Source: a virus
IMG/VR virus record: IMGVR_UViG_3300037234_000278
Span: 1-43,107 of that record
Length of the DNA stretch: 43,107 nucleotides
Reading direction: 5' to 3' (one strand)
In this document: positions 1 to 43,107 of the stretch, piece by piece
How the letters are laid out: each line of letters starts with the position of its first letter
How positions within the stretch are numbered: the first letter of the stretch is position 1
Position numbers and translations under genes: made by a program
Notes under the pieces: generated by a model
What the model was told of the DNA's origin: nothing
The model's database searches: none
Seen by the model: only the letters and a program-made list of their open reading frames with translations

Positions 1-817
1 TGTTACTTACATGGTTCGTGTAGTTGTCTGGAACTGTCTGAAGTCGTTCACATTCAATCGGGGTTAGTTTGCGAACTAGATATTCCCCGTCTATGAACTC
101 CAGTACCTGCTGCATTCTAGACTTAGACACATACTGCTGCCAGTTTGCACCTTTGTAATAGTTTGCGTCTAGGCAGTGACTCTTATCTCTATCGACAAAT
201 ACACACTGTCCCTGCCGTTTGTAGAAATATTCGCGTGGGGTCGTTCTGCCGATTGATGCAATTATAGCATTTGCTTTCCCTCTGTCAACTCTTACACCTT
301 CTCCCTGCACTATTGACTCAAGTAGAATCCCTTTGTCCGCAGGTTGGGCTGCATTTGGAATGTTGGTCCAGTAATACCGATCCCGATTCTGGCCCGATAC
401 TAGATTGGAGTTAATCCTAATCGGCTTCACACCCAAATACTCACTGATAATGTCTTGGAACTCTTGTTTCATTCGGACATTTTCCAGTAGGAAATATTTA
501 GGTTTCAGCTCATCCTTAAGTCTAACAAACTCAAAGAACAAAGCAGATCTAGGGTCATCAAAAGCTAACTGTTTCCCAGCAAAGCTGAACCCTTGGCAGG
601 GAGACCCGCCTAGCAGAATGTCGATACCGTTAGGGAAGTCAGAGGCTTTGACACCCCTAACGTCACCTAACTGAATAGTGTCTGGGTAGTTTGCATCGTT
701 TACAATTGTTGCATATTTGTCAATCTCTGACGAATACCTCTCGGTTACTTTAATACCGACTTTGTCGAGAGCTAACCACGCACAACCCATACCGTTAAAT
801 GTGCTTAGTGCCTTCAT
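1..817 (-). CDS. C5 cytosine DNA methyltransferase (partial, C-terminus beyond window)
   Basis: This gene transfers methyl groups from S-adenosylmethionine to cytosine C5 and probably protects phage DNA from host restriction. I translated it from the ATG at 817, which overlaps the exonuclease stop in an ATGA. About 272 residues are visible. They include a motif I-like start (LSTFNGMGCA), the catalytic loop GGSPCQGFSFAGK with the nucleophile Cys, the ENV motif (LLENVRMK), the QNRDRYYW motif and RKLTPIECERLQ. The final motif (GNGWTV-like) would lie left of position 1, so the gene is cut by the window edge rather than broken. No cognate restriction enzyme is seen nearby, as expected for an orphan phage methylase. 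Family certain, target sequence unknown. Confidence 0.93.
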   Translation of the reverse strand, partial: MKALSTFNGMGCAWLALDKVGIKVTERYSSEIDKYATIVNDANYPDTIQLGDVRGVKASDFPNGIDILLGGSPCQGFSFAGKQLAFDDPRSALFFEFVRLKDELKPKYFLLENVRMKQEFQDIISEYLGVKPIRINSNLVSGQNRDRYYWTNIPNAAQPADKGILLESIVQGEGVRVDRGKANAIIASIGRTTPREYFYKRQGQCVFVDRDKSHCLDANYYKGANWQQYVSKSRMQQVLEFIDGEYLVRKLTPIECERLQTVPDNYTNHVSN

Positions 818-2088
818 TCCGTCTCCATAGTTTCAAAGAATCCCAGTCTCAAATCATTACGTCGAGCTGCTTCAGCTAACTCAGCTAATTCTTCTAGATC
901 CAATGGTTCAACACCATACTTCTCCATTTCATACTCCTTGGTTCCCACCTTCATTGTCTCCAATGCTTTCAGGCTACTATCCCTGACAGTGGAGGGCATA
1001 CAAGCCAGGTTCATCATAATGTAGTTCTTCTCGTAAGAATTGTAAAGCTGATTTTCCATGAGCCACTTATGTGCTCCAGCTAATCCGCCTTCAGCAGCTA
1101 GTAGATTCTCCACCCACTTAACCGTGTTCTTACCGCCCTTGACTATCGAGCAGTCTTCTACAGTCCAAGACACCCCACCTAAACGCTTCTCTTTATCCTT
1201 GAAGGTTACAGTAATAGGTGAAAGATTGTCCGAAGTATCGCCACCGACTAGTTTACATAGGAAGTGAAGGATTTCTAATTCCTTAGTCTTCTCCACCCAT
1301 TGCATGGTTCTAGCGTCAAATACTTTAGTGAAAGTCCCACGGAGCATTTCCTGATGTAGGTCATGGTCTGAGGTGATAATCACATTGTTCGAGGCAGGAC
1401 TTTGAGCGTTCCACACGTTAGCAATGTCGTCAAACTCAGCCCAATCTGCTTTAACACAGGCTAGCCCGAAAGTGTTGGCTAAATTGTACGTTAACTTCTC
1501 AGCGTGGATCTTAAAGTCCTTCTTAGTTGTCATGTACTTCTTCTCCCAATCACTAGCTCGACCACCCTTGTACTTAATCAGCTTGTTCAGTTCTGGCCAT
1601 TCAGGGCAGTCATAAACAGATAGGAAGATGTCGGGGTTTGCCTCAACCATCGAGGAAGGCGTCTCACCTAGGTCAAAGAACACCCACTTCTCCAGATCAG
1701 AGATGTTCAGTGCTTCCCTGAGGGCTTTACTTGGGGACTTCTTAACCCACATCTCTTTCTCTTCGTCGAAGTAAATGTGGAACCAATTGCCGTCTCCAGT
1801 AACAACCCACTCACGCTTTGATTTGCTTCGGTAGTAGCTGTACTGAGTCTTGATATGTGACTCAAGGAAGAAGTTACTTCTCCACTCACGGGAATCAATA
1901 CCAAGTACGATCTCCGTGTGGCTTCCATGAAACCGTTGTGTCAGGTAGTATAATTTCTTATACAGATTGATAGCGAAGCATTTCAGCTCCAAATCGGAAG
2001 GATTTATTACATCCTTCTCCTTCATTGCGTGCCATGCTTGATACCAAAGTACCGACATGTCTATTATGAATCTTTGGGGGGCTAACAT
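814..2088 (-). CDS. 5'-3' exonuclease / flap endonuclease (PIN-FEN family)
   Basis: This 424-residue protein resembles T4 RNase H and T5 exonuclease, which remove RNA primers and flaps during replication. The acidic metal ligands are visible in order: D10 (FIIDMS), D65 (LGIDSREWR), the AEFDDIA motif at 217-223, TSDHDL at 239-244 and GDTSDN at 283-288, which begins the helix-hairpin-helix DNA-binding region. It is longer than T4 RNase H (about 305 residues) because of an insertion around residues 90-180 and a C-terminal extension. The start overlaps the upstream gene by 7 nt and the stop overlaps the methyltransferase start (ATGA), so it is translationally coupled on both sides. Confidence 0.9.
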   Translation of the reverse strand: MLAPQRFIIDMSVLWYQAWHAMKEKDVINPSDLELKCFAINLYKKLYYLTQRFHGSHTEIVLGIDSREWRSNFFLESHIKTQYSYYRSKSKREWVVTGDGNWFHIYFDEEKEMWVKKSPSKALREALNISDLEKWVFFDLGETPSSMVEANPDIFLSVYDCPEWPELNKLIKYKGGRASDWEKKYMTTKKDFKIHAEKLTYNLANTFGLACVKADWAEFDDIANVWNAQSPASNNVIITSDHDLHQEMLRGTFTKVFDARTMQWVEKTKELEILHFLCKLVGGDTSDNLSPITVTFKDKEKRLGGVSWTVEDCSIVKGGKNTVKWVENLLAAEGGLAGAHKWLMENQLYNSYEKNYIMMNLACMPSTVRDSSLKALETMKVGTKEYEMEKYGVEPLDLEELAELAEAARRNDLRLGFFETMETE

Positions 2089-2855
2089 ATATCACCACAC
2101 ATGCAGAAGTCATGGGCACATACAGGGCAAGCTACCTGAGATATGCGTTCTTCCTCGTCTCTCTTACGTAAGGATAGTTCTAATCGAGCCAAAGCATTCC
2201 ATGCAAGATGAGCTGAGTGCATCAATTCAGATTCGCTATCTAGTCGCTCTCCCTGAACCTCGGACATATAGTGGCGGAACATTGCGTCCGTGTATCTAGC
2301 TTCCCCATTCTCTACGGATACCCATCCATTGTCTGTGTACTTGTCAGCACCGAAGGTTCCAACTCTAGCCACTTCAGTTAATGCGCGAGAAAACCCGCCC
2401 ATAATTAGGCCCATACGAGGCTTGCCTTGATCTGACTTGGCTCCAGGTTCGTGGGGGTCATAGTCCGCCAACATTACAGTTTCACCGAATGTTACTTCGT
2501 CTGTAGCTAATACTCCCTCGTAGACAGTGCTCTCTAGGCAGAACTCCTCTAGTGCAGCTTCAATCGTTTCAATTGGTGCAGGTGTTTCCTCTTCGACTAG
2601 CATTTCTTCGATAGTTACATGCTTTTCGTAGTCGTAGTGTTTCGCCCTTACCATACCGTCAATATCGTCAATAGCACAATGGCGGTACTCAGAGTTTTCC
2701 CAGAACTTATACTCCTGTACTGTACAGTAAGCTAGCCCTTCAAATTGCATCCACACATCCTCCGAGTGATCTACTCCGATTATCCGACCCCGCCCGTACT
2801 TAGGGTGCTGCACTGTCTTACCCAGATGCGGGTAGTTTTCGTAATCTATTTCCAT
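2082..2855 (-). CDS. Fusion: Tudor/CarD-like N-terminus + dATP/dGTP diphosphohydrolase-type domain + Cys-rich tail
   Basis: The 257-residue protein has three visible parts. Residues 17-29 (HPKYGRGRIIGVD) look like a small beta-barrel of the CarD/Tudor type. Residues of about 136-240 (starting near KSDQGKPRMGL, with ARVGTFGADKYTDNGW and HAAH-like SAHLAWNALARLEL) match the phage domain annotated as the N-terminal domain of dATP/dGTP diphosphohydrolase. The last 15 residues hold five Cys and a His (CPVCAHDFCMCGDIC), a possible zinc site. The middle is acidic and low complexity. A role in trimming the dNTP pool is inferred from family and from its place directly upstream of the exonuclease. I recall the family assignment from memory and have not checked it by search. 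Confidence 0.75.
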   Translation of the reverse strand: MEIDYENYPHLGKTVQHPKYGRGRIIGVDHSEDVWMQFEGLAYCTVQEYKFWENSEYRHCAIDDIDGMVRAKHYDYEKHVTIEEMLVEEETPAPIETIEAALEEFCLESTVYEGVLATDEVTFGETVMLADYDPHEPGAKSDQGKPRMGLIMGGFSRALTEVARVGTFGADKYTDNGWVSVENGEARYTDAMFRHYMSEVQGERLDSESELMHSAHLAWNALARLELSLRKRDEEERISQVACPVCAHDFCMCGDIC

Positions 2856-2906
2856 TGTAAGTTCCTTGTCAGTTTGATTTTAAATTTAAACTTGATTAAA
2901 TAGAGA

Positions 2907-2934
2907 AGCCCTCCCCGCGTTACAAGGGAGAGCT
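2907..2934 (-). terminator. Intergenic hairpin, possible terminator or attenuator
   Basis: On the minus strand AGCTCTCCC pairs with GGGAGGGCT (9 bp, one G-U) around a 10-nt loop. It lies between the candidate DNA-binding protein and the nucleotide-hydrolase fusion gene. What follows is only weakly U-rich, so it may attenuate transcription or protect mRNA ends rather than fully terminate. Confidence 0.45.
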
Positions 2935-2941
2935 GATTTAT

Positions 2942-3676
2942 CTACATTCCTGCGAAGCCACCTGTAGCCTTTGGAGGTCCTGGAGGCACTTCTTCCTTGG
3001 CAGTCTCAGCCGATGCTGGGATGTCTTCAGGAGTGTCAACTATAGGCTCTTGAGCCTTTTGGTCGGTTGGGGTATCCGAACCTACTGGTCCTTCATCAAT
3101 CACTTTAGGGAACTTTTTGTGATAGAAAACACGCTCGTTCTCATCTTTCACGTTCTTGCCATCAGCACCCTTAACCGTTTTACCGTCTGGGCCTTTCAAG
3201 TTGTCTAATGCGATATTGAATTCAACCTTCAACACTTTGTCGCCATTGGCCAAGCGTTGTAGTACACGATTTAGAATCTTGTAATCTGGGTCAACGTCAA
3301 CGTAGTACTGACCATCCCCACATGCTGGAAGCAATGAGTCAAGATCAAAACCAGCGTCTACCAAGTTGGATAGTAAGTCACCTGAGATACCAGACTTTCC
3401 TAATTCCACACTAGCTGATTCGATGTCCATACATTTTGGAGACATGGAGTTTAGAATCTTCAATGGGCGTTTCTTCTCTACTAAAAGCTCAAACACTTCA
3501 TCATGTTCTTGAGGCCATGAGATAGGAAGGAATTCCATCAAAGCGTAATGGTAGTGAGGGGCGGTGTTGCCACGCTTGATCTGAATGGACGTCAATTTGC
3601 CTGTAACTTCTTTACAGACTGGGAATTTCAAACCTTTTGAATTACTGTTCTTTTTTGCTTGTTGGTTGTATGACAT
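2942..3676 (-). CDS. Hypothetical protein, candidate ssDNA-binding/replication accessory protein
   Basis: I do not recognise the family. The protein is 244 residues if it starts at the second ATG (3676), which has AAAAGG at a normal distance; the first ATG at 3682 sits directly on that site. The N-terminal two thirds look globular. They are followed by a Gly/Lys repeat (KGPDGKTV then KGADGKNV) and a long disordered acidic and Pro-rich tail ending GGFAGM. A globular domain with an acidic tail, in an operon between a phosphoesterase and an exonuclease, resembles phage ssDNA-binding proteins. That role is inference only. Confidence 0.8.
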   Translation of the reverse strand: MSYNQQAKKNSNSKGLKFPVCKEVTGKLTSIQIKRGNTAPHYHYALMEFLPISWPQEHDEVFELLVEKKRPLKILNSMSPKCMDIESASVELGKSGISGDLLSNLVDAGFDLDSLLPACGDGQYYVDVDPDYKILNRVLQRLANGDKVLKVEFNIALDNLKGPDGKTVKGADGKNVKDENERVFYHKKFPKVIDEGPVGSDTPTDQKAQEPIVDTPEDIPASAETAKEEVPPGPPKATGGFAGM

Positions 3677-3741
3677 AGTCATCCTTTTGCTCTATGAGCT
3701 GTCTTGCCCGACATTGGGCGTTGTTTGTTGTTTGTTTCCTG

Positions 3742-3984
3742 CTACTCAGCAAGGTCTTCAAGTTTCTTCATCTCTTTCGCCAGGGCGTACAGATTTAAAT
3801 CGTTCTTGAACAGGTGTCCACTTATGAACAACATTAGAAATGAGTGCCAGTAGCCCAGTACTGGAGCCGCAAACACTGCAACCATTGTATAGTTCCACGC
3901 CCACATTACGAGTAACGGGATTAGGAAGAGTGCGCACGTTGCACTTATAATGTATTTCCATTCAGCTTTCTTTAATTTTGTCAT
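3742..3984 (-). CDS. Small two-helix membrane protein
   Basis: The protein is 80 residues, with two hydrophobic segments (about residues 12-30, IISATCALFLIPLLVMWAW, and 33-55) and a charged C-terminal helix (ALAKEMKKLEDLAE). It starts at an ATG preceded by AAGGAC. It lies just downstream of the phosphoesterase, separated by 15 nt. Two membrane helices and a charged tail would fit a holin, an inner-membrane host-takeover protein or a superinfection-exclusion protein. Nothing in the sequence decides between these. Confidence 0.75.
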   Translation of the reverse strand: MTKLKKAEWKYIISATCALFLIPLLVMWAWNYTMVAVFAAPVLGYWHSFLMLFISGHLFKNDLNLYALAKEMKKLEDLAE

Positions 3985-3999
3985 CTCTGTCCTTTTTTT

Positions 4000-5277
4000 T
4001 TATATCGACACTATCTCAAGTATCGTTCGTTTTTCTACAGTCTTACTAACTGATTTAGCGTTGTAAGCCTCTAGTTCTGCTTCAATTGGGTAGCCCTCGT
4101 TGTTTGCTGTTTGTAAATCTATTAAGATCGGCATAACAAAGTCCTCACCAATGACCAGAATGTTTTGTCCTGCTTTACCAGCAAGGTTTAGTTTCTTAGC
4201 TGCATAAGCGTTTGACCCCACCAATGAAGAACCCCGACTAACAAAGTCGCCATTCATAGTAGTGTGGATGTGTCCGCAAAGAGCGTAGTCAACAATCTCC
4301 CCACTCTCCAAAGCTATTCGACCTACAGTAGCTTGAGTAGCCTTCTGTTGATTGGATTGCCCTGCAAAGTCGTGGGATAAATGCAGATTCATTGACCATG
4401 TTTTTTCATCGTCACCTATCTGAATTATTGTCTCGACTGTATTATAGCTAATAAAATTAATGTTGTCAACCCCAGCCATCAATCTTTTTAACATTGCTAC
4501 GATTGTGAAGTCATAGTTGTTAGAAAGTACCTCATCGCTGAATGCCATCTCTTGATCTGCACGGCCTTCATTACCTAATACAGACACCACTTCCACCTTC
4601 TGGAATGTGTGAGCAATATCGAGTAACATGTGCTTGTAGAGATCGACAGCCAGTACGGTAGCCTTAGCTCGGTTAGTTGACTGACTTAGTAGTTCATCCA
4701 GTCGTCTATCTGAGTTAAGCAAATCGCCCGTAAAAGCCACCAACACCTTCACGACACCTTGGGCTAGTAAGACTCGGGTTGCTTCAGCTATGAACTTCTT
4801 CAGTCTCTTAGCTGCAATCTTAAAGTCGAACTTATTCCCAGGCATGTCTACCAACTCATTGAGGTGGTTGTCAGTAACTTGGATAACTCCGATACGTTTA
4901 CCATCCCCTACGGCTAGAGGAGAGAACTCGTAAGAAGAGATTACGGAAGCATGTTTGTCCAGCATTTCCACAATCTTCGATCCGTACTCACTAACAGCAT
5001 TAGTATATCTGGCTTGGCCTCGGTAGCCCTTGTTCTTGATGCGCTCCATATCCCGCGACTTCTGCAGTGAGTCAGCGATAGAAATGTTACAGCTTATTAA
5101 GTCGGCATCATGCAGCAGGTTTGGGGCTTTAATGCCGCGTTTGATCGCCTCACTACGGTATCTCTTCATAGTAGCTGGTTTAACCTGCATGATGTCGGCG
5201 GCTAGGAAGAGGTTCCCCTTCTCCTTAGCCAGTACTTCCATCGCTTCTTCTAGTTTATCGTCTTTGAATAATTTCAA
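4000..5277 (-). CDS. Calcineurin-like metallophosphoesterase with N-terminal HTH
   Basis: A two-metal phosphoesterase of the SbcD/Mre11-like superfamily. I choose a TTG start at 5277 because a strong AGGAGG lies 7 nt upstream, inside the stop of the HNH gene; the ATG at 5319 would need a long overlap with that gene and lacks a good site. This gives 425 residues. Residues of about 15-50 look like a helix-turn-helix (LAADIMQVKPATMKRYRSEA). The metal motifs follow: TDNH (D136, H138), GDLL (about 184), GNEG (about 235, where GNH is usual), LHLSHD and CGHIH. It may act as a DNA or RNA nuclease or phosphatase in replication; the substrate is unknown. Confidence 0.85.
   Translation of the reverse strand: MKLFKDDKLEEAMEVLAKEKGNLFLAADIMQVKPATMKRYRSEAIKRGIKAPNLLHDADLISCNISIADSLQKSRDMERIKNKGYRGQARYTNAVSEYGSKIVEMLDKHASVISSYEFSPLAVGDGKRIGVIQVTDNHLNELVDMPGNKFDFKIAAKRLKKFIAEATRVLLAQGVVKVLVAFTGDLLNSDRRLDELLSQSTNRAKATVLAVDLYKHMLLDIAHTFQKVEVVSVLGNEGRADQEMAFSDEVLSNNYDFTIVAMLKRLMAGVDNINFISYNTVETIIQIGDDEKTWSMNLHLSHDFAGQSNQQKATQATVGRIALESGEIVDYALCGHIHTTMNGDFVSRGSSLVGSNAYAAKKLNLAGKAGQNILVIGEDFVMPILIDLQTANNEGYPIEAELEAYNAKSVSKTVEKRTILEIVSI
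4441..4469 (-). promoter_or_regulatory. Consensus sigma-70 promoter inside the phosphoesterase gene
   Basis: On the minus strand TTGACA (4469-4464), exactly 17 bp, then TATAAT (4446-4441): a perfect match to both boxes. It lies within coding sequence and points to the genes downstream (membrane protein, candidate DNA-binding protein, hydrolase fusion, exonuclease, methyltransferase). Activity is not shown by sequence alone. Confidence 0.6.
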
Positions 5278-5285
5278 AATTCCTC

Positions 5286-5882
5286 CTATTTCGCATCCAC
5301 CACATCCAAATACTTCCATCTATGCTCCCCAGCGATACCCATTCCCGACCCCATGTTAGCTTCACAAGCTTTCATAAGTGTAAATCGCGGAATCGTATAA
5401 AACTTAGAGGCTTCACGGATTGAAGGAAAGGATCGAATTCGTTCCCATTTCTCGGTGTAGGCTACTACAGCCCGATAGTGATTACGTGTTCCAGAATACT
5501 TCATTAATTGGGACTGGACGTCCACATACTTGGCGTCGGCCCAGTAGAGATTTCCAAAGAAGCAGTTGTTACCATCGCCGTCACGATGAATCGCTACTGG
5601 GGTTTGGTGGTCATCTGGAGGAAGACCATTATAGATCCGGCAGACGATATTATGGAGCTTGAATGTTTCATATCCCCCGCTTTCAACTTCCAGACTAACT
5701 GTTTTGGTTTTAATATCTGTGTCACAGACTCCGATAGGTACTTCCCGTACTTTACCAGTCCCCATGAAATCGACATTAAATACCTGCCCTTGCTCCGTAA
5801 CCCAGTATCTATGCGTGATACCGAGCGATGTTTCTTGAATATTGGAGGAGAACATTGGGTGAAGTGGTCTTAGTTTTCTCAT
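5286..5882 (-). CDS. HNH homing-type endonuclease with C-terminal NUMOD-like DNA-binding motif
   Basis: A 198-residue site-specific DNA endonuclease of the HNH_3 type. The catalytic core AIHRDGDGNN...GNLYWAD is at residues 97-116, with H99, N105/N106 and N111. The C-terminal segment RSFPSIREASKFYTIPRFTL (about 152-171) resembles the NUMOD1 helix-turn-helix used by homing enzymes. It stands free between DNA polymerase and phosphoesterase with its own promoter at 5926-5954, and its stop codon forms part of the next gene's ribosome site. Free-standing HNH genes often insert beside polymerase genes. Whether it still homes is unknown. Confidence 0.85.
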   Translation of the reverse strand: MRKLRPLHPMFSSNIQETSLGITHRYWVTEQGQVFNVDFMGTGKVREVPIGVCDTDIKTKTVSLEVESGGYETFKLHNIVCRIYNGLPPDDHQTPVAIHRDGDGNNCFFGNLYWADAKYVDVQSQLMKYSGTRNHYRAVVAYTEKWERIRSFPSIREASKFYTIPRFTLMKACEANMGSGMGIAGEHRWKYLDVVDAK

Positions 5883-5925
5883 AGGTGGTTGCTTCCTTAT
5901 TTAGTTTAAGTTGTCTTCTGTCTCT

Positions 5926-5954
5926 AATGTAACCCCTCGGCTACCAATTGTCAA
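5926..5954 (-). promoter_or_regulatory. Leftward sigma-70 promoter for HNH/phosphoesterase genes
   Basis: Minus strand TTGACA (5954-5949), 17 bp, TACATT (5931-5926), located between the polymerase stop and the HNH start. The bases after the -10 (TTAGAGACAGAA) resemble those after the promoter at 9926-9954. Confidence 0.7.
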
Positions 5955-5967
5955 GACTTATTTATGT

Positions 5968-8109
5968 TTAACTGAAAATAGTTTCCAAAAGTGTCTGTAA
6001 CTCCTCATCCTTACTAGGCATTGGCTCCAAATACTGTTTCAATTGATGGTAGTATTTGTGTCCTTTACCTTCCACCCAAGTGTGATCGTGGTCATGGATG
6101 TCGATGTCTAACCTAATGTCCAGCTCCGCACCGATAACCGTCCGTACAGCCTCTAACATACAGTCAGCCATTATCCCCCTGACCTCACTTACATCTTCAT
6201 CTTTGGCCACCCCATATAGCGCATCATGTAACGGGGCGATCAAGCGGATGGCCTTTGCGTGACATAGATCAACAGCCTCGCGCATAATTACCGCACCTGT
6301 TCCCTGAGTCGGAGTATTCTTCACAGAGAGAGCGTTATCGTTATCCCCTAGAATAGCCCAGCCGTCCCATAGAGTGAGAACCTTCTCAGTCTTATACTTC
6401 AGCCACAATTCGTCCAACCATTGCCAGTAGCGCGGATAGGTCATCTTATGGAGGTTAATTAGTCTCTTAGCTTCCATAGGTGTGATTACCTCACCCATAT
6501 CTGCTGTAAGTTTAATAGCTAGGTTCTCAAAGCCCATTCCGTACTGAAGTCCTAGAGTTGTTGACTTGAATAGCCCACGTTGTCTCTTAGCCTCCTCATA
6601 CATCTCCTCCATTCCCTCGGGAACTGGCTTATCACCCTTTACAATTGATGGATCTGCCTCTTCAGGCACGGCTCCTGCTTTCTTAGCAAAGTAGAGGTAC
6701 GGATCACCTGACCTGTATGCTGCAACCATATTCGGATCGTTGGCTAATACCGCAGCGATCGCGAACTCTTGAGACGCATAGTCAATGGCAATAATCGTCT
6801 CACCCTTCTTAGGTACAATCAGGCAGCGAAGCCAAGAACTCATCGCTAAAATGAAGCGGGAAGCCTTGGGAGCATTCCTGCTCGTCTGTGTGCCGTATAA
6901 TCCAAGGAAGGTTCTAACCCTATCATCCGAACCAACAGAGTCAAAGAAGTCAGCCTTACCCTCATCAGGCTCCTTAAACCACCTGAGCTGATTTATGGAC
7001 TTAGTGGCCTGTTTGTATGCTGCAATCTCTGGAATGCCCTCATACTTATCTAAAGTCTTCTCAGCGCGACTTAGCTTGTCTGTGGGAAGTTTGGTGTCCT
7101 TATTTATGGTTCTGGGCCACTTATCGTACACGTCATCACCAAGTGATTGGATGAAGGTCACAAAGGCATCGTACTTATTAACCCACTCTCCCTGCAGATT
7201 CTTACCCTTAGGTCGATCCTTAACAAAGAACGGATAGCTCTCGTCAACCAGCGTCTGAATGATAGTCTCTCGGACATGTGCGAAGTTCAGTCTAAGATTC
7301 CAAGCAGCCTGACGATTAAGTGGGCATCCTTCCTGCTCCATCTTAGCACCTGAGGCCATGAATCTACCACGCTTATACATGGCTCGGAGTAATTCCTCTT
7401 TGGACATCTTGGTCAACCGAAGCAACATGTGCCATTGCTTAATAAACACATTGGGCAGAGGCATAACATCTGACGTGCAATAATCCGTGATCTGAATCTT
7501 ATCATTGGGTCCGAAGTGTTCAGGGGCTGAAATAATCAGATCCCGCATCTTAGTCTTATGTGTGGTGTCAATGCAAATTTCCAAATGCAGAGCTACACAG
7601 TCAGCCATTCCCATTCCAACTGCCGTGTTATCCTTACCCTTATTCAGAGCCTTTACAAAATGTTTAGGTGTTGAATAATGGATTCGCCCGTGCTTTGGGT
7701 AAGCTCCGTACTCACATTCATTGTTGTTGTATGTTAGTTGGCGATGTTCAGCATAGATGTCAATCCAGTTGTATTCGTGGGGGTCTAAGTACAGTGCCAG
7801 CATTGATCTAGCTTCAGCAGTAGCGGCGTATGCAAATAGAACTACGTCATCCCACTGCTCCAGATACCCTACAAGTTCGCTTTCCTGCTGATTGCGGTGT
7901 AACCAGAATTCCCTTACCTCTCCGTTATGGTCGAGGGTTGAACAGCAAACTAGATTGAGCATAGGCTCGTTGGAACTGTTGTACTCAAAGTCTAGGAAGA
8001 TGAAGGGCTTACCCACTATCTCACTCACTTCCCCTAGGGCTTCCAGGTCTGGGATTTTGTTCTTGAATTGTTGTTTTAGTTCTTCTGGGGTCTTCACACC
8101 TCCTCCCAT
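5968..8109 (-). CDS. Family A DNA polymerase with 3'-5' exonuclease domain
   Basis: The replicative polymerase, 713 residues. The exonuclease domain (about residues 30-230) shows DFE at 40-42 and the Exo III pattern YCTSD at 210-214. The polymerase domain shows TQTSR near 407-411, motif A (IDYASQEFA, catalytic D443), motif B (KSTTLGLQYG, K515 and Y523) and motif C (LHDA, H628 and catalytic D629). Motif C ends in Ala where Glu is usual in Pol I. The ATG at 8109 has AAGGTG 4 nt upstream. An in-frame GTG at 8097, overlapping the upstream stop in GTGA behind GGAGG, is an alternative start. No separate clamp or primase gene was recognised. Confidence 0.93.
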   Translation of the reverse strand: MGGGVKTPEELKQQFKNKIPDLEALGEVSEIVGKPFIFLDFEYNSSNEPMLNLVCCSTLDHNGEVREFWLHRNQQESELVGYLEQWDDVVLFAYAATAEARSMLALYLDPHEYNWIDIYAEHRQLTYNNNECEYGAYPKHGRIHYSTPKHFVKALNKGKDNTAVGMGMADCVALHLEICIDTTHKTKMRDLIISAPEHFGPNDKIQITDYCTSDVMPLPNVFIKQWHMLLRLTKMSKEELLRAMYKRGRFMASGAKMEQEGCPLNRQAAWNLRLNFAHVRETIIQTLVDESYPFFVKDRPKGKNLQGEWVNKYDAFVTFIQSLGDDVYDKWPRTINKDTKLPTDKLSRAEKTLDKYEGIPEIAAYKQATKSINQLRWFKEPDEGKADFFDSVGSDDRVRTFLGLYGTQTSRNAPKASRFILAMSSWLRCLIVPKKGETIIAIDYASQEFAIAAVLANDPNMVAAYRSGDPYLYFAKKAGAVPEEADPSIVKGDKPVPEGMEEMYEEAKRQRGLFKSTTLGLQYGMGFENLAIKLTADMGEVITPMEAKRLINLHKMTYPRYWQWLDELWLKYKTEKVLTLWDGWAILGDNDNALSVKNTPTQGTGAVIMREAVDLCHAKAIRLIAPLHDALYGVAKDEDVSEVRGIMADCMLEAVRTVIGAELDIRLDIDIHDHDHTWVEGKGHKYYHQLKQYLEPMPSKDEELQTLLETIFS

Positions 8110-8267
8110 GTGTCACCTTCCTTCATCAGACGTATCTTTGGTGTCGGCTGTCCCGATATACACCACGATTGCGCTAGGGCTGTAACTATCCCGTAGTTAT
8201 TAACCACCACCTGAGCACCGCAAGCCGGGGTGTTCTCAAATCCGTGTTCACCTTTGGTTATTTTCAA
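8094..8267 (-). CDS. Hypothetical 57-residue protein (TTG start)
   Basis: Translated directly from the sequence; I do not recognise it. It starts at TTG 8267, which overlaps the stop of the 29-residue gene (TTGA) and has a G-rich site (GGGGGTGGG) just upstream. It ends inside the polymerase start region with a 16-nt overlap. The product begins MKITKGEHGFENTP and ends MKEGDTWEEV, with three Cys/Trp-rich turns. The open frame without stops and tight coupling on both sides argue that it is real. Confidence 0.6.
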   Translation of the reverse strand: MKITKGEHGFENTPACGAQVVVNNYGIVTALAQSWCISGQPTPKIRLMKEGDTWEEV

Positions 8268-8353
8268 TATCCCACCCCCGCTGCTATCCCGAGACCAACT
8301 CCAAGACAGAACCAGAATAAGAATGCTAGTTTTATTTTCACTTCGTAGTTCAT
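8264..8353 (-). CDS. 29-residue single-pass membrane microprotein
   Basis: Translated directly: a charged N-terminus (MNYEVKIK) then one hydrophobic helix of about 20 residues (LAFLFWFCLGVGLGIAAGVG) with a GxxxG-type pattern, ending in Tyr. An AAGGAA site lies upstream. It sits between the tRNA-like element and the 57-residue gene, with which it overlaps by 4 nt. Function unknown; its shape is that of a small membrane regulator or toxin-like peptide. Confidence 0.55.
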   Translation of the reverse strand: MNYEVKIKLAFLFWFCLGVGLGIAAGVGY

Positions 8354-8375
8354 TTTTCTTTGTTCCTTAAAGAAA

Positions 8376-8475
8376 GCACGGGGAGGGAATCGAACCCTCA
8401 ATGGATGGCGGCCTATCGTCCTAACCATCTCTAGCCTTATCAGCTTAAGCCGTTACCTATTCAGCTTCTCCGTGC
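8376..8475 (-). tRNA. tRNA-like gene, isotype undetermined
   Basis: The 100-nt minus-strand element has a 6-bp acceptor stem (GCACGG with CCGTGC; the seventh pair is A-C), a D-arm (AGC/GCT with GG and TAAC in the loop) and a textbook T-arm (GAGGG TTCGATT CCCTC). The middle is irregular. A 3- to 5-bp anticodon stem (AGC/GCT) would give loop TGATAAG, which lacks U33, while GATGG/CCATC forms a perfect 5-bp stem with a 16-nt loop either as a long variable arm or as an odd anticodon arm. CCA is not encoded. It is either a degenerate class II tRNA or a tRNA mimic; I cannot assign an amino acid. Confidence 0.65.
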
Positions 8476-8483
8476 AGTTTGAT

Positions 8484-8687
8484 CTATTCGTCCGAGTCTT
8501 CATCAGGCATGTTGAATTCGTCAACAATAGACTGGCAACGATACATCCCCTCAAGTTGAGCCTGGACGTATTGTTGACCATGTGAACCGTATGCTCTTCG
8601 GCGTTTACCTTCAGCCAGCATGTTCTCAGTCCGTAGAATTAGAAATGAAATCTTCTTACTAGCCAGAACTAGTTTATCATCCGCCAT
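8484..8687 (-). CDS. Hypothetical 67-residue protein
   Basis: A small, mostly helical charged protein with a basic patch (EGKRRRAYGSHGQQ) and an acidic C-terminus (PDEDSDE). Family not recognised. The ATG at 8687 lies inside the end of the preceding gene (11-nt overlap), showing coupling. The tRNA-like element begins 8 nt downstream of its stop. Confidence 0.7.
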   Translation of the reverse strand: MADDKLVLASKKISFLILRTENMLAEGKRRRAYGSHGQQYVQAQLEGMYRCQSIVDEFNMPDEDSDE

Positions 8688-8898
8688 CCTGTAACTCCTC
8701 GTCCATTACTATTCCGTGATTCTTCTCAAACCCTTCTGGGCATTTGTAGAACATCCAACCAGCGTAAGACCCGTCGTTAAGATCCTCGTTAGATTCGTTG
8801 AACTTCACCACTTTGAACCCCTTGACTGGGGTGTAGGCGATAACGCCCTCCCCGAAGTCTGGATGGTGGACTTGCTGTCCGTCAGTAAGTTGCTTCAT
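8677..8898 (-). CDS. Small Tudor/CarD-like beta-barrel protein
   Basis: A 73-residue protein. Residues 11-22 (HHPDFGEGVIAY) repeat the pattern seen at the N-terminus of the hydrolase fusion at 2082-2855 (HPKYGRGRII), suggesting a small beta-barrel fold, here as a stand-alone gene. The start overlaps the upstream 330-residue gene stop by 4 nt. A nucleic-acid or protein binding role is inferred from the fold only. Confidence 0.7.
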   Translation of the reverse strand: MKQLTDGQQVHHPDFGEGVIAYTPVKGFKVVKFNESNEDLNDGSYAGWMFYKCPEGFEKNHGIVMDEELQDGG

Positions 8899-9887
8899 TT
8901 TACTACTCCCAACTTAACATATGTGCCTTCACGAGTGGGGGAGATTTCAACATCCTCCACTGCTACTCCTTCAAGCTGCCAACCTGCGTTTTCTTCGTAG
9001 CTTAGTACGGGGTTATATAGTAACTCACCATCAGTCGTATCCTTGAACCAGTATCCAGCCGTTATCAGACCGGCTACTTGCTCGGGGGTTCGGACTGTTT
9101 CCTTAACCCGCTCAAGCTGACCTTCAAGTACCCATTGATTTGGGTGATCGTCTAATGCTTTTACGATATACTTGTCGTCATGTCCTACCACTCTAGTGAT
9201 CGTTGTGATGTCCCCGATGCGCAGGTAGTGGTGAAACAAATCATTGTTGATTATCTTTACGCTGTCCCCAACTTTGAACTTAGGTTCAGGTTTGATTGGC
9301 TCGATGTTAACTTCCTTGCAGAAGTCGGCGTAACTAGTAACCCCGAAAGTGGGTGTGATGAGGTAGCCGTGGGATTGGTCAAGGAATACACTGTAATATT
9401 CTTTATCTGTTGGGCCGCTCTGACTGGTCTTGTAATTCAAAGTCCCGCCATCAAACCACTCTGCCAACTGCTCCATCTGCTTGCTGTTCTCGCACTTGAT
9501 CGAGATTCCTAGGAAAGCTAGGCGGGGGTCGGCAGGTACTTCCACCTTCTCAAGAGCGTACCAAGCCTCATACATCTTCGTAGCTGTTGGGACTCTTTTA
9601 AACTCAGGGCAGTAGGAGTTATCGTCATAGATGAACTCCACTACATCCCCTTCCTTGAAACAGTGAGCGTTCTCTAGCACTTTAAACGTGTCTCCGATTT
9701 TATGTGGGCATTCCTTCTGTATCTCAACTCCAGTTAATTCTTTACTCGAATTCGGGTCGATGAATAAGTATCTGTTAGGGGCTGAGAATCCTGCAAACTT
9801 TGCGTAATACCAAATTTCCTGCCCCTTAAACCAGTAATATGTCCCTACTGTGTACTCTACGCCTTCAATCTTAATCTCTGTTGCCAT
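8895..9887 (-). CDS. Hypothetical multi-domain phage protein (330 residues)
   Basis: Family not recognised, but it appears modular. Residues 1-45 hold a Trp/Tyr-rich unit (YYWFKGQEIWYY), a second unit (FKEGDVVEFIYDD) follows near 95, and residues of about 125-190 hold a domain (GISIKCENSKQMEQLAEWFD ... SYADFCKEVNI) also found in the 300-residue protein at 42051-42953. A KOW/SH3-like unit (FKVGDSVKIINND) is near 200 and a final Trp-rich unit near 275. AAAAGG lies 8 nt before the ATG. It is the first gene behind the promoter at 9926-9954. Function unknown; the modules suggest binding rather than catalysis. Confidence 0.8.
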   Translation of the reverse strand: MATEIKIEGVEYTVGTYYWFKGQEIWYYAKFAGFSAPNRYLFIDPNSSKELTGVEIQKECPHKIGDTFKVLENAHCFKEGDVVEFIYDDNSYCPEFKRVPTATKMYEAWYALEKVEVPADPRLAFLGISIKCENSKQMEQLAEWFDGGTLNYKTSQSGPTDKEYYSVFLDQSHGYLITPTFGVTSYADFCKEVNIEPIKPEPKFKVGDSVKIINNDLFHHYLRIGDITTITRVVGHDDKYIVKALDDHPNQWVLEGQLERVKETVRTPEQVAGLITAGYWFKDTTDGELLYNPVLSYEENAGWQLEGVAVEDVEISPTREGTYVKLGVVK

Positions 9888-9925
9888 CTTTCATTCCTTT
9901 TTTGTTTAACTTTGTTTCTATCTCT

Positions 9926-9954
9926 AACTTAACTAATTGTTGGTTGGTTGTCAA
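9926..9954 (-). promoter_or_regulatory. Leftward sigma-70 promoter upstream of the 330-residue gene
   Basis: Minus strand TTGACA (9954-9949), 17 bp, TAAGTT (9931-9926). The -35 box overlaps the stop of the helicase gene. It is followed by TTAGAGATAGAA, similar to the bases after the 5926-5954 promoter. Confidence 0.7.
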
Positions 9955-11645
9955 GTCTTTTCTTTTATCTCGCTAATATATTGCATAATAGTCGGGTCCT
10001 CAATCATCGCAGCGACTCCTCCAGCCTTCTCTACGTTGAGTTTAATGCCTCGTATCACGCTTGCACGTTTGCCTGAGCTGTCAATCCCCCTGCCTTCACT
10101 GTAGAATGGAACCTCTGACTCTAAATGTTTCTTAAAATCAGAATATTTAAAGCTCGTGTTCCCTCTACCATAAAGAATGCTGAAGATATTTTGCATTACA
10201 GCCTTACCTATTACCGCGTCCTCATCTTGGTCGAAGTAGTTGTTAAGTATGTACTCATATCGCTCAGTATCTGGAGTTGTAATCGACTCAAACATGTCCT
10301 CATCTTCTTCCTGAGACAGAATGATATTGTTTCGGCTCGGGCACAATTTCAAATAGGCTTCCTTACATGAGGCAATAAATGCCGGTAATTGGTCTACAAG
10401 TTTCCCCTCGATCACATGACTTGGTGTTCCGTGGGTAAACATCTGAACAATCTTCTGATCCTTGATGTCCTTATTCGGTCGGAGTTTAAGAAGCAGCACG
10501 CGAGACTTCTCATGCACCTGAGTCGTGTCAATTTCTGGTTTGTAGTTCGATGCGATAATCATTTTGCAATGAACTTTCCCCATGAATGAACTCTTGTTCT
10601 TAAACTCAATCGGTATATTATCCCCTCCAAGAATCTGATGAACAATACCCTTCCTAATTAATGAGGTGTTCTTGTTATCGGGACTTGTCAGTAGTCGTTT
10701 GCCGTAAACCGCAGATCCGAAGAACTGGCTGTCGGCTCCACCTTGATCGTTCATCGAGACTGCTCCAGATTTCATCATGGTTACAAGTGCGTTAATGATC
10801 GTGGTTTTACCTGTCTGCCCGTTATCCAGCAGCCACAGGGCTTGCCTGGCCGTGTTCTCGCTATCGAAAATTGAGTACATGTAGGCTTTGAAGATATCCC
10901 GATCATAGTCCGTGTAAAATCTCCAGTTGATCCAGTTAGTCCACTCCTCAAAATTACCAACCTCATTATCCCGCTTGTCATTGTCAATGTAGACGAAGCA
11001 GGGAGCCGTGGGGTCGTTCGTAATAATCTTAGGGTGTTCAATCATGTAGTCAACAGAGCCTAGCAGATATTCCATAGTCTTCTTCAAATATTCAGCTAGT
11101 GAATACTTAGGGTATTTAGGGATACTGCCTTTAGCTGCTGACTTGGTATTCATATCCCAGACTAATAACCCTGCATATTCCTTGGCCTTGTAAGCTTCGG
11201 TTACATACTTCAGATATTGCTCAGACACATTCCTATAAGCAGATTTGCAGGAGGCTAGGACGGTAAACACATTGTCAGGATCTTCCACAACCTTATATGT
11301 GTTGGATTTCCAGTGGTCACGGAAGAAGATGATCTGAGTTCCGGCTGGGGAAATAGCCCATCGGAGGTTAAGTAGAAGATACCAATCCTTATCGGTTAGA
11401 GTGTTAAAGGGCGATTCAACCATTCCGTCAATGATGAAATCTACCTTGACGTCTGGGTTAGCCTCGACTGCCCATTGTTCAACTAGGCCATTTATGCTTT
11501 CCAGGCTTTCCCCTGACGCCCCACCATTGGACATTAGGTCGATGGAAACTTCCATTAGGGTTGAGGGTATCCTCTTACCGTTCTTGGTTATAGTCCCGTC
11601 TGGCTTTACATTGTAGTTCTGTGAGAGCCAATCAAATAGGTTCAA
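9951..11645 (-). CDS. SF3-type replicative helicase (D5-like AAA+ domain)
   Basis: The 564-residue protein probably unwinds DNA at the phage fork. The C-terminal half has Walker A GQTGKTT at 276-282, motif C/sensor IIASNYKP at 363-370 and an arginine-finger candidate EKSR shortly after, as in SF3 (D5/poxvirus-type) helicases. A clear Walker B Glu is not obvious near KRLLTSPDNKN, which is unusual. The N-terminal 200 residues may hold a degenerate primase domain, but I see no definite primase motif. It starts at TTG 11645 behind GGGGG, inside the end of the preceding small gene. No other helicase is present in the window. Confidence 0.87.
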   Translation of the reverse strand: MNLFDWLSQNYNVKPDGTITKNGKRIPSTLMEVSIDLMSNGGASGESLESINGLVEQWAVEANPDVKVDFIIDGMVESPFNTLTDKDWYLLLNLRWAISPAGTQIIFFRDHWKSNTYKVVEDPDNVFTVLASCKSAYRNVSEQYLKYVTEAYKAKEYAGLLVWDMNTKSAAKGSIPKYPKYSLAEYLKKTMEYLLGSVDYMIEHPKIITNDPTAPCFVYIDNDKRDNEVGNFEEWTNWINWRFYTDYDRDIFKAYMYSIFDSENTARQALWLLDNGQTGKTTIINALVTMMKSGAVSMNDQGGADSQFFGSAVYGKRLLTSPDNKNTSLIRKGIVHQILGGDNIPIEFKNKSSFMGKVHCKMIIASNYKPEIDTTQVHEKSRVLLLKLRPNKDIKDQKIVQMFTHGTPSHVIEGKLVDQLPAFIASCKEAYLKLCPSRNNIILSQEEDEDMFESITTPDTERYEYILNNYFDQDEDAVIGKAVMQNIFSILYGRGNTSFKYSDFKKHLESEVPFYSEGRGIDSSGKRASVIRGIKLNVEKAGGVAAMIEDPTIMQYISEIKEKT

Positions 11646-11787
11646 TTTTGTGATCCCCCTTTACCGATTCAAGGTATTGTTTATCTACAGCCGCCCTAAC
11701 TGAGGGAAAGGCTTCGTAAAGTTGTCTGTGTAGTTGTGAGTCTTCCATGTCGTGATCCTTCATTTGAGTTATAATGTCTCCAGTCAA
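11632..11787 (-). CDS. Hypothetical 51-residue protein (TTG start)
   Basis: Translated directly. The TTG at 11787 follows immediately after the stop of the 63-residue membrane gene, with GGGGG 7 nt upstream; the in-frame ATG at 11763 has no suitably placed site. It ends 14 nt inside the helicase gene, so the two are coupled. The product is charged and helical (MKDHDMEDSQLHRQLYEAF within it) and not recognised. Confidence 0.55.
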   Translation of the reverse strand: MTGDIITQMKDHDMEDSQLHRQLYEAFPSVRAAVDKQYLESVKGDHKIEPI

Positions 11788-11979
11788 TTAAATTCCCCCA
11801 ACAATCACGTCCAAAGTAAGCCACACTCCAGCCAGAGCACCTCCCGCGCATAGCAGGAGCGTCCCGTAGATTGTATCCTCAAGCGGTGTTGTGCATTGTG
11901 TGCCCATTAGCCTGAGTACCGCCCATCCTAGTATTCTTGCAACGATCACTCCAGCCACTATGAGTAGTAGGGCTAGCAT
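11788..11979 (-). CDS. Small two-helix membrane protein (63 residues)
   Basis: Nearly all hydrophobic: helix 1 is at about residues 2-24, followed by a short loop containing CTTPLEDT, and helix 2 is at about 38-60. The start overlaps the upstream stop by 7 nt. Two short helices and a small polar loop resemble holin-like or other small phage membrane proteins; no assignment is possible. Confidence 0.7.
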   Translation of the reverse strand: MLALLLIVAGVIVARILGWAVLRLMGTQCTTPLEDTIYGTLLLCAGGALAGVWLTLDVIVGGI

Positions 11980-12200
11980 GGGTCCCCCACCTTAATCACC
12001 TGATTATGAAACTGCCGTGTCCCGTCTCTGCTACCGTCATCAATCTTCAGCATCTTACTTGTTATCTTCTCAACGGTCCCTATTTTTAGTGTTCGGTAAT
12101 GTAGCTGTATGTAAACTATACTGTCGCCTACTTCCAGCTCATTTCCCATGAAGTCTTTTGCTGTCAATCCTTCTTTGCCTGTTAGTTCTTGGGTGCTCAT
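11973..12200 (-). CDS. Hypothetical KOW/SH3-like small protein (75 residues)
   Basis: Residues 21-60 (ELEVGDSIVYIQLHYRTLKI then GTVEKITSKMLKI) have the Gly-Asp-x-V pattern and alternating beta strands of a KOW/SH3-like barrel that often binds RNA or protein. The start overlaps the upstream gene by 4 nt (ATGA). Specific function unknown. Confidence 0.7.
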   Translation of the reverse strand: MSTQELTGKEGLTAKDFMGNELEVGDSIVYIQLHYRTLKIGTVEKITSKMLKIDDGSRDGTRQFHNQVIKVGDPC

Positions 12201-12421
12201 GATTTAGATTCCTTATTCGGAAGATGGGATAGATAAATACCCCAACTAGTCGTACCATATTTACGCTCAATCCACCACCGAGGCAATGGATACTTGAAGT
12301 CATAATCTAACTCACCATATCCAGATATTATTGAGTCTTCATCAATAAACGTGGAAACACTTGGAGTAAATCTAAGTACCCAAAGAATTACAGCGATTGC
12401 AGTCATTATAAATTTACTCAT
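12197..12421 (-). CDS. Hypothetical membrane-anchored protein (74 residues)
   Basis: I start this at ATG 12421, which overlaps the upstream stop in ATGA; a longer frame back to 12469 lies wholly inside the upstream gene and is unlikely. It begins MSKFIMTAIAVILWVLRF, a signal peptide or membrane anchor, followed by an acidic and aromatic exported-looking domain. Not recognised. Confidence 0.65.
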   Translation of the reverse strand: MSKFIMTAIAVILWVLRFTPSVSTFIDEDSIISGYGELDYDFKYPLPRWWIERKYGTTSWGIYLSHLPNKESKS

Positions 12422-12633
12422 CCCTCGCCTTCCTTGTTGCTTTGTTCTTCTTCCTCTTCTAGCTCCCACCGTTTAATCTTAAATACCGCCTCAGATGCCA
12501 CAGGCTTCACGTAGAGGAAGTCTCCGCCGTTGTCCAGTCTTACTTCGACCTCTAGTTCAGCGTCGGATTGGAGGAAGTTCAATAGTTGCCTGTAGGCGAT
12601 CCCTAGGGGTGAATTTGGTTTAAGTGTTCTCAT
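12418..12633 (-). CDS. Hypothetical 71-residue protein, first gene of the leftward operon
   Basis: A small acidic protein with a Glu-rich C-terminus (RWELEEEEEQSNKEGEG). Residues 25-55 look like beta strands. It is the first gene behind the promoter at 12666-12694 and is coupled to the next gene by ATGA. As first gene of an early-type operon it may be a host-takeover protein, which is inference only. Confidence 0.7.
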   Translation of the reverse strand: MRTLKPNSPLGIAYRQLLNFLQSDAELEVEVRLDNGGDFLYVKPVASEAVFKIKRWELEEEEEQSNKEGEG

Positions 12634-12665
12634 ATTTGCCTTGGTTTAATTCTTGTCCTTCCCTA

Positions 12666-12694
12666 AATCTAATCATTCGGATCGGTCCTGTCAA
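12666..12694 (-). promoter_or_regulatory. Leftward sigma-70 promoter of the replication operon
   Basis: Minus strand TTGACA (12694-12689), 17 bp, TAGATT (12671-12666), about 30 bp before the first start codon. The -10 box is the same as that of the rightward promoter at 13471-13499. Confidence 0.75.
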
Positions 12695-12756
12695 GAGGAA
12701 TTTCACAAATAATTCAATTGAGATTCAGTCTCGGTAGGATTTTAGTTATTTTATGC

Positions 12757-12912
12757 AGATTGAGACTGAGACTCATAAGCGTCAGGGGGTCTAGGGGTCA
12801 AAAGCCATAGTGTTCAAATGTGCACTACTTTTTAGTGATTTGGGAATCCCTTACCGTTACTGGCCTCACGGGCGGGTGTGAGAGATACAGCCAGCTATAG
12901 CACCCCCTGACG
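12757..12912. repeat. Inverted-repeat-bounded element, copy A
   Basis: It begins AGATTGAGAC, then GCGTCAGGGGGTCTA (12779-12793), and ends with CACCCCCTGACG (12901-12912), the inverse of its start, so the ends can pair over 10-11 bp. It contains a 25-nt core (12839-12863, ATCCCTTACCGTTACTGG within it) shared with copy B at 23 of 25 positions. Inside are smaller hairpins: CACTA/TAGTG and the nested CTGGC/GCCAG and CTCAC/GTGAG. Confidence 0.7.
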
Positions 12913-12943
12913 TAGATTAGCCCACGTCGGCTGGGCACACAGG

Positions 12944-13069
12944 AGATTGAGACAGAGTCGCGTCAGGGGGTCTAAAGTGGAATTTTGTAAATCTCATTTG
13001 GGGATCCCTTACCATTACTGGGCGGGAGGTCGGAAAGTCTGTGGGATGTGCAGCCAAGACCCCCTGACG
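12944..13069. repeat. Inverted-repeat-bounded element, copy B
   Basis: It has the same order of parts as copy A: AGATTGAGAC, CGTCAGGGGGTCTAA (12961-12975), the 25-nt core (12997-13021), GCAGCCA and the inverted end GACCCCCTGACG (13058-13069). It is shorter than copy A by about 30 bp. Keeping the ends and core while the remainder diverges suggests selection on those parts. Confidence 0.7.
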
Positions 13070-13209
13070 GGCACGGGACCAGTGTGGGTCTACGTTACAG
13101 CCCGCCAAACGTCAAAAAAGGCCAAATCGACCAGGGGGTCTGGCAACTTATCACTAGAATTTCACGTTTTTTACTTAAATTTAGCTCTTAATACAACGGG
13201 ATTAGCACG

Positions 13210-13232
13210 TCATAAGGGTTATTTACTTATGA
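13210..13232. repeat. 7-bp inverted repeat, possible operator
   Basis: TCATAAG and CTTATGA are separated by 9 nt, a perfect dyad. It lies about 190 bp inside the region read from the leftward promoter at 13416-13444. It may be a regulator site or an RNA hairpin. Confidence 0.4.
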
Positions 13233-13415
13233 TCTGTCATGCTTACGCGATGCTTGCGCCTAGTCTATTCTGTTGTGTGTACGTTCTATATATTGTACAG
13301 CTTCTTGGGACGACAATCCCTTGGGTGTAGTGGGTTCTATTTGCCCGGACATTAGATTACTCGCTGATTTAGGATTTGCACATGCGACAAGCGGGCTGGT
13401 TTCACTACAACAACA

Positions 13416-13444
13416 AATATAGTATACATGTTATTAATTGTCAA
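13416..13444 (-). promoter_or_regulatory. Strong leftward sigma-70 promoter into the gene-free region
   Basis: Minus strand TTGACA (13444-13439), 17 bp, TATATT (13421-13416), a near-perfect match. There is no gene for about 780 bp downstream, so any transcript is a long leader or a non-coding RNA. Confidence 0.65.
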
Positions 13445-13470
13445 TGGTTTGCTCTTTTAGTATTTATCGC

Positions 13471-13499
13471 TTGACAAAGTGGGTGAGTTTGATTAGATT
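13471..13499 (+). promoter_or_regulatory. Rightward sigma-70 promoter of the repair operon
   Basis: TTGACA (13471-13476), 17 bp, TAGATT (13494-13499), ending 36 bp before the first rightward start codon. Its -35 box is 26 bp from that of the leftward promoter, so the two could share one regulator. Confidence 0.75.
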
Positions 13500-13535
13500 G
13501 TATTTATCACAACATTAAACAAATGAAGGAATAGT

Positions 13536-13994
13536 ATGAAGATTAATAAAGAAGATGTTACTTGGGTTGAAGTAAGGGATCACGATGGCGCAAACTGGTG
13601 TAAGCGTATATTACTGCAGACAAATAAAGGGAAAGCATACCAATACTCTTGTGTTGGGAGCATCTGGAAGGACAAATACCTGCAAGGTGACTGCGATTTA
13701 ACTGAGGTTATTTGTGACTGGAAATACATGCGACCACTAACACCAACACCTGAGATGCAGTACCGACCAATGACCAAGTTCGAGATCGCTAAGTTGATTG
13801 ATTCATCACCCACGCTTTGGGTTGGAAGTCCAGAAAAGGATCTAATATCAAAATTCAGCTCCGACAGTGACCACCTAAGTGACAAAGGTGTCGAATCTAT
13901 TGTAGAGGGTGAGAGAATGGTAGCCCCTTGGAACTATTACAGCTATACGTTGGACTACGGTAAAACATGGAATAAATTCGAGACGGAGGTTTAG
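13536..13994 (+). CDS. Hypothetical phage protein (152 residues), first gene of the rightward operon
   Basis: Residues of about 7-65 (VTWVEVRDHDGANWCKRILL ... CDWKYMRPL) form a Trp-rich unit that recurs in phage accessory proteins and resembles the W-rich units of the 330-residue protein at 8895-9887. Residues of about 75-95 (RPMTKFEIAKLID) begin a second segment. AAGGA lies 5 nt before the ATG. The family cannot be named and no catalytic motif is seen. Confidence 0.8.
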   Translation: MKINKEDVTWVEVRDHDGANWCKRILLQTNKGKAYQYSCVGSIWKDKYLQGDCDLTEVICDWKYMRPLTPTPEMQYRPMTKFEIAKLIDSSPTLWVGSPEKDLISKFSSDSDHLSDKGVESIVEGERMVAPWNYYSYTLDYGKTWNKFETEV

Positions 13995-14228
13995 ATGAAC
14001 TACAAGAAAATCCCTGAGATAGAAGAAAACTCCTGCCTAGGGTGTGCTTTCCAAGACGACCCAGATGAATGTGGTGGTTTGATTTGCGGGGACAACTCTA
14101 TATATGTGGAGATATGCCCCTACGACGACCGAACAGAGACATTCAAGTGCGGTGGAGAACTAACTGGGTATGCTTGGAACGGTGATAAACTAAACTTCTG
14201 CCCATTCTGCGGTAAGGCGGTGCGATGA
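13995..14228 (+). CDS. Small zinc-ribbon protein (77 residues)
   Basis: Nine Cys are visible, ending with CPFCGK (about residues 70-75) and starting with SCLGCAF (about 13-19), a pattern that suggests one or two zinc-binding knuckles of the Lar/restriction-alleviation-like type. It starts directly after the preceding stop with GGAGGT 5 nt upstream. Nucleic-acid or protein binding is likely; an anti-restriction role would be a guess. Confidence 0.75.
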   Translation: MNYKKIPEIEENSCLGCAFQDDPDECGGLICGDNSIYVEICPYDDRTETFKCGGELTGYAWNGDKLNFCPFCGKAVR

Positions 14229-14482
14229 GAAACCTAATCAAAAGAATGTGGGCCCCCTTCAAAATAGGCCGACTAATCAAACAGATGGTCAAGCTTGCAG
14301 ACAAAGGGGAAACCTACGAGATAGATAAACTCCTAGAAGAATTCAAAGCCTGGGGTGCAACTGACGAAGAGATAATGATCCTGACTGACTGTGCTTATCA
14401 GTATGCCGTAGCTAAAGGGATTAACCCTGAGCACTTGAAGCATATTGACATGAGGGAGGAGGATCGGATCTATGGAGCATAG
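14225..14482 (+). CDS. Hypothetical helical protein (85 residues)
   Basis: It begins with a basic segment (MRNLIKRMWAPFKIGRLIKQ) that could form an amphipathic helix, followed by charged helices. The start overlaps the upstream stop (ATGA) and the end overlaps the nuclease gene by 11 nt. Not recognised. Confidence 0.7.
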   Translation: MRNLIKRMWAPFKIGRLIKQMVKLADKGETYEIDKLLEEFKAWGATDEEIMILTDCAYQYAVAKGINPEHLKHIDMREEDRIYGA

Positions 14483-14927
14483 CTACAACAAGCTAGCCCT
14501 GAAGAAGCGCAAGCCTAAGAAGGCAATCAAGGTGAAGGCCAAGAGGAACGACTTCGAGCATGAGTACCAAGTCGAGGTAATCAAGTGGACCAGAAAGCAC
14601 GCGGGTATCTTCCCAGGTGTCGAAGGGATCTACTCAGTACCAAATGGGGCTCATGTTTCACCTCAGGAACGGGGCAGGCTTATAAGGGAAGGGATGAAGA
14701 AAGGAGTCTCGGATCTTGAACTTCCGGTAGCTAAGGGTGGATACTTCGGCCTCTACATTGAAATGAAATGTAAGGGTGGGACTACATCCAAAGACCAGAT
14801 TGCTTTCGGGGAGTTCGTAACAAACCAAGGGTATCTATTTAAGGTCTGCTGGAGTGCAGAGGAAGCAATTGCAGATTTGATTATTTACATGAATATGAAA
14901 CAAACAAAAGGAGGGGAGACCCTATGA
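14472..14927 (+). CDS. VRR-NUC domain nuclease
   Basis: A 151-residue PD-(D/E)XK-type nuclease of the VRR-NUC family, common in phages and possibly structure-specific (FAN1-like). The family pattern is visible: SVPNGAH near residue 56, GVSDLEL near 77 with the catalytic Asp, YIEMKCK near 92 with the E-x-K pair, and a Gln (SKDQIAF) about 10 residues later. The N-terminus is very basic (KKRKPKKAIKVKAKR), suiting DNA contact. GGGAGGAGG precedes the start. It is grouped with ligase and HAD phosphatase, so it probably acts on branched or nicked DNA. Confidence 0.88.
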   Translation: MEHSYNKLALKKRKPKKAIKVKAKRNDFEHEYQVEVIKWTRKHAGIFPGVEGIYSVPNGAHVSPQERGRLIREGMKKGVSDLELPVAKGGYFGLYIEMKCKGGTTSKDQIAFGEFVTNQGYLFKVCWSAEEAIADLIIYMNMKQTKGGETL

Positions 14928-15112
14928 GAAAACAAGCAGGAGCGTGGGTTAAGTACAACCCCAAGAAGATAATAGCAGTAGAAGACTACGACCTCTGGGG
15001 AGCCTCAGGAGTCATAACCAAAGAAATCCTGGGGGTGTTCCTAACTAAAGAAATACCCTCGGTGGCGAACAAAATACTAATGGTCAGACGATCAGCAACA
15101 AAGGGGATATAG
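14924..15112 (+). CDS. Hypothetical 62-residue protein
   Basis: A small basic protein (MRKQAGAWVKYNPKKII at the start, MVRRSATKGI at the end), probably beta-rich, with start and stop tightly packed between the nuclease (4-nt overlap) and the ligase (no gap). Family not recognised. Confidence 0.65.
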   Translation: MRKQAGAWVKYNPKKIIAVEDYDLWGASGVITKEILGVFLTKEIPSVANKILMVRRSATKGI

Positions 15113-16474
15113 GTGAATGTATCTAAAATAATCAAAGAAATAAGAGCCTCAGAAGGGGCAACAGGTAAAGCCGAGACTCTAAAGAAGTACAAGGACGACG
15201 AAACGCTTCAGTGGGTGTTGAAGATGACTTACACTAAGCAGATTACTTTTGGGGTTAGACCTGAGACGCTTGACACACTGGAAGACCCTTCACCGATAGC
15301 TGTATCATTTGAGGAAACCCCGATACACCCCCAGAGTCTGCTGGAGAAGTTAGCCTCAAGAGAGTTAGCCGGTAACAAGGCCCGAGAAGCCATCAAGTAC
15401 GCTTTGGACGATACTGTGGCTGAAGATCAGTTTGTATTACTTGGCATCCTAGGTAGAAACCTCAAGATCGACATGAAAGCCAAGTCAATCAACAAAGTAA
15501 TGGGTAAAAACTTCATCCCTGAGACCCCTTACATGGGAGCTAAGTCCTATAACAAGAAGGCCGTAGAGAAGATCTTCGCGAAGCATGACTACGCATATTC
15601 TGAGATTAAAATGGATGGACGCTACATGAACATGATCGTTGAGCCTGATTCGGTTTATCTTGAATCCCGCCAAGGATTAGAAATGGGGCAGAACTTCCGT
15701 GATCACTTCGCAATGAATGGAGTCCTTGAATCGGGTGGGATTGTATTTAATGGGGAATTGACTATCCCAGGAACTTCAAGATACGAAAGTAATGGAATCA
15801 TAGCCTCCTACGTGGCGAATCCTGAGACTCCGATCCTACACAATGTAGTCTTCACCGTCTGGGACAGCCTACCCCTCTCAGCTTACCGTGAAGGTGTTTA
15901 TGACCTACAGAGGACCACAAGGTTGCATGACACAGGATTCCTCCTTAAATGCATCGACAGCCCGTTATTGCAGGTGATTGAGTGGGAAGCTGTATCTTCT
16001 GCAGAGGAAGCTCATGCTCACTATGTTTCTGCAGTATCTCGCGGTGAAGAAGGAACGATCCTTAAGACACCTACAGGTATCTGGAAGGCTGGTAAACCTG
16101 CATGGCAGATCAAATTCAAACCTGTTGAGTTATTTGACTTGAGGATCGTAGGTTACAACTACGGCAAGGCTGGAACTAAGAACGAAAAGGTGATAAGTAG
16201 TGTCAACGTGGAGTCTTCTGATGGGTTAGTGAAAGCTCGCGCTCAGGGGCTGAAAGAAGCCATGATGCAGCACATTACTGACAACCAAGACTCACTGATG
16301 GGGACTATTGTTGAAGTGAAAGGTATTCAGTTATCTTCGGATAGCGACGGTAATTATTCGATAATGAGCCCATACTTCGTTGCACTTAGGGATGATAAGG
16401 CATCAGCCCATAGTCTGGAGGAATGTCAGGCTATTCATGAGGCTAACGTGTCCCTTAATACAGGAGGCAAATAG
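15113..16474 (+). CDS. ATP-dependent DNA ligase
   Basis: A 453-residue ligase of the T4-like class that seals nicks using ATP. The adenylated lysine lies in the motif EIKMDGR (K166). Later motifs are FNGELTI (motif III, about 217), GEEGTILK (motif IV, about 312) and WQIKFKP (motif V, about 331), followed by the OB-fold. The N-terminal 130 residues resemble the helical DNA-binding domain of T4 ligase. The start is GTG 15113 with AAGGGG 7 nt upstream and no gap after the previous stop. The length is close to T4 ligase (487). Confidence 0.93.
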   Translation: MNVSKIIKEIRASEGATGKAETLKKYKDDETLQWVLKMTYTKQITFGVRPETLDTLEDPSPIAVSFEETPIHPQSLLEKLASRELAGNKAREAIKYALDDTVAEDQFVLLGILGRNLKIDMKAKSINKVMGKNFIPETPYMGAKSYNKKAVEKIFAKHDYAYSEIKMDGRYMNMIVEPDSVYLESRQGLEMGQNFRDHFAMNGVLESGGIVFNGELTIPGTSRYESNGIIASYVANPETPILHNVVFTVWDSLPLSAYREGVYDLQRTTRLHDTGFLLKCIDSPLLQVIEWEAVSSAEEAHAHYVSAVSRGEEGTILKTPTGIWKAGKPAWQIKFKPVELFDLRIVGYNYGKAGTKNEKVISSVNVESSDGLVKARAQGLKEAMMQHITDNQDSLMGTIVEVKGIQLSSDSDGNYSIMSPYFVALRDDKASAHSLEECQAIHEANVSLNTGGK

Positions 16475-16475
16475 G

Positions 16476-16697
16476 ATGGTTGATTTTGAAGGAAAGAAGC
16501 TCACCCCAGGCGAAAAGGTTATCGTGGTGTCGCCGCCTAATGGTCGGAGGCATTTGCTCTGGGGCTTGGTCGTAAATACAACCCCGAGAGGTGCTGTTGT
16601 CGAAATACAATTTGAGGAGAAGTGGGACGATAAGTCGTATTTGATAGAGCGTCACTATCTCAGCGAAGCCATATTTAGGAAGACGGTTATGCTATGA
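16476..16697 (+). CDS. Hypothetical SH3/KOW-like protein (73 residues)
   Basis: I start at ATG 16476, which has AGGAGG 7 nt upstream, not at an ATG further back inside the ligase. The product (LTPGEKVIVVSPPNGRRHLL then GLVVNTTPRGAVVEI) looks like a small beta-barrel. It overlaps the phosphatase start by 4 nt. Function unknown. Confidence 0.7.
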   Translation: MVDFEGKKLTPGEKVIVVSPPNGRRHLLWGLVVNTTPRGAVVEIQFEEKWDDKSYLIERHYLSEAIFRKTVML

Positions 16698-17146
16698 AAA
16701 CAAACCTAATAGTAGATATAGACGGCACAGTAGCCAAGGTCGGAGACAGACTCAAACACATTCAACAGGAGCGTCCCGACTGGGATAGCTTCTACAAGGG
16801 GTGTGGAGAGGACGAGCCACATACCGACATACTTCTAATGGCTGTGACGTTGAGTATGAAGCTTAATCTGAGGTTAGTGTTCTGTACTGGTCGCCGTGAG
16901 TTCCACAGGGCTGAGACCGAGGAATGGCTGATGAACCATGCTGTGCTAGGTAGGGGCGAGTACTCCCTACTCATGCGACCAACAGGCGATAAACGACACG
17001 ACACCCAAGTCAAACCCGAGCTCCTGAAGAACGCCGGATTCGATACCGATAACGTGTGGATGATTCTGGAAGACCGTAACTCAATGGTCGCTAAGTGGCG
17101 TGAGTTAGGTTTCCGTTGCTTGCAAGTAGCTGAAGGGGATTTCTAA
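16694..17146 (+). CDS. HAD-family phosphatase, polynucleotide 3'-phosphatase-like
   Basis: A 150-residue haloacid dehalogenase enzyme like the C-terminal domain of T4 polynucleotide kinase. The nucleophile motif is DIDGT (D8, D10), motif II is FCTGR (about 63-67), and the late acidic motif is LEDRNSMV (about 125). The kinase domain is absent. Next to DNA ligase and a nuclease, it probably removes 3'-phosphates so that ends can be ligated; a nucleotide phosphatase is the alternative. The stop (TAA 17144-17146) overlaps the stop of the convergent endolysin gene. Confidence 0.8.
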   Translation: MKTNLIVDIDGTVAKVGDRLKHIQQERPDWDSFYKGCGEDEPHTDILLMAVTLSMKLNLRLVFCTGRREFHRAETEEWLMNHAVLGRGEYSLLMRPTGDKRHDTQVKPELLKNAGFDTDNVWMILEDRNSMVAKWRELGFRCLQVAEGDF

Positions 17147-17571
17147 AAGATAATCAAATCCGAACCAGGGGATTCTACCATCGTAGTGTGAATCCACCCA
17201 CGAGGCATAGTCTTCTCTGGTTCTTCTATCTTCCCAATGTGGTATTCTTTATGATCGGACTCTATAATCTCTAAAAGAGCCGACAGGTAGTGATGGTCGA
17301 AAGTCTTCAAATCCCAACACACCTCTTTCCTATAGCCCTTATGTCCTGACCAACGTGCCCCAATTTTACACCCCACAGGGCGAACACCTGAGTAGTCGAA
17401 ACCCATTCCAGCGTTGTTAATGTAGATTGGGTGGTTCAGCTTCTCTCTCAGAGCGTCTAGGGACCTCAGAGCGTACTCTGGGATCATCCGCCAAGCAAAG
17501 TTATGCCCCAAGACACTAAGTATCTCAGGGGCTACCAATTCCTCTATATCGAAGTGGGTACACTTGTACAC
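17143..17571 (-). CDS. Putative M15-type peptidase endolysin
   Basis: A 142-residue protein resembling D-Ala-D-Ala carboxypeptidase-like phage lysins. Candidate zinc ligands are the His in WSGHKG (about 78), the Asp in CWDLK (about 89) and the His in GWIHTTM (about 127). The N-terminus (FDIEELVAPEIL ... ALDALRE-like SLDALREKLNHPIYINNAG) matches the usual layout. It starts at GTG 17571 with a weak ribosome site and follows the tail fibre by 6 nt, a common place for lysis genes. The metal spacing is not exact, so the assignment is moderate. No holin was identified beside it. Confidence 0.6.
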   Translation of the reverse strand: MYKCTHFDIEELVAPEILSVLGHNFAWRMIPEYALRSLDALREKLNHPIYINNAGMGFDYSGVRPVGCKIGARWSGHKGYRKEVCWDLKTFDHHYLSALLEIIESDHKEYHIGKIEEPEKTMPRGWIHTTMVESPGSDLIIF

Positions 17572-17577
17572 TCTGGC

Positions 17578-18354
17578 CTACACTAACTCGATAGGTGTTG
17601 GGATTACTTCATAGGACACAGTTAGATCGTCAGCATACGCCCCACCTGTAAATGTACCGTCAACAAAGATACTTCCATTCCCGGCAACTTTGAATATCTT
17701 ACTAGCTCCCCCATTAACGAACGTAGTGCCAGCCGCTCCCGCACCTCTAGTGAGGAGATAACTAAGCACTGTAAGGGTTTCATCTTTGATAAGTATCTGT
17801 GACTGCTCACCCTGGTCGGCCTGTAATAGTCCATCTATTGTCACCTTAATCCAAGTACCTACTGGCTGCAAAGAAGCCCAACTAAGTTCAGCTATAGTTC
17901 CGTTGGTGTCAGTTATGGTGGATTTAGCCTTAATCTTCAGTTGGGTTCTAGCTGCCGTGGACAATTTTGCTGGGGTAACATTCTGATCAGAGATACCTGC
18001 AGTCTTAACCGCACTAGGGGCGATATTGAACGTGTCTACAGAGTCCCCACCTAAATGGCGAAATAGTACATTCTCATCCGTTATCTTAGCACTAGTCACA
18101 GCTTCATCGGACAGTGCCGATGTTCCAACAGCTTCGCTCTCAAAGATAGCAGTCTTCATCTGATCTTTGGTATCAAGCAAGGGGTCCATCATAGACAGCC
18201 CTGCAAACTCCAATACGTTCTTAATCTCTTCGGTAGTCGCCTGAGCCCATGAAGCAACCTGAGTGGAACCCGGAGTCCCACCAATAATATCTTTGTCTAC
18301 GAATACTGGGAAGGCTCCATCAGTATCCATATTTGCGCCGTTGTTATAATGCAT
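17578..18354 (-). CDS. Tail fibre / receptor-binding protein
   Basis: A 258-residue protein. The N-terminal segment (GTPGSTQVASWAQATTEEIK, about 28-47) is the baseplate-attachment pattern of many phage fibres, and residues of about 78-135 contain two to three repeats of the type ALSDEAVTSAKITD, GISDQNVTPAKLS. The C-terminal half is beta-rich and Gly-rich (GGASKIFKVAGNGSIFVDG), fit for a receptor-binding head. The start overlaps the upstream stop (TAATG). Confidence 0.75.
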   Translation of the reverse strand: MHYNNGANMDTDGAFPVFVDKDIIGGTPGSTQVASWAQATTEEIKNVLEFAGLSMMDPLLDTKDQMKTAIFESEAVGTSALSDEAVTSAKITDENVLFRHLGGDSVDTFNIAPSAVKTAGISDQNVTPAKLSTAARTQLKIKAKSTITDTNGTIAELSWASLQPVGTWIKVTIDGLLQADQGEQSQILIKDETLTVLSYLLTRGAGAAGTTFVNGGASKIFKVAGNGSIFVDGTFTGGAYADDLTVSYEVIPTPIELV

Positions 18355-18539
18355 TAAGACACCTTATTCCCTTCAGCAGGGGATTCATCTTCTTTCTGCA
18401 GCTTAATCACAGCCTCGGACATTACTTGCAGCCACAGTAAGGCTGATTGTCTCTCAGCAGCAGTCAGTTTGGTTTCGTTGACCACAGTTGCTAGAAATTG
18501 AGCCCCGCCGACCACATTAATTTTCTTATCGTCTTCCAT
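18354..18539 (-). CDS. Hypothetical 61-residue protein between fibre genes
   Basis: A helical protein with a charged C-terminus (KLQKEDESPAEGNKVS); no membrane segment is visible, so it is not a typical holin. Its place between two fibre-region genes suggests a fibre assembly or capping role, which is inference. Confidence 0.65.
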   Translation of the reverse strand: MEDDKKINVVGGAQFLATVVNETKLTAAERQSALLWLQVMSEAVIKLQKEDESPAEGNKVS

Positions 18540-18577
18540 CAGTTTGTTCCTTTTAATTGTTATTAGTTAAATATAGC

Positions 18578-18829
18578 TTAAGACTTACTATCAGCCACTA
18601 GGGTCAGTCTAGCTATTCGATTAGCTTCAAGCTCTTCAAATACTTCTTTGAGCTTTGTATTGATAGAGTCGTTGAAATCAGCCTTACAGTATTCCTGTGG
18701 CTTTTGTATCGCATCACCGTCCGAATCTTTTCCAGAATATCGAATCTTTGCGTTTTGTCCACCACCCGCGCCCCATCTTAGTTTGATGGTGGCATTTTGA
18801 AATTTTGTTTCTAAGTCTGTTGTTGTCAT
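18578..18829 (-). CDS. Hypothetical 83-residue tail-region protein
   Basis: A beta-rich first half (NATIKLRWGAGGGQNAKIRY) and a helical second half (INTKLKEVFEELEANRIARL). It follows the large fibre gene. It may be a small fibre accessory; the family is not recognised. Confidence 0.65.
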   Translation of the reverse strand: MTTTDLETKFQNATIKLRWGAGGGQNAKIRYSGKDSDGDAIQKPQEYCKADFNDSINTKLKEVFEELEANRIARLTLVADSKS

Positions 18830-18842
18830 TGCTTTAATTCCT

Positions 18843-20180
18843 TTATGTGGTCAATACGTTAACCCATGCACCGCTTTTTCTCAATCTTAATTCTTCTGTC
18901 CCTGTTTCATAATACAACATACCGTCTTCAGGCGTTGAGGGTGTCCCAGCCCTTTTTATTATACTTACAAGCCCCAATAAATTTCCATTTATTTTAGTAT
19001 CGTCATTCATTGTCAACATACCCGCATCAGATGAAAACACTGTTTCCCCGTCTTTTGCTTGTATCAAGCCATTTCTAATACCACTCCTGTACAAGCTAAA
19101 ATAATTATCCACTCCAGTATTTCCATCACCTAGGCGCATTTGTTCAGCACTAGAATTATCTATAGTGTGTGCCGATCCCGTTGATTTTGCATTTAATCTC
19201 CCGTATTCACTTGCGTCAAGTACTCCAGCTATATCAACATCAACCCCAATATCAACCAAAGTAGAATCAATATCCATCACATCTATAATATTAACCGAAT
19301 CACCGTGAATCTTCGTGGACTCACCTACTCCGTCAGTACCTAAATGGACGTTGAACAGATCACCTGTGGTGATGTCCATACTTCTACCAAACACCGCAAT
19401 GCCGTTAATGTCACTTACCGATAAACCCCCTCCAAACAATGAGGAGTTAGCCGTGTTACTGATCCAAGAACTGTGAGCTATAACGTGACATCCTGGCGAA
19501 TCTTCCGCATTAGATGAAACACCAAACATGCACAGATCACTACAGTTCTCATCGGCATACTGACTCGCGCCTATCATCCAATGATTCGCGCCTGTAACGG
19601 CTATATCTTTCCCGAATATGTAGTTGTTCTCGGGATCAACCCCACCCTCAGCAGCATATGTAGTGTTCTCACCAATATAAACGCTCTTCAAGGTCACGTC
19701 CGTCTCGATGGAGTCAGGTAGAAGGAGATCACCACTGAATTCACAGTTTATAGCCTCAACCGTACCGAAGAAGTTAGCTGACTGTCCTGATATGTTACCC
19801 TCTATGGTAACCGACGCGTCACTCTTTAAACGTAAGATCTTACCACTGGCGGCTTCTAGTCTTAACTCATCCCTGACTGAATCTGCGGAGATATGCCCAT
19901 AAGGATCTGTCCCGTTGTACCATTGGGCATAATTGTCATCTGCTGTAGCATCGTACCCTACCCGTAGGGATTCATCACTTACCGTAGTGGACACAACCCC
20001 ACCAACCGTCAAGTCGGAGATAATAGTCTGTGGAGAAGTGTCTGTCTTAGACACGTACACGTCAAACAACCCACCGATATCAATCTTGTAGTTACTAGAG
20101 CCTCGTTGACCTGGAAGCCATAGGTTCACAGGGTCGGTGGTGGTTAGGAGTTCGGATATCTTCTTATCAAATATTGGCAT
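18843..20180 (-). CDS. Tail fibre / tailspike-like structural protein
   Basis: A 445-residue protein. The N-terminus (KKISELLTTTDPVNLWLPGQ) is the usual phage-fibre opening, the centre is a long repetitive Asp/Gly/Ser beta region likely forming a beta-helix or trimeric fibre, and the C-terminus (PEDGMLYYETGTEELRLR) is the common fibre-tip pattern. It overlaps the baseplate gene by 1 nt. No enzymatic depolymerase motif was recognised. Confidence 0.78.
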   Translation of the reverse strand: MPIFDKKISELLTTTDPVNLWLPGQRGSSNYKIDIGGLFDVYVSKTDTSPQTIISDLTVGGVVSTTVSDESLRVGYDATADDNYAQWYNGTDPYGHISADSVRDELRLEAASGKILRLKSDASVTIEGNISGQSANFFGTVEAINCEFSGDLLLPDSIETDVTLKSVYIGENTTYAAEGGVDPENNYIFGKDIAVTGANHWMIGASQYADENCSDLCMFGVSSNAEDSPGCHVIAHSSWISNTANSSLFGGGLSVSDINGIAVFGRSMDITTGDLFNVHLGTDGVGESTKIHGDSVNIIDVMDIDSTLVDIGVDVDIAGVLDASEYGRLNAKSTGSAHTIDNSSAEQMRLGDGNTGVDNYFSLYRSGIRNGLIQAKDGETVFSSDAGMLTMNDDTKINGNLLGLVSIIKRAGTPSTPEDGMLYYETGTEELRLRKSGAWVNVLTT

Positions 20181-20863
20181 TAACCTGCCTCCCTTAAAAT
20201 ATGACCTTCAGTGTCAAGTAGTAATCCGTACCCACTTTCAAGCAGTATGTTTCCGCCTTCATCTGGAGGATTAATAAAATCTAAAATTATATGAGCTGGT
20301 TTCTTCTTAATCAGCAAATCCCTCATGGTGTCCCAATCAGAGCTTCCGTCATCGACACCCGTAGTCACGCTAACAACAGTCCAGTCGTAATAACCGCCCA
20401 TCTCGTTATCACCCATTTCCACATTACCCATCTCAAATCCATGAATAGGTATGATTACAGTATCGAGAGTGATCGTCCAGCCAAGGTTTGCAGCCCACTG
20501 GATCATTACTGCCTCAGTGATATGAATAGGGAGACCAAACACTTGCTCGAACATTATCTCCCTCTCCTCTATGTCCGTGAGGGCTATGGAGTATTCATCC
20601 AGCACATTCCCAGACAGTTCGTCCCATCTTGCGAAGTCATCTGCAGCTATGGGGTTTACTTCCTCATAGATTTTAAGGGTGTCCGATTCAGCTCTGTGGA
20701 ATTCACCAGCAAGCACATTCAGCAATTTGGACCACAGTGACCCACTAGTAGCATTGTCTGCCCAGATTTTACCCTTAGGCAGGAGGTTAAACAATTGCTT
20801 AGTGTAGTCAACTATCGAAGTTCTCTGAGGTACTTCTATGTCTGAAACTATTGGATAGGTCAT
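20180..20863 (-). CDS. Baseplate protein, Mu gp48 family (DUF2313-like)
   Basis: A 227-residue protein with the family opening TKQLFNLLPKGKIWADN and a Gly-Asn-rich stretch (MGNVEMGDNEMGG, about 150). In Mu-like phages it connects the baseplate wedge to the fibres. It follows the baseplate J-like gene in the same order as Mu gp47-gp48. Confidence 0.82.
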   Translation of the reverse strand: MTYPIVSDIEVPQRTSIVDYTKQLFNLLPKGKIWADNATSGSLWSKLLNVLAGEFHRAESDTLKIYEEVNPIAADDFARWDELSGNVLDEYSIALTDIEEREIMFEQVFGLPIHITEAVMIQWAANLGWTITLDTVIIPIHGFEMGNVEMGDNEMGGYYDWTVVSVTTGVDDGSSDWDTMRDLLIKKKPAHIILDFINPPDEGGNILLESGYGLLLDTEGHILREAG

Positions 20864-21957
20864 ACCGTTGGGAACCTCTGGATCTCAATATCCCCTGCTA
20901 GGAATATTCTAGTTATGTCTTCATTAACTATGTTCGCATTTGGGTAGTACTGTATGTTACTTCCGTCGTAACTCCATCTGTTAATTTGATAGTCTCCAGT
21001 CTTCCCAGTGACTGCGGATACGGCATCACGGATTATACCTATTCTCATATCCTGCCCAGGTCGAGCAGTGTCGATTAAGCCTTGGGTTATGTTCTCTTTA
21101 ATTTGCTCCACATTAGCTGTGGTGTAAGGTGAGACATAGATGATAGTGCTCAATAATGATGTGGTTAATTGTTCAACTTCACTGGTCGCTCCAACTACTT
21201 CCTTCTCATCCACAACAGCCTGAACAGCAGATAACACCGCACCACTAACTGGAGACATTTCAGGACCTGCGACTAGGCAGCCCACAAAACCAGCACCCTT
21301 CCACTCTTCAGCAGGAAGCACCCAAGCATATGCGACACCTTCAACACTTAAACACTGCAATTTAATATCCGTCTTATCGCCACTGGCTGGTTTATGGGCC
21401 CAGTATGTTAACACTCTCTCACGTAGAGCTTCTACGGATTCTTCAACATCACCACCTGTAGGGGCTGAAGTTACATCCGCAGTGGATAGGAAATCACTTG
21501 GGGGGTTTACGAAGTCCATCGTAGCGTCAGAAACATTACCAGAGGTTCCAGCAATAACAGCCTGAATATTCACATCTAAACTGGTAGCGTCGGTGAATAC
21601 GTAGTCGATAATGGTCTCAAATACGACACCACCGGCAGTCTGAAACTGCTCACCCTTATACAGAGTAGCTGCGTTCAATGACGTCACCGACAAGGTGCCT
21701 CTAGCTTGGGATTCTGATTTCTCAGGAACATTCCAAGTTCTAGCCAGTCTACGAAGGAATACCTCAGTAGCTGTGTCAGGTAGTAGGTTGTCCAGTATCT
21801 GGAACATGAAACCATAAAATAAATGTGAGGCTCCAGCCATAACCATAGCTAAGACACCAAGTAATGAATACCTAAGAATAGGTACGTCACTGGTTAATTG
21901 CGTTTCCATGTCAGCGACTATGCGATTATAAATAGTCAGTAATGAAGGTCTTTCCAT
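20860..21957 (-). CDS. Baseplate J-like protein (Mu gp47 family)
   Basis: A 365-residue wedge protein. Typical features are DNLLPDTATEVFLRRLARTW near 75-95, a Gly-Thr-Ser-Gly-Asn segment (IAGTSGNV, about 140) and the conserved ESVEALRERVLTYW region near 175. It forms the ring that contacts the sheath and triggers contraction. The order gp46-gp47-gp48 is kept. Confidence 0.9.
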   Translation of the reverse strand: MERPSLLTIYNRIVADMETQLTSDVPILRYSLLGVLAMVMAGASHLFYGFMFQILDNLLPDTATEVFLRRLARTWNVPEKSESQARGTLSVTSLNAATLYKGEQFQTAGGVVFETIIDYVFTDATSLDVNIQAVIAGTSGNVSDATMDFVNPPSDFLSTADVTSAPTGGDVEESVEALRERVLTYWAHKPASGDKTDIKLQCLSVEGVAYAWVLPAEEWKGAGFVGCLVAGPEMSPVSGAVLSAVQAVVDEKEVVGATSEVEQLTTSLLSTIIYVSPYTTANVEQIKENITQGLIDTARPGQDMRIGIIRDAVSAVTGKTGDYQINRWSYDGSNIQYYPNANIVNEDITRIFLAGDIEIQRFPTV

Positions 21958-21959
21958 TG

Positions 21960-22430
21960 TTATAGTCCTTTGCTCTCTTCAATCATTCTTTCCCAGTTAA
22001 GGGAATACTTAGTAGATAGTGGTTCTTCACCATCCCTGTAAATTATCACTTCCATCAATACCAAGTCGCCAGATCGTGTAGCCGATACGCCCACGTCACT
22101 AACAACTCCGTCCTCTAACATCCATTGAAGGGCTGAACCCATGTAGGTCTCAATAACCCCTAAAGTTTTATTGGTAATTTTACCTCTCTCAAGAGTCCAC
22201 AATTTGGAACCAAAAGAATAGCCAAGTATAACGTCTCCCCAAAATCCTCTCTTATCTGACCCGAAAGGTAAATCATCACCTTCTAAAGCTCTTGCATCGG
22301 AGAACAGGGATAACAGTATGGCAGTTTCAAGCCCTTCATCCATACGGAGATCGGAAGACCCCTCTTCTACCAACTCAATGTATCCAGGCAACAACCCGTT
22401 AAATAAAAACTTTAAATCGCCATCAACCAT
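21960..22430 (-). CDS. Baseplate wedge protein (Mu gp46 / gp25-like)
   Basis: A 156-residue protein matching the GP46 family: an early Asp-rich strand, ETAILLSLFSDARA (about 34-47), the Gly/Trp segment DKRGFWGD (about 58-65) and a C-terminal beta domain. It acts as the wedge component equivalent to T4 gp25. The start is 2 nt after the previous stop. Confidence 0.86.
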   Translation of the reverse strand: MVDGDLKFLFNGLLPGYIELVEEGSSDLRMDEGLETAILLSLFSDARALEGDDLPFGSDKRGFWGDVILGYSFGSKLWTLERGKITNKTLGVIETYMGSALQWMLEDGVVSDVGVSATRSGDLVLMEVIIYRDGEEPLSTKYSLNWERMIEESKGL

Positions 22431-22432
22431 AG

Positions 22433-22825
22433 TTACTCACCTAAAACCTTTGTTTGTCCCGCGTTTGTAATCTCAATTTTAAATTCTATTGGGTAGTCAA
22501 TCGGGGACGGACTAGCCGGTATCTTAGGGGTTGCCGAGATAGTTGCCGTCAAATCCCCTTCCCGAAGTACTAATTTCCCTTCAGCATTCACCTTAAAAGA
22601 TGAGGCTGAGAACTCCACTGTGTAGGGGCCTGGATCTGGAATCGTGGCATTAGCTGTAGGGACAGTTATAACTGTAGCCGTTACCGAAGTCCCATCCAAA
22701 TACACCCCCGCACTTACAGCCTTAACCTTGGTGGATACTGCTGTCACTGGAGTTATGGTGGCGACAACCGTGAGGTCATCAGGCAACATAGTGCAAAAAG
22801 CATTAGCTATTAATTTCCTGCTCAT
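22433..22825 (-). CDS. Hypothetical baseplate/spike-associated protein (130 residues)
   Basis: It lies between the gp45-like spike gene and the gp46-like gene, where Mu has no gene. It is beta-rich and Val/Thr/Ala-rich, with patterns such as STKVKAVSAGVYLDG and NAEGKLVLREGD that recall PAAR-like or spike-tip proteins. As the gp45-like protein is short, this gene may supply the membrane-piercing tip. That is inference; the family is not recognised. It is coupled to the spike gene by ATGA. Confidence 0.75.
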   Translation of the reverse strand: MSRKLIANAFCTMLPDDLTVVATITPVTAVSTKVKAVSAGVYLDGTSVTATVITVPTANATIPDPGPYTVEFSASSFKVNAEGKLVLREGDLTATISATPKIPASPSPIDYPIEFKIEITNAGQTKVLGE

Positions 22826-23235
22826 CTAAGCACCTCTAGATTCCCATTAATCAAAACTCCTGAAGTGGACATTACAATCGTGTTCCCGTGATTGTCTTCA
22901 ATATCGAATCCGCCTAGTGCATTCAGGAGGATCTTAGCACCGAACTTACTATACAGCACCACCTCGCCATCCTCAAGCCCTAGGATGCGCCAGGCCGAGC
23001 TATCGCAGGCTATAACAGTTGGATGGTCACTAGAGCCAGAAAGGTTCCCTACGACAGCCTCAGAGCCAACTGGAGGCTTACTAGATAGGCCGTAGTTTTG
23101 AATCCTCTCAACCTTGTCTCTGACAGAGCCTAAACTACCCTTCACCTTCATAGTTTGAAGCTTGGTGGAGTCATCCACAGAAACTACCGTATTGGCAGTA
23201 AGTAGGGATTTTATCATGTTGTACATGTGTTGCAT
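22822..23235 (-). CDS. Baseplate assembly/spike protein (Mu gp45, P2 gpV-like), short
   Basis: A 137-residue OB-fold plus beta-helix spike. The OB region (TMKVKGSLGSVRDKVERIQN, about 28-47) and the KFGAKILLNALGGFDIEDN strand-turn near 95-115 match the family. Mu gp45 is about 197 residues, so the C-terminal spike shaft here is short and I see no HxH iron site at its end. Confidence 0.82.
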   Translation of the reverse strand: MQHMYNMIKSLLTANTVVSVDDSTKLQTMKVKGSLGSVRDKVERIQNYGLSSKPPVGSEAVVGNLSGSSDHPTVIACDSSAWRILGLEDGEVVLYSKFGAKILLNALGGFDIEDNHGNTIVMSTSGVLINGNLEVLR

Positions 23236-24407
23236 TAGGTCTTCTTCTTCTTCTTTTTCTTTTTCTCTTGAACTACACTACCTGGATCTGAAGCATAAGT
23301 GCTCGGATCGGATAGGCTTAAGGTTGTAGACCTACCACCCTCTGTGAGGTCGAAACTAAGTCCAGTTATCATTAATCTCTCGTCTAGATTCCATCTATCT
23401 ACAACCAAATTTACATTCGTGTTCAGTGAAAATGGCAGCCTTGCGCTCGACTCAGAGCCTAGGTTATCAAACCAACCTGGAACAGTTGCTGTATAATTCT
23501 GCGATCTTCCGTTCCGTACTTGGGCTTCCCAATTCGCTCTAGTTTGCAATACGTCCTTCTTAGCGTTGGACTCTATTTGAAAATTTAGAGGGCGGTAGCG
23601 ATAAATGTTATCATCTCTGGCCGATGCATTAGCAGTTGTATTGTCGGGCCCCCAGCCTTTTCCGCCAGATGGTACTTGGCCATAGCAAGTGTATTCGTGA
23701 TACAAGCTATCCCATGTCTTATTCTTTGAAACTCCATATACATTCCTTCCAACTTCTAAAGTTGCTGCTCTAGGGTAATCAATCCTAGCTGTGTCTAGGA
23801 CTAAATTGCCCCAATTATCGGTTAATGCTATCACGCCTCTTGCGCGACAGGCACGTTCTATAGTTGCAAATGCTGTCTCACCTGAATTGATGGTGAAAGA
23901 GTTGAAAGGTTTCTCATACAATTCAGTAGGGCGTGGCCCGTATTCTGCAACACTAAAAGCCTTAAAATCTACTGCCGTTCCTGTGACAAATATATCAAAC
24001 GGTTTACAAATATCCTTAGCTATCCTTTCTAGTGTGGAATTACTCCACGAGCTGGAAGGCACAATAGCTGAACATTGTACTAGGTCGATGGTCTTATCTT
24101 TAACATCAATACTTATAGTTCGGCCTGAGTTGCCGATGCTGTCCGACACACCCATGATGTACCCAACCATTAAATGCTGACCTTCATATCTCTGGTCAGG
24201 GGAGTCGGCGTAGATGATCACCTCAGCCGATTCACTAAGTAATTCTAGTTCAGGAATATCGTCAGCAACAGCTAGAGTTAACTGAGCCGAACCGATAACA
24301 TTGCCCATACTTCTGGAGATCTTAACCGTCTTCCAGTTCTTGAAGATGTAGCCGTCAACCTCGACAACTATCTCGCTGTCGTCTGGGAAGAAATCTACTC
24401 TCATCAT
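23235..24407 (-). CDS. Baseplate hub protein (Mu gpP / gp44 family)
   Basis: A 390-residue hub. The opening (VEVDGYIFKNWKTVKISRSM) is the family signature, followed by a domain similar to the T4 gp27/VgrG hub core. The C-terminus is a run of Lys (EKKKKKKKKT) encoded by an A-rich tract, which is unusual and might aid DNA or membrane contact or be a slippage-prone tract. It is coupled to the preceding gene by ATGA. Confidence 0.86.
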   Translation of the reverse strand: MMRVDFFPDDSEIVVEVDGYIFKNWKTVKISRSMGNVIGSAQLTLAVADDIPELELLSESAEVIIYADSPDQRYEGQHLMVGYIMGVSDSIGNSGRTISIDVKDKTIDLVQCSAIVPSSSWSNSTLERIAKDICKPFDIFVTGTAVDFKAFSVAEYGPRPTELYEKPFNSFTINSGETAFATIERACRARGVIALTDNWGNLVLDTARIDYPRAATLEVGRNVYGVSKNKTWDSLYHEYTCYGQVPSGGKGWGPDNTTANASARDDNIYRYRPLNFQIESNAKKDVLQTRANWEAQVRNGRSQNYTATVPGWFDNLGSESSARLPFSLNTNVNLVVDRWNLDERLMITGLSFDLTEGGRSTTLSLSDPSTYASDPGSVVQEKKKKKKKKT

Positions 24408-25588
24408 AATACAACCCTCAGAGGAGTGGATGTGTTTAGGAACCCAGGCTGGCTTAAATTGTTGGCCACAATGATGTTCTCTTCGTCGTCAATGTTTCCA
24501 TATACGTCATAACAGAAGGATAAAGTATTAGTGTTTGCTAAAGGTAGTATGTTTCTCTGAGACGAAAGCTTTCTAGTCGTGTAGTCAAGATAGTCAGTGG
24601 TGGCACTTCTAGCGTCTGCAACTGCCGATAGTGTTTCAACTGAGGCTCCGCTTTGGCCTTCCATACTATCTAGCATGGCGATCATCTGCTCTTTAACTTT
24701 GTCTACTTCACCATAAGTGACGAATGTTAAACTCTGAACCAAGCCTACAGCAGAAGCTACTGCAACTTGAGCCGAGAAGTTAGCATGTGCTACGGCTAAA
24801 CTGTTCTTAGGGTTCGTAGTTAGACGAGCAAGTTCTTGAAGTTCATCGAACATACCAAAAACTACGGCATTCCTGTATGACCATGCTCTCTCAGGGACCG
24901 TACCAAAATCAGTAAGGTTTATAACCGAGGCAATTAGATCCTCGATGTTGTAGGCTATTGATATTCCCTTGCCTATCGTGTTGTAAAGTTCCCGCTTGAA
25001 TTCTTCCTGAGCAGCCACAACCTTCTTGACGTCACGAATCTTCTCAATCCCTTCCTCAACTGTGGCGTTGAACCGCTTCATAGCTAGGGCTGGTTTACGT
25101 GCTTGATCGTAGGCTGTCTTATATGTCGCTATCGCTGCTTCATTTAAACTTGCTTTGGCTGAGGAGGTCTCATTACGTGGAACCTTACGCTCAACAATTA
25201 CCTTACGGCCCGTTCCTTCTTCCACCATAGTTACGGTGAAGTTTACCATGTTACCAGTGACAGTACTTTCGGTCACGCTGAAGGTGGTTACACGGGCTTC
25301 AAACTCACCACGATACGGGTGGTGAAATACTCCAACACCTTTAGTTTCAAAAGCCTTAATCAGTTTCTCTCGGAGTGTGAAATAGTCATCACCTCCGACT
25401 TTACTAACCACGTAACCTGCAATAGTCCAGGATCTTAAAGCACGGCCTACATCTTCATTAACTACCCCGTCTTTCTCAGGGAGTAGATGTGAGTTTACAC
25501 GACGACCACCACTATCGGTAACAGTTGTGTATGAAAATTCTACCCCGCGATACGAGGCATTTATTACTTTGTCTGTCCAATTAGCCAT
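24404..25588 (-). CDS. DNA circulation / tail protein N (Mu gp43 family)
   Basis: A 394-residue protein. The N-terminal 125 residues match the DNA circularisation N family (ASYRGVEFSYTTVTDSGGRR, then FHHPYRGEFEARVTTFSVTE near 88-107). In Mu, gpN is a tail protein that interacts with the hub. The remainder is helical. The order tape measure, N, P, gp45 is the same as in Mu. Confidence 0.86.
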   Translation of the reverse strand: MANWTDKVINASYRGVEFSYTTVTDSGGRRVNSHLLPEKDGVVNEDVGRALRSWTIAGYVVSKVGGDDYFTLREKLIKAFETKGVGVFHHPYRGEFEARVTTFSVTESTVTGNMVNFTVTMVEEGTGRKVIVERKVPRNETSSAKASLNEAAIATYKTAYDQARKPALAMKRFNATVEEGIEKIRDVKKVVAAQEEFKRELYNTIGKGISIAYNIEDLIASVINLTDFGTVPERAWSYRNAVVFGMFDELQELARLTTNPKNSLAVAHANFSAQVAVASAVGLVQSLTFVTYGEVDKVKEQMIAMLDSMEGQSGASVETLSAVADARSATTDYLDYTTRKLSSQRNILPLANTNTLSFCYDVYGNIDDEENIIVANNLSQPGFLNTSTPLRVVL

Positions 25589-25591
25589 AAA

Positions 25592-27535
25592 TTACATTCC
25601 TTGATAGCCCGTAGCCATATTACTCCCGCCGGGTATAGCTACTGCCACTTCTTGATCATACATACTCACCAATACTCGCTTATCTTCCACGACAACATTT
25701 AGTGAAGGCAGATTGGCTATTGCGTCATTTGCCCCGGAACCAATACCACCGGCTAGTTGCTCAGGAGTTTGAACTGCTGCAGTCATTCCGCCTAACTCAG
25801 CTTGTCTCTTTGCATCCAATGCAGGATTAACCACATCTAGTATGTTCTTTTGCTGGTCTTTAAAGAAAGGATTGTTTGTAGTTCCCGAGAACCCCATCAT
25901 CGCTTTAGCCTTCTCGCGATCCTCTCTAGTGCCACTAGCTGAGAAGAACTTCTTAAAGAGTTCAGGCTCTGATTGGATCAAACCCTTAGCTGACTCAGTA
26001 AGACCGCCTTGAGCTGTGGTCCATTGTTCACTCATCTTGGCGTTATTTTCGTTATTAGCTGCGCCCTGAAATATGTCACTAACTAGACCATATGCTGCAT
26101 ACAGTGCAGTAAATGCTGAAACCATCCCTAGTACGGCAGCAGATATAGCAGCTATGCTTGCAGCTATAGCCCCACCAGCAAATGCCGATAATGCCGCACC
26201 TATGTCTAGAAGTGTAACACCTACTGCAGTACCTATCCATGTAGTACTTAGGAATGCAAGAGCACTAGCAAATCCTGTTATGGCTATTGTTGCCTGACCT
26301 AAAATTATAGCCAATGGTCCCAAGGCAGCCAGAGCTATGGCCAAACCTGTGAACATCTTTAGGGTTGTAGGGGATACTTGGTTGATTTCCCGCATAGTAT
26401 TTGTAAGACTACGCATAATAGCACCGACATCTTTAATTATACCTGAGTCGCCTAGTTCCTGACCCATACCTTGAAAGGCCGAGACGAGGTTATCCACGTC
26501 ACCTTTAATTCCCTGCTGCTGCACGTCCATCATCTTCTTAAGGGAGGCTCGGTCAGCACGATTAATATCATCCATCAAAGCTACGAAGGACATTTTAGGG
26601 TCATTGAGGGCATCAGCCAATACTAATGCGCCTGGACCTGCTCTCATTCCGAATATATCTTTAAATGCTGTAAGGGCTTTCTTAGTTCCTTTACCTTCCA
26701 ATGAAGCAAACAGGTCGTTCATTATTTCGGTAAGTGGTCGCATGTTACCGGCCATGTCTGCTGTGGTAATCCCTAAAGATTTTAGTCTCTTCTCAGCAGC
26801 TTTAGGTTCGGCTGCTAGTCGAGCGAACATATTCGTAAGGGCTGTCGCACCTTTAGATCCTTGAATACCCGCATTACCTAAGAGTCCAGTATAAAGGGCT
26901 GTCTCCTTAAGTGTCGCACCGTAAGCCTTGGCCATAGGTGCTGTCTTTTCAAAAGTCTTGGCAATCTGCTGTAGTGACACGTTGGACTTAGCTGCTGTCA
27001 TAGCCAAAACACCTGCAATATCTGCAGCGTCTTTAGTTTCTAATCCGAAACCACGTATAATATTTGATAACCAGTCTGCGGTAGATCCCAGATCACTAGA
27101 TGTGGCTGCTGCCAACTGTAGTGTAGGTTCAATAGACTGGAAAATTTCATCCGTATCGAAACCTGCTTGAGCTAGGAATCCCATACCTTCAGCGATAGCC
27201 GTGTGGGAGAAGGGGTTAATTGCACCCAAATCCTTAGCTTGCTGTCGAAGTTGAGCAATTGACGTACCTGCAACGGTAGACTTAGCTTCAACTTGATTTA
27301 TAAATTTTTGGAAACCATAACCCTGCCGAACGATGGCGGCTATCCCTATGGATACTGGAAGGGTTACGTTTCTAGTTAAGGCTTGCCCTGACTTCTTAGC
27401 ACGTTGGGCATTCTTATTTGCGAGAGAGTTTAAGGTCTTACTATTGGCGTTGGCGGCAGATACAGATCTTCCAAATACTTTAGAGAAGCGGTCCACACCT
27501 AAAATTGGTACAGAGATCGCAGATAAATTCATCAT
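25592..27535 (-). CDS. Tail tape measure protein
   Basis: A 647-residue protein. Residues of about 95-260 match the TP901-type tape-measure domain (AEGMGFLAQAGFD, GVLAMTAAKSNVSLQQIAKT, GIQGSKGATALTNMF). Two to three hydrophobic helices follow at about 390-490, used to cross the host membrane during injection. Its length sets the tail length; at about 1.5 angstrom per residue it would imply a tail of roughly 100 nm (inference). Its ATG overlaps the stop of the frameshift extension. Confidence 0.92.
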   Translation of the reverse strand: MMNLSAISVPILGVDRFSKVFGRSVSAANANSKTLNSLANKNAQRAKKSGQALTRNVTLPVSIGIAAIVRQGYGFQKFINQVEAKSTVAGTSIAQLRQQAKDLGAINPFSHTAIAEGMGFLAQAGFDTDEIFQSIEPTLQLAAATSSDLGSTADWLSNIIRGFGLETKDAADIAGVLAMTAAKSNVSLQQIAKTFEKTAPMAKAYGATLKETALYTGLLGNAGIQGSKGATALTNMFARLAAEPKAAEKRLKSLGITTADMAGNMRPLTEIMNDLFASLEGKGTKKALTAFKDIFGMRAGPGALVLADALNDPKMSFVALMDDINRADRASLKKMMDVQQQGIKGDVDNLVSAFQGMGQELGDSGIIKDVGAIMRSLTNTMREINQVSPTTLKMFTGLAIALAALGPLAIILGQATIAITGFASALAFLSTTWIGTAVGVTLLDIGAALSAFAGGAIAASIAAISAAVLGMVSAFTALYAAYGLVSDIFQGAANNENNAKMSEQWTTAQGGLTESAKGLIQSEPELFKKFFSASGTREDREKAKAMMGFSGTTNNPFFKDQQKNILDVVNPALDAKRQAELGGMTAAVQTPEQLAGGIGSGANDAIANLPSLNVVVEDKRVLVSMYDQEVAVAIPGGSNMATGYQGM

Positions 27536-27687
27536 TTGGTGTATCCTTTGAGCTTCATTGCTCGGTTTCCCGCCTTAGTCCATCTAGTAAGCTCCTGTGC
27601 GTCTAAACTGTCGAGTACTTCTGGAGACCACCCGTAGGCAACCGCCAGAAGTTCTTGCATTAATTCCCAGTTTGACGGCCATTGGAC
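27532..27687 (-). CDS. GpE-like extension of the tail chaperone, reached by -1 frameshift
   Basis: The frame has 51 codons from GTC 27687 to TGA 27532 and no start of its own other than an internal ATG (27660 region). The product includes MQELLAVAYGWSPEVLDSLD and QELTRWTKAGNRAMKL, the pattern of P2 gpE/E' (hydrophobic-W-P-L-LD-LEL-W-A). It continues directly, in the -1 frame, from the chaperone gene across the slippery site. The fusion would be about 161 residues. Confidence 0.75.
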   Translation of the reverse strand, partial: VQWPSNWELMQELLAVAYGWSPEVLDSLDAQELTRWTKAGNRAMKLKGYTK

Positions 27688-28016
27688 AAAAAATGCAGAC
27701 AAAGACCCTGAGCGTTGAAGAAGTCAATCGAACTCAAAGAGTCGATCATTGCTACGGGTAGTCCAGTCATACCAGCAAGTAAGTCGATATAGACGTCCAT
27801 GCTTATACTGTTTCCACCACTGGACACTTCGTTAATGAAATTGATGGGCATTTTACGCATCATTCTAGCGTTAGGGTAATGGACAAATTCCAATACCGAT
27901 TTTAGTACTGTTCCGTCTTTACCCCGCATAGGATCTGTAAGTTCCATCTCGTAAGGCATTGTTACGCCTTCTAGTGGATTTGCTACTACTTCTTCTTCGT
28001 TTACTTCTTCACTCAT
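27660..28016 (-). CDS. Tail assembly chaperone (Mu gp41 / P2 E-like)
   Basis: A 118-residue protein that chaperones the tape measure during tail assembly. The core (YEMELTDPMRGKDGTVLKSV then MIDSLSSIDFFNAQGL) matches the Mu gp41 / phage tail assembly chaperone family. It has a T_TTT_TTG slippery sequence at codons 108-110 and ends 9 codons later if no slip occurs. It lies between tail tube and tape measure, the universal location for such genes. Confidence 0.87.
   Translation of the reverse strand: MSEEVNEEEVVANPLEGVTMPYEMELTDPMRGKDGTVLKSVLEFVHYPNARMMRKMPINFINEVSSGGNSISMDVYIDLLAGMTGLPVAMIDSLSSIDFFNAQGLCLHFLSNGRQTGN
27687..27693 (-). other. Programmed -1 ribosomal frameshift site (T TTT TTG)
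   Basis: The zero-frame codons are CAT TTT TTG. Slipping back one base reads TTT TTT GTC and enters the GpE-like frame, which is open for 51 codons. The heptamer fits the X XXY YYZ rule with a slip-prone TTT/TTG pair and is followed by GC-rich sequence that might fold. Confidence 0.8.
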
Positions 28017-28049
28017 AATTGTTGTTCCTTGTTTGTTATTAATAAATAA

Positions 28050-28068
28050 CCCCTCCGTTATAGAGGGG
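28050..28068 (-). terminator. Hairpin between tail tube and chaperone genes
   Basis: CCCCTC and GAGGGG pair over 6 bp with a 7-nt loop, followed on the minus strand by TTATTTATT. It is likely a partial terminator or mRNA stabiliser that keeps sheath and tube expression higher than that of downstream tail genes. Confidence 0.55.
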
Positions 28069-28096
28069 CGTATTTAATTTGAAATGGTTGTGTTGC

Positions 28097-28465
28097 TTAC
28101 TGAGCTACGTAGTCACCATAAGTGCCTTCAAACTCAAGAGCCATAACACCCTCGCCAGTTGAATACTCTCCATCACCACTGTAGTCTGAACCGTCAAGAA
28201 TGAAGATACGTCCGTCAGGAAGTACCGCAGTAACTTGAGCGTCTACGATGTTTAGGATGTCATTCTCTGGGTCAATGTCTGGAGTGATACGAACTGAACA
28301 CTTAATATAAGGAGCTGTCCACTCCTCCTTAGTGCCCTGGACTTCTCCGCCAGTTCCTAGTAATTTTGTACGTGTCGCGGTATTAGCTCGGCAAGTAACA
28401 TCCCCCTCGATGGGATATTTTCTTCCGTTAACTGAGACCTCTGCACTGCCTGCAATAGTTGACAT
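28097..28465 (-). CDS. Tail tube protein (Mu gpM family)
   Basis: A 122-residue protein matching the family: the start (AGSAEVSVNGRKYPIEGDVT), KCSVRITPDID near 53-63 and a Gly-rich end. It builds the inner tail tube. It overlaps the sheath gene by 1 nt and is followed by a hairpin. Confidence 0.88.
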   Translation of the reverse strand: MSTIAGSAEVSVNGRKYPIEGDVTCRANTATRTKLLGTGGEVQGTKEEWTAPYIKCSVRITPDIDPENDILNIVDAQVTAVLPDGRIFILDGSDYSGDGEYSTGEGVMALEFEGTYGDYVAQ

Positions 28466-29928
28466 TAGTTAACTCCTTCTAAAATGAATGCTAGATCTGC
28501 TGAACCTACGATGAACTGATTAACCAAGTCTGCAGGTAAGTACCATATTAGACGATTTGGATCTTCTGTAGATCGTATACACTTCACATCACGCTTGAAT
28601 TGTTCGATGTTCTCTAAGATTCCCTCGGATTCCAATCTACGGAACCAAGCAATCGCGAAAGCTTTACCCTTAACAGGTGAGATAGTCTGAGACAAAGATC
28701 GCACCTTAGCGGTATTAGTCATCAACTTAGCTCGTGGGTACTTCAATAGCACGTCTTGACGGAAAGTATATCGGGCATAAAGTAATTGCCACAATGTATT
28801 CTGCTGTCTGTAGGAAATATCATTTCCACCAGCGTCATTCTCTAAGTACATTGTAACTGTAGCTTCAGTCTGCACACCGTTGTTTTCAGTAAACGTAGAG
28901 ATACCGCCATTGGCTAACTCATTACGATCAGGTACGATGTCACGAACGTCTTCAGAAGCTAGAGTTAATTCTCCAGCAAGTTTCATTCGGTGAAATGGTA
29001 CAGCAACGTCAGTGTTAAGAACACTTTGGATTGTCGCCCCGGCAACTGCTGCGGCACGTTTGCCGATAGTTCCTGGGATTGCGTTACAATCTAAGAGGTT
29101 AACAAATTGGTTGTTTCGCCCAGAATCAGCAGCGAAAGCAATCAAAGAAGCTTTATCACCACGGATACCTGTGAAGTAGAATGAATCTTTCATCACTAAA
29201 ACGTCTGCTTGAGCTGTAAGCCAAGTTTGGATTCCAGTTAGGAATGTTGCATCAGCGTATGGTCCTGAGATCACTTGATACCAGTTAGCCCCAATCGCGT
29301 CTGTAAAATCTGTAGAGGTTACGTCACCTGTTCCAGCAACGGTTACGGCTGCTCCACTAAGTCCTGCAGGGAATGCTTCGTTAGCATTGTAAGAAAAACG
29401 AACATCTGTATCGCCAGCTCCGACACCTAAGTTATTAGCTGTGAGCGTGAAGAACAAAGTGTCATCTGCGGCAGTTACTGCGGCATTAGAGTCAGCGTTC
29501 ACTAGAGCTACTAGAGCCTTAGAAACGGCATCTTCGTCGTCACCAACTGCAATAGGTGTAGCATATCGCTTACCGTCAACATACAAGGCCACTTCACCAG
29601 CTTTTGTAGCTGTTCCTGTGATAGTCACGGTAGTTACGGCAGCAGAACCTGCTGGGTCATCTACAAGGATAATGTCTAAAGGTACTGTATTTGAGTTGGC
29701 TATAAATGCTTCAACGTCACGGTAGATGGAAGCACCTGATCCAGCTAGTGTGATTACGTCGTTCAGCGAACTGATGGAATACACTTTCTCAGTGTCCGCC
29801 GTCCCTGCTGCAACTTTCTGCCCAACAATCAATGCTCGTGGGGGAAACTTTGCAGATCCCGATACCGCGATTGTGTTGTTGAATTCAACCCCTACGAATG
29901 GTAGGGATACGTTTGATGGTACGCCCAT
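28465..29928 (-). CDS. Tail sheath protein (Mu gpL family)
   Basis: A 487-residue protein close to Mu gpL (495 residues). It begins GVEFNNTIAVSGSAKFPPRA and contains an inserted Val/Thr-rich immunoglobulin-like domain at about 100-200. The conserved C-terminal sheath domain includes VRSLSQTISPVKGKAFAIAW (about 412-431). It forms the contractile sheath and establishes myovirus morphology. Confidence 0.92.
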   Translation of the reverse strand: MGVPSNVSLPFVGVEFNNTIAVSGSAKFPPRALIVGQKVAAGTADTEKVYSISSLNDVITLAGSGASIYRDVEAFIANSNTVPLDIILVDDPAGSAAVTTVTITGTATKAGEVALYVDGKRYATPIAVGDDEDAVSKALVALVNADSNAAVTAADDTLFFTLTANNLGVGAGDTDVRFSYNANEAFPAGLSGAAVTVAGTGDVTSTDFTDAIGANWYQVISGPYADATFLTGIQTWLTAQADVLVMKDSFYFTGIRGDKASLIAFAADSGRNNQFVNLLDCNAIPGTIGKRAAAVAGATIQSVLNTDVAVPFHRMKLAGELTLASEDVRDIVPDRNELANGGISTFTENNGVQTEATVTMYLENDAGGNDISYRQQNTLWQLLYARYTFRQDVLLKYPRAKLMTNTAKVRSLSQTISPVKGKAFAIAWFRRLESEGILENIEQFKRDVKCIRSTEDPNRLIWYLPADLVNQFIVGSADLAFILEGVN

Positions 29929-29974
29929 TATATTACTCCTTTATTGGTTCAAATATATAATTAGTTACTTCGGA

Positions 29975-30556
29975 TTACTCTAGTGTGCCCTCGGCCTCAC
30001 GTCGAATAACTTCCTGATCTTCTGGGTCTGTAAAATACGCTGTCCAGCCCGTCATATCGTCTAGTCTATAGTCAGGTATGCTGTTGTCCTCGTAAGGAAC
30101 CACAAATTTCAACACATAGCTGTACATTCTCTCCGTACCCTCATCTGAGTCGGTGGGGGTTGTGGATAAATATTGCACGCCAGTTGACAGTCCTTGAGCC
30201 CTACTTCCTTCTCGATCAAAGCCAGGAATACCGTACATTAGGAAGTTGTCATCTTTCAACATCTCCCTTAATTGCCACTTTAGGTCGTCCAACTGGTCAT
30301 TAGGGGCCAATTGTTCACTTTCTGACCCTTTAGTTACCGTAAAAGTCACGTTTAGGAATAGCTGAAGACTCTCACGCTCTTCCAGCATGCCTGTTCCTAC
30401 AGAGTCAAGTACTTCCTGAGCGAACTCCACAAAGGCACACGGAGTATTCTCCACTGAAACCTGCATGGATTGGTCCAGGTAAACTTCCTTAACGTCTTCC
30501 ATGTTCGTCTCGATCATAGCAGCAACGTAGTGTCGTATTTCTTTAGCGTAGTTCAA
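29975..30556 (-). CDS. Probable tail terminator / neck protein
   Basis: A 193-residue protein. Position just upstream of the sheath gene and content (PCAFVEFAQEVLDS, then LQLFLNVTFTVTKGSE) fit tail-completion proteins of the lambda gpU/Mu gp37 class. It has an acidic C-terminal extension. The assignment rests mainly on synteny. Confidence 0.7.
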   Translation of the reverse strand: MNYAKEIRHYVAAMIETNMEDVKEVYLDQSMQVSVENTPCAFVEFAQEVLDSVGTGMLEERESLQLFLNVTFTVTKGSESEQLAPNDQLDDLKWQLREMLKDDNFLMYGIPGFDREGSRAQGLSTGVQYLSTTPTDSDEGTERMYSYVLKFVVPYEDNSIPDYRLDDMTGWTAYFTDPEDQEVIRREAEGTLE

Positions 30557-30564
30557 TTACCCAC

Positions 30565-30984
30565 CTAAACCTTAAATTCTTTTAAATACACATGAGTGAT
30601 GCCGAAGCCGTCCTCTGTGTATGTGTCTACTGAGTATTTCTTACCCAGGACTATAATTGTGTCATCTTTACTAGGCTTTCTACGGAGCCTATATCCGTTC
30701 ATTGTCAGCTTCGGCATATGGGCCAAATAGCTGTTCCCCGAGCTTGCTGTTTCCATCACAATCGTGGGGTCATCAAAGTGTGCAGGATAGCTCACATATG
30801 AAGTCGAACCTGCATGTAGGTATGAAACATCCACAGAGAAGTCTTTGTTGTCCACTTGGAAGAACGTGTCATCCAGATCATCCTCTAGGATACCTAAAAA
30901 AACCCCCACGGTAGAAGTACGAATTACCACACTCCCAATAACGCCCGTGGGGGAAAGGAACAAAGGGTTAATAATCTGAGTCAA
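30565..30984 (-). CDS. Probable head-tail stopper protein (gpFII-like)
   Basis: A 139-residue protein of mostly beta strands ending DDTIIVLGKKYSVDTYTEDG, the pattern of head-closure proteins. The gene order capsid, accessory proteins, stopper, terminator, sheath supports the call. It is 8 nt from the terminator gene. Confidence 0.65.
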   Translation of the reverse strand: MTQIINPLFLSPTGVIGSVVIRTSTVGVFLGILEDDLDDTFFQVDNKDFSVDVSYLHAGSTSYVSYPAHFDDPTIVMETASSGNSYLAHMPKLTMNGYRLRRKPSKDDTIIVLGKKYSVDTYTEDGFGITHVYLKEFKV

Positions 30985-30985
30985 T

Positions 30986-31375
30986 TTAATATCCTAATAC
31001 TAGGGAGTTCTCCCATTCAACGATACTGTCACTTCCATCCGTAACATACGGGGTAAAATCTATTGCTGCGATAAGATAAGAGTTATCGTAGGTTGTTCCG
31101 GCTACTGAGATCACCAATGTGTCTGCATCTCTACCGGCTTCTGGATCTGTGAAGGCTGTGCTTGAAGCCTGTAATGCCGTACCGATCAGAGCCCTCCCGT
31201 CAAGGGTTGACTCTGCGATAATGGCGGACGCGGGGATTTCTGAAAGACTTTCATCGTTATCCAGATCATAAGTATACACGGAGGAATCAATGAGCATAAC
31301 GAGGAGCTGGTCATTCACCAAGTCGATGTTTCCACCCATTACCTTTTGCGTACCTTTTACATATTTCCCCGACAT
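30986..31375 (-). CDS. Hypothetical head/neck structural protein (129 residues)
   Basis: Beta-rich and acidic, with the opening MSGKYVKGTQKVMGGNIDL and a repeated Asp/Ser-rich core. It lies between the HhH accessory protein and the stopper with gaps of 1-3 nt. Genes of this type are often found in the neck region of phages; the exact role is unknown. Confidence 0.68.
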   Translation of the reverse strand: MSGKYVKGTQKVMGGNIDLVNDQLLVMLIDSSVYTYDLDNDESLSEIPASAIIAESTLDGRALIGTALQASSTAFTDPEAGRDADTLVISVAGTTYDNSYLIAAIDFTPYVTDGSDSIVEWENSLVLGY

Positions 31376-31378
31376 AAA

Positions 31379-31771
31379 TTAGTCCTCTACGATGAATTCT
31401 GCTGACTTGGCTAGGATAGCCTTGGCAGTTGCTTCACCGATCTTTGGTAATGCTACCAATTCAGATTTAGTTGCTTTCTGTACTTTTTCGATTGTGTCTA
31501 GTCCTGCTTCAATTAGCACGGCCTCGATGTCATCTTTAAGTTCTAATAGTTCCAAACCTTCAGCTTCCTCGATAGGGTCCGCTGGGTCAGGGATAATGTC
31601 AGCTTCGACCGCGTCTAGGTCATCTACCGATACTGTTCGTTCCACTAAGCCTTTAGAAAGAAGCTCCCCTAAAAGGGAAGCCTCCAACATAATGACTTTA
31701 CCAGGAACTATTTGCTCTCTATGCCAGCCGATTGTACGGAGGACACGAACTTCAATAGTTTCTTGGTTCAT
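31379..31771 (-). CDS. Capsid-adjacent protein with C-terminal helix-hairpin-helix
   Basis: A 130-residue protein. Residues 1-45 (VRVLRTIGWHREQIVPGKVI) resemble small head proteins placed after the capsid gene (gpFI-like location). The middle is acidic, and residues of about 85-125 (IEKVQKATKSELVALPKIGE then ATAKAIL) form a clear helix-hairpin-helix, a DNA-binding or protein-binding fold. It may assist packaging or head-tail joining. Confidence 0.75.
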   Translation of the reverse strand: MNQETIEVRVLRTIGWHREQIVPGKVIMLEASLLGELLSKGLVERTVSVDDLDAVEADIIPDPADPIEEAEGLELLELKDDIEAVLIEAGLDTIEKVQKATKSELVALPKIGEATAKAILAKSAEFIVED

Positions 31772-31773
31772 AA

Positions 31774-32814
31774 TTAGCCCTCGGTGTGTAGAACGCCAGT
31801 TGAGTTAGGCTCAAACATGCCGATCAATGGACCAGATTCAAGGGATGTGCTTGCACGTTTACCGTCGTCAGAAACGCGGTTCATCGCAAAGCGTTTGCCT
31901 TTGAAGCTTGGAGCTTTGAAGTTAGAGATCATACCGTAATGCATTTTCCAGTTTGCGCCAGTATCACGTAGGATCACGATGTCCTTAGTAAGTACAGGTT
32001 GAACGGCATTAGCATTATCTGTGTACAAGCCACGATAAACGTAAAGAGCCAACTCAAATCCAGGCCAGCGTAGCGTGCCCAAATATGTAGCTTTTTGATC
32101 GCGTAGGTTTGTAACTTCAATCTTACCGATGTCGAAGTTATGAATGTCCAACAACGCTTTAATGTCGTCGTCTTGAAGCAACTGATTACCAGCTTCTGGA
32201 GACATTAAGGCTTCGTTGAAAGAATAACCATGAGTCTCACCAACACGACAAAGTGCAGATAGTTGACCTAGTTTATCTCCAGCATCAGACCATACGTCAG
32301 AACCAGTGTTAGTTACTGTCAAAGCGGCATCACGACCGAAATCTACAAGGTATTTTACGCCTTTACCGTTAACTGTAACTGTGCCTGTTTCAAGGGCTTC
32401 TTTAACCTGCAACTCTTCTGCCATATCAAATCGACGAGAGAGGTTTTCAATCCCTTTAGCCATTTTGATTTCCATACGAGAAGCTACTGCAACACCGTCA
32501 CCAACTACTTCACCTGGAAGGCGATCTAAGAAGTCTTCTGGTTGCCAAGATTTTTGCTCGTACAAGTACGGAATACAATGTTGAGTTGTCTCGTAACCTT
32601 GTTCACCAACTTCATTTGGTCCACCAAGACGGGATACGTAAGTAGCCGCATGGTTGCTCATTTCTTCTGAATCGAACTCAACAACGGTACTGTCGCTGAA
32701 TACTTCGCCTCGAACCACTTTCCCGCGTAGGAATAGGTCTTGCTCTTTCTTTGTTTTTACTACAGATAACAATTCCACTGGGGAATAAGCTGTAAATTCG
32801 TCAATAGCTGCCAT
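31774..32814 (-). CDS. Major capsid protein (lambda gpE family)
   Basis: A 346-residue protein close to lambda gpE (341). It follows the decoration protein gene and shows the family layout, including PYLYEQKSWQPEDFLDRLPG (about 86-105) and the late motif KGKRFAMNRVSDDG (about 310). AAGGAG lies before the ATG. It forms the HK97-fold shell. Confidence 0.92.
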   Translation of the reverse strand: MAAIDEFTAYSPVELLSVVKTKKEQDLFLRGKVVRGEVFSDSTVVEFDSEEMSNHAATYVSRLGGPNEVGEQGYETTQHCIPYLYEQKSWQPEDFLDRLPGEVVGDGVAVASRMEIKMAKGIENLSRRFDMAEELQVKEALETGTVTVNGKGVKYLVDFGRDAALTVTNTGSDVWSDAGDKLGQLSALCRVGETHGYSFNEALMSPEAGNQLLQDDDIKALLDIHNFDIGKIEVTNLRDQKATYLGTLRWPGFELALYVYRGLYTDNANAVQPVLTKDIVILRDTGANWKMHYGMISNFKAPSFKGKRFAMNRVSDDGKRASTSLESGPLIGMFEPNSTGVLHTEG

Positions 32815-32824
32815 TCTAATCTCC

Positions 32825-33208
32825 TTAAGCGTCTAAGACTGTGATAGGGTACAAATTACGTGCTTCCATTAGAGCAATCAAGTCAGCTACTACCGAAGTA
32901 CCACCGAAGATCAAGAATGAAGCGTCAAAGCGACCAGTCTTAGCGATAACTACTGAAGCGTCTGCAGATGTTGCGTCTACTGTTGCTGTTGATACAGCTA
33001 CTGGAATTTGAGAACCATCTACTGCATCATGAGCACAAGCAATCATTTTGCCTGACGCTGTAACGATACCTAGAACTGTTCCTGCTACTACTACTCCCTC
33101 ACCTGAAAGGATCGTGCCATCACCATACTCTACAGGAAACCCGTAGACGAACAATGTGGAAGGGGTGTATGTTACGGTATTTGAATCGAATGGGGTATAT
33201 GTTGCCAT
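32825..33208 (-). CDS. Head decoration protein (lambda gpD family)
   Basis: A 127-residue Ala/Val-rich beta protein with ILSGEGVVVAGTVLGIVTA (about 33-51) and KTGRFDASFLIF (about 90), matching gpD-like trimers that lock the expanded capsid. It is located between protease/scaffold and capsid genes as in lambda (C-D-E). Confidence 0.88.
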   Translation of the reverse strand: MATYTPFDSNTVTYTPSTLFVYGFPVEYGDGTILSGEGVVVAGTVLGIVTASGKMIACAHDAVDGSQIPVAVSTATVDATSADASVVIAKTGRFDASFLIFGGTSVVADLIALMEARNLYPITVLDA

Positions 33209-33211
33209 TGA

Positions 33212-33619
33212 TTACGCCTCCTGTTTAGTTTCAGCGCAAGCTGCTGCTAGACCGATTACTCGTTTCTCTGCTGCTGCTTCTGCTTCTGTTTTCACTACTA
33301 CTGTAATGTTTTCTGCGGGACTTACTGGAAGTGCCTCACCTAGAGCTACAGCGTCTGAAGCGATTGCTTCTGCTGGGGTCTTGGAGAATTCGGCAACTAC
33401 GGCTAGTAATTGACTGGACACAGATTCCTTAGTGGCCCCTGCTGTAAATTTGTTTGCGTCAATACATTCACGTACTGCTGCTTGAGCCTCTGCTCCATGT
33501 TCGCTAAACATTGCAGACAATCCTTCGATTGCTTGAACATTCTGCATGGCTACTGCCACAGCGTCCACAGGAGGTGCAACTGCTGCTACGACAGGTGCTG
33601 TTACTACTGGTTCATCCAT
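33212..33619 (-). CDS. Internal in-frame start: probable scaffold protein (lambda Nu3-like)
   Basis: ATG 33619, in the same frame as the protease, has AAGGGA 6 nt upstream and begins MDEPVVTAPVVAAV, exactly where the protease domain ends. It would give a separate 135-residue scaffold, as lambda makes Nu3 from inside gene C. No separate scaffold gene exists nearby. Confidence 0.6.
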   Translation of the reverse strand: MDEPVVTAPVVAAVAPPVDAVAVAMQNVQAIEGLSAMFSEHGAEAQAAVRECIDANKFTAGATKESVSSQLLAVVAEFSKTPAEAIASDAVALGEALPVSPAENITVVVKTEAEAAAEKRVIGLAAACAETKQEA

Positions 33620-34507
33620 TGTGTTTCCCTTCATGTTAAATGTAGCAGGTATTGAAGCCGCCACTGGTTTGTTAAGTTTAAGTAGTAAAGCACTGAGGGG
33701 CTGAATTTCGTCAATCATTCCCGCGTCCAGTGCCTTACTAGCAATTATTGTTTTACCTTTACCAAAATTAGACAATACTTGTTCAGTTGTGACACCTCTA
33801 CCCTCAGCTACCGTGCTTATAAACACGTCTGCCATGTCATCTGCCATCTCCTGAGCTTCTGCCTTGCCTTCACTAGTAGTCACGTCTGAACGCTTGTATG
33901 GGCTCTGAGTGGACACGATCTCGACTTTACTCCCATCTGCTTCAGGGACTGGAACACCTAACACAACACCAATACTTCCAACTAAGGCAGTCTGGCTGGC
34001 ATATATGCGTCTGGATCTAGCTCCGAGCCAATACCCTGCACTGGACATAGTTCCGTATACGTAAGAATCCACAGGTTTGGGTGAATTGGCTATCAGTTCG
34101 CCGAGTTCCGCCACTCCTGTAACAGCCCCGCCAGGGGTGTCCATAACCATTAACAGTGATTTGACATCTGGCATCTCATTGAGCGCGACAATGGAATTAC
34201 CTATTGCTTCATAGTTCGTAGACCCACTAATACTTGAAAGCATAGTAGACTTAGTTATCATAGGACCGTCGATGTTGATCACGCCAACATTCCCACTCAC
34301 GTAGGTTTCGTGCAGTCCCTCAATGAACTCACCACTATCTGCTTTGATCTCAGCTTTGTAATCAGCCTGAGCTTTGTGGAATAGGTCGTAATCTTCTGCA
34401 GTTAGGGACAACCCTTCAAGGTGCTCCAGAATCCTAGTGAATGCAGTTTCTTCCATAAGCCACGCACTTGAGAGTATCATAGCCATTATTGATTTGTACT
34501 TATTCAA
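33212..34507 (-). CDS. S49-family head maturation protease fused to scaffold domain (lambda gpC-like)
   Basis: A 431-residue protein from TTG 34507, chosen because AAGGAG lies 7 nt upstream; a start further back would overlap the portal gene by 65 nt. The SppA/ClpP-like domain spans about residues 60-260: MDTPGGAVTG, then the nucleophile Ser in GTMSSAGYW. A Pro/Ala/Val-rich linker follows and the last 135 residues form the scaffold-like part. It cleaves scaffold and trims head proteins during maturation. The overlap with the portal gene is 8 nt. Confidence 0.9.
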   Translation of the reverse strand: MNKYKSIMAMILSSAWLMEETAFTRILEHLEGLSLTAEDYDLFHKAQADYKAEIKADSGEFIEGLHETYVSGNVGVINIDGPMITKSTMLSSISGSTNYEAIGNSIVALNEMPDVKSLLMVMDTPGGAVTGVAELGELIANSPKPVDSYVYGTMSSAGYWLGARSRRIYASQTALVGSIGVVLGVPVPEADGSKVEIVSTQSPYKRSDVTTSEGKAEAQEMADDMADVFISTVAEGRGVTTEQVLSNFGKGKTIIASKALDAGMIDEIQPLSALLLKLNKPVAASIPATFNMKGNTMDEPVVTAPVVAAVAPPVDAVAVAMQNVQAIEGLSAMFSEHGAEAQAAVRECIDANKFTAGATKESVSSQLLAVVAEFSKTPAEAIASDAVALGEALPVSPAENITVVVKTEAEAAAEKRVIGLAAACAETKQEA

Positions 34508-36203
34508 CGTCAATCTCCTTTCCCTCAGCAGACCAAGACTGGCCTCCAGGTTTAATAGGGTCAACCCCCGTTGGTCCCGTAACTTCTTCTGGGTCTACTT
34601 CTACTGGAACAGGTGCAATACCTAAATCCTCAAGTAATTCTCTTTCATCTGCCAATTGGCTCATAGCTGAGTCCCATCTCTCACCCGTATCTGCTGTCAT
34701 TTCAGTAGAGTAATTGGATAAGTGATTCTGGATCTTAGTTACACTCGCCTTGGCTTCTTTAAATGGATCAATTTGACCATTAGCAGGTCCAACCCAATAG
34801 GCTCTAGCCCATGATTTTCTTTTAATTTCGTCATCAAGGAATCCATCGGCCTTAATTCTGCCGTTGATGACTTCCTCTTCAATAAATGATTCCCAAGCAA
34901 CACTTACCATGTTACGAACAAACCACAATCTGAAGCGTTTGTAAGTCTTTAGACCCTCTTGTAAGGCTGCTTTACTTGCAGTGTACGAAGAGTCAAACAA
35001 CATGATTACTTGCTCATAAGGCAGGTCTAGTGACGCACATAGCTCAACCACCATAGCTTTATGGAAGGCTGAGAACATGTCATTAGCCTTTCTTGCGTCA
35101 GCTACGGAAATATCCTTATTCTCATCCAATTCGATGATATTGGCTGGCCCCATACCTAAGTCCAAACCAAACCCCTGCTCTTTAGCTACCTGATGTTGTT
35201 CACCATCTTCGTCTACGGTCGTACCGCCCCCGCCTTGATCCGCTTCTTCAGGGAAAAAGTCTTCATTAAGGCCCATGCCTGTCCCAGAACTGTCCCGGAC
35301 AAATACCGTGAACATGGAGGAAACTACGGCTGCTTGTAATTCTGCGTCAGTATGTCTGGCTACAGTCTTAAGCATCTCAACTACTGGAGTTAGAAATGGC
35401 ATACTTCTACGTTGGGAAGGTCGTCCTCCAGGCAATAGTAAGTGATGGATGTTCTTCCGACCACTAGTTGAATAGACTGGCATACGTTTGAAAGTGGTTG
35501 TGTAAGCCGTTGCAGATGTTTCCTCAGGCATATTTGTGCCTGTATGTCGGTCAGCTACCCAATAAGCAGCAACCATCCCATCTACGAATTCCACACCATT
35601 GACAATATCTCGTCCATTGGTTTGAGTCATGTCGGTAGGTGTTCGGATAAGGTCGGCCTCGATAAGCTTGACCCCCATCTTCCAGTTCCATCGACCTGCT
35701 TTCTTCTTCTTCTTCCAAGGAAAGGCAACAAATAAGTCACCTGAAACTAGGGCGGATTTAAAGGCCACTAGCTGTAAATCATAAAAATTTCTCATGCCCG
35801 TATGGTCGCATCGGGGACTCTGAGCCCAAATGTCAAACCTCGTCTCAGCATTTCTCGCCCATTCCTGAGCTTCTTTCTTAGTAATACCTAATTCAGTATA
35901 GTTTGGAGTTGATTGAGGAACCAAACCTGGCCCAAGTACCGAAGTACATACACGGCCTAGGATAGCATTGGCTATAGGTGTGTTCATGGCCAGATCGCGT
36001 GAATCGGCGATGGCTGTGTCTAATTTGTAGGACATGTCCGCATTGGCGGAGTTGGCTCTAGTGTGCCAACCCTTCATGGTATTGGAATTAGTCCTACTAG
36101 TATTGTAACCAGCCGCACGGATTTGAACTCCTCTACGTCCACCCTTCCTACTCATCGGTGTAATCCCTTCTAGGGGGTCTACTTCTCTATCAAATATTCC
36201 CAT
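34500..36203 (-). CDS. Portal protein (lambda gpB family)
   Basis: A 567-residue protein (lambda gpB is 533). Family features include MKGWHTRANSANADM (about 43-57), VCTSVLGPGLVPQS, the VSGDLFVAFPW region near 152 and the FDSSYTASKAALQEG segment near 408. It forms the 12-mer ring for DNA entry and exit. Its start abuts the gpW-like stop and its end overlaps the protease gene. Confidence 0.92.
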   Translation of the reverse strand: MGIFDREVDPLEGITPMSRKGGRRGVQIRAAGYNTSRTNSNTMKGWHTRANSANADMSYKLDTAIADSRDLAMNTPIANAILGRVCTSVLGPGLVPQSTPNYTELGITKKEAQEWARNAETRFDIWAQSPRCDHTGMRNFYDLQLVAFKSALVSGDLFVAFPWKKKKKAGRWNWKMGVKLIEADLIRTPTDMTQTNGRDIVNGVEFVDGMVAAYWVADRHTGTNMPEETSATAYTTTFKRMPVYSTSGRKNIHHLLLPGGRPSQRRSMPFLTPVVEMLKTVARHTDAELQAAVVSSMFTVFVRDSSGTGMGLNEDFFPEEADQGGGGTTVDEDGEQHQVAKEQGFGLDLGMGPANIIELDENKDISVADARKANDMFSAFHKAMVVELCASLDLPYEQVIMLFDSSYTASKAALQEGLKTYKRFRLWFVRNMVSVAWESFIEEEVINGRIKADGFLDDEIKRKSWARAYWVGPANGQIDPFKEAKASVTKIQNHLSNYSTEMTADTGERWDSAMSQLADERELLEDLGIAPVPVEVDPEEVTGPTGVDPIKPGGQSWSAEGKEIDVE

Positions 36204-36427
36204 TATCTAAATACCACCTTTCGTACTCTGATACCTCGACGTTCCATCGTACTGATTTCCTTGCTCAACATGTCGAGTGACCGACAAACATCCCAGTAAT
36301 CAGCATTGGTTTTTGAACGAGGTCCAACAGTATATTCCTGTGCACCGTTAAGGATTGCTAGTTTACGAGCCCGTAGAGCTGCGTATTCTTCCTTAAGATC
36401 GGCTAATCTTTCCGTGTACCATGACAT
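36203..36427 (-). CDS. Head-tail joining protein (lambda gpW-like)
   Basis: A 74-residue protein from ATG 36427, which has GAGG about 8 nt upstream; an ATG 21 nt further back is less well placed. The helical, basic protein (WYTERLADLKEEYAALRARK at the start, ending RKVVFR) fits gpW in size, composition and its place just upstream of the portal gene. Confidence 0.82.
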   Translation of the reverse strand: MSWYTERLADLKEEYAALRARKLAILNGAQEYTVGPRSKTNADYWDVCRSLDMLSKEISTMERRGIRVRKVVFR

Positions 36428-36461
36428 AGTTCTTTCCTCTTTTGGCATAATATAGTTACCA

Positions 36462-36491
36462 TTTAGAACCCTAGTGATGGCCTAGTGTCAA
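36462..36491 (-). promoter_or_regulatory. Leftward promoter for the head operon
   Basis: Minus strand TTGACA (36491-36486), 18 bp, TCTAAA (36467-36462; 4 of 6 consensus). It lies 35 bp upstream of gpW and back-to-back with the rightward promoter at 36510. Confidence 0.5.
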
Positions 36492-36509
36492 CTTAATGTG
36501 AAATAATGC

Positions 36510-36538
36510 TTGACAAACCCACGTACAAGGGTTATCTT
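36510..36538 (+). promoter_or_regulatory. Rightward promoter of the plus-strand island
   Basis: TTGACA (36510-36515), 17 bp, TATCTT (36533-36538). It drives three small genes that run against the virion operon. Confidence 0.7.
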
Positions 36539-36565
36539 TGAGTTAAGAAAATAAAGGAGAACAAG

Positions 36566-36739
36566 ATGTTCAAACAAACAGAATTCAAACTTAAAGCCCT
36601 GATCATCGCGCACCTTATCCTATGCTTGGCTGGGATTTACATGATAACTGATGGGTCTACTGAGTGGATCGTAGTTGTACTGTTAAATCTAGCGTTTGGG
36701 TCGGTTTGGGGTTATAGATTGGTTAAGGGGGAGTATTAG
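36566..36739 (+). CDS. Small two-helix membrane protein (57 residues)
   Basis: Translated directly. It starts MFKQTEFKLKALIIAHLILC, has a second hydrophobic helix at about 34-48 (WIVVVLLNLAFGSVW) and a short basic end. AAAGGAG lies 7 nt before the ATG. It is the first gene of the plus-strand island. A membrane protein on its own promoter inside a late operon suggests a moron-type gene such as superinfection exclusion; this is inference. Confidence 0.7.
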   Translation: MFKQTEFKLKALIIAHLILCLAGIYMITDGSTEWIVVVLLNLAFGSVWGYRLVKGEY

Positions 36740-36740
36740 G

Positions 36741-37007
36741 ATGACAGCCAACAACATAATCGACTACAAGCAATGGGAATCCATGAGGGTGCGAGGAGAG
36801 GCCATAGAGGCGATAGCTCAACTTAGAGTAGCACGTAAGGCTATGGCCTTGGTTCAGAGAACTGCAGCGCACATGGGTAACCACCAAGGGTCGAGCCTGG
36901 TATCGGAACTGCGGCGTAGAGTGGAGGAGGTGGAAGTTCAGATTAGTTCCAACTTCAACCCACCTCAATATTCGAGCGAGTTAACTAGGGAAAGGATGGA
37001 TGCTTAG
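36741..37007 (+). CDS. Hypothetical coiled-coil protein (88 residues)
   Basis: The start is ATG 36741 with GGGGGAG upstream and 1 nt after the previous stop. The protein is helical and charged (RGEAIEAIAQLRVARKAMAL, then SELRRRVEEVEVQI), likely a coiled coil. It ends inside the start of the next gene. Family not recognised. Confidence 0.72.
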   Translation: MTANNIIDYKQWESMRVRGEAIEAIAQLRVARKAMALVQRTAAHMGNHQGSSLVSELRRRVEEVEVQISSNFNPPQYSSELTRERMDA

Positions 37008-37323
37008 AATGAACATAGTGATGACCCACGAGGGGCTCTTCGACGAGGATGACAACCCAGTAACAGAACTCCCTGAGCCTGGAACTAGACCTCACTTCCG
37101 CCTCTGTATGGACAGGGCCGAGTGTAAAAGATGTGACGGGACAGGCTACTACGAAAAGGACGATCCTGTTGTCATGCATTTAACTATGGATGATGCATTA
37201 AGTGGGAAGCCTAAGAAACTGTATCACAGAATGGTTCAAGCTCCGTGCCCTTGCTCTATCGAGTTACACGGAATCGACATGGGGTATAAGTACATCTGCA
37301 AAGTTACGGGGGAGCTGGGCTAA
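37000..37323 (+). CDS. Hypothetical zinc-knuckle protein (107 residues)
   Basis: A DnaJ-like CxxCxGxG unit (CKRCDGTGYYE, about 42-52) and a later CPC pair (about 81-83) suggest one zinc site. ATG 37009 is an alternative start. The stop TAA overlaps the terL stop on the other strand (CTAA). Function unknown; last gene of the island. Confidence 0.74.
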   Translation: MLRMNIVMTHEGLFDEDDNPVTELPEPGTRPHFRLCMDRAECKRCDGTGYYEKDDPVVMHLTMDDALSGKPKKLYHRMVQAPCPCSIELHGIDMGYKYICKVTGELG

Positions 37324-39401
37324 CTAACCCCCGCGCTAACCTGCCTATTCCCTCTCTGCTTCTGGCGGATCTTCCTCCGGCCACCTGTAACCTTGTTCGT
37401 AGGTGGTGTGGGGATGGATCTAGGGTTGTTTACTACCTGAGTCGGGTTTACATCCTTAAACGATCCTTCCTTCATAGTAGACCGCCCTGTCATGTTCGGA
37501 GCGTAGAACAGGAATGCGGCATAAGCGTAGTTACGTATGTCCAGTGGTTCATTACGTGCACCATTAGGGCATTCCCACTTCATCACCTTAGTTCCGCTAA
37601 CCATAACCGGCTTCAATGTCTCTGAAACCAAACCTGCAAAATACTTCTTATCGTAAGTTTCTCGTTTCGGGAAATGGCAGAATCCACGCCCTGGATCAGA
37701 CACCCGAAGGGCATCATAGGTGTGTTTTTTCATCTCATCCACGAAGGTCTTAGGGTATAAGGTGTGGAACTCGGGCGTTCGTCTTTTGTTTCGGTCTATG
37801 TAGCCTTGCCCCCATCCAGATATACCTTTAGTTGGGTAGACTCTAATCCTCTCACGGAATCGGCAGTATGAATGAACTGTCTTGGTGTCATAACCTGCAT
37901 CAATGAACGTGCACTCGATTCTAAGCGGGTCGCCCTCAGCCTTCTCATATTCAGCATGTAGGTAGTCATCAAGCATCTTCCAGCATGTCGGGCTACCGTT
38001 ATGGTCTAAGCCGTCATTATCTCCAGCATCGGCTGTATTGCCCCATAGGGTTACGTAATCAATCGAATATGTCTCTCCATCCATAGCATGCCCTAAAATC
38101 TCCATTTCAAGCCTATCTGCTTGCACATCCACTCCGGCTGTAAGGCACAAGACTTCCTCGGGAACCATAGCTCCGTAATCTTCTTTACGGCTCATTAGCC
38201 AGTTGTAGTCAATGTCCTGACCTGCGGCGTCATAAGTCTCACCAAGAATCTGATTGATAAATGTTTGCAGCAGAGCCTTATCGCCCGTATCCTTGTATCT
38301 CCAGAAGTCTTGAACACAATCTGCCCAGGATTTGAATCCTAGAGGGGAATAGAGAGACGATATTTGGAAGGAAGGAAGCCCAACGTCACCCACTTCATAA
38401 GGTTCGACTAGTGTTTCAGTACCCTCAGGGTCTTTACGGCTCATCCAAATGCCATTCTCAAGCATAAAGTCTTTAGATTCACCCTCATTGATCTCACTAC
38501 CACAGGTCTTACAGTTCAGATGAACCTTAACGGGCTTACCCGCGTGATTGCGTTCTTTGGTAAATTCAATATTATCCCATTCGATAACAAAGCGAGTACC
38601 GTATCTGTCTGCAGTTGGGTTGCAATGAGGGCAAGGAACGTAGTACTGCTCCATAGAGCCTTCCTGATAGCCTCCAACGATTGTAGAGGTCTCGGTGTAC
38701 TTAGGCGTGGATAGGCGGAACAGTTTGCTCATAGGGAAGTTATTCTGCCTCATTCGGATCATACCGATTGGGGAACCTTCACCATCAATAGAGGCTTTGA
38801 AAGAGTCTTCTTCATCCGCCATAGCATTGGCTAGGGACTTTGATCGTAGGAATGCTCCAGAATTGGCACCACCTAGAACTAGGAATCCACCTGGGAAGCC
38901 TTTCTCTTTTGAGGAGTTAACTAGGTGGGCAGGTTTACCATCGCCCATCTTGTCATGAATCTGCTCACAAATTTCAATATTGGGGGTTAGTTTTTGAGTA
39001 CCGAACTCTTCACCGGCATCACAGGTCTTCTGCACGTACATGGTAGGAGCAGGGCATCTATCAGCGATGTACATGATCCAGTTGATGCAGACTTCGGTAA
39101 ACCCTAGCTGACAGCCTTTAATGGCTACAACCTCTTCAGCCTTACTGGAAGGGCTTAGGCATTTCATTAGTCGCTTGAGGAAGGGGAACCTAGAAGTATA
39201 CCATCTACCGTACTCTGAGGAGGTTTCCCGGGGTAGATTGCGGAATTCATCCGACCATTCGTCTAGATCCAATTGGTCTAGGGGTCTGATTGCGTCTTTA
39301 AACGCATTAAGCAGTTCGTTTTGTTTGTCTAAAGTAGAAAAGACTGGAACATCCTGTAAATGCCCAGTCTTAATCTTCTCTCGTTTGCCTCGTTTAGCCA
39401 T
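37320..39401 (-). CDS. terL: Terminase large subunit (lambda gpA family)
   Basis: The 693-residue packaging motor and nuclease. The ATPase has a deviant Walker A KGCQLGFT (95-102) and Walker B ANAMADEED (192-199), and a Cys-rich insertion (CPHCN, then CKTCG) typical of gpA-type enzymes lies near 255-300. The nuclease acidic residues are in GVDVQADRLEME (about 428) and FIDAGYDT (about 500). The GAGG before the ATG lies in a hairpin (39407-39430). Confidence 0.93.
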   Translation of the reverse strand: MAKRGKREKIKTGHLQDVPVFSTLDKQNELLNAFKDAIRPLDQLDLDEWSDEFRNLPRETSSEYGRWYTSRFPFLKRLMKCLSPSSKAEEVVAIKGCQLGFTEVCINWIMYIADRCPAPTMYVQKTCDAGEEFGTQKLTPNIEICEQIHDKMGDGKPAHLVNSSKEKGFPGGFLVLGGANSGAFLRSKSLANAMADEEDSFKASIDGEGSPIGMIRMRQNNFPMSKLFRLSTPKYTETSTIVGGYQEGSMEQYYVPCPHCNPTADRYGTRFVIEWDNIEFTKERNHAGKPVKVHLNCKTCGSEINEGESKDFMLENGIWMSRKDPEGTETLVEPYEVGDVGLPSFQISSLYSPLGFKSWADCVQDFWRYKDTGDKALLQTFINQILGETYDAAGQDIDYNWLMSRKEDYGAMVPEEVLCLTAGVDVQADRLEMEILGHAMDGETYSIDYVTLWGNTADAGDNDGLDHNGSPTCWKMLDDYLHAEYEKAEGDPLRIECTFIDAGYDTKTVHSYCRFRERIRVYPTKGISGWGQGYIDRNKRRTPEFHTLYPKTFVDEMKKHTYDALRVSDPGRGFCHFPKRETYDKKYFAGLVSETLKPVMVSGTKVMKWECPNGARNEPLDIRNYAYAAFLFYAPNMTGRSTMKEGSFKDVNPTQVVNNPRSIPTPPTNKVTGGRRKIRQKQRGNRQVSAGVS

Positions 39402-39406
39402 AATAT

Positions 39407-39430
39407 CCTCAAATCGTTATTCCTTTGAGG
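39407..39430 (-). promoter_or_regulatory. Hairpin covering the terL ribosome binding site
   Basis: Minus strand CCTCAAA and TTTGAGG form a perfect 7-bp stem with a 10-nt loop. The 3' arm holds the GAGG that serves the terL ATG 5 nt later. Folding would hide it, so translation may be damped or coupled. Confidence 0.45.
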
Positions 39431-39454
39431 GTAATATAGCCAAATAGCCGCCGG

Positions 39455-40552
39455 TTAAGTCATGTAGGGTGCCGACTTAACAGTCACCCCGAGGGCAGGA
39501 GCGTTCTTAGCTTTGAGGGCTTCGTTTAGTTCCCCAAGTAAGCGGTCCACTTTCTCTGTTGGTGTTTCACTTGGTGTCTCAGGAACTTCCAACTTAATGA
39601 AGCCGCACGACTCTCTCGCAGCTCTGGACCACTCTTCCAGATCTATGTCGATTTCAGGGACGACTACTGACTGCATGGCTTGTAGTTCTGATTCCCTCTC
39701 TGCTGCTTCCTTGATCATTCCGTGTATGATGTTGCAGGTAGTTGAAGTCCACCCTAATTGACACCCTTTACGGATTAGGTTTCTTGATAGATCACAGGCT
39801 TTCTCGTCAATCTCGACGGTTATCTTGACGCCAGGCTCCGAAGGCTCCGTGACTAGTAAATCGTACTCACGGTTAATCGGATCTACAGTGAAATTAATGT
39901 CCATCCCGTCTAGAGGTGGCACTTTTCTGGATGTCATGTCCCACAGGTTTGAGCCGAATCTAGGACTCAGCCAAGGGGTTGCGTCATATATTGGAAGATC
40001 GTAATTGTTTACGAATCTTGGAGTAATAAACTCGTCCGCGAAACTACTAGCTTGGAGTGGTGTGCTTAGGACGAACATCTTAGGTTTACGCGAGTGTGTC
40101 GGGAGATCGAACACCCTGCAGTCAAGGGATTCTCCTCTCTCACCGTACCACCCACCCCACACTGCTATGTACTCTGGTTCAGGTATCTCTTTCTCCACCC
40201 ATTCGTCGAAAGCCTTTTGTTCGATAAAGCCGTCTTCGTCGTGTGTTTGCTTTGCTACAGGCCCTATTGGATAAACATCTCTGTCGATTATAGCTTCAGC
40301 CTTTGTATGTAGTTGCACATCCCCGTTCGATAGAATACTATATGCTACCACAGGGTAACCATTAATCTGCGCTTTCCCGATCTGCGTTTTTGCCCAGAGA
40401 TATTCAGTTATGAAGTCCTCGGTTACGTGATAGTTCCTTTCGTACTCTAGGCTGCGCATGTCTACGAAGTAATGTCCGTTTACTAGCTTACTGTGCTCAA
40501 TAGGGAAAACAATCCCATCGGCTCTGATTAGTGTGCCTTCTGCGTATTTCAT
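39455..40552 (-). CDS. Unknown 365-residue protein in the terminase region
   Basis: The family is not recognised. The N-terminal two thirds are beta-rich with many Trp/Tyr. Residues 262-269 read KGCQLGWT, nearly identical to the Walker A of TerL (KGCQLGFT), and a DLEEWS segment about 40 residues later recalls DLDEWS of TerL, in reverse order. No Walker B or nuclease motif follows, so it is not a second terminase. It is coupled by a 4-nt overlap to the 60-residue gene. A packaging or head accessory role is a guess from its place between terS and terL. Confidence 0.75.
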   Translation of the reverse strand: MKYAEGTLIRADGIVFPIEHSKLVNGHYFVDMRSLEYERNYHVTEDFITEYLWAKTQIGKAQINGYPVVAYSILSNGDVQLHTKAEAIIDRDVYPIGPVAKQTHDEDGFIEQKAFDEWVEKEIPEPEYIAVWGGWYGERGESLDCRVFDLPTHSRKPKMFVLSTPLQASSFADEFITPRFVNNYDLPIYDATPWLSPRFGSNLWDMTSRKVPPLDGMDINFTVDPINREYDLLVTEPSEPGVKITVEIDEKACDLSRNLIRKGCQLGWTSTTCNIIHGMIKEAAERESELQAMQSVVVPEIDIDLEEWSRAARESCGFIKLEVPETPSETPTEKVDRLLGELNEALKAKNAPALGVTVKSAPYMT

Positions 40553-40731
40553 GTCAACCTCCTTAATCCATTAGATATTTCACAAAAGGCTTCTTCAAAA
40601 CTAGCTAGGCTTTCTCCAGAGAATTCATCACAGCCCCATAAGTCTCCAGAAATTACTGCACCTAAAGCAACCTTCGCTTTTTTGAGGGATTCTACCGCCT
40701 CGTCTAATTTTTCATCTGCTGTTGTTTTCAT
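40549..40731 (-). CDS. Hypothetical 60-residue helical protein
   Basis: The start is ATG 40731 with AAAGGAG 8 nt upstream, preferred over an ATG at 40767 that precedes this site. It is helical and acidic (EKLDEAVESLKKAKVALGAV). A 15-bp palindrome (40780-40794) lies about 50 bp upstream. It may be a small regulator or packaging accessory; not recognised. Confidence 0.68.
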   Translation of the reverse strand: MKTTADEKLDEAVESLKKAKVALGAVISGDLWGCDEFSGESLASFEEAFCEISNGLRRLT

Positions 40732-40779
40732 TCTTATTTCTCCTTTATATTCTTGTTCTAAGTTCAATATAACTAATTC

Positions 40780-40794
40780 CTACTAATTTAGTAG
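40780..40794. promoter_or_regulatory. Perfect palindrome CTACTAA-T-TTAGTAG, possible operator
   Basis: A 15-bp dyad in an AT-rich segment between terS and the 60-residue gene. Size and symmetry suit a dimeric repressor site. There is no clear promoter with both boxes here. Confidence 0.45.
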
Positions 40795-40825
40795 AAATTT
40801 TTTAATTATTTTTAAAAAGCCGTTT

Positions 40826-40899
40826 AACCCCCTGACATGCTTAATTTCTTTAAAAACCCTATATTTATTTAAAAACAAATCTACGTCAGGGGGTCTAAG
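40826..40899. repeat. Inverted pair of the ACCCCCTGAC motif downstream of terS
   Basis: AACCCCCTGACATG (40826-40839) and CTACGTCAGGGGGTCTAAG (40881-40899) form inverted arms around an AT-rich stretch of about 45 bp. The second arm shares the 17-mer AATCTACGTCAGGGGGT with the inverse of the right end of copy A at 12901-12917. A further copy, CATGTCAGGGGGTTTAA, lies inside terS at 40988-41004. Confidence 0.65.
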
Positions 40900-40936
40900 T
40901 CACTTTTAAAAAGTAAAAAAGTTAAGTTAAACTAGA

Positions 40937-41602
40937 TTAGGCTTTTTTCTGCTCCTCTGGGTCAGCATTTGAGGTGGCGTCGGGTTCCATGTCAGGGGGT
41001 TTAATCGACTCCACATACTCATTTATTTCTGCCAGTAGTTCTAACCCCTTATTGAATTCTTTAGTGAGTAATTGAGAAACAGCATGATCGTCTCTCATTG
41101 CAGCTAATTTTGGCGCAAGTCTTGGAATCATAGAAAGGAAGGTCTGGCTCATTTTACCGGCTATGTCAATCAAGACATCAACTGCAGCATCAATTACCAC
41201 TACTTCATTCTTAGCTTTCTGTAGAACAAGACGGGACATTTCATTAGCCATGACCAGTTTCTTGACTTCCTCAGTGGCCTTATTTGTAACCCCGTCATCT
41301 TCTGGAGTCAAATCACCTGGGAGAGATTCGAGAACAGATTGCTCGATTTCAACTCCTCGGGATTTTCGGAACCACTCAGGCCATTTTTCGACGGGGCGAT
41401 TCAGCAGATAGTTAGGTCCAGTGCCTTCCCAGTTGATATAAATAGCAGGGGACATATTCCCCTTCTTAACCCAGCAGACTAAGTCAGGGTTGAAGTCCTT
41501 CCAAATGGTGGTGATGATCGTCTTGGATACTCCGGCTTTCTCGGCCCACTGGGTCTTGCCTATGAAGCCTTCGGGTACAGATGATAACTCACGAATAGGC
41601 AT
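40937..41602 (-). CDS. terS: Terminase small subunit (lambda Nu1-like)
   Basis: A 221-residue protein from ATG 41602, which overlaps the previous stop in TGATG and has a G-run upstream; two TTG codons before it are less likely. The N-terminal winged HTH (KTQWAEKAGVSKTIITTIWK, about 17-36) should recognise the packaging site. The C-terminal helical part (VLIDIAGKMSQTFLSMIPRL) is for assembly with TerL, and an acidic tail follows. It sits upstream of terL with two genes between, rather than directly adjacent as in lambda. Confidence 0.8.
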   Translation of the reverse strand: MPIRELSSVPEGFIGKTQWAEKAGVSKTIITTIWKDFNPDLVCWVKKGNMSPAIYINWEGTGPNYLLNRPVEKWPEWFRKSRGVEIEQSVLESLPGDLTPEDDGVTNKATEEVKKLVMANEMSRLVLQKAKNEVVVIDAAVDVLIDIAGKMSQTFLSMIPRLAPKLAAMRDDHAVSQLLTKEFNKGLELLAEINEYVESIKPPDMEPDATSNADPEEQKKA

Positions 41603-42054
41603 CAACAAGCCCCCACTGCAACAAAGATGAGACTAAAGGCTAGAGCAGCAGAAGTGCAACCGAGGAACATGGCTCGTTTCTTCCAAGTACCGCCTACTTC
41701 GTCTAGGAGGGCGATCTTAGATTTCAGGTCCCGGTTTTCATGTCTCCACTTAGTTCCCTCATTGAGCAAATCGGTAGTCTTCTCATCGGAAGCCTTAGTG
41801 ATGCCACTAATTGCCGTCTCAAAGGACTTAAGGTGCGCGTAGTGGGCTACGGGTTGGTCACTAGCTGTAGGAGGGTATGAGCCGAAGGCACTGTAGCACC
41901 CTGGACTGTTGGTGATTTCGGTGATAGTCCCCTTAAATACGTTCTCATCCTTCCACTCCTCCAGTTCCTTAGTCGCAAGGTCTCGGACTTCCTCGGCTTG
42001 AGTAACCCTCCTTTCGAGGGTGTTGTATTCGCCTTCTGTTAGTAGGTGTTTCAT
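41602..42054 (-). CDS. Hypothetical coiled-coil protein with C-terminal membrane anchor
   Basis: A 150-residue protein with long charged helices (about 8-40 and 90-122) and a hydrophobic C-terminus (MFLGCTSAALAFSLIFVAVG, about 128-147). This tail-anchored layout could be a spanin-like or inner-membrane protein, but its place upstream of terS is not typical for lysis. It is coupled to both neighbours by overlaps. Confidence 0.72.
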   Translation of the reverse strand: MKHLLTEGEYNTLERRVTQAEEVRDLATKELEEWKDENVFKGTITEITNSPGCYSAFGSYPPTASDQPVAHYAHLKSFETAISGITKASDEKTTDLLNEGTKWRHENRDLKSKIALLDEVGGTWKKRAMFLGCTSAALAFSLIFVAVGAC

Positions 42055-42953
42055 GAAAGCTCTCCCCGTGGCTCTACTTGTTCGCCTTTGCTGTTCAGTA
42101 CCTTAAAATCCTCGAGTCTTGACCCGTCCAGGGTTATGTTACCTTCAATAACCGTGATATTTAAATTGTATTTCTCAGCCAATCCTATCATGAAAGGTTT
42201 CCCCGAAGAGAGATATGACTGGCACTCCTCAACACCCCAAAGAGGCTTAGGCAGTTCAACCACGGCAGTTTCGCCTGTTTTGGCGCAGAATTCGGCGTAG
42301 GTGATCTCACACTCAGACACCATGTTTCTCCATAGTTGACCGCCTCGGTGGTGGATAGATGTGTAGTTATTGCGGTCGGGGTAAACGCTCCAAGGCATGT
42401 CAAAATACTCAGACACATGCTTCCACTGCCCATCCGTGTCGACTAGGATTGCTATTCCTTTCAGACTCTCGACGATCTCTTCTTTGGTAGGGGGTTCAGG
42501 GGCAATCTCAGCGCAGTACTTGTAGTTATCCCCAACACCCAAGACATTGTAAATCGTGTCCCGATTAGGTATAAAGCCAAATACCATAGTTTTAAACCAG
42601 TCGTCTTCGGATGAGTCACTTACCCACATCTCCTTACCCTCTTTACAGTAGAACCCCTCAGTTAAAGGAATAGGAGTTACCGCCTGCTTACCCTCGTCTA
42701 GTGACCCCCATTCTTCGTTCCAATCCATACCCTCTTCAGAGACGTCAGATAAACGGCCCCAAAAATGAGATCCCTGGGGGGTTGTAGACCAGAAACATAT
42801 AGAGGAAATCTCAGGTCGCTTCAGGGTAACATCTCCACCCTCTTTCAAGCTGGATAGGTAGCCCACAGCCTCCGTCTTTACTGACTTAGGGATCTTCAGC
42901 CCTTCGATTGTTGCAATGATTGCAGCCTTGTTTGTTTCAAATTCGTTGCCCAT
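42051..42953 (-). CDS. Hypothetical modular phage protein (300 residues)
   Basis: First gene of the virion operon. Residues of about 165-240 (KGIAILVDTDGQWKHVSEYF ... TYAEFCAKTG) match a domain of the 330-residue protein at 8895-9887. Residues of about 95-135 hold a Trp-rich unit (FYCKEGKEMWVSDSSEDDWF). AAGGAA lies 8 nt upstream of the ATG. Function unknown; related proteins in two operons suggest a phage-specific module family. Confidence 0.78.
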   Translation of the reverse strand: MGNEFETNKAAIIATIEGLKIPKSVKTEAVGYLSSLKEGGDVTLKRPEISSICFWSTTPQGSHFWGRLSDVSEEGMDWNEEWGSLDEGKQAVTPIPLTEGFYCKEGKEMWVSDSSEDDWFKTMVFGFIPNRDTIYNVLGVGDNYKYCAEIAPEPPTKEEIVESLKGIAILVDTDGQWKHVSEYFDMPWSVYPDRNNYTSIHHRGGQLWRNMVSECEITYAEFCAKTGETAVVELPKPLWGVEECQSYLSSGKPFMIGLAEKYNLNITVIEGNITLDGSRLEDFKVLNSKGEQVEPRGELS

Positions 42954-43006
42954 GCTTTGTTCCTTATTACGTGCCCAAAATCGGGCGGTTCAAGTGTCTG
43001 TAGGTA

Positions 43007-43035
43007 AATGTACTCTCTCGGTGCTGATTTGTCAA
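43007..43035 (-). promoter_or_regulatory. Leftward sigma-70 promoter at the head of the virion operon
   Basis: Minus strand TTGACA (43035-43030), 17 bp, TACATT (43012-43007), about 54 bp before the 300-residue gene. It is preceded by AAAAGAC, as is the promoter at 9926-9954. Confidence 0.72.
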
Positions 43036-43107
43036 GTCTTTTCTTCTCTAGGGCGTGTGGGAAGAGGGGAAGAGGGGATCTACTCACAATTAGTCAACAA
43101 TCTATCA

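Follow-up and report, generated by a model that had tools for sequence, protein, structure and literature searches.

A decamer restricted to two distant clusters in a contractile-tailed phage contig: a probable two-part replication origin resembling that of satellite phage P4

For most environmental phages, the origin of replication has not been mapped. The closest described system for the locus considered here is the satellite phage P4 of E. coli, whose annotated record was used as the reference. According to this annotation, crr (4291-4590) is made up of a pair of 120-bp direct repeats with starts 180 bp apart. Type 1 initiator sites occur in both orientations in each repeat, five per repeat, and ori (9310-9413) has another six. 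The P4 alpha protein contacts its origin repeats via a winged helix (PMC4234260). Among the replicons of SF3 proteins, the pRN1 origin is a large stem-loop, and the same was proposed for phage BPP-1; the stem-loop sequence varies among the pRN plasmids, and the structure is kept (PMC4234260). In the record of Bordetella phage BPP-1, a long inverted repeat (L091:26607-26711) was found between the TerS-adjacent endonuclease gene and the SF3 primase gene. This repeat probably relates to the stem-loop that was put forward as the origin in the same paper (PMC4234260).

The DNA analysed in this work, referred to as the window, was the whole of IMG/VR record IMGVR_UViG_3300037234_000278 (43,107 bases). 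The window codes for a contractile-tailed phage with genes for a GpA-type large terminase (TerL), portal, sheath, tape measure, and baseplate, and its replication genes are given in Table 1 together with that of the small terminase subunit (TerS). The genes run leftward from 1 to 12633 and rightward from 13536 to 17146, and the rest are leftward structural genes. The gap between 12634 and 13535 is the only large divergent region of the window. The left end of the record (1-804) truncates a leftward gene resembling a DNA methyltransferase, indicating that the contig is not a complete genome. Judging by gene direction, the leftward operon may continue across the contig ends into the structural genes. 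The GC skew tracked gene direction only and hence gave no independent signal of an origin.

The decamer GTCAGGGGGT was the most over-represented 10-mer in the window, with seven exact copies against 0.077 expected; no 10-mer exceeded five copies in 100 dinucleotide shuffles of the window. The decamer is asymmetric, and its copies, in both orientations, were restricted to two clusters separated by about 28 kb of the contig: cluster 1 (12781+, 12902-, 12962+, and 13059-) and cluster 2 (40827-, 40885+, and 40991+). The sites differ in their flanks, so it is apparently the site itself that is under selection. As a positive control, the same blind 10-mer scan was carried out on P4, for which the top word, ACTGTTCACC, was located at crr and ori only. 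Furthermore, a scan for perfect inverted repeats (at least 12 bp, at least four G/C per arm, spacer of 15-160 nt) returned only 12961/13057 and 40826/40988 in the window. Three exact copies of GTCAGGGGGT also occur in both orientations within about 115 bp of an unrelated viral contig (L059:9996-10110); this trio may be chance or an analogous array.

Table 1. Positions of the repeat elements, promoter-like sequences, and relevant genes in the window.
Feature	Positions	Strand	Remarks
Exonuclease	4000-5319		Replication gene
Family A DNA polymerase	5968-8109	-	Same operon as the SF3 helicase
SF3 helicase (DUF5906)	9951-11645	-	Candidate initiator; modelled C-terminal winged helix
Second leftward promoter-like site	12694-12666	-	Sigma-70-like
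Unit 1	12757-12912
AGATTGAGAC box, copy 1	12757-12766	+
Site 1, CGTCAGGGGGTCTA	12780-12793	+	Initiator-like
Conserved core, copy 1, ATTTGGGAATCCCTTACCGTTACTGG	12838-12863	+
Site 2, CGTCAGGGGGT	12902-12912	-	Inverted; ACCCCCTGACG at 12902-12912
GAGATTGAGAC box, copy 2	12943-12953	+	AGATTGAGAC at 12944
Unit 2	12944-13069
Site 3, CGTCAGGGGGTCTA	12961-12974	+	Begins 181 bp after site 1
Conserved core, copy 2	12996-13021	+	2 mismatches
Site 4	13057-13069	-	Inverted; ACCCCCTGACG at 13059-13069
Site 5, GACCAGGGGGTCT	13129-13141	+	Degenerate; contains a partial motif
Leftward promoter-like TTGACA-17-TATATT	13416-13444	-	11/12
Rightward promoter-like TTGACA-17-TAGATT	13471-13499	+	10/12
VRR nuclease	14472-14927		Replication gene
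ATP-dependent ligase	15113-16474		Replication gene
Site 6, CATGTCAGGGGGT	40827-40839	-
AT-rich spacer	40837-40884		48 bp; 81% AT; enclosed by inverted sites 6 and 7
Site 7, CGTCAGGGGGTCTA	40884-40897	+
TerS	40937-41608	-	phrog_57
Site 8, CATGTCAGGGGGTTTA	40988-41003	+	Within 3' end of TerS gene

Cluster 1 lies in the divergent gap and consists of two units of about 110-133 bp, which are 181 bp apart and span 290 bp. Each unit is formed by two inverted sites around a 26-nt core, and sites 3 and 4 form a perfect 13-bp inverted repeat. The original prediction, made from the sequence of this region, had described two copies with inverted ends and a shared core with two mismatches, and every part of this description was recovered in its place. 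The core copies have 92% identity across 26 nt, and the fifth partial motif expected near 13132 was found as AGGGGGTCT at 13133. Beyond the four decamer copies and the degenerate fifth covered by the original prediction, three exact decamers that it had missed were located beside TerS. The core sequence ATTTGGGRATCCCTTACCRTTACTGG occurs only at 12841 and 12999 in the window, with none expected even at three mismatches. Cluster 1 is GC-rich, its AT content being among the lowest 2.5% in the window. The region had also been called gene-free, which is mostly correct: 12634-13535 is without a credible gene, although an ORF of 127 aa (12947-13330, + strand, TTG start, the only longish one) is present and had no Pfam match. 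A coding explanation based on this ORF was rejected because there was no family match and unit 1 lies outside that frame. Strong sigma-70-like promoters (TTGACA-17-TAGATT/TATATT) at 12666-12694 and 13416-13444 bracket cluster 1.

Cluster 2 (40827-41000) is located just downstream of the TerS gene and partly within its end. By AT content, the spacer between sites 6 and 7 ranks within the highest 0.07% of the window. When 120-bp stretches of the window were compared, the ten richest in AT had their starts at 40691-40801, over or beside this spacer. A near-palindrome, CTACTAATTTAGTAG (40780-40794), stands just upstream of the gene after TerS, beside a TATATT sequence resembling a -10 element, and is a possible operator of a late promoter.

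The 564-aa window helicase matched Pfam family PF19263/DUF5906 (3e-12), which was also detected in P4 alpha (2.5e-9), and the comparison of the helicase with P4 alpha by hhalign gave an E value of 1e-5 and a probability of 82%. When the helicase profile was searched against the PDB, chains named Primase (6e-7) and poxvirus D5 (3e-5) were matched. The AF2 model of the whole helicase was poor (pLDDT 41), and only the C-terminal domain was usable. Modelled alone, this domain had the element order H-E-H-H-E-E, i.e., a winged helix, with a pLDDT of about 62-83. The structures that it matched best were RFX DNA-binding domains (E 0.003 with a probability of 1.00 and E 0.07 with a probability of 0.99). 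In the Pfam search of the window helicase, only DUF5906/Parvo_NS1 was above the cut-off, with neither a Toprim nor a zinc-ribbon primase domain, whereas the same search of P4 alpha detected both Toprim and zinc ribbon. Hence, the window is not classed as a P4-type replicon and is considered only as working like one.

The comparison with P4 concerned both the layout of the sites and the proteins. As in P4, short asymmetric sites occur in both orientations at two distant loci only, cluster 1 resembles crr in having two units about 180 bp apart over about 300 bp, and the window encodes a DUF5906 SF3 helicase with a predicted C-terminal winged helix. The original prediction knew of no described element that matches, but the crr layout of two 120-bp repeats 180 bp apart, with initiator sites in both orientations, matches closely. 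The two systems differ in the sequence of the sites and in their number per unit, which is two in the window and five in P4. The filler has diverged in the window, where direct-repeat identity is confined to the sites and the core, whereas the P4 repeats are 82% identical; moreover, unlike in P4, a 26-nt core stands between the arms. The clusters are about 28 kb apart on the contig compared with about 5 kb in P4, cluster 1 is GC-rich whereas P4 crr is AT-rich, and the window represents a full tailed phage that encodes a family A polymerase of its own. With pRN1 and BPP-1, the window shares an SF3 helicase as the candidate initiator and a large stem-loop. The stem-loop of about 100 nt in those systems lies 3' of the SF3 gene, whereas the stem-loops of the window are found on the 5' side of the helicase operon and next to TerS. 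Furthermore, unlike in pRN1 and BPP-1, the same arm sequence recurs in seven places in the window, indicating that these are sequence-specific sites.

One fully syntenic relative was found, G001 (IMGVR_UViG_3300037234_000187), a 50.7-kb contig with identities to the window of 62% for TerL, 57% for the portal, 56% for the polymerase, and 46% for the helicase. The expectation that relatives keep the ends and core was borne out in part. The GTCAGGGGGT decamer and the core sequence were absent from G001, and its divergent region contained no such repeats. However, its TerS-adjacent gap (650 bp, non-coding) contains two exact GAGATTGAGAC boxes, a duplicated 64-nt core (78%), and a perfect 13-bp inverted repeat, ATTACCACTCTCC, with a 95-nt spacer of 78% AT; this repeat was the only match of the inverted-repeat scan (at least 12 bp) in the whole G001 contig. 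The gap also contains GGCCAAATTGAG, which resembles GGCCAAATCGAC at 13120 in the window. An AT-rich inverted repeat is present at the TerS-adjacent place in both phages, and its sequence differs between them, as is the case for the stem-loop of the pRN plasmids. Features that are located at cluster 1 in the window stand beside TerS in G001. The local alignment of cluster 1 with the G001 element was marginal (4 of 150 random segments scored as well), and 11-mers shared with the window occur elsewhere in G001 at a similar rate. Hence, the homology concerns short motifs only, and no wider sequence homology is claimed. The main link between the window and G001 is the doubled GAGATTGAGAC. The TerS-adjacent gap of G001 also has TTGACA-17-TATATT (L082:5779-5807), identical to the promoter-like sequence of the window. 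A leftward terminator-like hairpin, GGTCGATTTGGCC, followed by TTTTTT, is located at 13110-13132 in the window and is partly kept in G001 (L082:6352-6374).

The two clusters are best explained, with a probability of about 0.55, as a two-part replication origin that is bound by the helicase and works like P4 ori/crr. In the proposed mechanism, the SF3 helicase would bind the asymmetric GTCAGGGGGT at both clusters via its C-terminal winged helix. The AT-rich cluster 2 would melt and is the likelier candidate for ori proper. Cluster 1 would more likely act as a crr-like accessory region assisting cluster 2 by DNA looping, and the polymerase would be supplied from the helicase's operon. An origin, a partition-like site, a regulator array, and a structured RNA had originally been listed side by side, and the origin is the best supported of the four.

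The foremost alternative, itself unlikely, is an operator array in which a phage regulator would bind GTCAGGGGGT both in the main divergent control region and at a late, internal promoter before the small gene preceding TerL. Cluster 1 lies within the sole large divergent promoter region, where promoter-like sites occur on both strands (Table 1), a gene start is located directly downstream of cluster 2, and dispersed asymmetric operators are used by L5-type phages. The stoperators of mycobacteriophage L5 are asymmetric repeats dispersed in non-coding DNA, and in these respects the window sites are similar; however, the stoperators have one orientation relative to transcription and occupy many intergenic gaps, whereas the window sites have both orientations and form two clusters. 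Moreover, none of the sites overlaps a predicted promoter. The sites of cluster 1 are 280-630 bp downstream of the leftward predicted promoter; they precede the second leftward promoter by more than 120 bp and are at least 370 bp upstream of the rightward one. Both orientations also occur within one transcription unit, and no regulator was recognised among the proteins scanned, which were a subset of the ORFs. Next in likelihood, and hardly probable, is a structured RNA, in which the units would form a hairpin-closed non-coding RNA or leader with 13-bp stem arms and the core in the loop, and cluster 2 would form a long-loop hairpin. As RNA, these sequences folded better than shuffles, with z values of -2.4 for unit 1 and -3.0 for unit 2 on the + strand and about -4 for cluster 2 on both strands, and the leftward promoter-like sequence reads through cluster 1. 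However, the folding gain stems from the inverted arms themselves and is found on both strands, units 1 and 2 have different filler and inner helices, and no Rfam 15 family was above the threshold. At least three unrelated pairings share one arm sequence, which also occurs as a lone site inside TerS, indicating sequence recognition rather than pairing.

Cluster 2 adjoins the 3' end of the TerS gene and extends into it, and this position would suit a packaging site, with the decamers bound by TerS in the manner of lambda R sites or pac-type sites. The large terminase belongs to the GpA (lambda) type, the G001 element likewise abuts TerS, and lambda gpNu1 binds several asymmetric R sites. Packaging is nevertheless an improbable explanation: lambda cos is a single place adjoining the start of TerS, and cluster 1, which is larger and duplicated, has conserved cores, and lies about 28 kb away, would be left unexplained. 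An attachment or transposition site, i.e., an attP with arm sites or the ends of a duplicated small mobile element, has a very low probability. The inverted ends and conserved core do resemble the arm and core layout of attP, and the element is present as two tandem copies. However, there are two cores, no target-site duplication was seen, the sites recur at a second place without a core, and neither an integrase nor a transposase was found among the proteins scanned (a subset of the ORFs).

For the two-part origin, the design principle is known from P4 and partly from pRN1 and BPP-1. The two-cluster form in a full tailed phage, with the sites as inverted-repeat arms and one cluster at the terminase, appears to be new, and to our knowledge no such two-cluster variant has been described in the open-access literature. 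It is conceivable, if doubtful, that the origin belongs to an undescribed type that merges two known designs: its sequence-specific sites, placed at two distant loci in the manner of P4, would also serve as arms of large inverted repeats in the manner of pRN1. In the window, the parts would then be divided, some at the replication control region and others at the TerS gap, and in G001 a comparable set would occupy a single stretch beside TerS. If this combined design is true, replication initiation would be coupled to packaging at the terminase locus. If the two-part origin is right, a two-locus origin would be present in a full-sized, lytic-looking phage, and the ori/crr design of P4, known from a small satellite, would extend to an ordinary tailed phage. 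Furthermore, a blind word count combined with an inverted-repeat scan would be able to find SF3-helicase origins without relatives. The results also raise the question of why the putative melting site adjoins the terminase genes in both the window phage and G001.

Wider searches were carried out with the proteins and with the elements themselves. Single-sequence searches of viral contigs with the helicase, polymerase, and TerL returned only near-identical fragments. The exact core search gave 43 matches, about the number expected by chance, none of which had the decamer, and the gapped searches with arm and core gave unrelated coding matches and one near-identical fragment, L058, in which cluster 1 is not covered. 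Because this fragment matches the window at 99.9% identity with zero differences in cluster 2, it was uninformative. No prophage was found in 84,980 genomes searched with polymerase and TerL alignments, and blastn of the region against phages and plasmids gave no relevant match. In Silvanigrella phage CP017838 (L046:4889-4975), a perfect 15-bp inverted repeat with a 57-nt loop, the only one in the record, was located inside a coding gene and was therefore not counted.

Other repeats were observed in G001 and in two further phages. In G001 (L080:75-940), three units of about 265 bp, each with a minus-strand ORF of 60-63 aa, are set among four VCR-like boundaries (TAACAACACCTAAAAACAA...GCGTTA), and no integrase was seen. 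From its sequence, this stretch resembles a small array of integron gene cassettes with attC-like sites, carried by a phage genome; integron cassette arrays have already been reported in virulent phages (PMC9892861). Short repeat arrays were also present in two phages that have an SF3 helicase and whose polymerase is 33% identical, namely, five copies of CGTACCGAAA in G006 (L083:93-200) and four tandem copies of the 11-bp AGTTGAGTATG in G002 (L085:4137-4185), both of which are possible iteron origins.
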